In this document: positions 1 to 41,336 of the stretch, one piece after another
Layout of the letters: every line of letters begins with the position of its first letter
Numbering within the stretch: the first letter of the stretch is position 1
Assembly (NCBI GenBank): GCA_022425505.1
Contig: JAKMFI010000030.1
Span: 1-41,336, forward strand
Origin: Flavobacteriaceae bacterium
GTDB taxonomy: Bacteria; Bacteroidota; Bacteroidia; Flavobacteriales; Flavobacteriaceae
Reading direction: 5' to 3'
DNA: 41,336 bases
Program-made: the position numbers and the translations under genes
Notes under the pieces: generated by a model
Told to the model about the DNA's origin: nothing
Database searches by the model: none
What the model saw: only the letters and a program-made list of their open reading frames with translations

Positions 1-410
1 ATCATCATCATCACAAGGTCAATAACTCGCTCACTAATCACGGTCCCCAATCCCTTGGAAAAGGGAATTTTTTCATAGGCCGAAATGACTGTAACCCGAA
101 GAACGTCTCCGGATCGGGGGATGCCGAGGTTGGATAAATAATTGATCAAAACCGCACCAGTTAGGTTGATAAAGCTCGGGTTGTAACCTAAGGGGTTAAG
201 CAGAAATTTCCATCGATATGCACGTGAGATATGGCTCAGAGCTCCAAAGATTATCGAAATCAGTATCGGGAGGGGATGAGCTTGTTTAATGTAGGACCAA
301 ATCAGTATACGTTGATCAGCAGTGATTGTGCTAAGGGAGTAATAAATTAGAAAAACCCCAAGACCAAGTGGGATCAGGTTTCGTAAGGCGGAAATAAAAG
401 ATTTTGACAA
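1..410 (-). CDS. Lysylphosphatidylglycerol synthase-like (flippase-like) membrane protein, N-terminal part
   Basis: The reverse strand stays open from a TTG at 410-408 to the window edge, giving about 136 residues; the 3' end lies outside. No ATG exists between the upstream in-frame stop (479-477) and this TTG, so TTG is the likely start. Visible features are a first membrane segment (LIPLGLGVFLIYYSL), a second (LPILISIIFGALSHISRAYRW), then LNPLGYNPSF and SNLGIPRSGDVLR, followed by SERVIDLVMMM. These match the LPG_synthase_TM family, polytopic inner-membrane proteins related to the membrane domain of MprF and YbhN; the transported lipid is unknown here. It begins two bases after the panD stop, so it is probably co-transcribed with panD. 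Family assignment is confident, specific function is not. Confidence 0.8.
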   Translation of the reverse strand, partial: MSKSFISALRNLIPLGLGVFLIYYSLSTITADQRILIWSYIKQAHPLPILISIIFGALSHISRAYRWKFLLNPLGYNPSFINLTGAVLINYLSNLGIPRSGDVLRVTVISAYEKIPFSKGLGTVISERVIDLVMMM

Positions 411-412
411 AA

Positions 413-763
413 CTAACGTAGGGTGTTGGTCTGGGTATCGGGGAAGATAATATTGGGCTGAAAGCTTTTGGCTTGTTCAGGGGTCATTTGCGAATAGCTG
501 ATAATGATGACAATATCCCCTTTTTGTACCTTTCGGGCTGCAGGACCATTGAGGGTGATTTCTCCGCTGTCCTTTGCACCTTGAATCACATAGGTTTCCA
601 AACGCTCGCCATTGTTGATGTTAACGACCTGTACTTTTTCACCAGGAACCAAATCTGCTGCATCCATCAACAATGGGTCAATGGTGATGCTTCCGACATA
701 GTCCAGTTCAGCGCCAGTAACGGTGACACGATGAATTTTGGATTTGAGTACTTCGATTGTCAT
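413..763 (-). CDS. panD: Aspartate 1-decarboxylase, pyruvoyl type
   Basis: PanD decarboxylates L-aspartate to beta-alanine for pantothenate and CoA synthesis. The 116-residue product starts [13 protein letters not shown]; with this start the self-cleavage pair is exactly Gly24-Ser25 (DYVGS), as in the E. coli enzyme, where Ser25 becomes the pyruvoyl cofactor. ITLNGPAAR and [12 protein letters not shown] are also family-typical, and the length is close to the usual 115-130. An in-frame start 36 bases upstream (799) would add [12 protein letters not shown], overlap panC and displace the cleavage site, so I chose 763. It lies 13 bases after panC, which uses its product. A promoter-like sequence sits immediately upstream (768-799). 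Confidence 0.96.
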
Positions 764-767
764 GGCG

Positions 768-799
768 CAAATATACTCAATTGAGAGACATATTGTCAA
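768..799 (-). promoter_or_regulatory. Putative panD promoter, Bacteroidetes type
   Basis: On the minus strand a TTG (799-797, part of TTGACA) is followed after 21 bases by TATATTTG (775-768), an exact match to the Bacteroidetes -33/-7 pattern TTG-N17-23-TAnnTTTG. It overlaps the end of panC. The -7 element ends only five bases before the panD ATG, so the predicted transcript would start at or next to the start codon. Confidence 0.5.
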
Positions 800-1616
800 T
801 CAATCGGATCCCATCAAGGACAACTGCTATAAAGGCACGGTATGATACGCCTTCCTTCTTAGAATTAGCTGTGCGCAAATTGTGTTCCGCAGCAATTTCA
901 AAATAGTCAAGCTCAAAAGCGGGGGTTTTGGAGAGTTTTTGAATAACCATCTCTTTGAGGTCTACGACAGCGTGAGATGAAAAGTTCGATTTGGTCCATT
1001 GCAGAAGCTCATAAATCAGTTTGGCTTCTTCTCGTCGCTCAGGCGATAAGCGACGATTTCGTGAGCTCATCGCCAAGCCATTTTGCTCTCGCACAGTTGA
1101 CAAACTGCAAATCCGAATTCCCATCGATTGTGCAAGGAGCGAGACAATTTGCAATTGCTGAAAGTCTTTTTGACCAAAATAGGCCAGATCGGGCTGGATT
1201 AGCGTAAATAAGCGTTCGACTACCGTAGCAACTCCATCAAAATGCCCGAGTCTGTGTCGGCCCTCCATGGGTTTGTCCAAACCTTGTAAATCATATTTTT
1301 TTACAACAGCCCCATCTGGGTAGATCGTTTCAACGCTGGGAACAAACACACATATATTGGGATCAATTGCTTGAATTTTTTGTAGATCAGTATCGATAGA
1401 GGAGGGGTAATTGTCCAGGTCCACTTTGTTGTCAAATTGGGTTGGATTGACAAAAATGGTAACAAAGGTCACCCGATTCTCTTTTACAGCTTGTGCGATA
1501 AGCCGCAGGTGACCCTCGTGTAGCGAACCCATGGTTGGAACCAGGCCCCAACTGCGATGCATGCGGTTTTGACGTTGAAAGAGACGTAACTCTTCTATCG
1601 TGGTTACTTTTGGCAT
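777..1616 (-). CDS. panC: Pantothenate synthetase (pantoate--beta-alanine ligase)
   Basis: PanC joins pantoate and beta-alanine with ATP, via a pantoyl-adenylate, to make pantothenate in the cytosol. The 279-residue protein has the nucleotidyltransferase signature [12 protein letters not shown] near residues 26-37 (HxGH-type ATP site), FVNPTQF for pantoate binding, [12 protein letters not shown], and the KMSKS-equivalent MSSRNRRLS. Length matches the family (about 280). The ATG start is the first in frame and the N-terminus aligns with normal PanC ([11 protein letters not shown]). panD follows 13 bases downstream. The gene is divergent from the glycogen-synthase-like gene at 1714, sharing a 97-base intergenic region. 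Confidence 0.97.
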
Positions 1617-1674
1617 TTAGAAAAGTTTAACACCTTCTGTAAGGAATTATGGACAAACTTCGGCATAAATTTCG

Positions 1675-1682
1675 TAATTTTG
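1675..1682 (+). promoter_or_regulatory. -7 promoter element before the glycogen-synthase-like gene
   Basis: TAATTTTG matches the Bacteroidetes -7 consensus TAnnTTTG, 31 bases before the ATG at 1714. No TTG occurs at the right distance upstream; the nearest candidate is a TTA at 1647 with a long 25-base spacer. Only the -7 half is convincing. Confidence 0.35.
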
Positions 1683-1713
1683 CATACTCCAAAAAGAATA
1701 ATATTTGGGTTCT

Positions 1714-2523
1714 ATGACAGAAAAAAAAGTCTTGTTCGTTTCCGCTGAGGTCGTGCCTTATTTGCCAGAATCGAACTTATCAACCATGACCTTTTCGCTG
1801 CCGAAAATGGTCAATGAGGTTGGTGGGCAAACCCGAATTTTTATCCCAAAATATGGTTTGATCAACGAGAGACGACACCAGTTGCATGAGGTGATACGCC
1901 TTTCAGGGATGAACCTCGTCATCAATGATATCGATGTGCCATTGATTATCAAAGTGGCTTCAATTCCAAAGGAACGTATGCAAGTCTATTTCATCGACAA
2001 CGAAGACTATTTCAAAGGTCGACAGTTGGATAAAGATGAAAATGGGAAGCCGTATGCGGATAATGACGAGCGCGCAATCTTTTTTGCCAAGGGGGTAATC
2101 GAGACAGTCAAAAAACTCAATTGGGCACCTGATATTATTCATGTACAGGGTTGGATTGCGATGCTGATGCCGCTTTACTGCAAGCACTATTATACTGATG
2201 AACCTATTTTGGACAATACCAAAATCGTTTCCTCTTTTTTTGGCACGCCATTTTCAGAACCTCTTTCCTCAGACTTGATCCAAAAACTATCCTTTGACGG
2301 GATAGATACTGCATTGACAAAGGGTCTAAAAACACCTGATTTTTCAGCACTTGCAAAAAATGCAATTGCAAACTCAGACGGTTTGGTCATCGCTGATTCT
2401 GATATCGATAAAAACATCAAAAAAGAGATTCTGTCATCTAATAAACCCACACTTCATTTCTCTGGACTAGACGGTTTTGAAGACGCTTACAAAGATTTTT
2501 ATACAAATCAAATCCTTAAGTGA
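1714..2523 (+). CDS. Short glycogen/starch synthase-like protein (GT5 N-terminal domain only)
   Basis: The 269-residue product begins MTEKKVLFVSAEVVPY, the first strand of a GT5 glycogen synthase. It continues through segments typical of this Flavobacteriia family: GGQTRIFIPKYG, NERRHQLHEVIRLSGMN, DNDERAIFFAKGVIE and WAPDIIHVQGW. Full glycogen synthases are about 480 residues with two Rossmann domains; this has only the N-terminal one. The KxGGLxxV ADP-glucose motif expected after the first strand is replaced by SNLSTMTFSLPKMVNEVGG. Synthase activity is therefore doubtful. An in-frame TTG at 1705 is possible, but ATG 1714 fits the conserved N-terminus. The DUF4270 gene follows with at most a few bases of separation, suggesting one transcript. 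It may be annotated as glgA, but the function is unproven. Confidence 0.8.
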   Translation: MTEKKVLFVSAEVVPYLPESNLSTMTFSLPKMVNEVGGQTRIFIPKYGLINERRHQLHEVIRLSGMNLVINDIDVPLIIKVASIPKERMQVYFIDNEDYFKGRQLDKDENGKPYADNDERAIFFAKGVIETVKKLNWAPDIIHVQGWIAMLMPLYCKHYYTDEPILDNTKIVSSFFGTPFSEPLSSDLIQKLSFDGIDTALTKGLKTPDFSALAKNAIANSDGLVIADSDIDKNIKKEILSSNKPTLHFSGLDGFEDAYKDFYTNQILK

Positions 2524-2528
2524 GAGAC

Positions 2529-4364
2529 ATGAACCTCAAACTTTCCTGCGGCTTATTCGCCCTTGTTTTCATCATTTTATCTTGTGAAAAAGAATTCAGT
2601 AATGTGGGATCATCCTTATTGCCATCTGATACTTTTGTTATCGATTCGCAAATGGCATCGGTAGAAGTTGAGCATAATGCAGTTGAAATCATTCGCACCG
2701 ATAATCTATCTTTTTTCTATTTAGGAGAATACCAAGATCAAGTATTTGGCAATACAAATGCACGATTCACCACACAGTTGAGTTTGCCCACCGCTTCTAC
2801 TGGGATTTTTGGAAAAATGAATGTAGATCAAGAAACAAATGGCGTCAGTTCAGAAGACATCAATACAAACCCACATGATGAACAAGAGATGGTGACTGAG
2901 GTTTGGTTGGAAATCCCGTTTTATACCAACCAACTCGACCGAGACGGCGATGGCGTGATTGATGCCTATGATGTAGATCCAGATGATCCCGATAGTGATT
3001 CAGATGGCGATACCCTCACAGATTTGGAAGAATCCAGGTCGGCAAATCTTGATCCTCTCAATCCCGATACAGACGGAGATGGAATAAATGATGCTGAGGA
3101 CGACGAAACCATCAATCCAGATACTGAAGCCAATGTGTATGAGATTGATTATTTGTATGGCGACACAACGCAGGAGGTTCATTTTCAGGTTAAGAAATTG
3201 AATTTTTTCTTACCAAATCTTGACCCAGAAGACAATTTTGAGTCAGACAAGGCATTCTATTCTGATAAGGATTTTGAACAAGAAGGATTGACATCCCAAC
3301 CTCTTTTTGATGACAAGATCACCCTAGATTTTGACGAAATTGTAAGCTTTAAAGTAGACGATCCAGATACGGAAGATGTGGATGAGTCAACGGTAGTCGA
3401 TCAACGCCTTAGTCCGCGTATTCGAATTCCCCTCGACACTGCTTTATTCCAACAGTCGATTCTCGATATAGAAGGAGAGGATATGTTGCTAGACAACAAT
3501 CGCTTTCAAGAGTATTTTAACGGGATTGTTATCGGGTTGCAAAGCACAGCGAGTCCGTTGATGATGCAGCTCAATTTTAGTGGAGGTCGAATCCAAATTG
3601 AATACGATTACAAAGAATTGGTTCTGATAGATGGAGGTGATGCGTCCAATGCAGAGGACTATGAATCCCAAGACAGTTCGTCGGCCTACAATCTTAATTT
3701 GATCGGAGTCCGATTTAATACGATTACGCAAGCCCAAACTTCTGCGGAGGTTCAAACGGCTATAAATGGAAGTGGAAGTGGTGACGGACAAAACATTTAC
3801 CTCAAAGGAGGGCTGGGAGTCGTTTCTTATATTGATTTGTTTGTAGGAGACGCAGGCCAAGTCCAATTGCAGACACTTCAAGACAACCCGTGGTTAATAA
3901 ATGAAGCCAACTTGACTTTGTACGTTGACCGAGAAAAAATCAACGACTTAGGGCTGAACGATTTACCAAGTCGTTTGTATTTATTTGACGCGAGTGAATC
4001 AATTCCCCTTGTAGATTTTAATGCTGATCCAACTTCAGGCCCCAACCCAGCTGATAACAAATCAACCTTTGGTGGTCTTGCGCAGATTGATGATAATGGG
4101 GAGGTCACTTCCTATAAGTTTGTGATTACGAATCACTTGAGCAATCTACTTCGAAATCCTGACGATTTCGACAATGTACGCCTTGGTCTAACGGTGAGTT
4201 CGGACTATCTCAACATCCAAAACACAAGTGTAACCGCTCCAACAGCATTTGAGATTCCACAATCTTCGATCAATACTCTTTTAAGTGTGATTCTGGCAGG
4301 ACCTAACCATAGCAACCCCGATTTGCGTTTGAAGTTAGAGATATTCTATACCGCCTACCAATAG
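2529..4364 (+). CDS. DUF4270 lipoprotein with thrombospondin type-3-like repeats
   Basis: The 611-residue protein starts with a lipoprotein signal peptide (MNLKLSCGLFALVFIILSC); the lipobox Cys is near residue 19, followed by EKEFSNVGSSLLPSD, typical of DUF4270 proteins of Bacteroidetes. It should be a lipid-anchored envelope protein. Residues about 137-200 form an Asp-rich insert (DRDGDGVID, DSDSDGDTLTD, DTDGDGIND), resembling calcium-binding thrombospondin type-3 repeats. The rest is beta-rich with no catalytic motif I recognise. A GTG at 2520 overlapping the upstream TGA is an alternative start; ATG 2529 also gives a proper signal peptide. It ends four bases before the convergent kbl gene. 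The molecular role of DUF4270 is not known to me. Confidence 0.85.
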   Translation: MNLKLSCGLFALVFIILSCEKEFSNVGSSLLPSDTFVIDSQMASVEVEHNAVEIIRTDNLSFFYLGEYQDQVFGNTNARFTTQLSLPTASTGIFGKMNVDQETNGVSSEDINTNPHDEQEMVTEVWLEIPFYTNQLDRDGDGVIDAYDVDPDDPDSDSDGDTLTDLEESRSANLDPLNPDTDGDGINDAEDDETINPDTEANVYEIDYLYGDTTQEVHFQVKKLNFFLPNLDPEDNFESDKAFYSDKDFEQEGLTSQPLFDDKITLDFDEIVSFKVDDPDTEDVDESTVVDQRLSPRIRIPLDTALFQQSILDIEGEDMLLDNNRFQEYFNGIVIGLQSTASPLMMQLNFSGGRIQIEYDYKELVLIDGGDASNAEDYESQDSSSAYNLNLIGVRFNTITQAQTSAEVQTAINGSGSGDGQNIYLKGGLGVVSYIDLFVGDAGQVQLQTLQDNPWLINEANLTLYVDREKINDLGLNDLPSRLYLFDASESIPLVDFNADPTSGPNPADNKSTFGGLAQIDDNGEVTSYKFVITNHLSNLLRNPDDFDNVRLGLTVSSDYLNIQNTSVTAPTAFEIPQSSINTLLSVILAGPNHSNPDLRLKLEIFYTAYQ

Positions 4365-4368
4365 CTAT

Positions 4369-5556
4369 TTATAGCACGCCCAGTCTTTTACCAACTCTAA
4401 TAAAGCTATTTACGGCATTATCAATTTGAAACATATTCAATGCGGCTGACATTTGCACACGAATTCGCGCTTTTCCTTTGGGGACAACTGGATAAGAGAA
4501 TCCAACGACGAAGATATTCTCTTCTAAAAGTTGACTTGCCATGGTTTGTGCTAAATGATCATCATAAAGCATAATAGGTATAATTGGGTGAGTTCCCGAA
4601 ACAATGTCAAAGCCAGCTTGCTTCATGGCTGACCTGAAGTAACGCGTATTTTCAGTAAGCCGATCAAGTAATCGAGTATCTTTCTCTAGCATCTCTAAAG
4701 CGGTTATTGATGCTCCGACCAAGGCAGGCGCAAGGGTGTTTGAAAATAAATAAGGTCTAGAAGTTTGTCTCAACAAGTCGATAACTTCTTTTGGACCACA
4801 AGTAAATCCACCTGACCCACCACCAAGTGCTTTGCCAAACGTACCTGTGAGAATATCCACTCGACCAATTACCCCTTTAGCTTCATGTGTACCACGACCT
4901 GTTGACCCAATCACACCAGTTGCATGACACTCATCCGACATGACCATAGCATCATATTGTTCTGCTAGATCACAAATCTTATCGAGCTGAGCAATGGTAC
5001 CGTCCATAGAAAACACACCATCGGTAACGATAATTTTAGAGCGACAGTTTTCAGCAGCTTGGAGTTGTTGTTCTAAGTCTTCCATGTCATTATTTTGGTA
5101 TCGAAATCGTTTTGCTTTACACAAACGAATACCATCAATGATTGATGCGTGATTGAGTTCGTCGCTAATGATAGCATCTTCTGGACCAAAAAGAGGTTCG
5201 AATAGTCCACCATTTGCATCGAAAGCGGCGGCATAAAGAATGGCATCTTCAGTACCGATAAAATCTGCAATTTTTTGCTCAAGCTTTTTATGAATATCCT
5301 GCGTGCCACAAATAAATCGAACAGAGGCAAGTCCTAAACCATGGGTTGAAATCTGGTTCTGAGCGGCTTGGATTAGTTCGGAATGATTGGCTAAACCTAG
5401 ATAATTATTTGCACATAGATTGATGAGGTTGCTGTTTTCACTCACTTGCACTTTGGCATCCTGCGGCGAAATAATGACATTTTCTTTTTTAAAACGACCG
5501 CTTGCGTGAATTTTTTCCAATTCTTGTTGTAGGCGATATTTAATGGATTTGTACAT
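4369..5556 (-). CDS. kbl: Glycine C-acetyltransferase (2-amino-3-ketobutyrate CoA ligase)
   Basis: Kbl is a PLP enzyme of the alpha-oxoamine synthase family that cleaves 2-amino-3-ketobutyrate with CoA to glycine and acetyl-CoA. The 395-residue product has NNYLGLANH near the N-terminus, CGTQDIHKKLE, MSDECHATGVIG (Asp and His of the PLP site) and TGTFGKALGG with the Schiff-base lysine. Length is normal (about 397). The N-terminus (MYKSIKYRLQQELEKI) suits Kbl rather than BioF or HemA. Its divergent neighbour, 49 bases away, is the threonine dehydrogenase that makes its substrate, which strongly supports this assignment. Confidence 0.95.
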   Translation of the reverse strand: MYKSIKYRLQQELEKIHASGRFKKENVIISPQDAKVQVSENSNLINLCANNYLGLANHSELIQAAQNQISTHGLGLASVRFICGTQDIHKKLEQKIADFIGTEDAILYAAAFDANGGLFEPLFGPEDAIISDELNHASIIDGIRLCKAKRFRYQNNDMEDLEQQLQAAENCRSKIIVTDGVFSMDGTIAQLDKICDLAEQYDAMVMSDECHATGVIGSTGRGTHEAKGVIGRVDILTGTFGKALGGGSGGFTCGPKEVIDLLRQTSRPYLFSNTLAPALVGASITALEMLEKDTRLLDRLTENTRYFRSAMKQAGFDIVSGTHPIIPIMLYDDHLAQTMASQLLEENIFVVGFSYPVVPKGKARIRVQMSAALNMFQIDNAVNSFIRVGKRLGVL

Positions 5557-5571
5557 TTGAGTATAGTTTTG
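5540..5571 (+). promoter_or_regulatory. Possible tdh promoter
   Basis: TAGTTTTG (5564-5571) fits the TAnnTTTG -7 pattern, 34 bases before the tdh ATG. The -33 half would be TTA (5540-5542) with a 21-base spacer, which is weaker than TTG. It overlaps the 5' end of divergent kbl. Confidence 0.35.
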
Positions 5572-5605
5572 ACCCTAATTTTACAAAAAGAAACCCAAAT
5601 GATTG

Positions 5606-6526
5606 ATGAAAAATAAAAGAATATTAATCACAGGTGCGCTAGGTCAGCTAGGACTTGCCTTGATAAGAGCTTTATCTAAGCAAGAAAACACCTATGTATT
5701 GGCAACAGATATCAATATACCCAAGGATAAGCTTTCCGTTGATTTTGAACATGTAAATGCCTTAAACAAAAACAGACTGGAGAGTCTAATCACGAAATAT
5801 GAAATTAATTGTATTTATCATTTTGCAGCTATTTTATCAGCAAACGGTGAAAACAATCCCTTTATGTCTTGGGATGTAAATGTAAATTCATTTCAAGTCG
5901 TTGTATCATTGGCAATAAAGCATAAAATTCAACGCTTGTTTTGGCCTAGCTCTATTGCTGTTTATGGCAGAGATAAAAACCCGATTAATGCCCCACAACA
6001 AGTTGACATGAACCCACTGACCATCTATGGTGTTTCAAAACTTGCATCTGAAAAACTGATCATGTATTATCACTATAAATACAATATTGACATTCGTTCT
6101 CTACGTCTTCCTGGGGTCTTGTCATCTGACCTTGTTGGGGGTGGTACAACTGACTATGCTATAGAAATGGTTCAAGCGGCTAAAAATAGAATACCATACA
6201 CTTGTTTCCTAGCACCTCAAACCGAATTACCAATGGTATATATTGACGATGTGATAATGGCTATGCAGCAATTGATGGAGGCAGATTTTTCTACACATCA
6301 ACGAACACATTCCTACAATATCATGGGCTTTCGCCTTACCCCCAGAAAACTAGAAAACCAATTAAAAAAAATGGGCTTTCCAGTAGTCGTGAATTACAAT
6401 ATTGATTATCGTCAACAAATTGCGGAGTCGTGGCCTCAAACAATAGATGATCAGCTTGCAAAAAAAGACTGGGGATGGACTCCGAAATTTGATTTGAAAA
6501 GAAGTGTTAAAAGAATGCTCTCTTAA
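5606..6526 (+). CDS. tdh: L-threonine 3-dehydrogenase, NAD-dependent epimerase (SDR) type
   Basis: This 306-residue extended SDR protein oxidises L-threonine to 2-amino-3-ketobutyrate with NAD. It has the Rossmann motif ITGALGQLG, YHFAAILSA, WPSSIAVYG and the catalytic YGVSK (Tyr-x-x-x-Lys). LRLPGVLSS, GGGTTDYAIEM, LPMVYIDDV and AESWPQTIDDQLAKKDWGW closely resemble the UDP-galactose-epimerase-like threonine dehydrogenase described from Flavobacterium, not the zinc MDR type of E. coli. Start ATG 5606 follows a TTG at 5603. It is divergent from kbl and overlaps rpoN tail-to-tail by four bases. It looks AT-richer than its surroundings: G+C is 23/60 in 5641-5700 and 20/60 in 6181-6240, versus 30/60 in 8101-8160. 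Confidence 0.93.
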   Translation: MKNKRILITGALGQLGLALIRALSKQENTYVLATDINIPKDKLSVDFEHVNALNKNRLESLITKYEINCIYHFAAILSANGENNPFMSWDVNVNSFQVVVSLAIKHKIQRLFWPSSIAVYGRDKNPINAPQQVDMNPLTIYGVSKLASEKLIMYYHYKYNIDIRSLRLPGVLSSDLVGGGTTDYAIEMVQAAKNRIPYTCFLAPQTELPMVYIDDVIMAMQQLMEADFSTHQRTHSYNIMGFRLTPRKLENQLKKMGFPVVVNYNIDYRQQIAESWPQTIDDQLAKKDWGWTPKFDLKRSVKRMLS

Positions 6527-7968
6527 AGTTTTTTACGTAATCGAGCTACAGGCGCTCCGATGATATCTCGATATTTGGCAACGGTACGGCGAGCAACAGG
6601 ATAACCCTTTTGGTTCAGTGCATTTTTGAGTTCTTCATCAGTGAGGGGCTTAGCTTTGTCTTCAGAATCGATAATCGTTTCCAAAGCTTTTCGAATTTCA
6701 ATCGAAGAGACATCTTCTCCTTCGCTATTGGTCATTCCTTCGGAAAAGAAGGATTTGATCAATCGGGTACCGTATGGGGTGTCCACATATTTGCTATTGG
6801 CCACTCGTGACACCGTAGAGATGTCCATCTGAATAATAGAGGCAATGTCACGCAAAACCATCGGCTTAATTTTCTGCTCATCACCAGACAAAAAATATTC
6901 TTTTTGGTAATCCATAATGGCATTCATGGTAATGAATAAAGTGTGATTTCTTTGCTTTACTGCATCGATAAACCATTTGGCCGCATCGAGCTTTTGCTTG
7001 ATAAACAATACAGCCTCTTGTTGGGCTTTACTTTTGACAGCGGACTCTTTATAGCCTTCCATCATATTTCTATACGAAGCTGAAACATGGAGTTCAGGAG
7101 CATTTCGTCCGTTTAAGCTAAGCTGCAATTCCCCATCCAAGATCCGAATCGTAAAATCGGGCGTAATTTGACTATTGATTTTGGTTGAAGAGGCATAGGA
7201 AGCTCCAGGTTTGGGATTGAGCTTTTCGATTTCAGCAATGGCCTCTTTGAGTTGGTTTTCATCAATATGGAGGGTACTCATCAGCTTGTCAAAGTGCTTT
7301 TTAGAAAAAGCTGAAAAGTGCGCTACAATAATTTCATAAGCAAGAGCAATAGAAGGAGTTTGTGACTTGCGTCGCAATTGAATGGCTAGACAATCTTGCA
7401 AGTCCAAAGCGCCAACTCCAGCCGGATCGAGTTGTTGTACTTTGTCTAGGACGTCTTGTACCTGATCTTCCTCTACATATAGGTTTTCAGTAAAGGCAAG
7501 GTCGTCCACAATATCTAGTAAACTTCTTCGGATATACCCCGTTTCATCGATGCTGCCAACCAAAAACCGTGCGATTTGACTCTCGGTTTCACTCATGCTA
7601 AAGGTTCGCATTTGATCCATTAAAAACTGTGTAAAGCTAATCCCTGCAGCGTACGGGACTTGCTTCTCGTCATCGTCTGGACTGTAATTGTTAGCATGGA
7701 GACGGTAAGCGGGAATTTCATCATCACTCAAATACTCATCGATATTGATATCGTCGGTTTCTATAAGCTCGCGATCTTCTTCTTGGGGATTGTCCAGATC
7801 TTCATTTTCAAGAGTCTCTTTTCCCGCTTCAAGCGCGGGATTTTCCTCTAATTCCCGATGAAGTTTTTGCTCAAAAGAAAGCGTAGGCAACTGAATCAGT
7901 TTCATCAACTGAATCTGCTGCGGAGATAGCTTTTGTGATAGCTTGAGGTTGAGCTGTTGTTTGAGCAT
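6523..7968 (-). CDS. rpoN: RNA polymerase sigma-54 factor
   Basis: The 481-residue protein has the three parts of sigma-54. A Gln/Leu-rich region I (LKLSQKLSPQQIQLMKLIQLP) contacts activators. An acidic region II (about residues 45-90, rich in Asp and Glu) follows. The core- and DNA-binding region III ends with the RpoN box ARRTVAKYR at about residues 459-467, which reads the -24 promoter element. Length is normal (about 480). It directs core polymerase to -24/-12 promoters and needs an AAA+ enhancer-binding protein; none is encoded here. It lies 57 bases downstream of asnS in the same direction, probably in one transcript. It ends inside the last four bases of convergent tdh. Confidence 0.96.
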   Translation of the reverse strand: MLKQQLNLKLSQKLSPQQIQLMKLIQLPTLSFEQKLHRELEENPALEAGKETLENEDLDNPQEEDRELIETDDINIDEYLSDDEIPAYRLHANNYSPDDDEKQVPYAAGISFTQFLMDQMRTFSMSETESQIARFLVGSIDETGYIRRSLLDIVDDLAFTENLYVEEDQVQDVLDKVQQLDPAGVGALDLQDCLAIQLRRKSQTPSIALAYEIIVAHFSAFSKKHFDKLMSTLHIDENQLKEAIAEIEKLNPKPGASYASSTKINSQITPDFTIRILDGELQLSLNGRNAPELHVSASYRNMMEGYKESAVKSKAQQEAVLFIKQKLDAAKWFIDAVKQRNHTLFITMNAIMDYQKEYFLSGDEQKIKPMVLRDIASIIQMDISTVSRVANSKYVDTPYGTRLIKSFFSEGMTNSEGEDVSSIEIRKALETIIDSEDKAKPLTDEELKNALNQKGYPVARRTVAKYRDIIGAPVARLRKKL

Positions 7969-8025
7969 GACAACGATTTACGTTACTAATCGAAAGGTAC
8001 AAAAACCTTGGAAGATGGGTGTTTT

Positions 8026-9459
8026 CTAAAATGATGCATTTTGAGGAGTGCGTGGATAAGGAATCACATCACGAATATTTGACATGCCTGTGGCAAACTG
8101 AACCAAGCGTTCAAAGCCCAATCCAAATCCAGCATGAGGAGCGGTTCCAAAGCGACGTAAATCCAAGTACCAATCGAGTTCTTTTTCGTCGATACCCATT
8201 TCTGTCATACGTTTTTGGAGAACGTCCAAACGCTCTTCGCGCTGGGCGCCACCTACCATTTCGCCGATTCCTGGAAACAGTACATCCATTGCGCGTACCG
8301 TTTTTCCATCTTCATTGAGACGCATATAAAACGCTTTAATATTGGCAGGATAGTCAAACAAAATCACAGGGCTGCTAAAGTGTTTTTCCACCAAGTAGCG
8401 TTCGTGTTCACTTTGCAAATCGACTCCCCACTGATCGACAGGAAATTTAAATTTCTTCTTTTTATTGGGCTTAGAATTTCGCAAAATATCGATCGCCTCG
8501 GTATAGGACAAACGAACAAATTGGTTGTCGACAATAAAATGCATCTGTTCGAGCAATCCCATTGGTCGCCGTTCTATTTGTGGTTTTGTCTTTTCTTCAT
8601 TTGCCAAACGCTGATCCAAAAAGGCTAGGTCGTCTTGGCAGTGATCCAATACATAGCAAAGTATATTTTTGATAAAACCTTCTGCCAAATCCATGTTCTG
8701 GTCAAGATTATAGAAGGCAACTTCTGGTTCAATCATCCAAAATTCAGATAAATGCCGTGAGGTGTTTGAGTTTTCTGCTCGAAACGTAGGTCCAAAAGTA
8801 TACACCTTACCCAAACCCATTGCATAGGTCTCTGCCTCGAGTTGCCCAGAGACCGTAAGATTGGTTTCCTTACCAAAAAAGTCCTTTGTGAAATCTGCTT
8901 CACCAGATTCGTTAAGGGGTGCTTGCTTGGGGTCGAGGGTGCTAACACGAAACATCTCTCCTGCTCCCTCAGCATCACTGCCCGTAATAATCGGGGTATG
9001 TACATAATAAAACCCTTCTTTTCTAAAATATTCATGAACCGCAAAGGATAGGGCAGAGCGAACTCGCATCACAGCAGAAAATGTGGAGGTTCGAACACGA
9101 AGGTGTGCATTCTCTCTCAAAAATTCAAAACTGTGTTTTTTCGGTTGAATGGGGTATTGGTCGGGGTCAGAGTCGCCAAGGATTTCAATATGGCTCACTT
9201 GTAGTTCGTATTGTTGTCCTTTACCCTGACTTTCGACAAGCGTTCCTTCGATCTGCACTGCAGCACCAGTGGTAATTCTTTTGAGAAGCTCTTCATCGGT
9301 TTGTTCAAAATCAACCACACACTGTAGGTTATTGAGCGTTGAACCGTCATTGATGGCGATAAAACGATTGGCGCGGAAGGTGCGAACCCATCCTTGAAGA
9401 GTTAGGGTTTGCCCCACATGAGAGCCAGAAAAAAGGGATTGAATACGCTGTGTGTTCAT
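8026..9459 (-). CDS. asnS: Asparaginyl-tRNA synthetase
   Basis: AsnS charges tRNA-Asn with asparagine in the cytosol. The 477-residue protein has an N-terminal OB-fold anticodon domain (about residues 15-105) and a class II catalytic core. Motif 2 is FGPTFRAENSNTSRHLSEFW and motif 3 is GFGLGFERLVQFATGMSNIR, ending YPRTPQNASF as usual for AsnS. An insertion of about 60 residues (DDLAFLDQRLANEEKTK onward) is typical of AsnS rather than AspRS. Start ATG 9459 follows a strong -33/-7 promoter. rpoN follows downstream. Confidence 0.97.
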   Translation of the reverse strand: MNTQRIQSLFSGSHVGQTLTLQGWVRTFRANRFIAINDGSTLNNLQCVVDFEQTDEELLKRITTGAAVQIEGTLVESQGKGQQYELQVSHIEILGDSDPDQYPIQPKKHSFEFLRENAHLRVRTSTFSAVMRVRSALSFAVHEYFRKEGFYYVHTPIITGSDAEGAGEMFRVSTLDPKQAPLNESGEADFTKDFFGKETNLTVSGQLEAETYAMGLGKVYTFGPTFRAENSNTSRHLSEFWMIEPEVAFYNLDQNMDLAEGFIKNILCYVLDHCQDDLAFLDQRLANEEKTKPQIERRPMGLLEQMHFIVDNQFVRLSYTEAIDILRNSKPNKKKKFKFPVDQWGVDLQSEHERYLVEKHFSSPVILFDYPANIKAFYMRLNEDGKTVRAMDVLFPGIGEMVGGAQREERLDVLQKRMTEMGIDEKELDWYLDLRRFGTAPHAGFGLGFERLVQFATGMSNIRDVIPYPRTPQNASF

Positions 9460-9477
9460 GAAATCGATTTTCGGCTA

Positions 9478-9506
9478 CAAATATACTTCATTTTAAAAGC
9501 ACCCAA
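9478..9506 (-). promoter_or_regulatory. asnS promoter, Bacteroidetes -33/-7 type
   Basis: On the minus strand TTG (9506-9504) is followed after 18 bases by TATATTTG (9485-9478), an exact consensus match. The -7 element ends 19 bases before the asnS ATG, giving a short A/T-rich leader of about 13 bases. The -33 box begins right after the upstream exporter gene ends (9508), so asnS-rpoN is probably its own transcription unit. Confidence 0.75.
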
Positions 9507-9507
9507 C

Positions 9508-11892
9508 TTAGCTTTCTTCACGCTCAGCGAGAATATCAATTGGAGGTTCTTTTAAGGTTCGTTCATTGGCAATACTTTCCTCTAGCGAGAGTAAGAGAGA
9601 CGGCAAAAGAATCAGGTTGGCTAGCATCGCAAATAGCAAGGTTGCGGACACCAATCCTCCCAAAGCAACCGTGCCGCCATAGCTTGAAATCATAAAGACT
9701 GAAAACCCAAAAAACAAAACGATAGATGTGTAAAACATACTCACGCCTGTTTCACGAAGTGCCAAATACACAGACTTTTTGATTTTCCATTTGTTGGCTT
9801 GGAGTTCTTGTCGGTATTTCACCAAAAAATGGATGGTATCATCAACAGATATCCCAAAGGCAACACTAAATACCAAAATGGTGGAAGGTTTGATCGGAAT
9901 TCCTAAAAATCCCATCATTCCCGCAGTGAGAATAAGTGGGATAATATTGGGAATCAAGGAAATGAGAATCATGCGGAAGGAACCGAATAAATAGGCCATA
10001 AAGAGCGCAATCAGTAAAATTGCTAGTGAGAGAGACAAAACCAAATTGCGCACCAAAAATCGAGTCCCTTTTAAATACCCAAGTGCCTTACCCGTGACTT
10101 GGGTATCAAATCGATCTGCAGGGAAGATTTGACCGACAGCCACCAATAAATCACTTTCGATTTCTTCCATTCGTTCGGTGTTGACATCTTTGAGCATGGT
10201 GGTCACACGGAGATATTGACCGGTACTGTCAATCAAGCTTTCAGCCATTCCCTCGGCAGACAAACTGTTGTTGACATAAGATCCTACAAACGAATACTCT
10301 TGCCTTGTTGGCATGCTAAAGTATCGTGGATTGCCATTGTAATAGGTCTGCTTGGCATACTTGGCGACATGGGCAATGGACAAGGGTTCAGAAAGTTCTG
10401 GCACACTTCTGATGTGCGCGGCCAACCTCTCAACCCGATTGAGTGTTGATAGTTGGGTAGCGCCATTTCTTCGTTTGGTATCGACCATGACCTCAATGGG
10501 CATCACCCCACTCATTTGGCTTTCAAAAAACCGAATGTCTTCAAAGAAATTTGCTTTTTTAGGTAGATCATCGATGATGGTTCCAGACAGTTTGATTTGG
10601 TAAATCCCAATAATACTCATCATCAGCGCGATAACAGATGCAAAGTACACAGCGACACGCTGTTGGCGTACAACTTTTTCCATCCAGTCGATAAAACCAT
10701 TCATCCAGTTGCTGTTCAGGTGTGCAAGATGCTTTTGCTTGGGGAGACTCATATAGCTGTAAAGAATCGGGATCACAAAGAGCGATAATATAAAGAGCAG
10801 CATAATATTGACTGCGGCGACCAGACCAAACTCGATAAGCAGTTTGCTATTGGTCAGTGTGAACGTGGCAAAACCCAAAGCCGTTGTCATATTGGTCATC
10901 AGGGTAGCATTTCCAATTTTTGTAATCACGCGTTGTAGAGATCGTGCTTGGTTGCCGTGTTTTTTGACTTCGTGTTGGTATTTGTTGATCAGGAAAATGC
11001 AATTGGGTACCCCAATCACAATCACAATGGGCGGAATGAGCGCAGTGAGTACGGTAATTTCAAATCCAAAAAGACCTAAAATTCCAAAGGCCCACATCAC
11101 CCCGATGACAACCACCACCATAGAGATAAAAGTGGCACGATAGGATTTGAAAAAGAAAAAGAAGATCAAGGTCGTGACCAATGCGGCCACGATAACAAAC
11201 ATGCGAATCTCGCTCAGGATGGTACCGGCGTTAATCGTTCGGATATAGGGCATACCCGAAATATGGATATCAAAACCAGTATCGGTCTCAAAGGCAAGTA
11301 TCTTGGGCAAGAGTTCGTTATTGACAAAAAGCTCTCGTTCTTTGGCGTTGACGACTTCTTTTTTAAGGGTGAGGATGGTCAGGTAAACCTCGGTTTCTGG
11401 ATTGAGGAGGACACCGTGAAAAAAGGGTGATTTTTCAAGGAGTTGTTTTTCCAGCCGATCCACCTCTTTTTGGTTACGTGGCAGCTGATAGGGGACATCC
11501 TCTACAACAAAATTTTGTTGTCTTGCATTTTTCTTGAGTTGTTTTAGATTCCCGATTCCAGAAACAGTGGCAATCGCATGATGATCTTCAAACGACTTGG
11601 TCAGTGCGCTCCATTGTTGGATGTTTTCTGGACGAAAGAAAGTCGAGTCTTGGATTGCCAAAACGATCAGGTTGCCTTCATCGCCAAAGCGATCGACAAA
11701 AGATTGATATTTGAGGTTAAATGGATGATCGTCTGGAAGTAGACTGGCTTCATTGAAGCTAAACCGCATATTTTTCCACTGCATTCCTAAAAACACAGTT
11801 GTTGCGATAATCAACAAGATGCAAATAATCCGATTGCGGAGAATGAGAGAGGCAACAGTACTCCAAAATCGAGTGGTAACCCATTTTATCAT
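9508..11892 (-). CDS. RND/MMPL family transporter
   Basis: The 794-residue inner-membrane protein has the duplicated RND layout. It opens with one helix (IICILLIIATTVFLGM) and a large periplasmic domain (about residues 50-215). A bundle of five helices follows, then a second first-helix (VAVYFASVIALMMSIIGIYQI), a second periplasmic loop and five more helices. GISVDDTIHFLVKYRQE is the conserved TM4-like acidic motif of the MMPL/sterol-sensing group (the first half has NCIFLINKYQHE), so it should be proton driven. Length fits the two-half 750-850 residue bacterial RND-superfamily exporters rather than the 1,000+ residue AcrB type. No periplasmic adaptor or TolC gene is adjacent. The substrate cannot be read from sequence; related proteins export lipids or hopanoids. 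It starts 25 bases after frr. Confidence 0.88.
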   Translation of the reverse strand: MIKWVTTRFWSTVASLILRNRIICILLIIATTVFLGMQWKNMRFSFNEASLLPDDHPFNLKYQSFVDRFGDEGNLIVLAIQDSTFFRPENIQQWSALTKSFEDHHAIATVSGIGNLKQLKKNARQQNFVVEDVPYQLPRNQKEVDRLEKQLLEKSPFFHGVLLNPETEVYLTILTLKKEVVNAKERELFVNNELLPKILAFETDTGFDIHISGMPYIRTINAGTILSEIRMFVIVAALVTTLIFFFFFKSYRATFISMVVVVIGVMWAFGILGLFGFEITVLTALIPPIVIVIGVPNCIFLINKYQHEVKKHGNQARSLQRVITKIGNATLMTNMTTALGFATFTLTNSKLLIEFGLVAAVNIMLLFILSLFVIPILYSYMSLPKQKHLAHLNSNWMNGFIDWMEKVVRQQRVAVYFASVIALMMSIIGIYQIKLSGTIIDDLPKKANFFEDIRFFESQMSGVMPIEVMVDTKRRNGATQLSTLNRVERLAAHIRSVPELSEPLSIAHVAKYAKQTYYNGNPRYFSMPTRQEYSFVGSYVNNSLSAEGMAESLIDSTGQYLRVTTMLKDVNTERMEEIESDLLVAVGQIFPADRFDTQVTGKALGYLKGTRFLVRNLVLSLSLAILLIALFMAYLFGSFRMILISLIPNIIPLILTAGMMGFLGIPIKPSTILVFSVAFGISVDDTIHFLVKYRQELQANKWKIKKSVYLALRETGVSMFYTSIVLFFGFSVFMISSYGGTVALGGLVSATLLFAMLANLILLPSLLLSLEESIANERTLKEPPIDILAEREES

Positions 11893-11917
11893 AGCAATAT
11901 GAGACGTCTATTTTTGA

Positions 11918-12469
11918 TCAGACTGTCATGATTTCGTCTTCTTTCGAAGCGTATTTATCGTCAATTTTTTTGATGTAATCATCGGTAAGGGTTTGTACAT
12001 CAACTTCTGCATTTCCCAATTGATCCTCGGAAAGGTCTATATTTTTCAGTTCATTGTTAGCATCTTTACGTGCATTTCGAACACCTACCTTTGCGTTTTC
12101 TGCTTCAGATTTGGCGAGTTTAACCAAATTTCTTCTTCGTTCTTCGGTCAGCGGTGGGATATTGATAATCACCGACTCCCCATTGTTGGATGGATTAAAA
12201 CCGAGATTCGCAACAAGAATCGCTTTTTCAATTTCAGGGATCATCGTTTTGTCCCAAGGCTGAAGGGATAGGGTTTGCGCATCAGGGGTATTGATATTTG
12301 CCACCTGACTCAAGGGCGTTTGGGCACCATAGTACTCCATTTTTACAGTGGATAGCATGGCGGGATTTGCCTTTCCAGCACGGATATTGACAAATGCTTT
12401 TTCGAGATGGTCAAGCGATTTTTCCATTGCCTCTTTGACAACATCCATGATAAAACTAATTTCTTCCAT
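11918..12469 (-). CDS. frr: Ribosome recycling factor
   Basis: RRF, with EF-G, splits the post-termination ribosome. The 183-residue product shows the family's core: LEKAFVNIRAGKANPAML, YYGAQTPLSQVANI, LSLQPWDKTMIPEIEKAI, NNGESVIINIPPLTEERR and VGVRNARKDANNELK. Length is usual (about 185). The ATG lies five bases after the pyrH stop, so the two are surely co-transcribed and probably translationally coupled. A second Met at residue 8 is a less likely start, since related proteins retain the MEEISFIMD segment. Confidence 0.97.
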   Translation of the reverse strand: MEEISFIMDVVKEAMEKSLDHLEKAFVNIRAGKANPAMLSTVKMEYYGAQTPLSQVANINTPDAQTLSLQPWDKTMIPEIEKAILVANLGFNPSNNGESVIINIPPLTEERRRNLVKLAKSEAENAKVGVRNARKDANNELKNIDLSEDQLGNAEVDVQTLTDDYIKKIDDKYASKEDEIMTV

Positions 12470-12474
12470 CGTGT

Positions 12475-13259
<785 letters not shown>

Positions 13260-13281
13260 AATTCATATTATGTGTAAATTT

Positions 13282-14106
13282 TTACACCAAAGAGACTCGT
13301 TTAAAGCCCGTAACGGTTAGCCCAGCATCAACAGACTTTACATAGTCGCTCACGCTTTGTTTAGCATCCTTGATATAGGCCTGATTGACCAAGGTATTAT
13401 CTTTAAAGAAACGTTTGAGTTTCCCTTTGGCGATATTGTCGAGCATGGCCTCTGGCTTTCCTTCCTGACGGAGTTGGTCTTTGGCAATCTCAATCTCTTT
13501 TTCAACTGTTGCGGCATCCACACCCTCTTCGTTTAGGGCGATGGGATTCATCGCAGCAGCTTGCATCGCTACGTTTTTGGCGGCCTCAGCAGCCCCATCT
13601 ACTCCAGCAGACAAGCTGGTGAGGGTTGCAATTTTGTTTCCAGCGTGGATATACGAACCGACAAACGCACCTTCGAGGCGTTCAAATCCACCGATTTCGA
13701 TTTTTTCTCCGATGACTCCTGTTTGCTCTGTGAGCTTATCAGCAACAGACATCCCGCTGAAGTCCGCAGCTAAAAAACTGTCCAAACTATCATGTGTCAG
13801 TGCCACGTCAGCCAATTGGTTGGCAAGGGTCACATAGCTTTCGTTTTTGGCAACAAAGTCCGTCTCACAGTTCACCGATACAATGACACCAACAGTAGCA
13901 TCATCATTTACTCTGGCGATAACAGCCCCTTCAGAAGAATCACGATCTGCGCGATTCGCAGCTACTTTTTGACCCTTCTTACGAAGAACTTCTACGGCAG
14001 TATCAAAATCACCCTCGGCTTCTACCAGAGCTTTTTTACAATCCATCATTCCTGCTCCAGTTGCTTTGCGGAGCTTGTTTACATCAGCTGCACTTATTTT
14101 TGACAT
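13282..14106 (-). CDS. tsf: Translation elongation factor Ts
   Basis: EF-Ts is the nucleotide exchange factor that reloads EF-Tu with GTP. The 274-residue protein has the N-terminal UBA-like domain (ISAADVNKLRKATGAGMMDCKKAL) and the catalytic core motif VNCETDFVAKN near residue 80, whose TDFV contacts EF-Tu helix B. A tandem core repeat follows (IHAGNKIATLTSLSAG, VAMQAAAMNPIALNEEGV). Length is close to E. coli's 283. It starts 12 bases after rpsB, the usual pairing, and ends at a clear terminator. Confidence 0.97.
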   Translation of the reverse strand: MSKISAADVNKLRKATGAGMMDCKKALVEAEGDFDTAVEVLRKKGQKVAANRADRDSSEGAVIARVNDDATVGVIVSVNCETDFVAKNESYVTLANQLADVALTHDSLDSFLAADFSGMSVADKLTEQTGVIGEKIEIGGFERLEGAFVGSYIHAGNKIATLTSLSAGVDGAAEAAKNVAMQAAAMNPIALNEEGVDAATVEKEIEIAKDQLRQEGKPEAMLDNIAKGKLKRFFKDNTLVNQAYIKDAKQSVSDYVKSVDAGLTVTGFKRVSLV

Positions 14107-14118
14107 ACGATCAATGAT

Positions 14119-15117
14119 TTAGGCGGACAAAGCCGCAATTAATTCTGCTTTTTTCATTTTGCTGTATCCAGAAACTCCAGCTTCTTTGGCCAGTGCCTTT
14201 AAGTCGGCTACCGTCTTTCCACTCAAGTCTTCTGCAGCTGTTTCGACAACCTCTTCAGTAGGTGCTGATTCAGCTTCTGCAGTTTCGGTTTCTTCTACAA
14301 CTGGTGCTGTTTCTTCGACAGCTTCGGGAGCTGCCTCAGCAACAACTTCTTCAGTTGTGCCCTTTGCATCAGCCGTTTCTGGAACGACTTCACCTTCGCT
14401 ACTCGCTGCATTGGCTTCATCGCGTTCTTTTTTGCGCTCGCTTGTACCAGCGGCTACGGCCTCTGTGACCAGTCCTAAAATCTTATCAATCGATTTTGAG
14501 GCATCGTCATTGGCAGGAATGGCAAAATCAACATCGCGAGGATCGGCGTTGGTATCTATCATCGCAAAAATCGGAATATTGAGTTTTTGTGCCTCGCGAA
14601 CAGCGATGTGTTCCCGGCGCGTATCGACAATAAACAAAGCACCTGGCAAACGAGTCATGTCCGAAATAGAACCGAGGTTCTTTTCGAGTTTGGCACGCAT
14701 ACGCTCGACTTGTAATCTTTCTTTTTTGGAGAGGGTGTTAAAGGTGCCATCTGTTTTCATCCGATCAATCGCAGCCATTTTTTTAACCGCTTTTCGAATG
14801 GTGACAAAGTTGGTCAACATACCCCCAGGCCAGCGCTCGGTGATATAAGGCATACTCACTTCACTCGCTTTTTTGGATACGATATCCTTCGCTTGTTTTT
14901 TTGTCGCCACAAACAAGATTTTTCGACCAGACGAAGCAATTTTGTGAAGTGCTTGCTGAGCTTCCTCGATTTTTGTGACGGTTTTGTAAAGGTTGATGAT
15001 GTGAATCCCGTTGCGCTCCATGTGAATGAAGGGCGCCATATTGGGGTTCCATTTTCTTGTAAGGTGACCAAAGTGGACACCAGCTTCTAGTAAGTCTTTG
15101 ACTTCTATTTTTGACAT
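14119..15117 (-). CDS. rpsB: 30S ribosomal protein S2 with acidic linker and Rho-N/SAP-like C-terminal tail
   Basis: Residues 1-230 are ordinary S2, a small-subunit protein needed for S1 binding and initiation: LLEAGVHFGHLTRKWNPNM, ITERWPGGMLTNF, LPGALFIVDTRRE and IPIFAMIDTNADPRDVDFAIPAND. The protein is 332 residues, against about 241 in E. coli. The extra part is an Ala/Glu-rich acidic linker (about residues 235-295) and a final 36-residue module with LSGKTVADLKALAKEAGV and YSKMKKAELIAAL. That module resembles the LeKMKKxELI helix-extension-helix of Rho_N/SAP domains. It is continuous with S2 in one frame. tsf follows 12 bases downstream. Confidence 0.95.
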   Translation of the reverse strand: MSKIEVKDLLEAGVHFGHLTRKWNPNMAPFIHMERNGIHIINLYKTVTKIEEAQQALHKIASSGRKILFVATKKQAKDIVSKKASEVSMPYITERWPGGMLTNFVTIRKAVKKMAAIDRMKTDGTFNTLSKKERLQVERMRAKLEKNLGSISDMTRLPGALFIVDTRREHIAVREAQKLNIPIFAMIDTNADPRDVDFAIPANDDASKSIDKILGLVTEAVAAGTSERKKERDEANAASSEGEVVPETADAKGTTEEVVAEAAPEAVEETAPVVEETETAEAESAPTEEVVETAAEDLSGKTVADLKALAKEAGVSGYSKMKKAELIAALSA

Positions 15118-15129
15118 TGTTGTTTTCGT

Positions 15130-15180
15130 TTACGTTCCCTGAATAGCAATGAACAAGTGGCGAATTTCGGCCTTCCTCAT
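15130..15180 (-). other. Possible 16-codon leader ORF before rpsB
   Basis: The 137-base gap between rpsI and rpsB contains a short ORF, ATG 15180 to TAA 15130, encoding MRKAEIRHLFIAIQGT and ending 12 bases before the rpsB ATG. The same stretch holds a small hairpin (GGCCGA with TCGCC, 15155-15172). No exact promoter was found in the gap; an imperfect TATAATTTG lies near 15200-15210. There is no independent evidence that the ORF is translated. Confidence 0.15.
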
Positions 15181-15254
15181 TTAGATGCTAAACTAATGGC
15201 AACAAATTATACACTAATTAATGAACTTATTGTTATGCCAATCCAAACAAACGG

Positions 15255-15641
15255 TTATCGTTTGGAGAATTGGAATTTTTTACGGGCTTTTTTCTGCCCA
15301 AACTTTTTACGCTCAACCATACGAGGGTCTCTAGTGAGTAATCCTTCGGGTTTTAATGCAGAGCGGTGCTCTTCATCAACGGTACACAAGGCACGTGAAA
15401 TCCCAAGACGAATCGCCTCAACCTGACCGGTTGGCCCACCACCTGTTACCGTCACATTGAGGTTGTATTTCCCCAAGGTGTCCGTTAGCGAGAATGGCTG
15501 AATGATTTTGTACTGATGTGTTGCAGTTGGAAAATAAGAATCTAATGACTTTTTATTAATCGTAACTTCCCCTTTACCTTGAGACATATAAACGCGAGCG
15601 ACTGCGCTTTTACGACGACCAATGGTATGAATCATTTCCAT
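15255..15641 (-). CDS. rpsI: 30S ribosomal protein S9
   Basis: S9 is a small-subunit head protein whose C-terminal tail reaches the P-site tRNA. The 128-residue product has IHTIGRRKSAVARVYMSQGKG, VTVTGGGPTGQVEAIRLGISRAL and the basic end GQKKARKKFQFSKR with terminal Lys-Arg, the expected P-site tail. Length is normal. Start ATG 15641 is one base after the rplM stop, the standard L13-S9 operon arrangement with probable translational coupling. Confidence 0.98.
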   Translation of the reverse strand: MEMIHTIGRRKSAVARVYMSQGKGEVTINKKSLDSYFPTATHQYKIIQPFSLTDTLGKYNLNVTVTGGGPTGQVEAIRLGISRALCTVDEEHRSALKPEGLLTRDPRMVERKKFGQKKARKKFQFSKR

Positions 15642-15642
15642 A

Positions 15643-16098
15643 TTACTTTAATTCGTTGATGTTAACAGCTGTTGGTTTTTGGCCATCATAAGAGTGCTCT
15701 GCTCCAGCAACAACATAGAGGTTGCGAAACAATTCAGCTCCCAATTTGTTTTTGGGTAGCATTCCTTTAATGGACTTTTCAACCAAGCGCGTTGGATTTT
15801 TTTCATGGATTTCACTAGCTGTCAAACTGCGCTGACCACCGGGATAACCTGTATGGCGGATATAGGTTTTGTTGTTCCACTTGTCGCCAGTGAGTTTGAT
15901 TTTGTCAGCATTTAGTACGATGACGTTATCACCACAATCTGCATGAGGCGTAAAGCTGGGCTTGTACTTTCCTCTCAAAAGCTTGGCAACCTTAGACGAA
16001 AAACGCCCCAAAACTTGATCCGCAGCATCAACTACAACCCACTGTTTATCAGCGTTTTTCTTGTTGATTGAGACGGTTTTGTAACTTAATGAATCCAC
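15643..16098 (-). CDS. rplM: 50S ribosomal protein L13
   Basis: L13 is an early-assembly large-subunit protein. The 151-residue product contains WVVVDAADQVLGRFSSKVAKLLRGK, DNVIVLNADKIKLTGDKW, YIRHTGYPGG and VEKSIKGMLPKNKLG, all standard L13 segments. A ten-residue N-terminal extension (MDSLSYKTVS) is common in Bacteroidetes. It heads the rplM-rpsI unit, with an exact promoter match at 16154-16183 and a strong hairpin in the short leader (16127-16149). Confidence 0.98.
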   Translation of the reverse strand: MDSLSYKTVSINKKNADKQWVVVDAADQVLGRFSSKVAKLLRGKYKPSFTPHADCGDNVIVLNADKIKLTGDKWNNKTYIRHTGYPGGQRSLTASEIHEKNPTRLVEKSIKGMLPKNKLGAELFRNLYVVAGAEHSYDGQKPTAVNINELK

Positions 16099-16126
16099 TA
16101 CTTTTTCTTTAATACTTTGTTTAGTT

Positions 16127-16149
16127 CCGTTTCAGTTCACTGAAAACGG
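16127..16149 (-). other. 5' leader hairpin of the rplM-rpsI transcript
   Basis: On the minus strand CCGTTT-T-CAG pairs with CTG-AAACGG across a TGAA loop, with one bulged T. The -7 box ends at 16154, so the expected transcription start (about 16148-16150) is at the foot of this stem. The hairpin would form the very 5' end of the mRNA. No T run follows, so it is not a terminator. It could protect the mRNA or be a site for ribosomal protein autoregulation; neither is shown by sequence alone. Confidence 0.5.
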
Positions 16150-16153
16150 GCTG

Positions 16154-16183
16154 CAAATGTACAATTAATAGAGTAAAAAGCAA
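16154..16183 (-). promoter_or_regulatory. rplM-rpsI promoter, Bacteroidetes -33/-7 type
   Basis: TTG (16183-16181) is followed after 19 bases by TACATTTG (16161-16154) on the minus strand, an exact consensus match. It sits just downstream of the polA stop and 56 bases before the rplM ATG. Confidence 0.78.
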
Positions 16184-16198
16184 ACCAAAAAAAGAAAA

Positions 16199-18997
16199 TC
16201 AATGCGCTTCGAGCCAATTCGTGCCTGTTCCCACATCTACTACGAGAGGGACTTGAAGTATGTAGGCCTGTTCCATTTCGGTTTTGATCATGCTTGTCAG
16301 CGTGTCGAGTTCGGATTTCTTGGCGTCAAATACCAGCTCATCATGCACTTGTAAGAGCATTTTGGATTCAAAATCGTTTAGTTTTTCATGGATCCGCAAC
16401 ATGGCAATTTTGATGATATCCGCAGCACTCCCTTGAATGGGCGCATTGACGGCATTTCGTTCTGACGCTCCACGAACAATACTATTTTGAGAATTGATAT
16501 CCTTGAGGTAGCGACGACGACCCAAAACGGTTTCGACATAGCCATTCTCACGTGCAAAATCGACTTGCTGACGCATATAGCTTTTTAACTGCGGATAGGT
16601 TTCATAATAGGCATCAATCAAGGCCTTGGCTTCGGATCGGTTCAAGCTGGTTTGGTTGCTCAACCCAAAAGCTGATACGCCATATACAATCCCAAAGTTG
16701 ACCGTTTTGGCTTGACTTCGTTGCTCTCGGCTCACGTCTGCCAATGCCACGCCAAACACCTTGGCAGCGGTACTGGCATGAATATCTTCGCCCTTTTGAA
16801 AGGCCTCTTGCATTTCTGTATCTCCACTTAAGGATGCAATCACACGCAATTCGATTTGTGAATAATCCGCCGCGAGTAAGACATGCTCGTCATCGCGCGG
16901 GACAAAGGCCTTGCGAACCAACTGGCCTCGCTCGGTTCGAATCGGAATATTTTGCAGGTTGGGGTGGTTGCTACTCAGTCGTCCTGTGGCTGCGACCGCC
17001 TGATTGAAAATCGTATGGACACGATCTGTTTTGGGGTTCACCTGTTCGGGAAGGGCCTCGATGTAGGTATTGCTCAGCTTTTTGACCGACCTCCACTCCA
17101 GAATATCAGCAACAATCGTATGGTCTTTTGCCAAATAAGAAAGCACATCTTCAGCAGTAGAATACTGCCCAGTTTTGGTTTTTTTGGGTTTGTCAACAAG
17201 CTTGAGTTTGTCAAACAAGATGGGACCCAATTGTTTGGGCGAAGCCAAGTTAAAGCGTTCCTCAGCTTGCTCATAGATTCGCTCCTCTAGCACTGCGGTT
17301 TCTTCTCGAAACTGAACCGCCAATTTGTCCAGATAGCCCACGTCGATACGGATACCTGCGCTTTCCATGGCTGCCAAAACATTGACCAAAGGCAATTCGA
17401 TATTGGTAAACAAATCGATAACTTCCTCGGACGCGAGTTCCGAAATAAAATGATTTTTGAGTTGAAGGGTAATATCGGCATCTTCAACAGCATATTTGGT
17501 TTGTTTGTCGATCGGCACATTGCGCATCGACCCTTGATTGGGACCTTTTTTTCCGATCAATTCGGTAATGGGTTGTGGTTTGTAACCCAAATAAGTCTCA
17601 GCCAAGATATCCATATTATGACGCATATCGGGATTGATCAGATAGTGTGCAATCATGGTGTCAAAGATGGGGGCATGAACCGCCATACCGTATTGCTGCA
17701 ACACCTTGATATCGTATTTGAGATTGTGTCCTACTTTTTCGATAGTTGGACAATGAAAAAAAGGGGTAAAATAGGCGAGTTTGGTTTCACAGGCCGTGCG
17801 ATCTTCAGGGAAAGGAAGGTAATAGCCCGTTCCTTTTTCCCAACTAAAAGCAATGCCAACGAGTTCGGCAGAGAGTTCATCAAGCCCTGTGGTTTCGGTA
17901 TCAAAGCAAACCGATTTTTGTTGCAACAACCACTCCAGTAACATTTCTTGTTCTGTTTCGGTTTGGATACTTTGGTACAGGTGATTGCTAGTCGATAAGC
18001 TTGCATACGTATCATCAACGCTGACCTCTCCTGCTCCAGGTTGATTGAACAAATCAAATACGGGTGGGGCGCTCTTTCTGGGTTCAGTAGAAGGACTTTC
18101 TGTTTGTTCCTCCTTGGAAAACAGCTTGAGAAAACGTTCTCCTAGGCGTCGAAATTCCAACTCACGAAAAATGTCTTGTACTTCCTCTGTGTTAGGTTGG
18201 GTGAGCTCATAGCTTTTTTCGTCAAAGGATATGGGTACATCCAACAAGATGCGAGCAAGTTTTTTGGACAGCACTCCGAGTGCTTTATTTTCTTCGATTT
18301 TTTCTTTGAGCTTTCCTTTGAGTTCATGCGTATTGGCCAGCAGATTTTCCATCGAACCGTATTGCGCCAAAAACTTTTTTGCGGTTTTATCTCCCACGCC
18401 TGGCAAGCCCGGTATGTTGTCAACAGAGTCTCCCATCATGCCCAAGTAGTCGATGACTTGCTCTGGATGGTCGATTTCAAATTTTTCTTTTACTTCATCT
18501 ACCCCCCAAATTTCGATTCCATTTCCCTGACGTGATGGGCGGTACATAAAAATATTTGGAGAGACCAGTTGAGCAAAATCTTTATCGGGGGTCATCATAT
18601 ACACATCAAAACCCTCTTTTTCAGCTTGTTTTGCAAGGGTTCCGATGATATCATCGGCTTCATAACCTTCCTTTTCAATCACGGGGATTTGCATGGCTTT
18701 GAGCAGGTTTTGGATATAGGGAACAGCAATTCGAATGGCTTCAGGCGTTTCGGGACGATTCGCTTTGTATTCGGTAAACATCTCTTTCCGATCGACCGAT
18801 CCGCCCTTGTCAAAAGCAACAGCCAGATAGTCGGGTTTTTCCCGATTGATCAGGTCAAACAAAGAGTTGGTAAACCCCATGATGGCACTCGTGTCCATCC
18901 CTTTGGAATTGATTCTTGGATTTTTGATAAACGCATAATACCCTCTAAAAATCAAGGCGTAAGCGTCAAGTAGGAATAGTTTTTTGTCGTTTGCCAT
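16199..18997 (-). CDS. polA: DNA polymerase I with 5'-3' and 3'-5' exonuclease domains
   Basis: PolA fills gaps and removes RNA primers during lagging-strand synthesis and repair. The 932-residue protein is full length. The N-terminal 5' nuclease domain (about 1-290) has LLDAYALIFRGYYAF, YEADDIIGTLA, TPDKDFAQLV and GDSVDNIPGLPGVGDKTA. The 3'-5' exonuclease domain (about 340-540) keeps its acidic residues: CFDTETTGLDE, GHNLKYDIKVL and YAVEDADIT, so proofreading is probably active. The polymerase domain has LLAADYSQIELRVIA (motif A), RSQAKTVNFGIVYG (motif B, O-helix) and QVHDELVF (motif C). A -7-like TATTTTTG (19015-19008) lies 11 bases before the ATG. It is divergent from the thioredoxin-fold gene. 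Confidence 0.97.
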   Translation of the reverse strand: MANDKKLFLLDAYALIFRGYYAFIKNPRINSKGMDTSAIMGFTNSLFDLINREKPDYLAVAFDKGGSVDRKEMFTEYKANRPETPEAIRIAVPYIQNLLKAMQIPVIEKEGYEADDIIGTLAKQAEKEGFDVYMMTPDKDFAQLVSPNIFMYRPSRQGNGIEIWGVDEVKEKFEIDHPEQVIDYLGMMGDSVDNIPGLPGVGDKTAKKFLAQYGSMENLLANTHELKGKLKEKIEENKALGVLSKKLARILLDVPISFDEKSYELTQPNTEEVQDIFRELEFRRLGERFLKLFSKEEQTESPSTEPRKSAPPVFDLFNQPGAGEVSVDDTYASLSTSNHLYQSIQTETEQEMLLEWLLQQKSVCFDTETTGLDELSAELVGIAFSWEKGTGYYLPFPEDRTACETKLAYFTPFFHCPTIEKVGHNLKYDIKVLQQYGMAVHAPIFDTMIAHYLINPDMRHNMDILAETYLGYKPQPITELIGKKGPNQGSMRNVPIDKQTKYAVEDADITLQLKNHFISELASEEVIDLFTNIELPLVNVLAAMESAGIRIDVGYLDKLAVQFREETAVLEERIYEQAEERFNLASPKQLGPILFDKLKLVDKPKKTKTGQYSTAEDVLSYLAKDHTIVADILEWRSVKKLSNTYIEALPEQVNPKTDRVHTIFNQAVAATGRLSSNHPNLQNIPIRTERGQLVRKAFVPRDDEHVLLAADYSQIELRVIASLSGDTEMQEAFQKGEDIHASTAAKVFGVALADVSREQRSQAKTVNFGIVYGVSAFGLSNQTSLNRSEAKALIDAYYETYPQLKSYMRQQVDFARENGYVETVLGRRRYLKDINSQNSIVRGASERNAVNAPIQGSAADIIKIAMLRIHEKLNDFESKMLLQVHDELVFDAKKSELDTLTSMIKTEMEQAYILQVPLVVDVGTGTNWLEAH

Positions 18998-19153
18998 GGT
19001 TGGATACCAAAAATAGGAATTATTATGCGAATGATTTAACTATAATGTCTTGGATTAAGATTACAATTCATATCTGTATTTTATGCCAATTCAATTCATT
19101 TTAGAACAAAATACTATTTTAGCAAGACTTGATGATGTAAAAAAAGTCTCGTT

Positions 19154-19450
19154 ATGTCAAAATTTGGTGACATCATTGATGCGAAAATTCCGATCCTCCT
19201 CAACTTTTATTCTGATTTGGATGAGTCTTCTGCGGAGATGCATGCGGTATTGCGTGACGTTGCTGCTGCCATGGGTGATCATGGTAAAGTCATCAAAATC
19301 GATGTGGAAAAAAACCCCAAACTTTCAGAAGCACTTCGCGTGCGGGGGTTGCCAACTCTAATGATTTATAAAGGTGGTGAAATGGTCTGGCGACAAAGTG
19401 GAGGTCAAGATGCCAATACCATTATTTCGTTGATGAAAGACTTTGTTTAG
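19154..19450 (+). CDS. Thioredoxin-fold protein lacking the CxxC active site
   Basis: The 98-residue protein follows the thioredoxin fold: ILLNFYSDLD (strand and start of the active-site helix), VIKIDVEKNPKLSEALRVRG, the cis-proline loop GLPTLMIYKGGE, and a C-terminal helix (NTIISLMKDFV). Where thioredoxin has WCGPC this one has SDLDESSAEM and there is no Cys in the protein, so it cannot act as a disulfide reductase. A co-chaperone or binding role is possible but unproven. It has no signal peptide and should be cytosolic. The long overlapping frame starting at 19083 is out of phase with this family match. The gene overlaps convergent DUF2723 by four bases. Similar Cys-less proteins are common in Flavobacteriia (recalled, not searched). 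Confidence 0.82.
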   Translation: MSKFGDIIDAKIPILLNFYSDLDESSAEMHAVLRDVAAAMGDHGKVIKIDVEKNPKLSEALRVRGLPTLMIYKGGEMVWRQSGGQDANTIISLMKDFV

Positions 19451-22400
19451 TTGAGAAAAGCAAACTGACCAACTGTTTCCGTATAGGTGCTTTGCACTTT
19501 TTCAACAACTTCTAAATCTGTTTCGTTTCGCTTGACGGTAGACACCAAGCTTTTATAGGCCTCGACTTCAATGCCAATTTCCATTTCAAAATACGTCAAT
19601 TGCTCCTTCTCTAGGGTCAAAAAACGATTGAGCAGGTCGATGTATTGCTGGGCGATATGTCCACTGAGCTCGCGCGCCAATTCCAGTTGATCAGCCGCAT
19701 ATAAGCCAGCGACAAAAGGGGTGAGCTCGGTGTAGAAGTCATATTTTCCATAAATATAGCTAAACGGCAATATCGACTCGTAGAACGGATCGTATATGGC
19801 AGCTAGCGTTTCGTAATCTCTGGCTTGGACAACTTCGGTCAGCAAGCTTTTGTATCGCTCCACATTCCCGACAAGGTCTTCCATAAGCGCCAATTGGTCG
19901 TCATTGTCCCACTGTGCATAGTAGCGCATATATTCTTGATAGCCAGTTGCGACCTTTTGCACAATCTGTTGGGCTTTTTCTGTAGCCCCTGCACGATAAT
20001 AGGCACTCGCTATGGGGGTGACCAAGCTGTAATAGCCAAAAGTCTCAATCGGCATTTTTTCCATGGCGAGGTCGAGAACAGCGATTGCTTTTTCAGCTTG
20101 TTCTTCCTCAAGTAAGGCATTGGCCAATCGTGTGATATTAGATCGGAACGAGATGCTATTTTTTCTTGTTTCGGGATCGTGGTAAATGTCTGGGCTATCC
20201 GAATTTCCCCAGTCCCACTTCATCACGATATCATACATGAGATTGGCATCTATTCGACCCATTGATTGGTAGGGATTGTTCGGATCAAGAGGGGTTTTGA
20301 TCGGTACGAGTTTGTAGACCAAACCATCGAGTTGTAAATAGTCTTTCATCCAAAAATACTCGCTAGCGTCATAGCTACCGCCTGTAAAATAAATCGGTCG
20401 TTCCCAGTCGTTGTTGTGCAGAATGTCAAGCATCATCAATCGATTTTTATATAGTCCTGATGTGGGAAGATCGATATCGATATAATCGACAATGAGTTCT
20501 GCGTCTTCGGGCTTGACCACTCCACTTTTCAATACGTTTTCTTTATTGACAGGCACTCGAATTTGGTTGGTCGGGTAATAAATCATTTGTTGGGTTGACT
20601 TGGGGATATTGGTTATTGAAACGTCATATTGCTCGAGAAGAAACTTATACTGCGTCCGCGGTTGGTCACTACTCACCCACCGCATAAAGTCATTCAATGA
20701 CCAGCGAACTGAGTCGAGCAGTGCCTCGTGCTTGATATAATCCCGTACACCATAGGCATATTGGCGATGCTCGAGTTGGGAGGGGATCGGTGAGCTGGTG
20801 TAGGTACGTCGTTTGAGCTGATCAATATACCAGTCAGTTGCCAGAAGTTGGGTGTTGATGCTACGCACATCCGTTCGATACCCTTCAATTTCTTGCGCAT
20901 ACCAAATGGCAAAGGTGTCATTATCTCCAATGGTAAAAATCATGGCATCAACATCTTCCTCCACAGAGTCCAGATAGGCCTTTGCGGTTGACTGTGCGGT
21001 ATACCGACTCGAGCGGTCGTGATCGTCCCAGTTTTCGGAGGCTAAAAGTACGGGTACGCAGAGCAAACTCAGTACTCCGACAATCGGAACGGCGATACGA
21101 GGACGAAGAAAAGACTGGATTCGTTCGGAAAGGGCAAGTACCCCCAAACCAATGAAAATACTAAAGGCATAAAACGAACCAACCAAGGCATAGTCACGCT
21201 CACGCGGTTCAAAAACCCGTTCGTTGAGATAGACTTTGAGCGCCAGTCCCGTAAACAAAAACAGCAATAGCATCACCCAAAACCGTTTGGGGTCTTTGCG
21301 GTATAAAAAGGCAAATCCCAAAATCCCCATCAGCAGGGGTAACATATAGTATTTATTTTTTCCTTTGTTGTTGGCCAGTTCGCTAGGCAACATATCTTGC
21401 GGACCCAAACGCCAATTGTCGATAAATGGAATCCCACTGATCCAGTTGCCATTGACGGGGTCTAGCTTTCCTTGAAGATCGTTTTGACGCCCAGAGAAAT
21501 TCCACATAAAATACCGCCAATACATATACCCCATTTGGAAGTCAAACATATAGTGGAGATTGTCAAAAAACGAAGGCTTTTCGATGTCGAGATAGGCAGC
21601 ATAGGTCGTTAGGAAATTGTGATACTCATCTACATCTGCTCGACCTTCGTTCCACTCGCTGATAAACGTGTTTACGGCCTCCACAAGATCTTCTTCGTTC
21701 CGGTACTCGGGTTTGACATCAAAGTCAACCGTACCATAGTAAGTCATATAGTTGATTGCATTCCCACTGCTCCACATTCTCGGCAATATGCCTTCGTGCT
21801 TGCTGTTACTATTGATCTGCGCATTTTCCCATGCATTAACAATAATATACCGACCTGTTTTATCGTCTTTTTCGTACTTGGGCTTAGCGTCAACATAGGG
21901 CGTATTTTCGTCCTGTCCAGCATACATATCGGTAAACATCGGTCCATAAAACAAATGGGTATCTGGATATTGTTCGAGGTTGTAATAGGCCAGCAATGCA
22001 CGCGCATCTGCGGGTGCGTTTTCATTGATAACTGTGTTCGCATTGGCACGAATGGGCAGCATAAGCCAAGACGAAAACCCAACGAGAATAAATAAGACAC
22101 AGAGGAGAGCGGTATTGAGTTGTACCCAGCTTTTGCGGTGCGTCAGTTTGAGGGTGTACACAAAAAACGCAACGAGTGAAAGTGCAGCGGTAATGGTTCC
22201 CGAGTGAAAAGGCAAGCCAATTTGATTGACAAAAAACACTTCGGCATAGCCAAAATAGGCAAGTGTACTCGGAAGGAGGAGTTTAAATATAAAAAGCAAA
22301 ACCGCTACGGATAGGATATTGGCCAACACAAACCCTTTTATCGTCACGGTCTCTGTGGTTTTAAAATAGTACATTATTCCGATGGCAGGGATGGTCAAAA

Positions 22401-22974
22401 GCCCCATAAAATGAACACCAAAAGAAAGACCAACAACAAAAGCAATCAGCACCAACCAGCGATCGCCACGCGGTTTGTCCATATCGGCTTCCCAGCGTAG
22501 CCCTAGCCAAAAGAGGATAGATAGGATACAAGTCGCCATGGCATAGACTTCTGCCTCCACGGCATTAAACCAAAAACTATCGGTGTATGCAAATCCAAGA
22601 GCACCGACAAGTCCGGCGATCAAAACAAGGATTTGGGTGTGATTATCATCGGTTTGTTCGCTTACCAAACGACGCGCAACCCCTGTAATCGTCCAAAACA
22701 AAAACAAGACCGTAAAGCTACTCGCCAATACCGACATCATATTGACCGACAGGGCGATATATTCCGCATTGGGAGCGAGGACGGCAAACACCGCTCCAAC
22801 CATTTGAAAAAATGGAGCACCCGGCGGGTGACCAACTTGCAACTTGGCAGCGGTAGCAATATATTCTCCACAATCCCAATAGCTTGCAGTGGGTTCGACA
22901 GTGAGCAGGTAGGAGAGGAGTGAAATCGCAAAAGCAAACCATCCCAATCTCAGATTCCAAACGCGAAAATTCAT
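19447..22974 (-). CDS. DUF2723 membrane protein, GT-C / protein O-mannosyltransferase-like
   Basis: This 1,175-residue protein has an N-terminal multi-spanning membrane domain and a large soluble C-terminal part from about residue 650. Residues 25-60 read TVEPTASYWDCGEYIATA and LQVGHPPGAPFF, the DUF2723 signature. The Asp-x-Gly-Glu after the first helix is the expected acidic motif of GT-C glycosyltransferases using lipid-linked sugars. The eukaryotic relative TMEM260 is an O-mannosyltransferase; activity here is inferred only. The C-terminus has helical, TPR-like stretches (LANALLEEEQAEKAIAVLDL). Length is typical for Bacteroidetes members. A near-consensus -7 (TACATTCG, 23000-22993) lies upstream. 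It is divergent from the tRNA-Gln region. Confidence 0.85.
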   Translation of the reverse strand: MNFRVWNLRLGWFAFAISLLSYLLTVEPTASYWDCGEYIATAAKLQVGHPPGAPFFQMVGAVFAVLAPNAEYIALSVNMMSVLASSFTVLFLFWTITGVARRLVSEQTDDNHTQILVLIAGLVGALGFAYTDSFWFNAVEAEVYAMATCILSILFWLGLRWEADMDKPRGDRWLVLIAFVVGLSFGVHFMGLLTIPAIGIMYYFKTTETVTIKGFVLANILSVAVLLFIFKLLLPSTLAYFGYAEVFFVNQIGLPFHSGTITAALSLVAFFVYTLKLTHRKSWVQLNTALLCVLFILVGFSSWLMLPIRANANTVINENAPADARALLAYYNLEQYPDTHLFYGPMFTDMYAGQDENTPYVDAKPKYEKDDKTGRYIIVNAWENAQINSNSKHEGILPRMWSSGNAINYMTYYGTVDFDVKPEYRNEEDLVEAVNTFISEWNEGRADVDEYHNFLTTYAAYLDIEKPSFFDNLHYMFDFQMGYMYWRYFMWNFSGRQNDLQGKLDPVNGNWISGIPFIDNWRLGPQDMLPSELANNKGKNKYYMLPLLMGILGFAFLYRKDPKRFWVMLLLFLFTGLALKVYLNERVFEPRERDYALVGSFYAFSIFIGLGVLALSERIQSFLRPRIAVPIVGVLSLLCVPVLLASENWDDHDRSSRYTAQSTAKAYLDSVEEDVDAMIFTIGDNDTFAIWYAQEIEGYRTDVRSINTQLLATDWYIDQLKRRTYTSSPIPSQLEHRQYAYGVRDYIKHEALLDSVRWSLNDFMRWVSSDQPRTQYKFLLEQYDVSITNIPKSTQQMIYYPTNQIRVPVNKENVLKSGVVKPEDAELIVDYIDIDLPTSGLYKNRLMMLDILHNNDWERPIYFTGGSYDASEYFWMKDYLQLDGLVYKLVPIKTPLDPNNPYQSMGRIDANLMYDIVMKWDWGNSDSPDIYHDPETRKNSISFRSNITRLANALLEEEQAEKAIAVLDLAMEKMPIETFGYYSLVTPIASAYYRAGATEKAQQIVQKVATGYQEYMRYYAQWDNDDQLALMEDLVGNVERYKSLLTEVVQARDYETLAAIYDPFYESILPFSYIYGKYDFYTELTPFVAGLYAADQLELARELSGHIAQQYIDLLNRFLTLEKEQLTYFEMEIGIEVEAYKSLVSTVKRNETDLEVVEKVQSTYTETVGQFAFLN

Positions 22975-23038
22975 CTGTGGTTTTTGGAGTTACGAATGTA
23001 CAACATTCTCATTGTGTTAAGAAATCAAAATAGAAGTA

Positions 23039-23068
23039 TTGGCATTATCAAACTTTGTTTTATTTTTG
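23039..23068 (+). promoter_or_regulatory. tRNA-Gln promoter, Bacteroidetes -33/-7 type
   Basis: TTG (23039-23041) is followed after 19 bases by TATTTTTG (23061-23068), an exact consensus match. Expected initiation is about 23073, just before the tRNA-like fragment at 23078. It lies 79 bases before the intact tRNA. Confidence 0.72.
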
Positions 23069-23077
23069 CAGCGCTAT

Positions 23078-23100
23078 TAGCCTATGGTGGTTCTGGCAAC
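23078..23100 (+). pseudogene. Degenerate 5' fragment of a tRNA-Gln-like gene
   Basis: These 23 bases align without gaps to the first 23 bases of the intact tRNA-Gln at 23147, with 18 identities, including CCTATGGTG and CTGG. Similarity stops abruptly at 23100, where a 19-base palindrome begins. No anticodon arm, T arm or 3' acceptor strand follows. It looks like a truncated tRNA copy lying at the expected transcription start of the tRNA promoter. Confidence 0.55.
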
Positions 23101-23118
23101 CTGCCTACGTCAGGCAGG
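23100..23118 (+). repeat. Perfect 7-bp palindrome, REP-like
   Basis: CCTGCCT and AGGCAGG flank an ACGTC loop. The right-hand 15 bases recur at 23279-23293 with one mismatch. Such CCTGCC/GGCAGG palindromes resemble dispersed intergenic repeats of Bacteroidetes genomes, but copy number cannot be judged here. It separates the tRNA fragment from the intact tRNA. Confidence 0.6.
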
Positions 23119-23146
23119 CACGCCAAGCCAAGAAATAGCAGTTTAC

Positions 23147-23219
23147 TGGCCTATGGTGTAACTGGTAACACGTCTGATTTTGGTTCAGAAGAGTCTAGGT
23201 TCGAGCCCTAGTAGGCCAA
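23147..23219 (+). tRNA. trnQ: tRNA-Gln (anticodon UUG)
   Basis: The cloverleaf is complete. The acceptor TGGCCTA (23147-23153) pairs with TAGGCCA (23212-23218), with discriminator A at 23219. The anticodon stem TCTGA/TCAGA encloses the loop TTTTGGT with anticodon TTG at 23180-23182. The T arm CTAGG-TTCGAGC-CCTAG is canonical. CCA is not encoded and must be added by the nucleotidyltransferase. The UUG anticodon reads CAA and, by wobble, CAG. A terminator follows directly. Confidence 0.96.
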
Positions 23220-23226
23220 CAATTAG

Positions 23227-23255
23227 AATCCCGTCTAAACAGGCGGGATTTTTTT
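23227..23255 (+). terminator. Rho-independent terminator after tRNA-Gln
   Basis: AATCCCGTCT pairs with AGGCGGGATT (one T-G wobble) around an AAAC loop, followed directly by more T. It begins eight bases after the tRNA, closing a transcription unit of tRNA fragment, palindrome and tRNA-Gln. Confidence 0.88.
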
Positions 23256-23278
23256 ATGTCTTTGTTTTGTCATGTTTA

Positions 23279-23307
23279 CCTACGGCAGGCAGGTCCCCGA
23301 AAGCGGG
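23279..23307 (+). repeat. Second partial copy of the palindromic repeat plus a small hairpin
   Basis: CCTACGGCAGGCAGG (23279-23293) matches 14 of 15 bases of 23104-23118; the left CCTG is missing, so the outer stem is lost. It is followed by CCCG-AAAG-CGGG (23296-23307). It lies in the non-coding stretch between the tRNA terminator and the hydroxylase pseudogene. Confidence 0.5.
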
Positions 23308-23352
23308 AGTCCATTGTTCCCATAGCGTACAATGCGTACCCTTACCGATGGA

Positions 23353-23371
23353 TGCCGTGTTAGGCACGGCA
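23353..23371 (+). repeat. Perfect 7-bp inverted repeat in the tRNA-hydroxylase gap
   Basis: TGCCGTG and CACGGCA flank a TTAGG loop. No T run follows on either strand, so it is not a typical terminator. A GCGTAC direct repeat separated by AAT lies just before it (about 23325-23339). Nothing else is recognisable in 23308-23424. Confidence 0.45.
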
Positions 23372-23424
23372 TAACAAAAACCCCTATTCACTGGAAACGA
23401 TTCACAAACAACGCCTATACCAAT

Positions 23425-24671
23425 TTAAGATTCGGTCTGTATCAGCATGCGTTCGCGCCACAGCATAGAGCCCAAGGCCAGACTGGAAACGACCAAATAG
23501 CCCATCCAAGCCCAGTAAAGAATAGGCGAAATAGTTGCCAATACCCACTGCAGTACAACAAAGGAGATGGCGATTCGAAACCACTCAAATCCGATACTCC
23601 ATTTGTATTGATCCATAACACTGGTGTATCCAAAAACGGCAGCAAACAAGGCCATGCCAATGGCAGTGGCATGCAAAGGGGACAAGTCCCCAAAATGGTA
23701 GAGCATCAGCAGCAGTAACCCCATGGTCGCGCAAAAGTGAAACAATGCCCAGTATGCGAGGGAATGCTTGTAGTGGGGTGCATATTTTTGCTGTTGGGTT
23801 ATGTCGGCAATCACCGTCTTTGGGTGCGATTGCTTGACATCTTCGGGTCGCCAGCCGGTGGGCATCAACCACAAGCGGAATTTGTCCCTCCACCGTTTGG
23901 TGTGCCAAGCATCGAGGGCTAGTCCCCATAGGTGCTGAAAGTTGATCCATAACGGATTCCACGACTGCACGGGCTTGAGTACGCCATATACAGGTGGCTC
24001 GTCATAGAGTTCTTCCTGAAAGGTGCCAACATGCGGTCCCATACACAAAAAATTGCACTGAGGTTTTTGTCGATATAAATCGGGTTGATGGCATGATGAA
24101 CGCGGTGCTGAGATGGGGTCACAATAATATACTCCAACCACCCGAGTTTCCCAATGTGTTGGGTGTGATACCAAAACTGACCAAAGAGATGAAGGGGCGC
24201 CAAAATGGCAATGACCTCTTGCGGAATTCCCAGAACAGCAGCGGGAATCATAAACAAGGCACCATAACCAAGAATATTGGAAATGCTTTGACGTAGTGCA
24301 CAGGCCATATTGAACTCTTCACTACTGTGGTGAATGATGTGTTGGTTCCAGAAAAAATTGATTTTGTGATTGAGACGATGCGACCAGTAAGACGCAAAAT
24401 CGATACAGATAAAGGCAGCGAGGTAAAGCCAAAGATCCGCTTCGATCTGGGTGATGGCAAGTTGTTGACTCAGCCAAGGATAGGAAATCAAAATCACAAC
24501 CAAACCAAGTGTGTCTTTAAGGATATTGGTCAGTCCCGAGCTCAAACTTGAAATGGTATCCATAAACACATAGGTTTGTTTTCCTGTCGCATAGCCATAA
24601 ATCAGCTCCGTCAGCATCAACACCATAAAGGCGGGAATGGCAATCAACAAGGCATTGGCATAAGCTTCCAT
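23425..24671 (-). pseudogene. Sterol desaturase / fatty acid hydroxylase family protein, frameshifted
   Basis: Two overlapping minus-strand frames together make one protein of about 415 residues. The first (from ATG 24671) has membrane segments and the di-iron histidine motifs SHRLNH, HHSSE and QHRVHH, then runs through NLSAIFCVWDRM before going off family. The second frame resumes with GTFQEELYDEPPVYGV, the expected continuation, and gives a membrane C-terminal region to the stop at 23425. The break is near 24028: ATGTTGGCACC where ATGTTTGGCACC would restore the frame, one missing T. Members oxidise lipids or sterols in the membrane; the substrate is unknown. All iron-ligand motifs I can see lie before the break. 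Real mutation and sequencing error cannot be separated here. A -7-like TACATTCG (24684-24677) lies just upstream of the ATG. Confidence 0.85.
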
Positions 24672-24748
24672 AGTTGCGAATGTATGAATTTCAATGAGTT
24701 AGAAAAAGTTTGTTTGGTGATTAAGAAAAAACAAACTGGCAATATGAT

Positions 24749-24779
24749 TTGGGTAAGTATTTCAAAACAATTATATTTG
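24749..24779 (+). promoter_or_regulatory. rimP-nusA-infB promoter, Bacteroidetes -33/-7 type
   Basis: TTG (24749-24751) is followed after 20 bases by TATATTTG (24772-24779), an exact consensus match, 54 bases before the rimP ATG. Expected initiation is about 24784. Confidence 0.78.
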
Positions 24780-24802
24780 CACAAACATTCTGACTTACCA
24801 TT

Positions 24803-24831
24803 GGGAGACTCTAAAAGTCCCCTTTTTTTTT
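24803..24831 (+). terminator. Intrinsic terminator inside the rimP leader (likely attenuator)
   Basis: GGG-(A)-GACT pairs with AGTC-CCC around a CTAAA loop, followed by nine T (24823-24831); the rimP ATG is at 24834. It lies between the operon promoter and the first gene, so every operon transcript must read through it. That position suggests attenuation. NusA, encoded in the same operon, acts on such terminators. Confidence 0.7.
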
Positions 24832-24833
24832 AG

Positions 24834-25304
24834 ATGGAATTTAAAGAAAACATACAGCTTTTGTTGGCGGAAGCCTTGTCATTACAATCCGATTTGTTTT
24901 TGATTGATCTACACATCGATGATCAATCGAGAGTTCAGGTGGTACTCGACGGGGACGATGGGGTTTCTTTGGAGCAATGCATCAAAGTGAGCCGCCACAT
25001 CGAACATCAACTCGACAGGGAAGTACATGACTTCTCGTTGGAGGTGAGTTCGGCAGGCGCGACCCATCCGTTGCAAATGGTACGTCAATACAAAAAAAAT
25101 ATCGGCAGAAAACTGGCGGTACATACCACAGATAATGACAATTTTAAGGCCACACTCACGCAGGCAGATGATGATCAAATCACTTTGGAGTGGAAAGCCC
25201 GTGAACCCAAACCAATCGGTAAGGGAAAACACACCGTGGTCAAACAATTGCAAGTCCCATATAATCAAATCGAAAAAGCAACCGTTCAAATCCAATTTAA
25301 GTAA
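24834..25304 (+). CDS. rimP: Ribosome maturation factor RimP
   Basis: RimP helps assemble the 30S subunit. The 156-residue product has the typical order: LFLIDLHIDDQSRVQVVLDGDDGVSLEQC in the N-terminal alpha/beta domain, IEHQLDREVHDFSLEVSSAGATHPL (the SSPG-like segment reads SSAGA), then a C-terminal SH3-like barrel (IGRKLAVHTTDNDNFKATL). Length is normal (150-155). It heads rimP-nusA-infB, the order found across bacteria, with nusA six bases downstream. The ATG lies two bases after the T run of the leader terminator, leaving no room for a Shine-Dalgarno sequence. Confidence 0.95.
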   Translation: MEFKENIQLLLAEALSLQSDLFLIDLHIDDQSRVQVVLDGDDGVSLEQCIKVSRHIEHQLDREVHDFSLEVSSAGATHPLQMVRQYKKNIGRKLAVHTTDNDNFKATLTQADDDQITLEWKAREPKPIGKGKHTVVKQLQVPYNQIEKATVQIQFK

Positions 25305-25310
25305 TACACA

Positions 25311-26543
25311 ATGGAAAATCTCGCATTAATCGAATCGTTCTCGCAGTTTAAAGATGACAAACTGATCGACCGTGTGACCCTCATGTCCATTTTGGAAGAG
25401 GTGTTTCGCAATACGCTTAAGCGTAAGTTTGGCACCGACGACAATTTTGACATTATCATCAACCCTGACAAAGGAGATTTGGAAATCTGGCGCAATCGCG
25501 TCGTGGTCAAAGACGGACAAGTCGAAGACGAAAATGAAGAAATCGAACTGAAAGAAGCGCGAAAAATTGAGCCCGACTTTGAAGTTGGTGAAGATGTGTC
25601 TGAAGAAGTAAAACTTTCGGATTTGGGTCGTCGATCGATCCTCTCCCTTCGTCAAAACCTTATCGCACGAATCAGTGAGCATGACAATACGATTATCTAC
25701 AAACAATTTATCGAACTCGTCGGGGAGATTTATACCGCCGAGGTGCACCACGTGCGCAGTCGTGTTGTGATTTTGATCGATGACGACGGAAACGAAATCA
25801 TCTTGCCAAAAGACCGTCAAATCCCGTCAGACTTTTTCCGTAAAGGCGATAGCGTTCGGGGTGTGATTGAAAGTGTAGAGCTCAAGGGTGCCAAGCCGAG
25901 TATTGTGATGTCGCGTACCGCGCCAAAGTTTTTGGAAAAACTATTTGAACAAGAAATTCCAGAAGTGTTCGATGGCTTGATCACCGTTAAAAAAGTGGTT
26001 CGCGTTCCTGGAGAAAAAGCAAAAGTTGCCGTGGATTCTTACGATGATCGTATCGATCCTGTCGGCGCTTGTGTAGGGATGAAAGGGTCTCGAATTCATG
26101 GAATTGTCCGTGAGCTTGGGAATGAAAATATCGATGTGATCAATTATACCAACAACAACCAGTTGATGATAACGCGTGCATTGAGTCCCGCTAAAATCAC
26201 CAATATGACAATCGATGAAGAAAAGAAGACCGTAGAAGTGTATATGGATCCTTCAGAAGTTTCAAAAGCGATTGGTCGAGGTGGATTCAATATTCGTTTA
26301 GCAGGTCAACTCACGGGTTATGAGATCGATGTGTACCGTGAAGGGGCAGAGGAAGATGTTGAACTTACAGAGTTTTCGGACGAAATCGAAGGGTGGATTA
26401 TCGAAGAGTTTCGCAAGGTTGGACTGGATACGGCCAAGAGTGTTTTGGAGCAAGAGGTCGAGGATTTGGTCAAACGAACGGACTTGGAAGAGGAAACCGT
26501 TGTCGAAGTCCGTAACATATTAAACGCAGAATTTTCGAGTTAA
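25311..26543 (+). CDS. nusA: Transcription termination/antitermination factor NusA
   Basis: NusA binds RNA polymerase and modulates pausing, hairpin termination and antitermination. The 410-residue protein has the N-terminal polymerase-binding domain (ALIESFSQFKDDKLIDRVTLMSILEEVF) and an S1 domain (about 135-200). Two KH domains follow, with PVGACVGMKGSRIHGIVREL and AIGRGGFNIRLAGQLTGYEIDV. A C-terminal stretch (about 355-410) resembles one helix-hairpin-helix/acidic repeat, shorter than the E. coli double repeat; 410 residues is usual for Bacteroidetes. It is the second gene of the operon, and the terminator before rimP may be its autoregulatory site. Confidence 0.97.
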   Translation: MENLALIESFSQFKDDKLIDRVTLMSILEEVFRNTLKRKFGTDDNFDIIINPDKGDLEIWRNRVVVKDGQVEDENEEIELKEARKIEPDFEVGEDVSEEVKLSDLGRRSILSLRQNLIARISEHDNTIIYKQFIELVGEIYTAEVHHVRSRVVILIDDDGNEIILPKDRQIPSDFFRKGDSVRGVIESVELKGAKPSIVMSRTAPKFLEKLFEQEIPEVFDGLITVKKVVRVPGEKAKVAVDSYDDRIDPVGACVGMKGSRIHGIVRELGNENIDVINYTNNNQLMITRALSPAKITNMTIDEEKKTVEVYMDPSEVSKAIGRGGFNIRLAGQLTGYEIDVYREGAEEDVELTEFSDEIEGWIIEEFRKVGLDTAKSVLEQEVEDLVKRTDLEEETVVEVRNILNAEFSS

Positions 26544-26557
26544 CGGATTGAAATCCC

Positions 26558-26565
26558 TATTTTTG
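26558..26565 (+). promoter_or_regulatory. Possible internal -7 element before infB
   Basis: TATTTTTG matches TAnnTTTG, 17 bases before the infB ATG in the 38-base nusA-infB gap. No TTG is found at the right distance, so a secondary infB promoter is only possible. Confidence 0.25.
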
Positions 26566-26581
26566 AACACCAATATAGAAT

Positions 26582-29209
26582 ATGTCTGAAGTCAAAACCA
26601 TACGAATCAATAAGGTTCTCCGCGAGTTAAACATTTCCTTAGACCGCGCAGTAGAGCAGTTGGGAAAACATGGTTTTGAGATAGAGGCACGCCCTACGTC
26701 CAAAATTTCACAGGCGGAATACCAACTCTTGGTCGATGCTTTTCAGACCGATCGAAACAAAAAAGAAGCTTCAGAAGAGGTCAGCGAAGAAAAACGCAAA
26801 GAAAAAGAAGCTATTCGCCAGCGAATCGAAGAAGAGCAAGAGACAAAAACCCAAGTCGTTAAAGCTCGCACCGAACTCAAGGGTCTCAGCCAGGTCGGAA
26901 AAATTGATTTAGATCCGAAACCAAAACCCAAAGAGGAAGTCAAGGTTGAAAAAAGTACGGAAACTCCCAAAGCTGAATCGACAAAAACGGAAGAGCCAGC
27001 CGCAGAGACCGTAGCAAAACCCACTCCAGAAAAGCCGACTGAGCAAAAGCAAGCTGAACCAGAAAAAACAGCCACAGCCGATACAGAAAAGGTCACTACG
27101 AAGTACAAAAAGCTGACGGGACTAAAAATTGCAGGGGACAAAATTGATCTCAAAAAGTTTGATAAAAAAGAAACAAAGCCGAGTGCCGATAACAACGATC
27201 GCAAACGACGTCGCAAACGAATCACAAAGAATACGGGCCCTGGTGTAGGAAAACAAAACAAACCAAAACCACAACGGCAAAACCAGCCCACGCACGAAGA
27301 GCCAAGCGATGAAGAAATCCAAAAACAGATTCGGGAGACTCTAGAAAAATTACAAGGTAAAACCACCAAATCAAAAGGCGCAAAATACCGACGCGAAAAG
27401 AGAGACTCCCACCGTCAAAAATCCGAAGAGGATGCAGCCCAAGTTGAGGCGGATAGCAAGTTGCTCAAGGTTACCGAGTTTGTGACTGTTGGTGAGATTG
27501 CAACGATGATGGATATCAGCTCAACAGAAATTATTTCTGCCTGTATGACGCTGGGGATCATGGTGACCATGAACCAGAGACTGGACGCAGAAACCTTGTC
27601 AATTGTGGCGGAGGAATTCGGATATGCCGTTGAGTTTGTCACTGCAGATATCGAAGAAACAATCGACGAGCCAGAGGACAACCCCGATGATTTGGTGACT
27701 CGTGCGCCAATTGTGACTGTGATGGGTCATGTCGATCACGGAAAAACTTCCTTACTTGACTATATCCGTAAAACAAATGTAACCGCTGATGAATCAGGGG
27801 GGATTACCCAGCACATTGGTGCATACAGTGTAAATTTGGAAAGCGGGCAAAAAATCACCTTTTTGGATACCCCAGGTCACGAGGCATTTACCGCCATGCG
27901 TGCACGCGGAACTCAGGTAACTGACTTGGTCATCATCGTTATCGCTGCAGATGACAACATCATGCCACAGACCAAAGAAGCGATTAGCCATGCGCAAGCG
28001 GCCTCTGTTCCGATTGTATTTGCGATCAATAAAATCGATAGCCCAAACGCGAATCCAGACAAAATCAAAGAGGGTCTATCAGCAATGAATTTACTCGTTG
28101 AAGATTGGGGTGGTAAAATTCAATCGCATGACGTTTCCGCAAAACAAGGAACAGGAATATCTGAACTTCTCGAAAAAGTAATGCTTGAAGCAGAGCTATT
28201 AGAACTTAAGGCAAACCCTTCAAAAGCTGCGCAAGGAACAGTCGTCGAGGCCTTTTTGGACAAGGGTCGTGGATATGTGTCAACCATACTCGTGCAAGCG
28301 GGTACGATGCGAATTGGAGACTATATTCTTGCGGGTCAACACAGCGGTAAAGTACGTGCAATGCAAGACGAGCGCGGTAAAGAACTGTCTGAAGCAGGAC
28401 CATCAACACCCGTATCCCTTCTTGGGCTAGACGGAGCACCCACTGCAGGCGACCGTTTCAATGTATTTGTTGAAGAAAAAGAAGCCAAACAAATTGCTGC
28501 CAAGCGCACCCAACTGGTGCGAGAGCAATCGGTTCGTACCCAACGCCATATCACTTTGGATGAAATTGGCAGACGAATTGCCCTGGGTGACTTTAAAGAA
28601 CTCAATATCATCTTAAAAGGGGATGTTGACGGCTCGGTTGAGGCATTGACAGATTCCTTCCAAAAATTATCTACCGAAGAAATTCAGGTCAATATTATCC
28701 ATAAAGGAGTTGGTGCCATCACGGAATCCGATGTGCTTTTGGCTTCCGCTTCCGACGCTATAATCGTTGGCTTTAATGTGCGACCTGTTGGTACCGCCAG
28801 ACAATTGGCAGAAAAAGAAGAAATTGATGTGCGGAGTTACTCCATCATCTACGATGCGATCAATGATCTCAAAGACGCCATGGAAGGACTCTTATCTCCA
28901 GACATGAAAGAAGAGGTTCAAGGAAACGTAGAAATCCGTGAAACCTATAAAATTTCTCGTGTGGGTACCATCGCTGGTTGTATGGTGATGGACGGCAAAA
29001 TCACACGCAATTCATTGGTGCGCATTGTGCGCGAAGGCGTTGTCGTTTACACGGGCACCCTTGCATCCCTCAAGCGATTTAAGGATGATGTGAAAGAGGT
29101 TACAAAAGGATACGATTGTGGGTTGCAAATCAAAGACTACAATGACATCAAAATCGGAGACACCATCGAGGCCTATATCGAGGTAGCTGTCAAGAAAAAA
29201 CTCAAATAA
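26582..29209 (+). CDS. infB: Translation initiation factor IF-2
   Basis: IF-2 is the GTPase that brings initiator tRNA to the 30S subunit and promotes subunit joining. The 875-residue protein starts with an IF2_N-like helical module ([20 protein letters not shown]). A long Lys/Glu/Pro-rich linker follows (about 60-285), then a second IF2_N module ([20 protein letters not shown]). The G domain has [16 protein letters not shown] (G1, near 380), [10 protein letters not shown] (G2), [16 protein letters not shown] (G3), INKID (G4) and SAKQG (G5). C-terminal barrels include the fMet-tRNA-binding C2 region ([18 protein letters not shown]). The length is at the large end of normal because of the linker. 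It ends three bases before the convergent SPOR gene. Confidence 0.98.
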
Positions 29210-29212
29210 AAC

Positions 29213-29584
29213 CTAGGGCTTAAGCAAAAAGGCCTCAGGAAATTTCACCCGTAATGTATCAAGCGTTTGGATTCCCTCCAGGCGTGTTGCGAATTTACCA
29301 ACACGGATTTTGTAGTTCGGAGTTTCAAAAGAGAGTTTGGCATAGCGACTTGGAAAAGCATTCGAAAAAGAGTCCAAATAGACTTTTGCTGCCTCGTAAT
29401 TTCCAGAAAAAATTTGAATGGTGTACTGGTTTTTTGCCAATCGCTTTTTGTCCAGAGACAACTTGCGTTCGAGCACATCGTCAAGATTTTGAGGGGTTTT
29501 AACAACCAATGCGTTGTCTTGTGCGTGAAGTGAAAACGCAAATACAAACAAAATCACAAAACAAATGGGCTTTAAATACAACAT
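29213..29584 (-). CDS. Secreted SPOR-domain protein
   Basis: The 123-residue product starts MLYLKPICFVILFVFAFSLHAQ, a standard signal peptide with cleavage expected after HA-Q, so it should be periplasmic. The C-terminal half (YTIQIFSGNYEAAKVYLDSF to YKIRVGKFATRLEGIQTLDTLR) matches the SPOR fold, which binds denuded septal peptidoglycan glycans. ATG 29584 is preferred over an in-frame TTG at 29593. It is convergent with infB (three-base gap) and divergent from the act operon. The placement between infB and the cytochrome operon seems conserved in Flavobacteriaceae (recalled). Confidence 0.85.
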   Translation of the reverse strand: MLYLKPICFVILFVFAFSLHAQDNALVVKTPQNLDDVLERKLSLDKKRLAKNQYTIQIFSGNYEAAKVYLDSFSNAFPSRYAKLSFETPNYKIRVGKFATRLEGIQTLDTLRVKFPEAFLLKP

Positions 29585-29743
29585 AGTTTGCAAATAAAAG
29601 ATTGCTGGGAAATTCCTGCAATTTTTTCTCGAAATTTGTTTAATTGTCTCAAAACAAAAAGACTATAATATATTGAATATCAGTACTTTAAATTAGTAAT
29701 TTAGAATAAATATAAATTTACAATTCAAGTAGTTCTAAAGTTT

Positions 29744-29771
29744 TTAAAATGGGGTTTGTAACGTAATTTTG
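29744..29771 (+). promoter_or_regulatory. Putative act-cox operon promoter
   Basis: TAATTTTG (29764-29771) matches the -7 consensus; the -33 half is TTA (29744-29746) with a 17-base spacer. Expected initiation near 29776 gives a leader of about 42 bases with a small hairpin (CAAGG 29785-29789 with CCTTG 29796-29800). The 224-base gap from 29594 is otherwise very AT-rich without other recognisable sites. Confidence 0.5.
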
Positions 29772-29817
29772 TAGATGTAAAAAACAAGGTATTTTCCTTG
29801 ACTACCAAAACCAAAAC

Positions 29818-31095
29818 ATGACCAGGTTTTTTTGCCTAAATGTTCCCCAAGTCCGCGTTCTACTTTCCTTCGTGTTGGCTATTGCCTTCACCCTTCCAAC
29901 TTACGCACAAGAAGCAGATGTTGATAAAGGGAAATCCCTTTTCAATATGAACTGTGCGGCCTGTCACAAGCTCAACAAACGCGCTGTCGGACCTGCTCTA
30001 GCGGGGGTTTCCCAGAAATACGAAAAAGAATGGCTGTATTCTTGGATCAAGAACTCCATGGCGATGGTCAAGTCTGGCGATCCACAAGCCGTTGCGATTT
30101 ATGAGGAGTACAACAAGTCTGTGATGACTGCCTTCCCGCAGTTGAGTAACGAAGACATTGACAATATTCTCGCTTATACCGACTACACACCACCTGCACC
30201 TGCCGTACCAGCTGCAGTAGTAACCACAGCCGCTAGTGGTGGAGACAATACCACCTCAATCTTGCTTTTGGGAGTGTTGGTGTTGGTGCTTGTCATCCTT
30301 GTGGTGATGCTCTTTTTGGTGACCAAAACGCTCCGAAAAATTGCGATTGCAAACGGGATAGAAGTCGAAAAAACCAGACCTATACGCAAACCGCTTTGGG
30401 AAGTCTATATCAACAATTCCTTTTTGGTGTTTAGCACGGTGATTATCTTGCTCTTTTCGAGTGCTTTCTTTGCCTATGGATATCTGATGCAAGTTGGTAT
30501 CGATCAAGGATATATGCCTGTACAGCCGATCCATTACTCTCACAAAATCCACTCTGGAGACAACGAAATCGAGTGTAAGTATTGCCATTCCTCTGCCCGT
30601 GTTTCTAAGCATTCAGGAATTCCTTCTCTCAACGTGTGTATGAACTGTCACATGAACATTGCAGAGTACAATGGGGAAGAAGATTTGGAAAAAGGATATA
30701 CAAAAGAATTCTACACAAACGAAATCAAAAAGTTGTACAAAGCCGTTGGTTGGGATGAAGAAAATCAGCGTTACACAGGCGATACCCAACCTGTGAAATG
30801 GGTACGTATCCACAACCTGCCCGACTTTGTGTACTTCAACCACGCACAGCACGTTGATGTTGCTGGCATTGACTGTCAAAAGTGTCATGGGCCAGTGGAA
30901 GAAATGGAGATCATGTATCAGCACTCCCCACTCACAATGGGATGGTGTATTAACTGTCACAGAGAGTCGAATGTCGATTTGGAAAACAATGAGTACTATG
31001 AGAAAATCCATGCGGAACTCTCAAAAAAATATGGTGTTGAAAAACTCACAATCGCCCAAATGGGTGGTTTGGAGTGTGGAAAGTGTCACTACTAA
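29818..31095 (+). CDS. actA: Alternative complex III subunit ActA, multiheme cytochrome c with extra N-terminal monoheme domain
   Basis: ActA is the heme-rich electron carrier of alternative complex III, the quinol:cytochrome c/oxidase oxidoreductase of Bacteroidetes. The 425-residue protein has a signal peptide (to about TYAQ) and a monoheme domain with CAACH near residue 47. An Ala/Pro-rich linker, a helix (about 141-168) and a second helix (about 200-222) follow. The periplasmic part has five CxxCH sites: CKYCH (about 253), CMNCH, CQKCH, CINCH and the C-terminal CGKCH. That is six heme c sites in one chain; the pentaheme part is classic ActA and the N-terminal cytochrome is an extension. 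It heads the operon; actB follows after 12 bases. Confidence 0.92.
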   Translation: MTRFFCLNVPQVRVLLSFVLAIAFTLPTYAQEADVDKGKSLFNMNCAACHKLNKRAVGPALAGVSQKYEKEWLYSWIKNSMAMVKSGDPQAVAIYEEYNKSVMTAFPQLSNEDIDNILAYTDYTPPAPAVPAAVVTTAASGGDNTTSILLLGVLVLVLVILVVMLFLVTKTLRKIAIANGIEVEKTRPIRKPLWEVYINNSFLVFSTVIILLFSSAFFAYGYLMQVGIDQGYMPVQPIHYSHKIHSGDNEIECKYCHSSARVSKHSGIPSLNVCMNCHMNIAEYNGEEDLEKGYTKEFYTNEIKKLYKAVGWDEENQRYTGDTQPVKWVRIHNLPDFVYFNHAQHVDVAGIDCQKCHGPVEEMEIMYQHSPLTMGWCINCHRESNVDLENNEYYEKIHAELSKKYGVEKLTIAQMGGLECGKCHY

Positions 31096-31107
31096 TCTAA
31101 AGCAACG

Positions 31108-34100
31108 ATGGCAAACCAAAAGAACTATTGGAAAAGCACAGCGGAGTTAGACAACAACAATGCGTTTGTCGAGGATCTCAAAGGGCGTGAGTTTGTTGAA
31201 AAACTTCCTGAAGATGCCTTTTTGGGTGATGATCAGGTGATGAATGATTCCAAAACAAACAGACGAGATTTTCTCAAATATGTTGGTTTTAGTACTGCCG
31301 CCGCCTCGTTAGCTGCTTGTGAGGGTCCTGTTCACAAGTCCATTCCCTATGTCGTGCAACCTGAAGAGATTCGCCCAGGAATTTCAAATTTTTACGCAAC
31401 CACCATTGCGGATGGCTTTGATATGGCAAGCATTCTCGTAAAAACTCGGGAAGGAAGACCAATCAAAGTTGAAAACAATACAGATGCTCCTGCCAGCTAC
31501 CGCGCGAATGCTCGTTTACAAGCTTCTATTCTGTCGCTATATGATACTTTCCGATTACAAGGCCCTGCCCAGTCGGGAAGTCCTGTCAGTTGGGCAACAC
31601 TTCTCGGACAAAGCCGTCAACAACTCGATAATTTACAAGCCGAAGGCGCACAAGTGGTCTTACTGACCCAGTCGTTTGCCAGCCCTTCAACGCAGGCGTT
31701 GATCGACCGACTTACCGCCAAGTACGACAACATCAAGCACATTGCCTATGATGCGGTTTCATCATCCCACGCTTTAGATGCCTTTGAAAAGGCCTATGGT
31801 CAGCGTGCACTGCCCACCTATGACTTTTCAAAAGCGGAAACAATCGTTTCATTTGATGCAGATCTTATTGGAGACTGGCAAGGTGGAGGACATGCACCAG
31901 GGTATGTCAAAACTCGCGTTCCTGTCAAAAAGAACGGAAAAGCAAAAATGTCAACCCATTTCCAGTTTGAAGCAAACATGACGCTTTCTGGAGCCACTGC
32001 TGACAAGCGCGTGCCCATGTCTGCTGCCCAACAGAAACAAGTACTTGCAGCGCTTTATTCCGAACTGACAAACGGACAAGCAAGTGGAAGTGGAGAGCAA
32101 GCCATTCAAGATATGGCCAAAGTGACCGCCAAGTATTTGCGTAAAGCAGGTAAAAAAGCAGTTGTAATTACGGGTTTACCAAGTGTGGAAGCCCAACGCA
32201 TTGCACTTGCAATCAATCAAAAATTAGGGTCTGTTGTGATCGATACCCAACACACAACGACCATCCGCCAAGGCAGCGCAAACCAACTCACCCAGCTTGT
32301 TGATGATCTCAACAGCGGAGCGGTTCAAGGGATTATCACTGCTGGTGTAAATCCAGTATATACCCTTGCCAATGGCGAACAGTTTGCTGCGGGTCTAAAC
32401 AAAGCCAAGTTCTCCTTGTCTTTCAGTATGAAAAACGATGAGACGGCATCCAAAGCACAATGGGTTGCAGCAACGCCTCATTATCTCGAATCTTGGGGTG
32501 ATGTGGAATTCAAAACCAATCACTTCGGACTTACACAACCTACGATCCGTCCTTTGTTTGACACCAAACAATTTCAGGATGTATTACTCACTTGGCTCGG
32601 AAAAGACACAAGCTACAGAGACGAGTTGCGATCCTATTGGGAACAAAACATCCTCAATGGCAAGTCGTGGAATAAGGCCTTGCATGACGGATTTTACGTT
32701 GGGAACTCTTCATCAAAACAAAATCAGTACCGTGATGCAGTTGCCGATGCAGTGCGTTCAATCTCTGCGGCGACACAAGAAGGATACACTCTCAACCTCT
32801 ACACCAAAACAGGAATTGGAGCCGGCCAACAAGCCAATAACCCTTGGCTTCATGAACTTCCCGATCCGATCACTCGTGTGACTTGGGACAATTATCTCAC
32901 CGTATCCAAGTCGGATGCTGATGCACTCGGTCTGTGGAATGAAACCCAGTCAGATGGTTCGCTAAATGGGGGTCTTGCAAAAATTACGGTTGGGTCCTCT
33001 TCACTAACAGTGCCTGTGCTCATTCAGCCCGGTCAAGCCAAAGGAACCGTTGGATTGGCATTTGGCTATGGCAAGCAATCTGGGGTGAAGTCTGAAATGC
33101 AAATAGGAGCCAATGCCTATAAATTATATAATGACTTCTCAAGCGTTCAGCCAGTAAGCATAGAAGCGGTAGATGGTACACATGAGTTTGCTTGTACCCA
33201 GTTGCAAAATACCTTGATGGGTCGGGAAGACATCGTCAAGGAGACCACACTCGAAATTTTTAACACCAAGGACAGAAATGATTACAATGCCGTTCCTGTG
33301 GTGAGCAAAAACCATATCGAAACTTTAGTCACCTCTCCAGAGGTTGATATTTGGGATCAGTTTGACCGTTCAGTTGGACATCACTTCAACTTATCGATTG
33401 ACCTGAATGCCTGTACGGGTTGTGGCGCATGTGTGGTGGCCTGTCATGCCGAAAACAATGTGCCAGTTGTTGGAAAACGAGAGATTCGCAAGTCGCGCGA
33501 TATGCACTGGCTGCGGATTGACCGATACTACTCCTCAGAGGATACTTTTGAGGGCGACAAAAATACGGTAAACGAAATCAGTGGATTGGGAGAGTCCCTG
33601 ACGACCTTTAGTTCTTTGGAAGAGCCATCGGCGAATCCACAAGTAACCTTCCAACCGATTATGTGTCAGCATTGTAACCATGCACCTTGTGAAACGGTTT
33701 GCCCAGTGGCAGCGACTTCGCATGGTCGTCAAGGTCAAAACCACATGGCATACAACCGTTGCGTAGGGACCCGTTATTGTGCCAATAACTGTCCGTATAA
33801 AGTCAGACGTTTCAACTGGTTTTTATACAATCACAACGACGAGTTTGATTTCCACATGAATAACGATTTGGGTCGGATGGTCCTCAATCCAGATGTTGTT
33901 GTTCGTTCGCGTGGGGTGATGGAAAAATGTTCGTTGTGTATTCAAAAAACACAAAAAACAATTTTGGATGCCAAGCTAGAAGGACGTGATATTGCTGATG
34001 GGGAATTCCAAACGGCATGCTCAAGCGCATGTGCAACAGGCGCCATTACCTTTGGTGACATCAACGACAAAACAAGTCGGGTTGCCAAGTCTTTGGAAAG

Positions 34101-34188
34101 TGATCGAATGTATCACCTTTTGGAAAGCGTGGGGACAAAACCCAATGTGCAGTACCAAGTAAAAGTTAGAAATACAGAGACATCATAA
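31108..34188 (+). CDS. actB: Alternative complex III subunit ActB, molybdopterin-oxidoreductase-like iron-sulfur protein
   Basis: The 1,026-residue protein has a Tat-like signal embedded after a 50-residue N-terminal stretch: NRRDFLKYVGFSTAAASLAAC, twin Arg at 52-53. Residues about 75-750 resemble a molybdopterin oxidoreductase fold; ACIII ActB is known to lack the Mo cofactor. The C-terminal part is an NrfC/PsrB-like ferredoxin domain with Cys clusters CTGCGACVVACH (about 769), CQHCNHAPCETVCPVA, CVGTRYCANNCPYKVRR and CSLC, plus CSSACATGAITFGD, giving ligands for about four Fe-S clusters. It passes electrons from quinol oxidised at ActC/ActF toward the ActA hemes. The Cys after SLAA may be lipidated, as reported for Flavobacterium ActB (recalled). 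Confidence 0.93.
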   Translation: MANQKNYWKSTAELDNNNAFVEDLKGREFVEKLPEDAFLGDDQVMNDSKTNRRDFLKYVGFSTAAASLAACEGPVHKSIPYVVQPEEIRPGISNFYATTIADGFDMASILVKTREGRPIKVENNTDAPASYRANARLQASILSLYDTFRLQGPAQSGSPVSWATLLGQSRQQLDNLQAEGAQVVLLTQSFASPSTQALIDRLTAKYDNIKHIAYDAVSSSHALDAFEKAYGQRALPTYDFSKAETIVSFDADLIGDWQGGGHAPGYVKTRVPVKKNGKAKMSTHFQFEANMTLSGATADKRVPMSAAQQKQVLAALYSELTNGQASGSGEQAIQDMAKVTAKYLRKAGKKAVVITGLPSVEAQRIALAINQKLGSVVIDTQHTTTIRQGSANQLTQLVDDLNSGAVQGIITAGVNPVYTLANGEQFAAGLNKAKFSLSFSMKNDETASKAQWVAATPHYLESWGDVEFKTNHFGLTQPTIRPLFDTKQFQDVLLTWLGKDTSYRDELRSYWEQNILNGKSWNKALHDGFYVGNSSSKQNQYRDAVADAVRSISAATQEGYTLNLYTKTGIGAGQQANNPWLHELPDPITRVTWDNYLTVSKSDADALGLWNETQSDGSLNGGLAKITVGSSSLTVPVLIQPGQAKGTVGLAFGYGKQSGVKSEMQIGANAYKLYNDFSSVQPVSIEAVDGTHEFACTQLQNTLMGREDIVKETTLEIFNTKDRNDYNAVPVVSKNHIETLVTSPEVDIWDQFDRSVGHHFNLSIDLNACTGCGACVVACHAENNVPVVGKREIRKSRDMHWLRIDRYYSSEDTFEGDKNTVNEISGLGESLTTFSSLEEPSANPQVTFQPIMCQHCNHAPCETVCPVAATSHGRQGQNHMAYNRCVGTRYCANNCPYKVRRFNWFLYNHNDEFDFHMNNDLGRMVLNPDVVVRSRGVMEKCSLCIQKTQKTILDAKLEGRDIADGEFQTACSSACATGAITFGDINDKTSRVAKSLESDRMYHLLESVGTKPNVQYQVKVRNTETS

Positions 34189-34198
34189 AGAAAAAACT

Positions 34199-35584
34199 AT
34201 GGCCTCGCATTACGAAGCACCAATACGAAAACCGCTAGTTACAGGGAACAAATCCTACCACGATGTGACGGTTGATATCGTTGCACCCGTTGAGGGGAAA
34301 GCGAATAAGCAATGGTGGATTGTTTTCAGCATCGCTTTGGTTGCCTTTTTGTGGGGAATCGGCTGTATTATTTACACCATCTCAACAGGAATCGGCGTTT
34401 GGGGACTCAACAAAACCGTCGGTTGGGCTTGGGATATTACCAACTTTGTATGGTGGGTTGGAATCGGACACGCAGGAACCTTAATCTCTGCTGTACTTCT
34501 GCTATTTCGTCAAAAATGGCGTATGGCAATCAACCGATCAGCGGAGGCAATGACCATTTTTTCCGTGATCCAAGCGGGACTGTTCCCCATTATTCACATG
34601 GGACGCCCTTGGTTGGCGTATTGGGTACTGCCCATTCCAAATCAATTTGGATCATTATGGGTCAACTTTAACTCTCCACTGCTTTGGGATGTATTTGCGA
34701 TTTCGACTTATTTGTCGGTATCGCTCGTATTCTGGTGGACGGGACTTTTGCCTGACTTTGCCATGATTCGAGATCGTGCGGTCAAGCCATTTCAAAAGAA
34801 AATCTACGGGCTACTGAGCTTTGGCTGGAGTGGACGTGCCAAAGATTGGCAACGCTTTGAAGAGGTGTCTCTTGTGTTGGCAGGACTGGCAACGCCGCTT
34901 GTACTTTCGGTACACACCATTGTATCTTTTGACTTTGCAACCTCAGTCATTCCGGGCTGGCACACGACGATTTTCCCGCCCTACTTTGTCGCTGGGGCGA
35001 TTTTTTCCGGCTTTGCGATGGTGCAAACCTTATTGATTATCATGCGAAAAGTCATCAACCTTGAAAACTATATTACCATTCAGCATATCGAACTGATGAA
35101 TATTGTGATTATGATTACAGGTTCTATTGTTGGGGTGGCCTATATCACAGAACTGTTTATTGCTTGGTATTCGGGAGTTGAATACGAACAATATGCCTTC
35201 CTCAATCGAGCAACAGGGCCTTATTGGTGGGCGTATTGGGCGATGATGACTTGTAACGTATTCTCTCCACAGTTTATGTGGTTTAAAAAATTGCGAACGA
35301 GCATCATGTTCTCGTTTATCATTTCCATTGTGGTCAATATCGGGATGTGGTTTGAGCGCTTTGTGATCATTGTGACTTCCCTACACCGAGACTACCTCCC
35401 ATCATCTTGGACTATGTTTTCACCAACCTTCGTAGATATTGGGATATTTATTGGAACAATTGGGTTCTTCTTTGTCCTGTTTTTACTCTATGCCCGGACC
35501 TTCCCCGTGATTGCGCAGGCAGAGGTCAAATCGATATTGAAGTCCTCGGGTGACAAATACAAAAAAACAACAAGCGATGAGTAA
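34199..35584 (+). CDS. actC: Alternative complex III subunit ActC, NrfD-like quinol-oxidising membrane protein
   Basis: ActC is a polytopic NrfD/PsrC-type membrane subunit holding the menaquinol site next to ActB. The 461-residue protein has about ten membrane segments, starting WWIVFSIALVAFLWGIGCII. Conserved residues include WWVGIGHAGTLISAVLLLFRQKWR, FPIIHMGRPWLAYWV and SVHTIVSFDFATSVIPGWH, features of the NrfD family in ACIII. It starts ten bases after actB and its last eight bases overlap actD, indicating coupled translation. Confidence 0.94.
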   Translation: MASHYEAPIRKPLVTGNKSYHDVTVDIVAPVEGKANKQWWIVFSIALVAFLWGIGCIIYTISTGIGVWGLNKTVGWAWDITNFVWWVGIGHAGTLISAVLLLFRQKWRMAINRSAEAMTIFSVIQAGLFPIIHMGRPWLAYWVLPIPNQFGSLWVNFNSPLLWDVFAISTYLSVSLVFWWTGLLPDFAMIRDRAVKPFQKKIYGLLSFGWSGRAKDWQRFEEVSLVLAGLATPLVLSVHTIVSFDFATSVIPGWHTTIFPPYFVAGAIFSGFAMVQTLLIIMRKVINLENYITIQHIELMNIVIMITGSIVGVAYITELFIAWYSGVEYEQYAFLNRATGPYWWAYWAMMTCNVFSPQFMWFKKLRTSIMFSFIISIVVNIGMWFERFVIIVTSLHRDYLPSSWTMFSPTFVDIGIFIGTIGFFFVLFLLYARTFPVIAQAEVKSILKSSGDKYKKTTSDE

Positions 35585-36110
35585 TAAAGTAATCCATGCC
35601 ATTTACGATGATGATGACGTGTTGCTACACGCTGTCAAAGATGTAAAAGCAGCGAATCATCATATTGAAGAGGTTTTTACGCCATTTCCTGTACACGGTT
35701 TGGATAAGGCGATGGGGCTTGCACCCACACGCATTGCGATTGCATCCTTTATGTTTGGTTGCTTGGGATTATCGGTTGCCATTTGGCTGACCAACTACAT
35801 TATGATCGAAGACTGGCCACAAAATATCGGCGGGAAACCCAGCTTTTCCTATCTCGAAAATGTGCCTGCCTTTGTACCTGTTTTATTTGAGATGACCATT
35901 TTCTTCGCCGCTCACTTGATGGTGATTACCTTCTATTTGCGCAGTCGACTTTGGCCTTTTAAGAAAGCAGAAAACCCAATGCCAGCAACCACTGATGATA
36001 AGTTTTTGATGGAAGTTGCTGTGGCAGACAATGAAAAGAAACTCGTCACCTTGTTGAAAAAAACAGGGGCGATTGAAGTAAAAGTACAAGATAAAAAGGG
36101 GGAATCATGA
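35577..36110 (+). CDS. actD: Alternative complex III subunit ActD (DUF3341)
   Basis: The 177-residue protein begins MSNKVIHAIYDDDDVLLHAVKDVKAANHHIEEVFTPFP, a cytoplasmic DUF3341 domain. Two membrane helices follow (about 55-80 and 105-130: IAIASFMFGCLGLSVAIWL; FVPVLFEMTIFFAAHLMVI), then a soluble tail. It is a structural membrane subunit of ACIII without cofactors. The ATG at 35577 overlaps the end of actC by eight bases; an earlier in-frame GTG/ATG-like start at 35550 would lie inside actC. It overlaps actE by four bases (ATGA). Confidence 0.92.
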   Translation: MSNKVIHAIYDDDDVLLHAVKDVKAANHHIEEVFTPFPVHGLDKAMGLAPTRIAIASFMFGCLGLSVAIWLTNYIMIEDWPQNIGGKPSFSYLENVPAFVPVLFEMTIFFAAHLMVITFYLRSRLWPFKKAENPMPATTDDKFLMEVAVADNEKKLVTLLKKTGAIEVKVQDKKGES

Positions 36111-36655
36111 GAAGAAACGGAAGTCTTATCATCTGTGGATTGGCATTGTTGAGTATGATATCATGCTTTGATCCATCACAGCCCAACTATCAGTATTTCC
36201 CAGATATGTATGAGTCAGTTGGCTATGACACCTATGCCGAGGTACCTTTTGCCAATGGGACTGCGGCTCAGCTGCCTGTTGCGGGTTCTATCCCAAGAGG
36301 GTGGCAGCCCTATGATTTTCCAAATACCAATGAGGGTTACGAATTGGCCAAAGCCGAACTCCGTTCCCCACTCGAAGAAACGGAGGCACACCGTGCAGAA
36401 GGAAAAGAGCTTTATGCCATCTATTGTGCGGTATGTCATGGTTCAAAAGGCGACGGACAAGGTATCTTGATGAAACGAGAAAAGTTTTTAGGAATCCCAA
36501 GCTATGCCGATCGTGAAATCACGGAAGGCAGTGTGTATCACGTACTGATGTATGGCAAAAACGCGATGGGATCACATGCAAGTTTAATCGATGCGGAAGA
36601 GCGTTGGCAAATCACCCAACACGTGATGCATCTCCGAGGGCAATTAACAAAGTAA
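36107..36655 (+). CDS. actE: Alternative complex III subunit ActE, monoheme cytochrome c lipoprotein
   Basis: The 182-residue protein has a lipoprotein signal (LIICGLALLSMISC, Cys about residue 20), so it is anchored on the periplasmic side of the membrane. One CAVCH heme site lies near residue 107, followed by GSKGDGQG, and the likely axial Met is in YGKNAMGSHASL. ActE carries electrons out of ACIII, in Flavobacterium toward the attached oxidase. ATG 36107 overlaps the actD stop; actF follows four bases after this stop. Confidence 0.94.
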   Translation: MRRNGSLIICGLALLSMISCFDPSQPNYQYFPDMYESVGYDTYAEVPFANGTAAQLPVAGSIPRGWQPYDFPNTNEGYELAKAELRSPLEETEAHRAEGKELYAIYCAVCHGSKGDGQGILMKREKFLGIPSYADREITEGSVYHVLMYGKNAMGSHASLIDAEERWQITQHVMHLRGQLTK

Positions 36656-36659
36656 GAAT

Positions 36660-38090
36660 ATGTATCAATTTTCTAAAAATCTAAAAATTGTCTCCCTCAG
36701 CTTGATGGTTGTGGGTGTATTGGCTTTGGGAATTGGGTTTCTCTCTGCGCCAAATACCGTGGAGGAAGCCAAAGCGATGGTAGCAGATGCGCACGGTCAT
36801 GGTGATCATGGTGATCATGGCGGTCATGACACACACGATACGCATGCCGATGACCATAAAGAAGAAGCTCATCATGCTGAGGATCACAAGGGTCACGCAG
36901 ACGATCATCACGATACGCACGATAAAGATTACGGTCACGACGAGAATCATGATGCCCATGACGCTCATGGCGGTGGTCACGGAGATAGCCATGACAAGCA
37001 CCTTTTACATCAGTTGCAAAACCGACCTTGGGCTGCCACCTATGTAGCCGCTTTGTTTTTTATGATGATTGCCCTAGGCGCACTTGCTTTTTATGCGATT
37101 CAACGAGCAGCACAAGCGGGCTGGTCAATCCTTTTATTCCGTGTCATGGAAGGCATTACGGCCTATTTACTCCCGGGTTCGATTATCGTATTTGTTTTGT
37201 TGGTTCTTTCGGGTCTTCATCTCAATCATTTGTTTGTATGGATGGATGCAGAAGTCGTGGCTCATGACGAAATTATTCGCAACAAACAAAGTTATCTAAA
37301 CGTGCCATTCTTCTTAGCCCGTGCCTTGTTTTATATCATCGGGTGGAATCTTTATCGCTTTTACTCCAGAAAATTCTCCTTGGCACAAGACAACGGATCA
37401 GGAATTAGCTATCACAAAAAGAATTTTAGACTCGCAGCTGGATTTTTAGTATTCTACATCGTAACAGAATCCATGATGGCTTGGGATTGGATTATGTCTG
37501 TCGATCCGCACTGGTTTAGTACGCTTTTTGGCTGGTATGTATTTGCGAGTATGATCGTAACTGCTGTAACCGTAATCGCTATGGTCACCATTTACCTAAA
37601 ATCCAAAGGGCTTTTGGAAGACGTCAACGATAGTCACATCCACGATCTCGGAAAATTTATGTTTGGTTTTAGTGTGTTTTGGACCTATCTGTGGTTCTCA
37701 CAGTTTATGCTGATTTGGTATTCCAATATCCCGGAAGAAGTCACCTATTTCATCACGCGAATCGAAGATTACAATCTGTTGTTCTTTGGGATGGTCGCTA
37801 TGAATTTTGTCCTCCCGCTTTTGATTCTGATGAATAGTGACTATAAACGAAACAACTGGTTTATTATGATTGCTGGAATCATTATTATCATCGGTCACTA
37901 TCTCGATTTTTACAATATGATTATGCCAGCAACGGTTGGAGATCAATGGTCTTTTGGACTTTCTGAATTGGGGAGTGTCTCGCTATTTGCAGGGCTTTTC
38001 ATCTATGTGGTTTTCTCGGCTCTGGCCAAGGCACCACTCAAGCCCAAGGGAGACCCATTGGTGAAAGAAAGCGAACATTTTGTCTATTAA
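36660..38090 (+). CDS. actF: Alternative complex III subunit ActF, NrfD-like membrane protein with His-rich loop
   Basis: ActF is the second NrfD-like ACIII membrane subunit, paralogous to ActC. The 476-residue protein has a first helix (IVSLSLMVVGVLALGIGFL), then a strongly His/Asp-rich loop (about residues 43-117; repeats such as HGDHGDHGGH and HDTHDTHADDHK). About ten helices follow, with ESMMAWDWIMSVDPHWFSTLFGWYVF and DVNDSHIHDLGKFMFGFSVFWTYLWFSQF as the most conserved-looking parts. The His-rich loop could bind divalent metal such as copper, but that is inference; Flavobacterium ActF has a similar His-rich stretch (recalled). coxB follows after 21 bases. Confidence 0.93.
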   Translation: MYQFSKNLKIVSLSLMVVGVLALGIGFLSAPNTVEEAKAMVADAHGHGDHGDHGGHDTHDTHADDHKEEAHHAEDHKGHADDHHDTHDKDYGHDENHDAHDAHGGGHGDSHDKHLLHQLQNRPWAATYVAALFFMMIALGALAFYAIQRAAQAGWSILLFRVMEGITAYLLPGSIIVFVLLVLSGLHLNHLFVWMDAEVVAHDEIIRNKQSYLNVPFFLARALFYIIGWNLYRFYSRKFSLAQDNGSGISYHKKNFRLAAGFLVFYIVTESMMAWDWIMSVDPHWFSTLFGWYVFASMIVTAVTVIAMVTIYLKSKGLLEDVNDSHIHDLGKFMFGFSVFWTYLWFSQFMLIWYSNIPEEVTYFITRIEDYNLLFFGMVAMNFVLPLLILMNSDYKRNNWFIMIAGIIIIIGHYLDFYNMIMPATVGDQWSFGLSELGSVSLFAGLFIYVVFSALAKAPLKPKGDPLVKESEHFVY

Positions 38091-38111
38091 TTTGTGTGAA
38101 GGAATAACGAT

Positions 38112-39182
38112 ATGACGACATTGTTAACGATTGCGATTTTACTTTTGGTCAGTATTGCCGTTTGGCAGATTACCAAAATCTTCCAAGTGGCTCAGCTCAA
38201 CCAAAAAGTGGACGATAGCCAAGTTGCGAACGACAAGGACAACGATTGGAATGGAAAACTGATGTTTGCCTTTTTGGTCTTCATTTATCTGATTACCATC
38301 TATTCGTTTTGGGCTTGGGGAGATGTATTGCTGCCCGAATCCGCCTCGGAGCATGGCAAAGACTATGACCGTTTGATGTGGATCTCGATGGCATTGATCT
38401 TCTTTGTTCAAATCGTTACCCAAGCACTTTTACATTATTTTTCTTACAAATACAGAGGAAGAAAAGGATTGAAGGCATTGTTTTATGCAGACAATGATCG
38501 TTTGGAGTTTATCTGGACTATCATCCCAGTGATCGTATTGGCGGCACTGATCCTCTACGGATTGTATGCTTGGTCAAACATTATGAATTTTGAGGAAGAC
38601 GAAGACGCCTTGGTTGTGGAGTTGTATGCGCAGCAATTTAACTGGAAAGCGCGCTATGCAGGCGCAGACAACGTGCTTGGCGATGCAAACGTTCGCTTTT
38701 TACAAGACTTTGACGGACTCAACCTTGTGGGGATTGATGCTTCAGACCCCAATGGTTTGGATGATGTTGTTGTGCAAGAACTTCACTTGCCAGTTGGGCG
38801 AAAAGTGATCTTTAAAATGCGATCACAAGATGTTCTTCACTCGGCTTATATGCCGCATTTCCGAGCGCAAATGAATTGTGTGCCCGGAATGATTACCGAA
38901 TTTGCCTTTACCCCAACAACCACTACCGAGGAAATGAGACAAAACCCTGATATGGTAGCCAAAGTGCAAAAAATCAATAAAATACGGTACGACAAAAGCC
39001 AAGAACTCATCGCCAATGGCGAAGAATCCCTTGAGTCCTACCAATTTGATTATTTACTACTTTGCAACAAGATTTGTGGTGCATCGCACTACAACATGCA
39101 AATGAAAATTATTGTAGAAGAAGAAAAAGATTTTAATGCGTGGATGGCACAGCAAAGAACCTTTGCTCAAGTTATCCAATAA
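38112..39182 (+). CDS. coxB: Cytochrome c oxidase subunit II
   Basis: CoxB holds the CuA centre that receives electrons for the heme-copper oxidase. The 356-residue protein has four hydrophobic segments (about 1-24, 50-75, 93-115 and 135-157); the last is the canonical pre-CuA helix, while extra N-terminal helices are usual in Bacteroidetes. The CuA domain has SQDVLHSAYMPHFRAQMN (first His ligand) and LLCNKICGASHYNMQM near residue 317 (Cys-x3-Cys-x3-His-x2-Met), so CuA should be functional. No fused cytochrome c domain is present, consistent with direct electron delivery from ACIII. coxA follows after 11 bases. Confidence 0.96.
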   Translation: MTTLLTIAILLLVSIAVWQITKIFQVAQLNQKVDDSQVANDKDNDWNGKLMFAFLVFIYLITIYSFWAWGDVLLPESASEHGKDYDRLMWISMALIFFVQIVTQALLHYFSYKYRGRKGLKALFYADNDRLEFIWTIIPVIVLAALILYGLYAWSNIMNFEEDEDALVVELYAQQFNWKARYAGADNVLGDANVRFLQDFDGLNLVGIDASDPNGLDDVVVQELHLPVGRKVIFKMRSQDVLHSAYMPHFRAQMNCVPGMITEFAFTPTTTTEEMRQNPDMVAKVQKINKIRYDKSQELIANGEESLESYQFDYLLLCNKICGASHYNMQMKIIVEEEKDFNAWMAQQRTFAQVIQ

Positions 39183-39193
39183 AAAGAATCACT

Positions 39194-40957
39194 ATGGGAG
39201 CAGACGCACATCATCACAAGGAAACATTTATCACAAAATATATTTTTAGCCAGGATCATAAAATGATCTCCAAACAGTACCTCATTACGGGTCTGATTAT
39301 GGGGATTGTTGGGATTGGGATGTCTTTGTTGTTTCGTTTGCAACTGGCATGGCCAGAGCAGCCCTTTGGTATTTTTGAGTCTACACTTGGAAAATGGGCA
39401 CCTGATGGCGTGATGGATCCCAACGTATATCTCGCATTGGTTACCATTCATGGAACCATCATGGTCTTTTTCGTACTGACTGCCGGCTTGAGCGGTACGT
39501 TTAGTAACCTTCTCATTCCGTTGCAGATTGGCGCTCGCGACATGGCATCTGGATTTTTGAATATGATTTCGTACTGGCTGTTTTTCCTATCGAGTGTAGT
39601 GATGCTTGCCTCTTTATTTGTTGAGGCAGGACCAGCCGCTGCAGGATGGACAATTTATCCACCACTCAGTGCATTGCCACAAGCACAGCCCGGCTCTGGA
39701 ATGGGAATGACACTTTGGTTGGTGTCGATGGCGATCTTTATTGCCTCTTCATTACTAGGTTCGTTAAACTATATTGTAACCGTTATCAACTTGCGCACCA
39801 AGGGGATGAGCATGACGCGTTTGCCATTGACCATTTGGGCGTTTTTTGTAACCGCAATCATTGGTGTGGTTTCTTTCCCCGTATTGCTTTCGGCTGCTTT
39901 GCTACTGATTATGGATCGCAGTTTTGGAACCTCTTTTTTCCTCTCAGATATCTTTATTCAAGGGGAAGTTTTACATTATCAAGGCGGGTCACCCGTATTG
40001 TTCGAGCACCTCTTTTGGTTTTTAGGACACCCTGAGGTGTATATTGTATTGTTACCTGCACTTGGCATCACCTCCGAAGTCTTAGCAACCAACGCCCGCA
40101 AACCCATTTTCGGGTATCGTGCAATGGTCGCATCGATTTTGGCGATTGCCTTTTTATCGACTATCGTTTGGGGTCACCATATGTTTATCTCAGGAATGAA
40201 CCCATTCCTCGGGTCTGTATTTACCTTTACAACCCTACTCATTGCGATTCCATCGGCGGTAAAAGCCTTTAACTATATCACAACCCTGTGGAAAGGAAAT
40301 CTGCAACTCAATCCAGCCATGCTGTTTTCGATTGGGTTGGTTTCGACCTTTATCACTGGTGGTCTGACAGGTATCATTTTGGGAGATAGCACCTTGGATA
40401 TCAACGTGCATGACACCTATTTTGTCGTTGCACACTTCCACTTGGTGATGGGAATCTCTGCGCTGTACGGACTATTTGCCGGGGTGTATCATTGGTTTCC
40501 AAAAATGTTTGGACGCATGCTCAACAAGCAACTTGGTTATATCCACTTTTGGATAACAGCGGTTTGTGCCTATGGCGTCTTTTTCCCTATGCACTTTATC
40601 GGGATGGCGGGACTACCAAGAAGGTATTACACCAACACGGCCTTTCCATACTTTGACGACCTGGCAGACATCAACGTCGTCATTACCATATTTGCACTGA
40701 TTGCCGGGGCAGCACAAATCGTATTCTTATACAACTTTATACACAGTATGTTCTATGGTAAAAAAGCCGAGCAAAACCCATGGAAATCAAACACTTTGGA
40801 GTGGACAGCTCCTGTGGAGCATTTTCACGGCAATTGGGCAGGAGATATCCCAGAAGTACACCGCTGGGCGTATGACTACTCCAAGCCAGGGCACGAAGAA
40901 GATTATGTCCCACAACATATTCCTATGAAAAAAGGAGAAGAAGAATTGCAGCACTAA
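39194..40957 (+). CDS. coxA: Cytochrome c oxidase subunit I (heme-copper oxidase, A-type)
   Basis: CoxA is the catalytic proton-pumping subunit reducing oxygen. The 587-residue protein has about twelve helices. Ligands are visible: His about 86 (TIHGTIMVFF, low-spin heme), LGHPEVYIVLLPALG about 278-284 (CuB His, cross-linked Tyr and the D-pathway Glu of A1-type enzymes), WGHHMF about 327-330 (two CuB His), and HDTYFVVAHFHLVMG about 406-420 (high- and low-spin heme His). ATG 39194 (MGADAHHHKETFI) is preferred to an in-frame start at 39140, which overlaps coxB. Subunits III and IV are not in the window. A terminator follows at 40990. Confidence 0.97.
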   Translation: MGADAHHHKETFITKYIFSQDHKMISKQYLITGLIMGIVGIGMSLLFRLQLAWPEQPFGIFESTLGKWAPDGVMDPNVYLALVTIHGTIMVFFVLTAGLSGTFSNLLIPLQIGARDMASGFLNMISYWLFFLSSVVMLASLFVEAGPAAAGWTIYPPLSALPQAQPGSGMGMTLWLVSMAIFIASSLLGSLNYIVTVINLRTKGMSMTRLPLTIWAFFVTAIIGVVSFPVLLSAALLLIMDRSFGTSFFLSDIFIQGEVLHYQGGSPVLFEHLFWFLGHPEVYIVLLPALGITSEVLATNARKPIFGYRAMVASILAIAFLSTIVWGHHMFISGMNPFLGSVFTFTTLLIAIPSAVKAFNYITTLWKGNLQLNPAMLFSIGLVSTFITGGLTGIILGDSTLDINVHDTYFVVAHFHLVMGISALYGLFAGVYHWFPKMFGRMLNKQLGYIHFWITAVCAYGVFFPMHFIGMAGLPRRYYTNTAFPYFDDLADINVVITIFALIAGAAQIVFLYNFIHSMFYGKKAEQNPWKSNTLEWTAPVEHFHGNWAGDIPEVHRWAYDYSKPGHEEDYVPQHIPMKKGEEELQH

Positions 40958-40989
40958 GCACGGTTGTTGTCAATAAAATCATAGCAAAC

Positions 40990-41011
40990 CCTCCAAAAGG
41001 AGGTTTTTTTT
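40990..41011 (+). terminator. Rho-independent terminator of the act-cox operon
   Basis: CCTCC pairs with GGAGG around AAAA, followed by eight T, 32 bases after the coxA stop. Three A upstream of the stem extend pairing with the T run. It closes the eight-gene operon. Confidence 0.85.
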
Positions 41012-41040
41012 ATTGGCATACTACGGCAAGGAGTGAGAAA

Positions 41041-41259
41041 AACCCCAATCCGGTGACCACACAACTGCGTTTGGTCTATCCAAGTGCCACCCAAGCGGAT
41101 TACACGATCTATGACCTTATGGGCAAACAGCTTGTAAGCCATCGCCAAAATGGTCAGCACCATCAGCTCAATGTGAGCAGTTTGGCAAAGGGTGTGTATT
41201 TGCTCGAGTCCAAGCATGGGAACCAAACAGGAGTCATGCAGTTTGTGAAGGAATAAACG
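41041..41259 (+). pseudogene. Orphan type IX secretion C-terminal sorting domain, no start
   Basis: The frame ending at TAA 41257-41259 reads NPNPVTTQLRLVYPSA, then YTIYDLMGKQLVSHRQNGQ, LNVSSLAKGVYLLESKHGNQ and VMQFVKE. This is a textbook Por_Secre_tail (T9SS type A sorting) domain of about 72 residues, from the NPNP motif to the basic end. No passenger precedes it: upstream, the same frame runs back through the coxA terminator without an ATG, and the only start-like codon (GTG 41053) would cut the NPNP motif. It is therefore probably the 3' remnant of a secreted-protein gene whose 5' part was deleted. A strong terminator follows. A tiny expressed protein from GTG is possible but would lack a signal peptide. 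Confidence 0.75.
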
Positions 41260-41285
41260 TAAGATTTATAATAAAGTAAGATGAC

Positions 41286-41321
41286 ACACGCCAAACCTTA
41301 GAGTTTGGCGTGTCTTTTTTT
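41286..41321 (+). terminator. Strong Rho-independent terminator after the sorting-domain remnant
   Basis: ACACGCCAAAC pairs perfectly over 11 bases with GTTTGGCGTGT around a CTTAGA loop, followed by C and seven T. It lies 27 bases after the remnant's stop and is oriented for plus-strand transcripts. Confidence 0.9.
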
Positions 41322-41336
41322 GTTTATATTGGAGGT

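Follow-up and report, generated by a model that had tools for sequence, protein, structure and literature searches.

Terminators ahead of the rimP-nusA-infB operon have been described in several bacteria. In the main text of Naville and Gautheret (2010; PMC2965389), the rimP-leader is presented as the most ubiquitous attenuator, a short terminator with a GGGc...gCCC stem and a U run, located 4–130 nt from the gene at the head of rimP-nusA-infB, with no visible antiterminator and with NusA as the best candidate effector. NusA stimulates intrinsic termination, at about 75% of the intrinsic terminators of Bacillus subtilis, and in that species it controls its own synthesis through leader termination (PMC12288461, citing Mondal et al., 2016), as the sequence-only reading of the present DNA had noted for Bacillus; the rimP leader there is 180 nt long (PMC2965389). 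In Streptococcus agalactiae (gbs0413-gbs0418), RNA-seq placed termination 31 nt downstream of the transcription start of the rimP-nusA-infB operon, and feedback by NusA was suggested (PMC4448216). Upstream of rimP, the metY-nusA-infB operon of Escherichia coli carries the terminators t1 and t2, and NusA helps to regulate its own expression (PMC6511841). Closest in phylogeny is Flavobacterium psychrophilum, where a structured 5′ element without an Rfam hit lies upstream of rimP and is also present in other genera of the Flavobacteriaceae (PMC9723704). Evidently, feedback of NusA on the operon that encodes it is a long-standing idea, with arguments from E. coli and a report for B. subtilis, and for the rimP-leader it was proposed already in 2010, so that it is less new than the sequence-only reading implied.

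The locus described here lies in a stretch of 41,336 nucleotides from a member of the Flavobacteriaceae, which is called the window in what follows (Table 1). The -7 element is an exact copy of TAnnTTTG, the flavobacterial -7 consensus (PMC9723704), and is separated by 23 nt from a terminator-like hairpin; nine T, the dinucleotide AG and the ATG of rimP follow in that order. The predicted leader RNA measures approximately 47 nt up to the T tract and folds with -8.5 kcal/mol, of which the bare hairpin gives -7.3 kcal/mol. The layout of promoter, stem, nine T and start codon that had been read from the letters is found as described, with the refinement that the stem, which had been written as GGG-GACT/AGTC-CCC, is interrupted by a bulged A.

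Table 1. Features of the rimP-nusA-infB leader and its surroundings in the window.
Feature	Position	Strand	Basis
tRNA-Gln	23147..23220	+	tRNA scan
Separate terminator-like hairpin directly 3′ of tRNA-Gln	23225..23252	+	terminator scan
Divergent upstream gene, fatty acid hydroxylase family	23919..24671	-	PF04116
-33 element TTTG	24748..24751	+	sequence; 20 nt 5′ of the -7 box
-7 element TATATTTG (exact TAnnTTTG box)	24772..24779	+	sequence
Predicted transcription start	near 24784-24786	+	sequence
Terminator-like hairpin GGG-A-GACT/CTAAA/AGTC-CCC, bulged A at 24806	24803..24822	+	sequence, folding
Nine-T tract, predicted termination zone	24823..24831	+	sequence
rimP	24834..25304	+	PF02576 1.1e-10, PF17384 1.6e-09
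nusA	25311..26543	+	PF08529 2e-31, PF13184 3.1e-25
infB (IF2)	26582..29209	+	PF11987 7e-42

Judged by its sequence, this element belongs to the known rimP-leader kind of attenuator. It shares with it the position in the 5′ region of rimP-nusA-infB, a GGG...CCC terminator hairpin followed by a U run, and the lack of an antiterminator or of a larger conserved element in the leaders tested. It differs from it in that the full GGGc...gCCC signature is not present, the GGG being followed by the bulged A and then by a G-C pair, in that its T run lies flush against the ATG, and in that Rfam, whose family of this name is RF01770, gives no match. No rimP-family match was obtained in the window at the gathering score, nor around the leader at E-values up to 10, nor in six relatives (L013, L040, L052, L060, L063 and L110) at E-values up to 1. 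The main text of Naville and Gautheret contains no word starting with Bacteroid or Flavobacter, and its supplementary species lists may include the phylum (PMC2965389). With S. agalactiae the window shares a short leader with predicted termination before rimP-nusA-infB, but the case of that bacterium is supported by RNA-seq and belongs to a different phylum (PMC4448216); in B. subtilis the evidence is experimental and the leader has 180 nt, whereas here it is drawn from sequence and the leader has some 47 nt. Terminators ahead of rimP and a role of NusA in its own expression are common ground with E. coli, whose operon differs by its several promoters, a tRNA gene within the transcription unit and RNase III processing sites (PMC6511841). 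The F. psychrophilum element concerns the same gene in the same family as the window, although the available text of PMC9723704 neither calls it a terminator nor ties it to NusA.

Taken on its own, the hairpin of the window leader is not beyond chance: shuffles of the leader fold equally well in 21 of 200 cases (z -1.19). A simple terminator scan of positions 23001-31000 listed 8 terminator-like sites against 9.2 in shuffles, which is the chance level, and the leader hairpin was not among them because the stems of that scan permit no bulge. Nor is a hairpin near a start codon rare in this genome, since 19 of 138 sampled genes (20 short contigs and the window) carry some hairpin with a T run at most 60 nt from the start codon; rimP alone combines it with a preceding TAnnTTTG box. 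In a relative, G036, the corresponding numbers are 23 and 2 of 289 genes. These two genes, at about 14890-17395 (-) of L175 and 11156-11708 (+) of L187, are candidate attenuators in their own right.

Conservation changes this picture. Under a strict rule (hairpin of -7 kcal/mol or lower, with a T run, at most 60 nt from the start), a terminator-like element precedes rimP at 9 of 10 loci of the window's own genus, 36 of 37 loci of other Flavobacteriales and 51 of 57 loci of the class and phylum, the sample for the remaining orders and classes having been hand-picked (60 loci fetched, from 198 genomes); dinucleotide shuffles satisfy the same rule in 3/100, 18/370 and 70/570 cases, respectively. 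The exceptions are as follows: the stem of L003 is just under the cut-off, L046 has a short stem with a 10-nt loop, and the six class and phylum loci comprise five hairpins located 68–140 nt from a start placed by script and one misplaced start. The order promoter, hairpin, T run and start codon is common to nearly all the relatives examined, and each of the 46 Flavobacteriales rimP leaders tested has an exact TAnnTTTG box 5′ of its hairpin. The canonical flavobacterial leader can be written as GAGGGGAC-loop-GTCCCCTC, followed by TTTTTATA. The sequence-only reading had made the persistence of stem and T run upstream of rimP in relatives the check on its proposal; both are kept, far above shuffles. 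These comparisons support the view that a terminator-type leader has been kept across the Bacteroidota, and once conservation is counted the putative element of the window is far beyond chance.

The pairing of the stem has been maintained while its letters changed: in 27 canonical leaders, 99.5% of 216 cells are paired and the covariation score is matched by none of 500 shuffles; changes on both sides occur at just two pairs, which 33 of the 500 shuffles also achieve. In a wider Bacteroidota set of 108 hairpins, 81 share a core of three G-C pairs in succession, G being on the 5′ side; the pairs inside this core vary but remain paired, the fourth being G-C in 54, A-U in 14 and C-G in 10. Of the remaining 27, four have a G-U pair within the core, and several lineages show inverted stems, CGCCC/GGGCG for example. 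This inverted form was seen in L103, L106, L107, L113 and L117 (families f29 and f47), so the GGG-first order is not universal, and its occurrence argues against a sequence-specific reading of GGG. The set of 108 is without ten rows, namely L032-L037, which duplicate own-genus contigs, and L046, L068, L098 and L111, in which the automatic pick was not the leader hairpin (as judged by eye for the last three). The MAFFT alignments A1, A2 and A5 mis-registered some stems and were excluded from the pair counts. A covariance model (R1) built from the 27 canonical leaders gave no match in 13 genomes of the window's genus, 3 of which have no NusA match either. Its matches with E ≤ 1e-3 lie directly upstream of nusA in 30 of 32 cases, but 27 of these 30 are training rows and therefore indicate just that few copies of the motif occur in other parts of the genome.

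Beyond promoter, hairpin and T run, no further parts were recognised. From the predicted transcription start to the hairpin the 46 leaders offer a median of 18 nt (range 8 to 25), and in only two of the 46 does this segment surpass 95% of shuffles in its pairing with the arms of the hairpin, which is the chance level and gives no sign of an antiterminator. Complete ATG or GTG frames of at least four codons occur in just 12 of the 46 leaders, and in the window no ATG or GTG lies between the predicted transcription start and rimP; a conserved leader peptide is therefore ruled out. The sequence-only reading had seen neither a leader peptide nor an alternative antiterminator, and on both counts it holds. 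A TTG-started frame of 10 codons does run across the hairpin (24801-24833), with its TAG right before the rimP ATG, and is probably due to chance. Reading of the relatives' leaders disclosed no conserved motif or alternative structure outside the three known parts. This last observation bears on the proposal, improbable in our judgment, that the leader attenuates in response to something other than NusA, for example NusG, an RNA chaperone, the state of ribosome assembly or nucleotide levels at the U tract. Such a signal would suit an operon that joins factors of transcription with those of translation, and short hairpins terminate with an efficiency that depends on several factors; nevertheless, it would have to be sensed by a leader in which no such motif or structure was seen.

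Two architectures may be distinguished among the 46 Flavobacteriales leaders, one with a strong stem and a short T run, the other with a weak, bulged stem and a long T run flush with the start codon. Flush leaders (T run at most 3 nt from the ATG) number 12; all of them are bulged or mismatched, with a mean of -7.9 kcal/mol and 8–9 T, whereas none of the other 34 is bulged, their mean is -15.0 kcal/mol and their longest run averages 5 T. The stem of the window, at less than half of that mean energy, is among the weakest. Nine of the flush leaders come from one genus, the window's own (L006 excepted), and the other three (L028, L038 and L039) are near it on the tree (support 86); their clustering therefore implies at most a few events.

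The flush arrangement is an argument for a role of the hairpin in translation, either by blocking the binding of ribosomes near the ATG or by being bound by RimP or another protein: in the window just 2 nt separate the T run from the ATG, and the weaker, bulged stems are found in all 12 leaders of this kind. Still, the spacer between T run and start measures 6 to 21 nt in the other 34 leaders, the hairpins lying 68–140 nt away in some relatives are more distant yet, and a long T run is a mark of termination. Moreover, autoregulation by RimP cannot account for hairpins that are kept where rimP has been lost (see below). We regard an action on translation as very improbable.

The exception within the genus is instructive. 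In G003 (L006/L033), similarity to the window starts 3 nt before the rimP ATG; the 3.2 kb from this breakpoint through rimP and nusA are 93% identical, and the 1,020 bases upstream of it are without detectable similarity to the window. The unrelated upstream DNA still has TATATTTG, GGAAGGGGACTTGGTCCTC and a T run, that is, a canonical leader, and by this comparison the form of the leader has been retained in spite of an exchanged sequence.

A natural experiment is provided by genomes in which nusA stands without an adjacent rimP. In profile searches of mostly draft genomes, rimP was detected in 150 of 196 Flavobacteriales and 278 of 296 Bacteroidia genomes, and NusA in 195 of the 196 Flavobacteriales. 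Leaders were read in 11 of the 46 Flavobacteriales genomes without rimP, the rest, G278 aside, belonging to family f16, in many of which a contig starts at nusA, and in 16 of the 18 Bacteroidia genomes without rimP. G278 and G643 (contig ends) and G430 (no NusA match) were excluded as rimP-less loci, and very small genomes (0.3–0.6 Mb) were kept out of the testable set. At nusA the strict test asked for a hairpin of -7 kcal/mol or lower with a T run, at most 160 nt upstream; 22 of the 25 testable loci without adjacent rimP pass it, against 72 of 500 shuffles. G166, with a short perfect GGGC/GCCC stem of -6.6 kcal/mol, misses the cut-off and is counted as a 23rd locus, beside G016, G041, G054, G254, G045, G047, G269, G252, G431, G449, G481, G620, six genomes of family f67 and four of family f105. 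G506 and G221 have weak irregular stems only (-6.0 and -6.3 kcal/mol) and were not counted; in G221 rimP is present elsewhere in the genome.

Among the loci that keep the hairpin are G016, from the genus that is sister to the window's own (SH-aLRT 98), and, in family f15, genus g156, which stands beside rimP-bearing genera on the tree. The clearest cases are G016 and G269. In G269 the nusA leader consists of TATATTTGCA, then GGAGGGGACTAATGTCCCC and T5; its family holds rimP-bearing genera, and the one leader read there, L044, is of the same type. Stem sequences differ in G045, G620, G449 and G481, and in G045, G047, one f67 genome and G620 the hairpin lies 107–154 nt from the start. On the NusA tree the presence of rimP needs about 11 changes, and the starred branches force 7 (75 rows), or 6 without the small-genome row L205, counts that come from quick trees with no bootstrap and a long-branch warning and that are blind to loss versus gain. 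The eight loci from genomes of 0.3–0.6 Mb (L123-L129 and L205) have neither rimP nor a GC-rich hairpin in the nusA leader; judged by size alone, these genomes look endosymbiont-like.

By gene order, the nusA of rimP-less genomes sits at the same locus as the operon of the window in at least some cases. In five rimP-less loci (L012, L144, L054, L055 and L130, scanned for tRNA because one was visible there) tRNA-Gln lies upstream of nusA on the same strand, and it is found upstream of the operon in the window as well. In L012, the hairpin is followed by ATGGAATTTAA, which resembles the rimP start of the window's genus and is perhaps a remnant of a lost rimP. The tRNA directly upstream in these five relatives is also what would speak for the hairpin being a 3′ terminator that belongs to an upstream gene or to tRNA-Gln, but this explanation is hardly credible. 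In the window the neighbouring gene is on the opposite strand, so the leader hairpin cannot end it; the promoter intervenes, and a terminator of the upstream gene is ruled out. The tRNA-Gln of the window has a terminator-like hairpin of its own, and L013 has a canonical leader in a 4.2-kb locus without any tRNA.

The converse separation was met once, in G235, where infB is on another contig, far from the contig ends, with its own TATATTTG box. The 250 nt upstream of this detached infB contain no hairpin with a T run (a single case), and the rimP-nusA leader of the same genome retains its hairpin. Since rimP-less loci mostly keep the hairpin and the detached infB is without one, the comparison, which is one of position, suggests that it is nusA that the element follows, and not rimP or, on the strength of a single case, infB. 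Autoregulation by RimP is ruled out by the hairpins kept at rimP-less nusA loci. The cases of rimP loss separate nusA from rimP as the gene served by the leader, and do so without an experiment. The staying of the leader with nusA where rimP was lost is the new evidence of this work, and no report of it was found in the searchable literature, which mostly lacks subscription papers and supplements.

The best explanation of these observations, to which we give a probability of about 0.7, is that the element is a minimal transcription attenuator in which premature termination stimulated by NusA would serve as autoregulation. RNA polymerase would start near 24785, transcribe approximately 47 nt and then either stop at the hairpin and U tract (24803-24831) or continue into rimP-nusA-infB, read-through yielding RimP, NusA and IF2. 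NusA, the second product of the operon, would stimulate hairpin-dependent pausing and termination, in such a way that higher NusA would lead to more early termination and to lower expression of nusA. We infer both that termination takes place at this site in vivo and that the NusA level sets the read-through. It must be noted that NusA stimulates many terminators, and therefore nothing marks this leader as specially tuned to NusA. The most serious competitor, unlikely in our view, is a real terminator independent of the NusA level, which would remove a fixed share of transcripts and turn a strong promoter into a modest output of the operon. Conservation of a hairpin does not by itself show regulation, and no antiterminator or sensor is visible. 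On the other hand, a weaker promoter would presumably achieve the same more cheaply, yet the hairpin is kept phylum-wide and through most losses of rimP, and control by NusA has been reported in B. subtilis (PMC12288461).

Autoregulation by NusA leads to a broader proposal, which we hold somewhat less firmly than the attenuator itself but still consider probable: that the name rimP-leader is a misnomer, and that in the Bacteroidota the element is a nusA homeostat. It would have persisted through at least six separate changes in the presence of rimP (about 11 on the tree) and through one complete replacement of the DNA upstream; it is absent at the one lone infB and in the very small genomes examined, and the two architectures are possibly tuned to the same NusA set point. 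To our knowledge, attenuation has been little studied in this phylum. The rimP-less loci, where the leader sits directly in front of nusA, are ready-made test loci, and if the mechanism is confirmed it would count among the simplest attenuators, consisting of a promoter, a hairpin some 20 nt further on and a T run; the sensor would be the termination factor itself.

A last observation concerns the other end of the operon. In the window, 3′ of infB (29818-35584), Pfam matches reveal a succession of cytochrome c, Fe-S and NrfD-like proteins, which we take to resemble an alternative complex III cluster.
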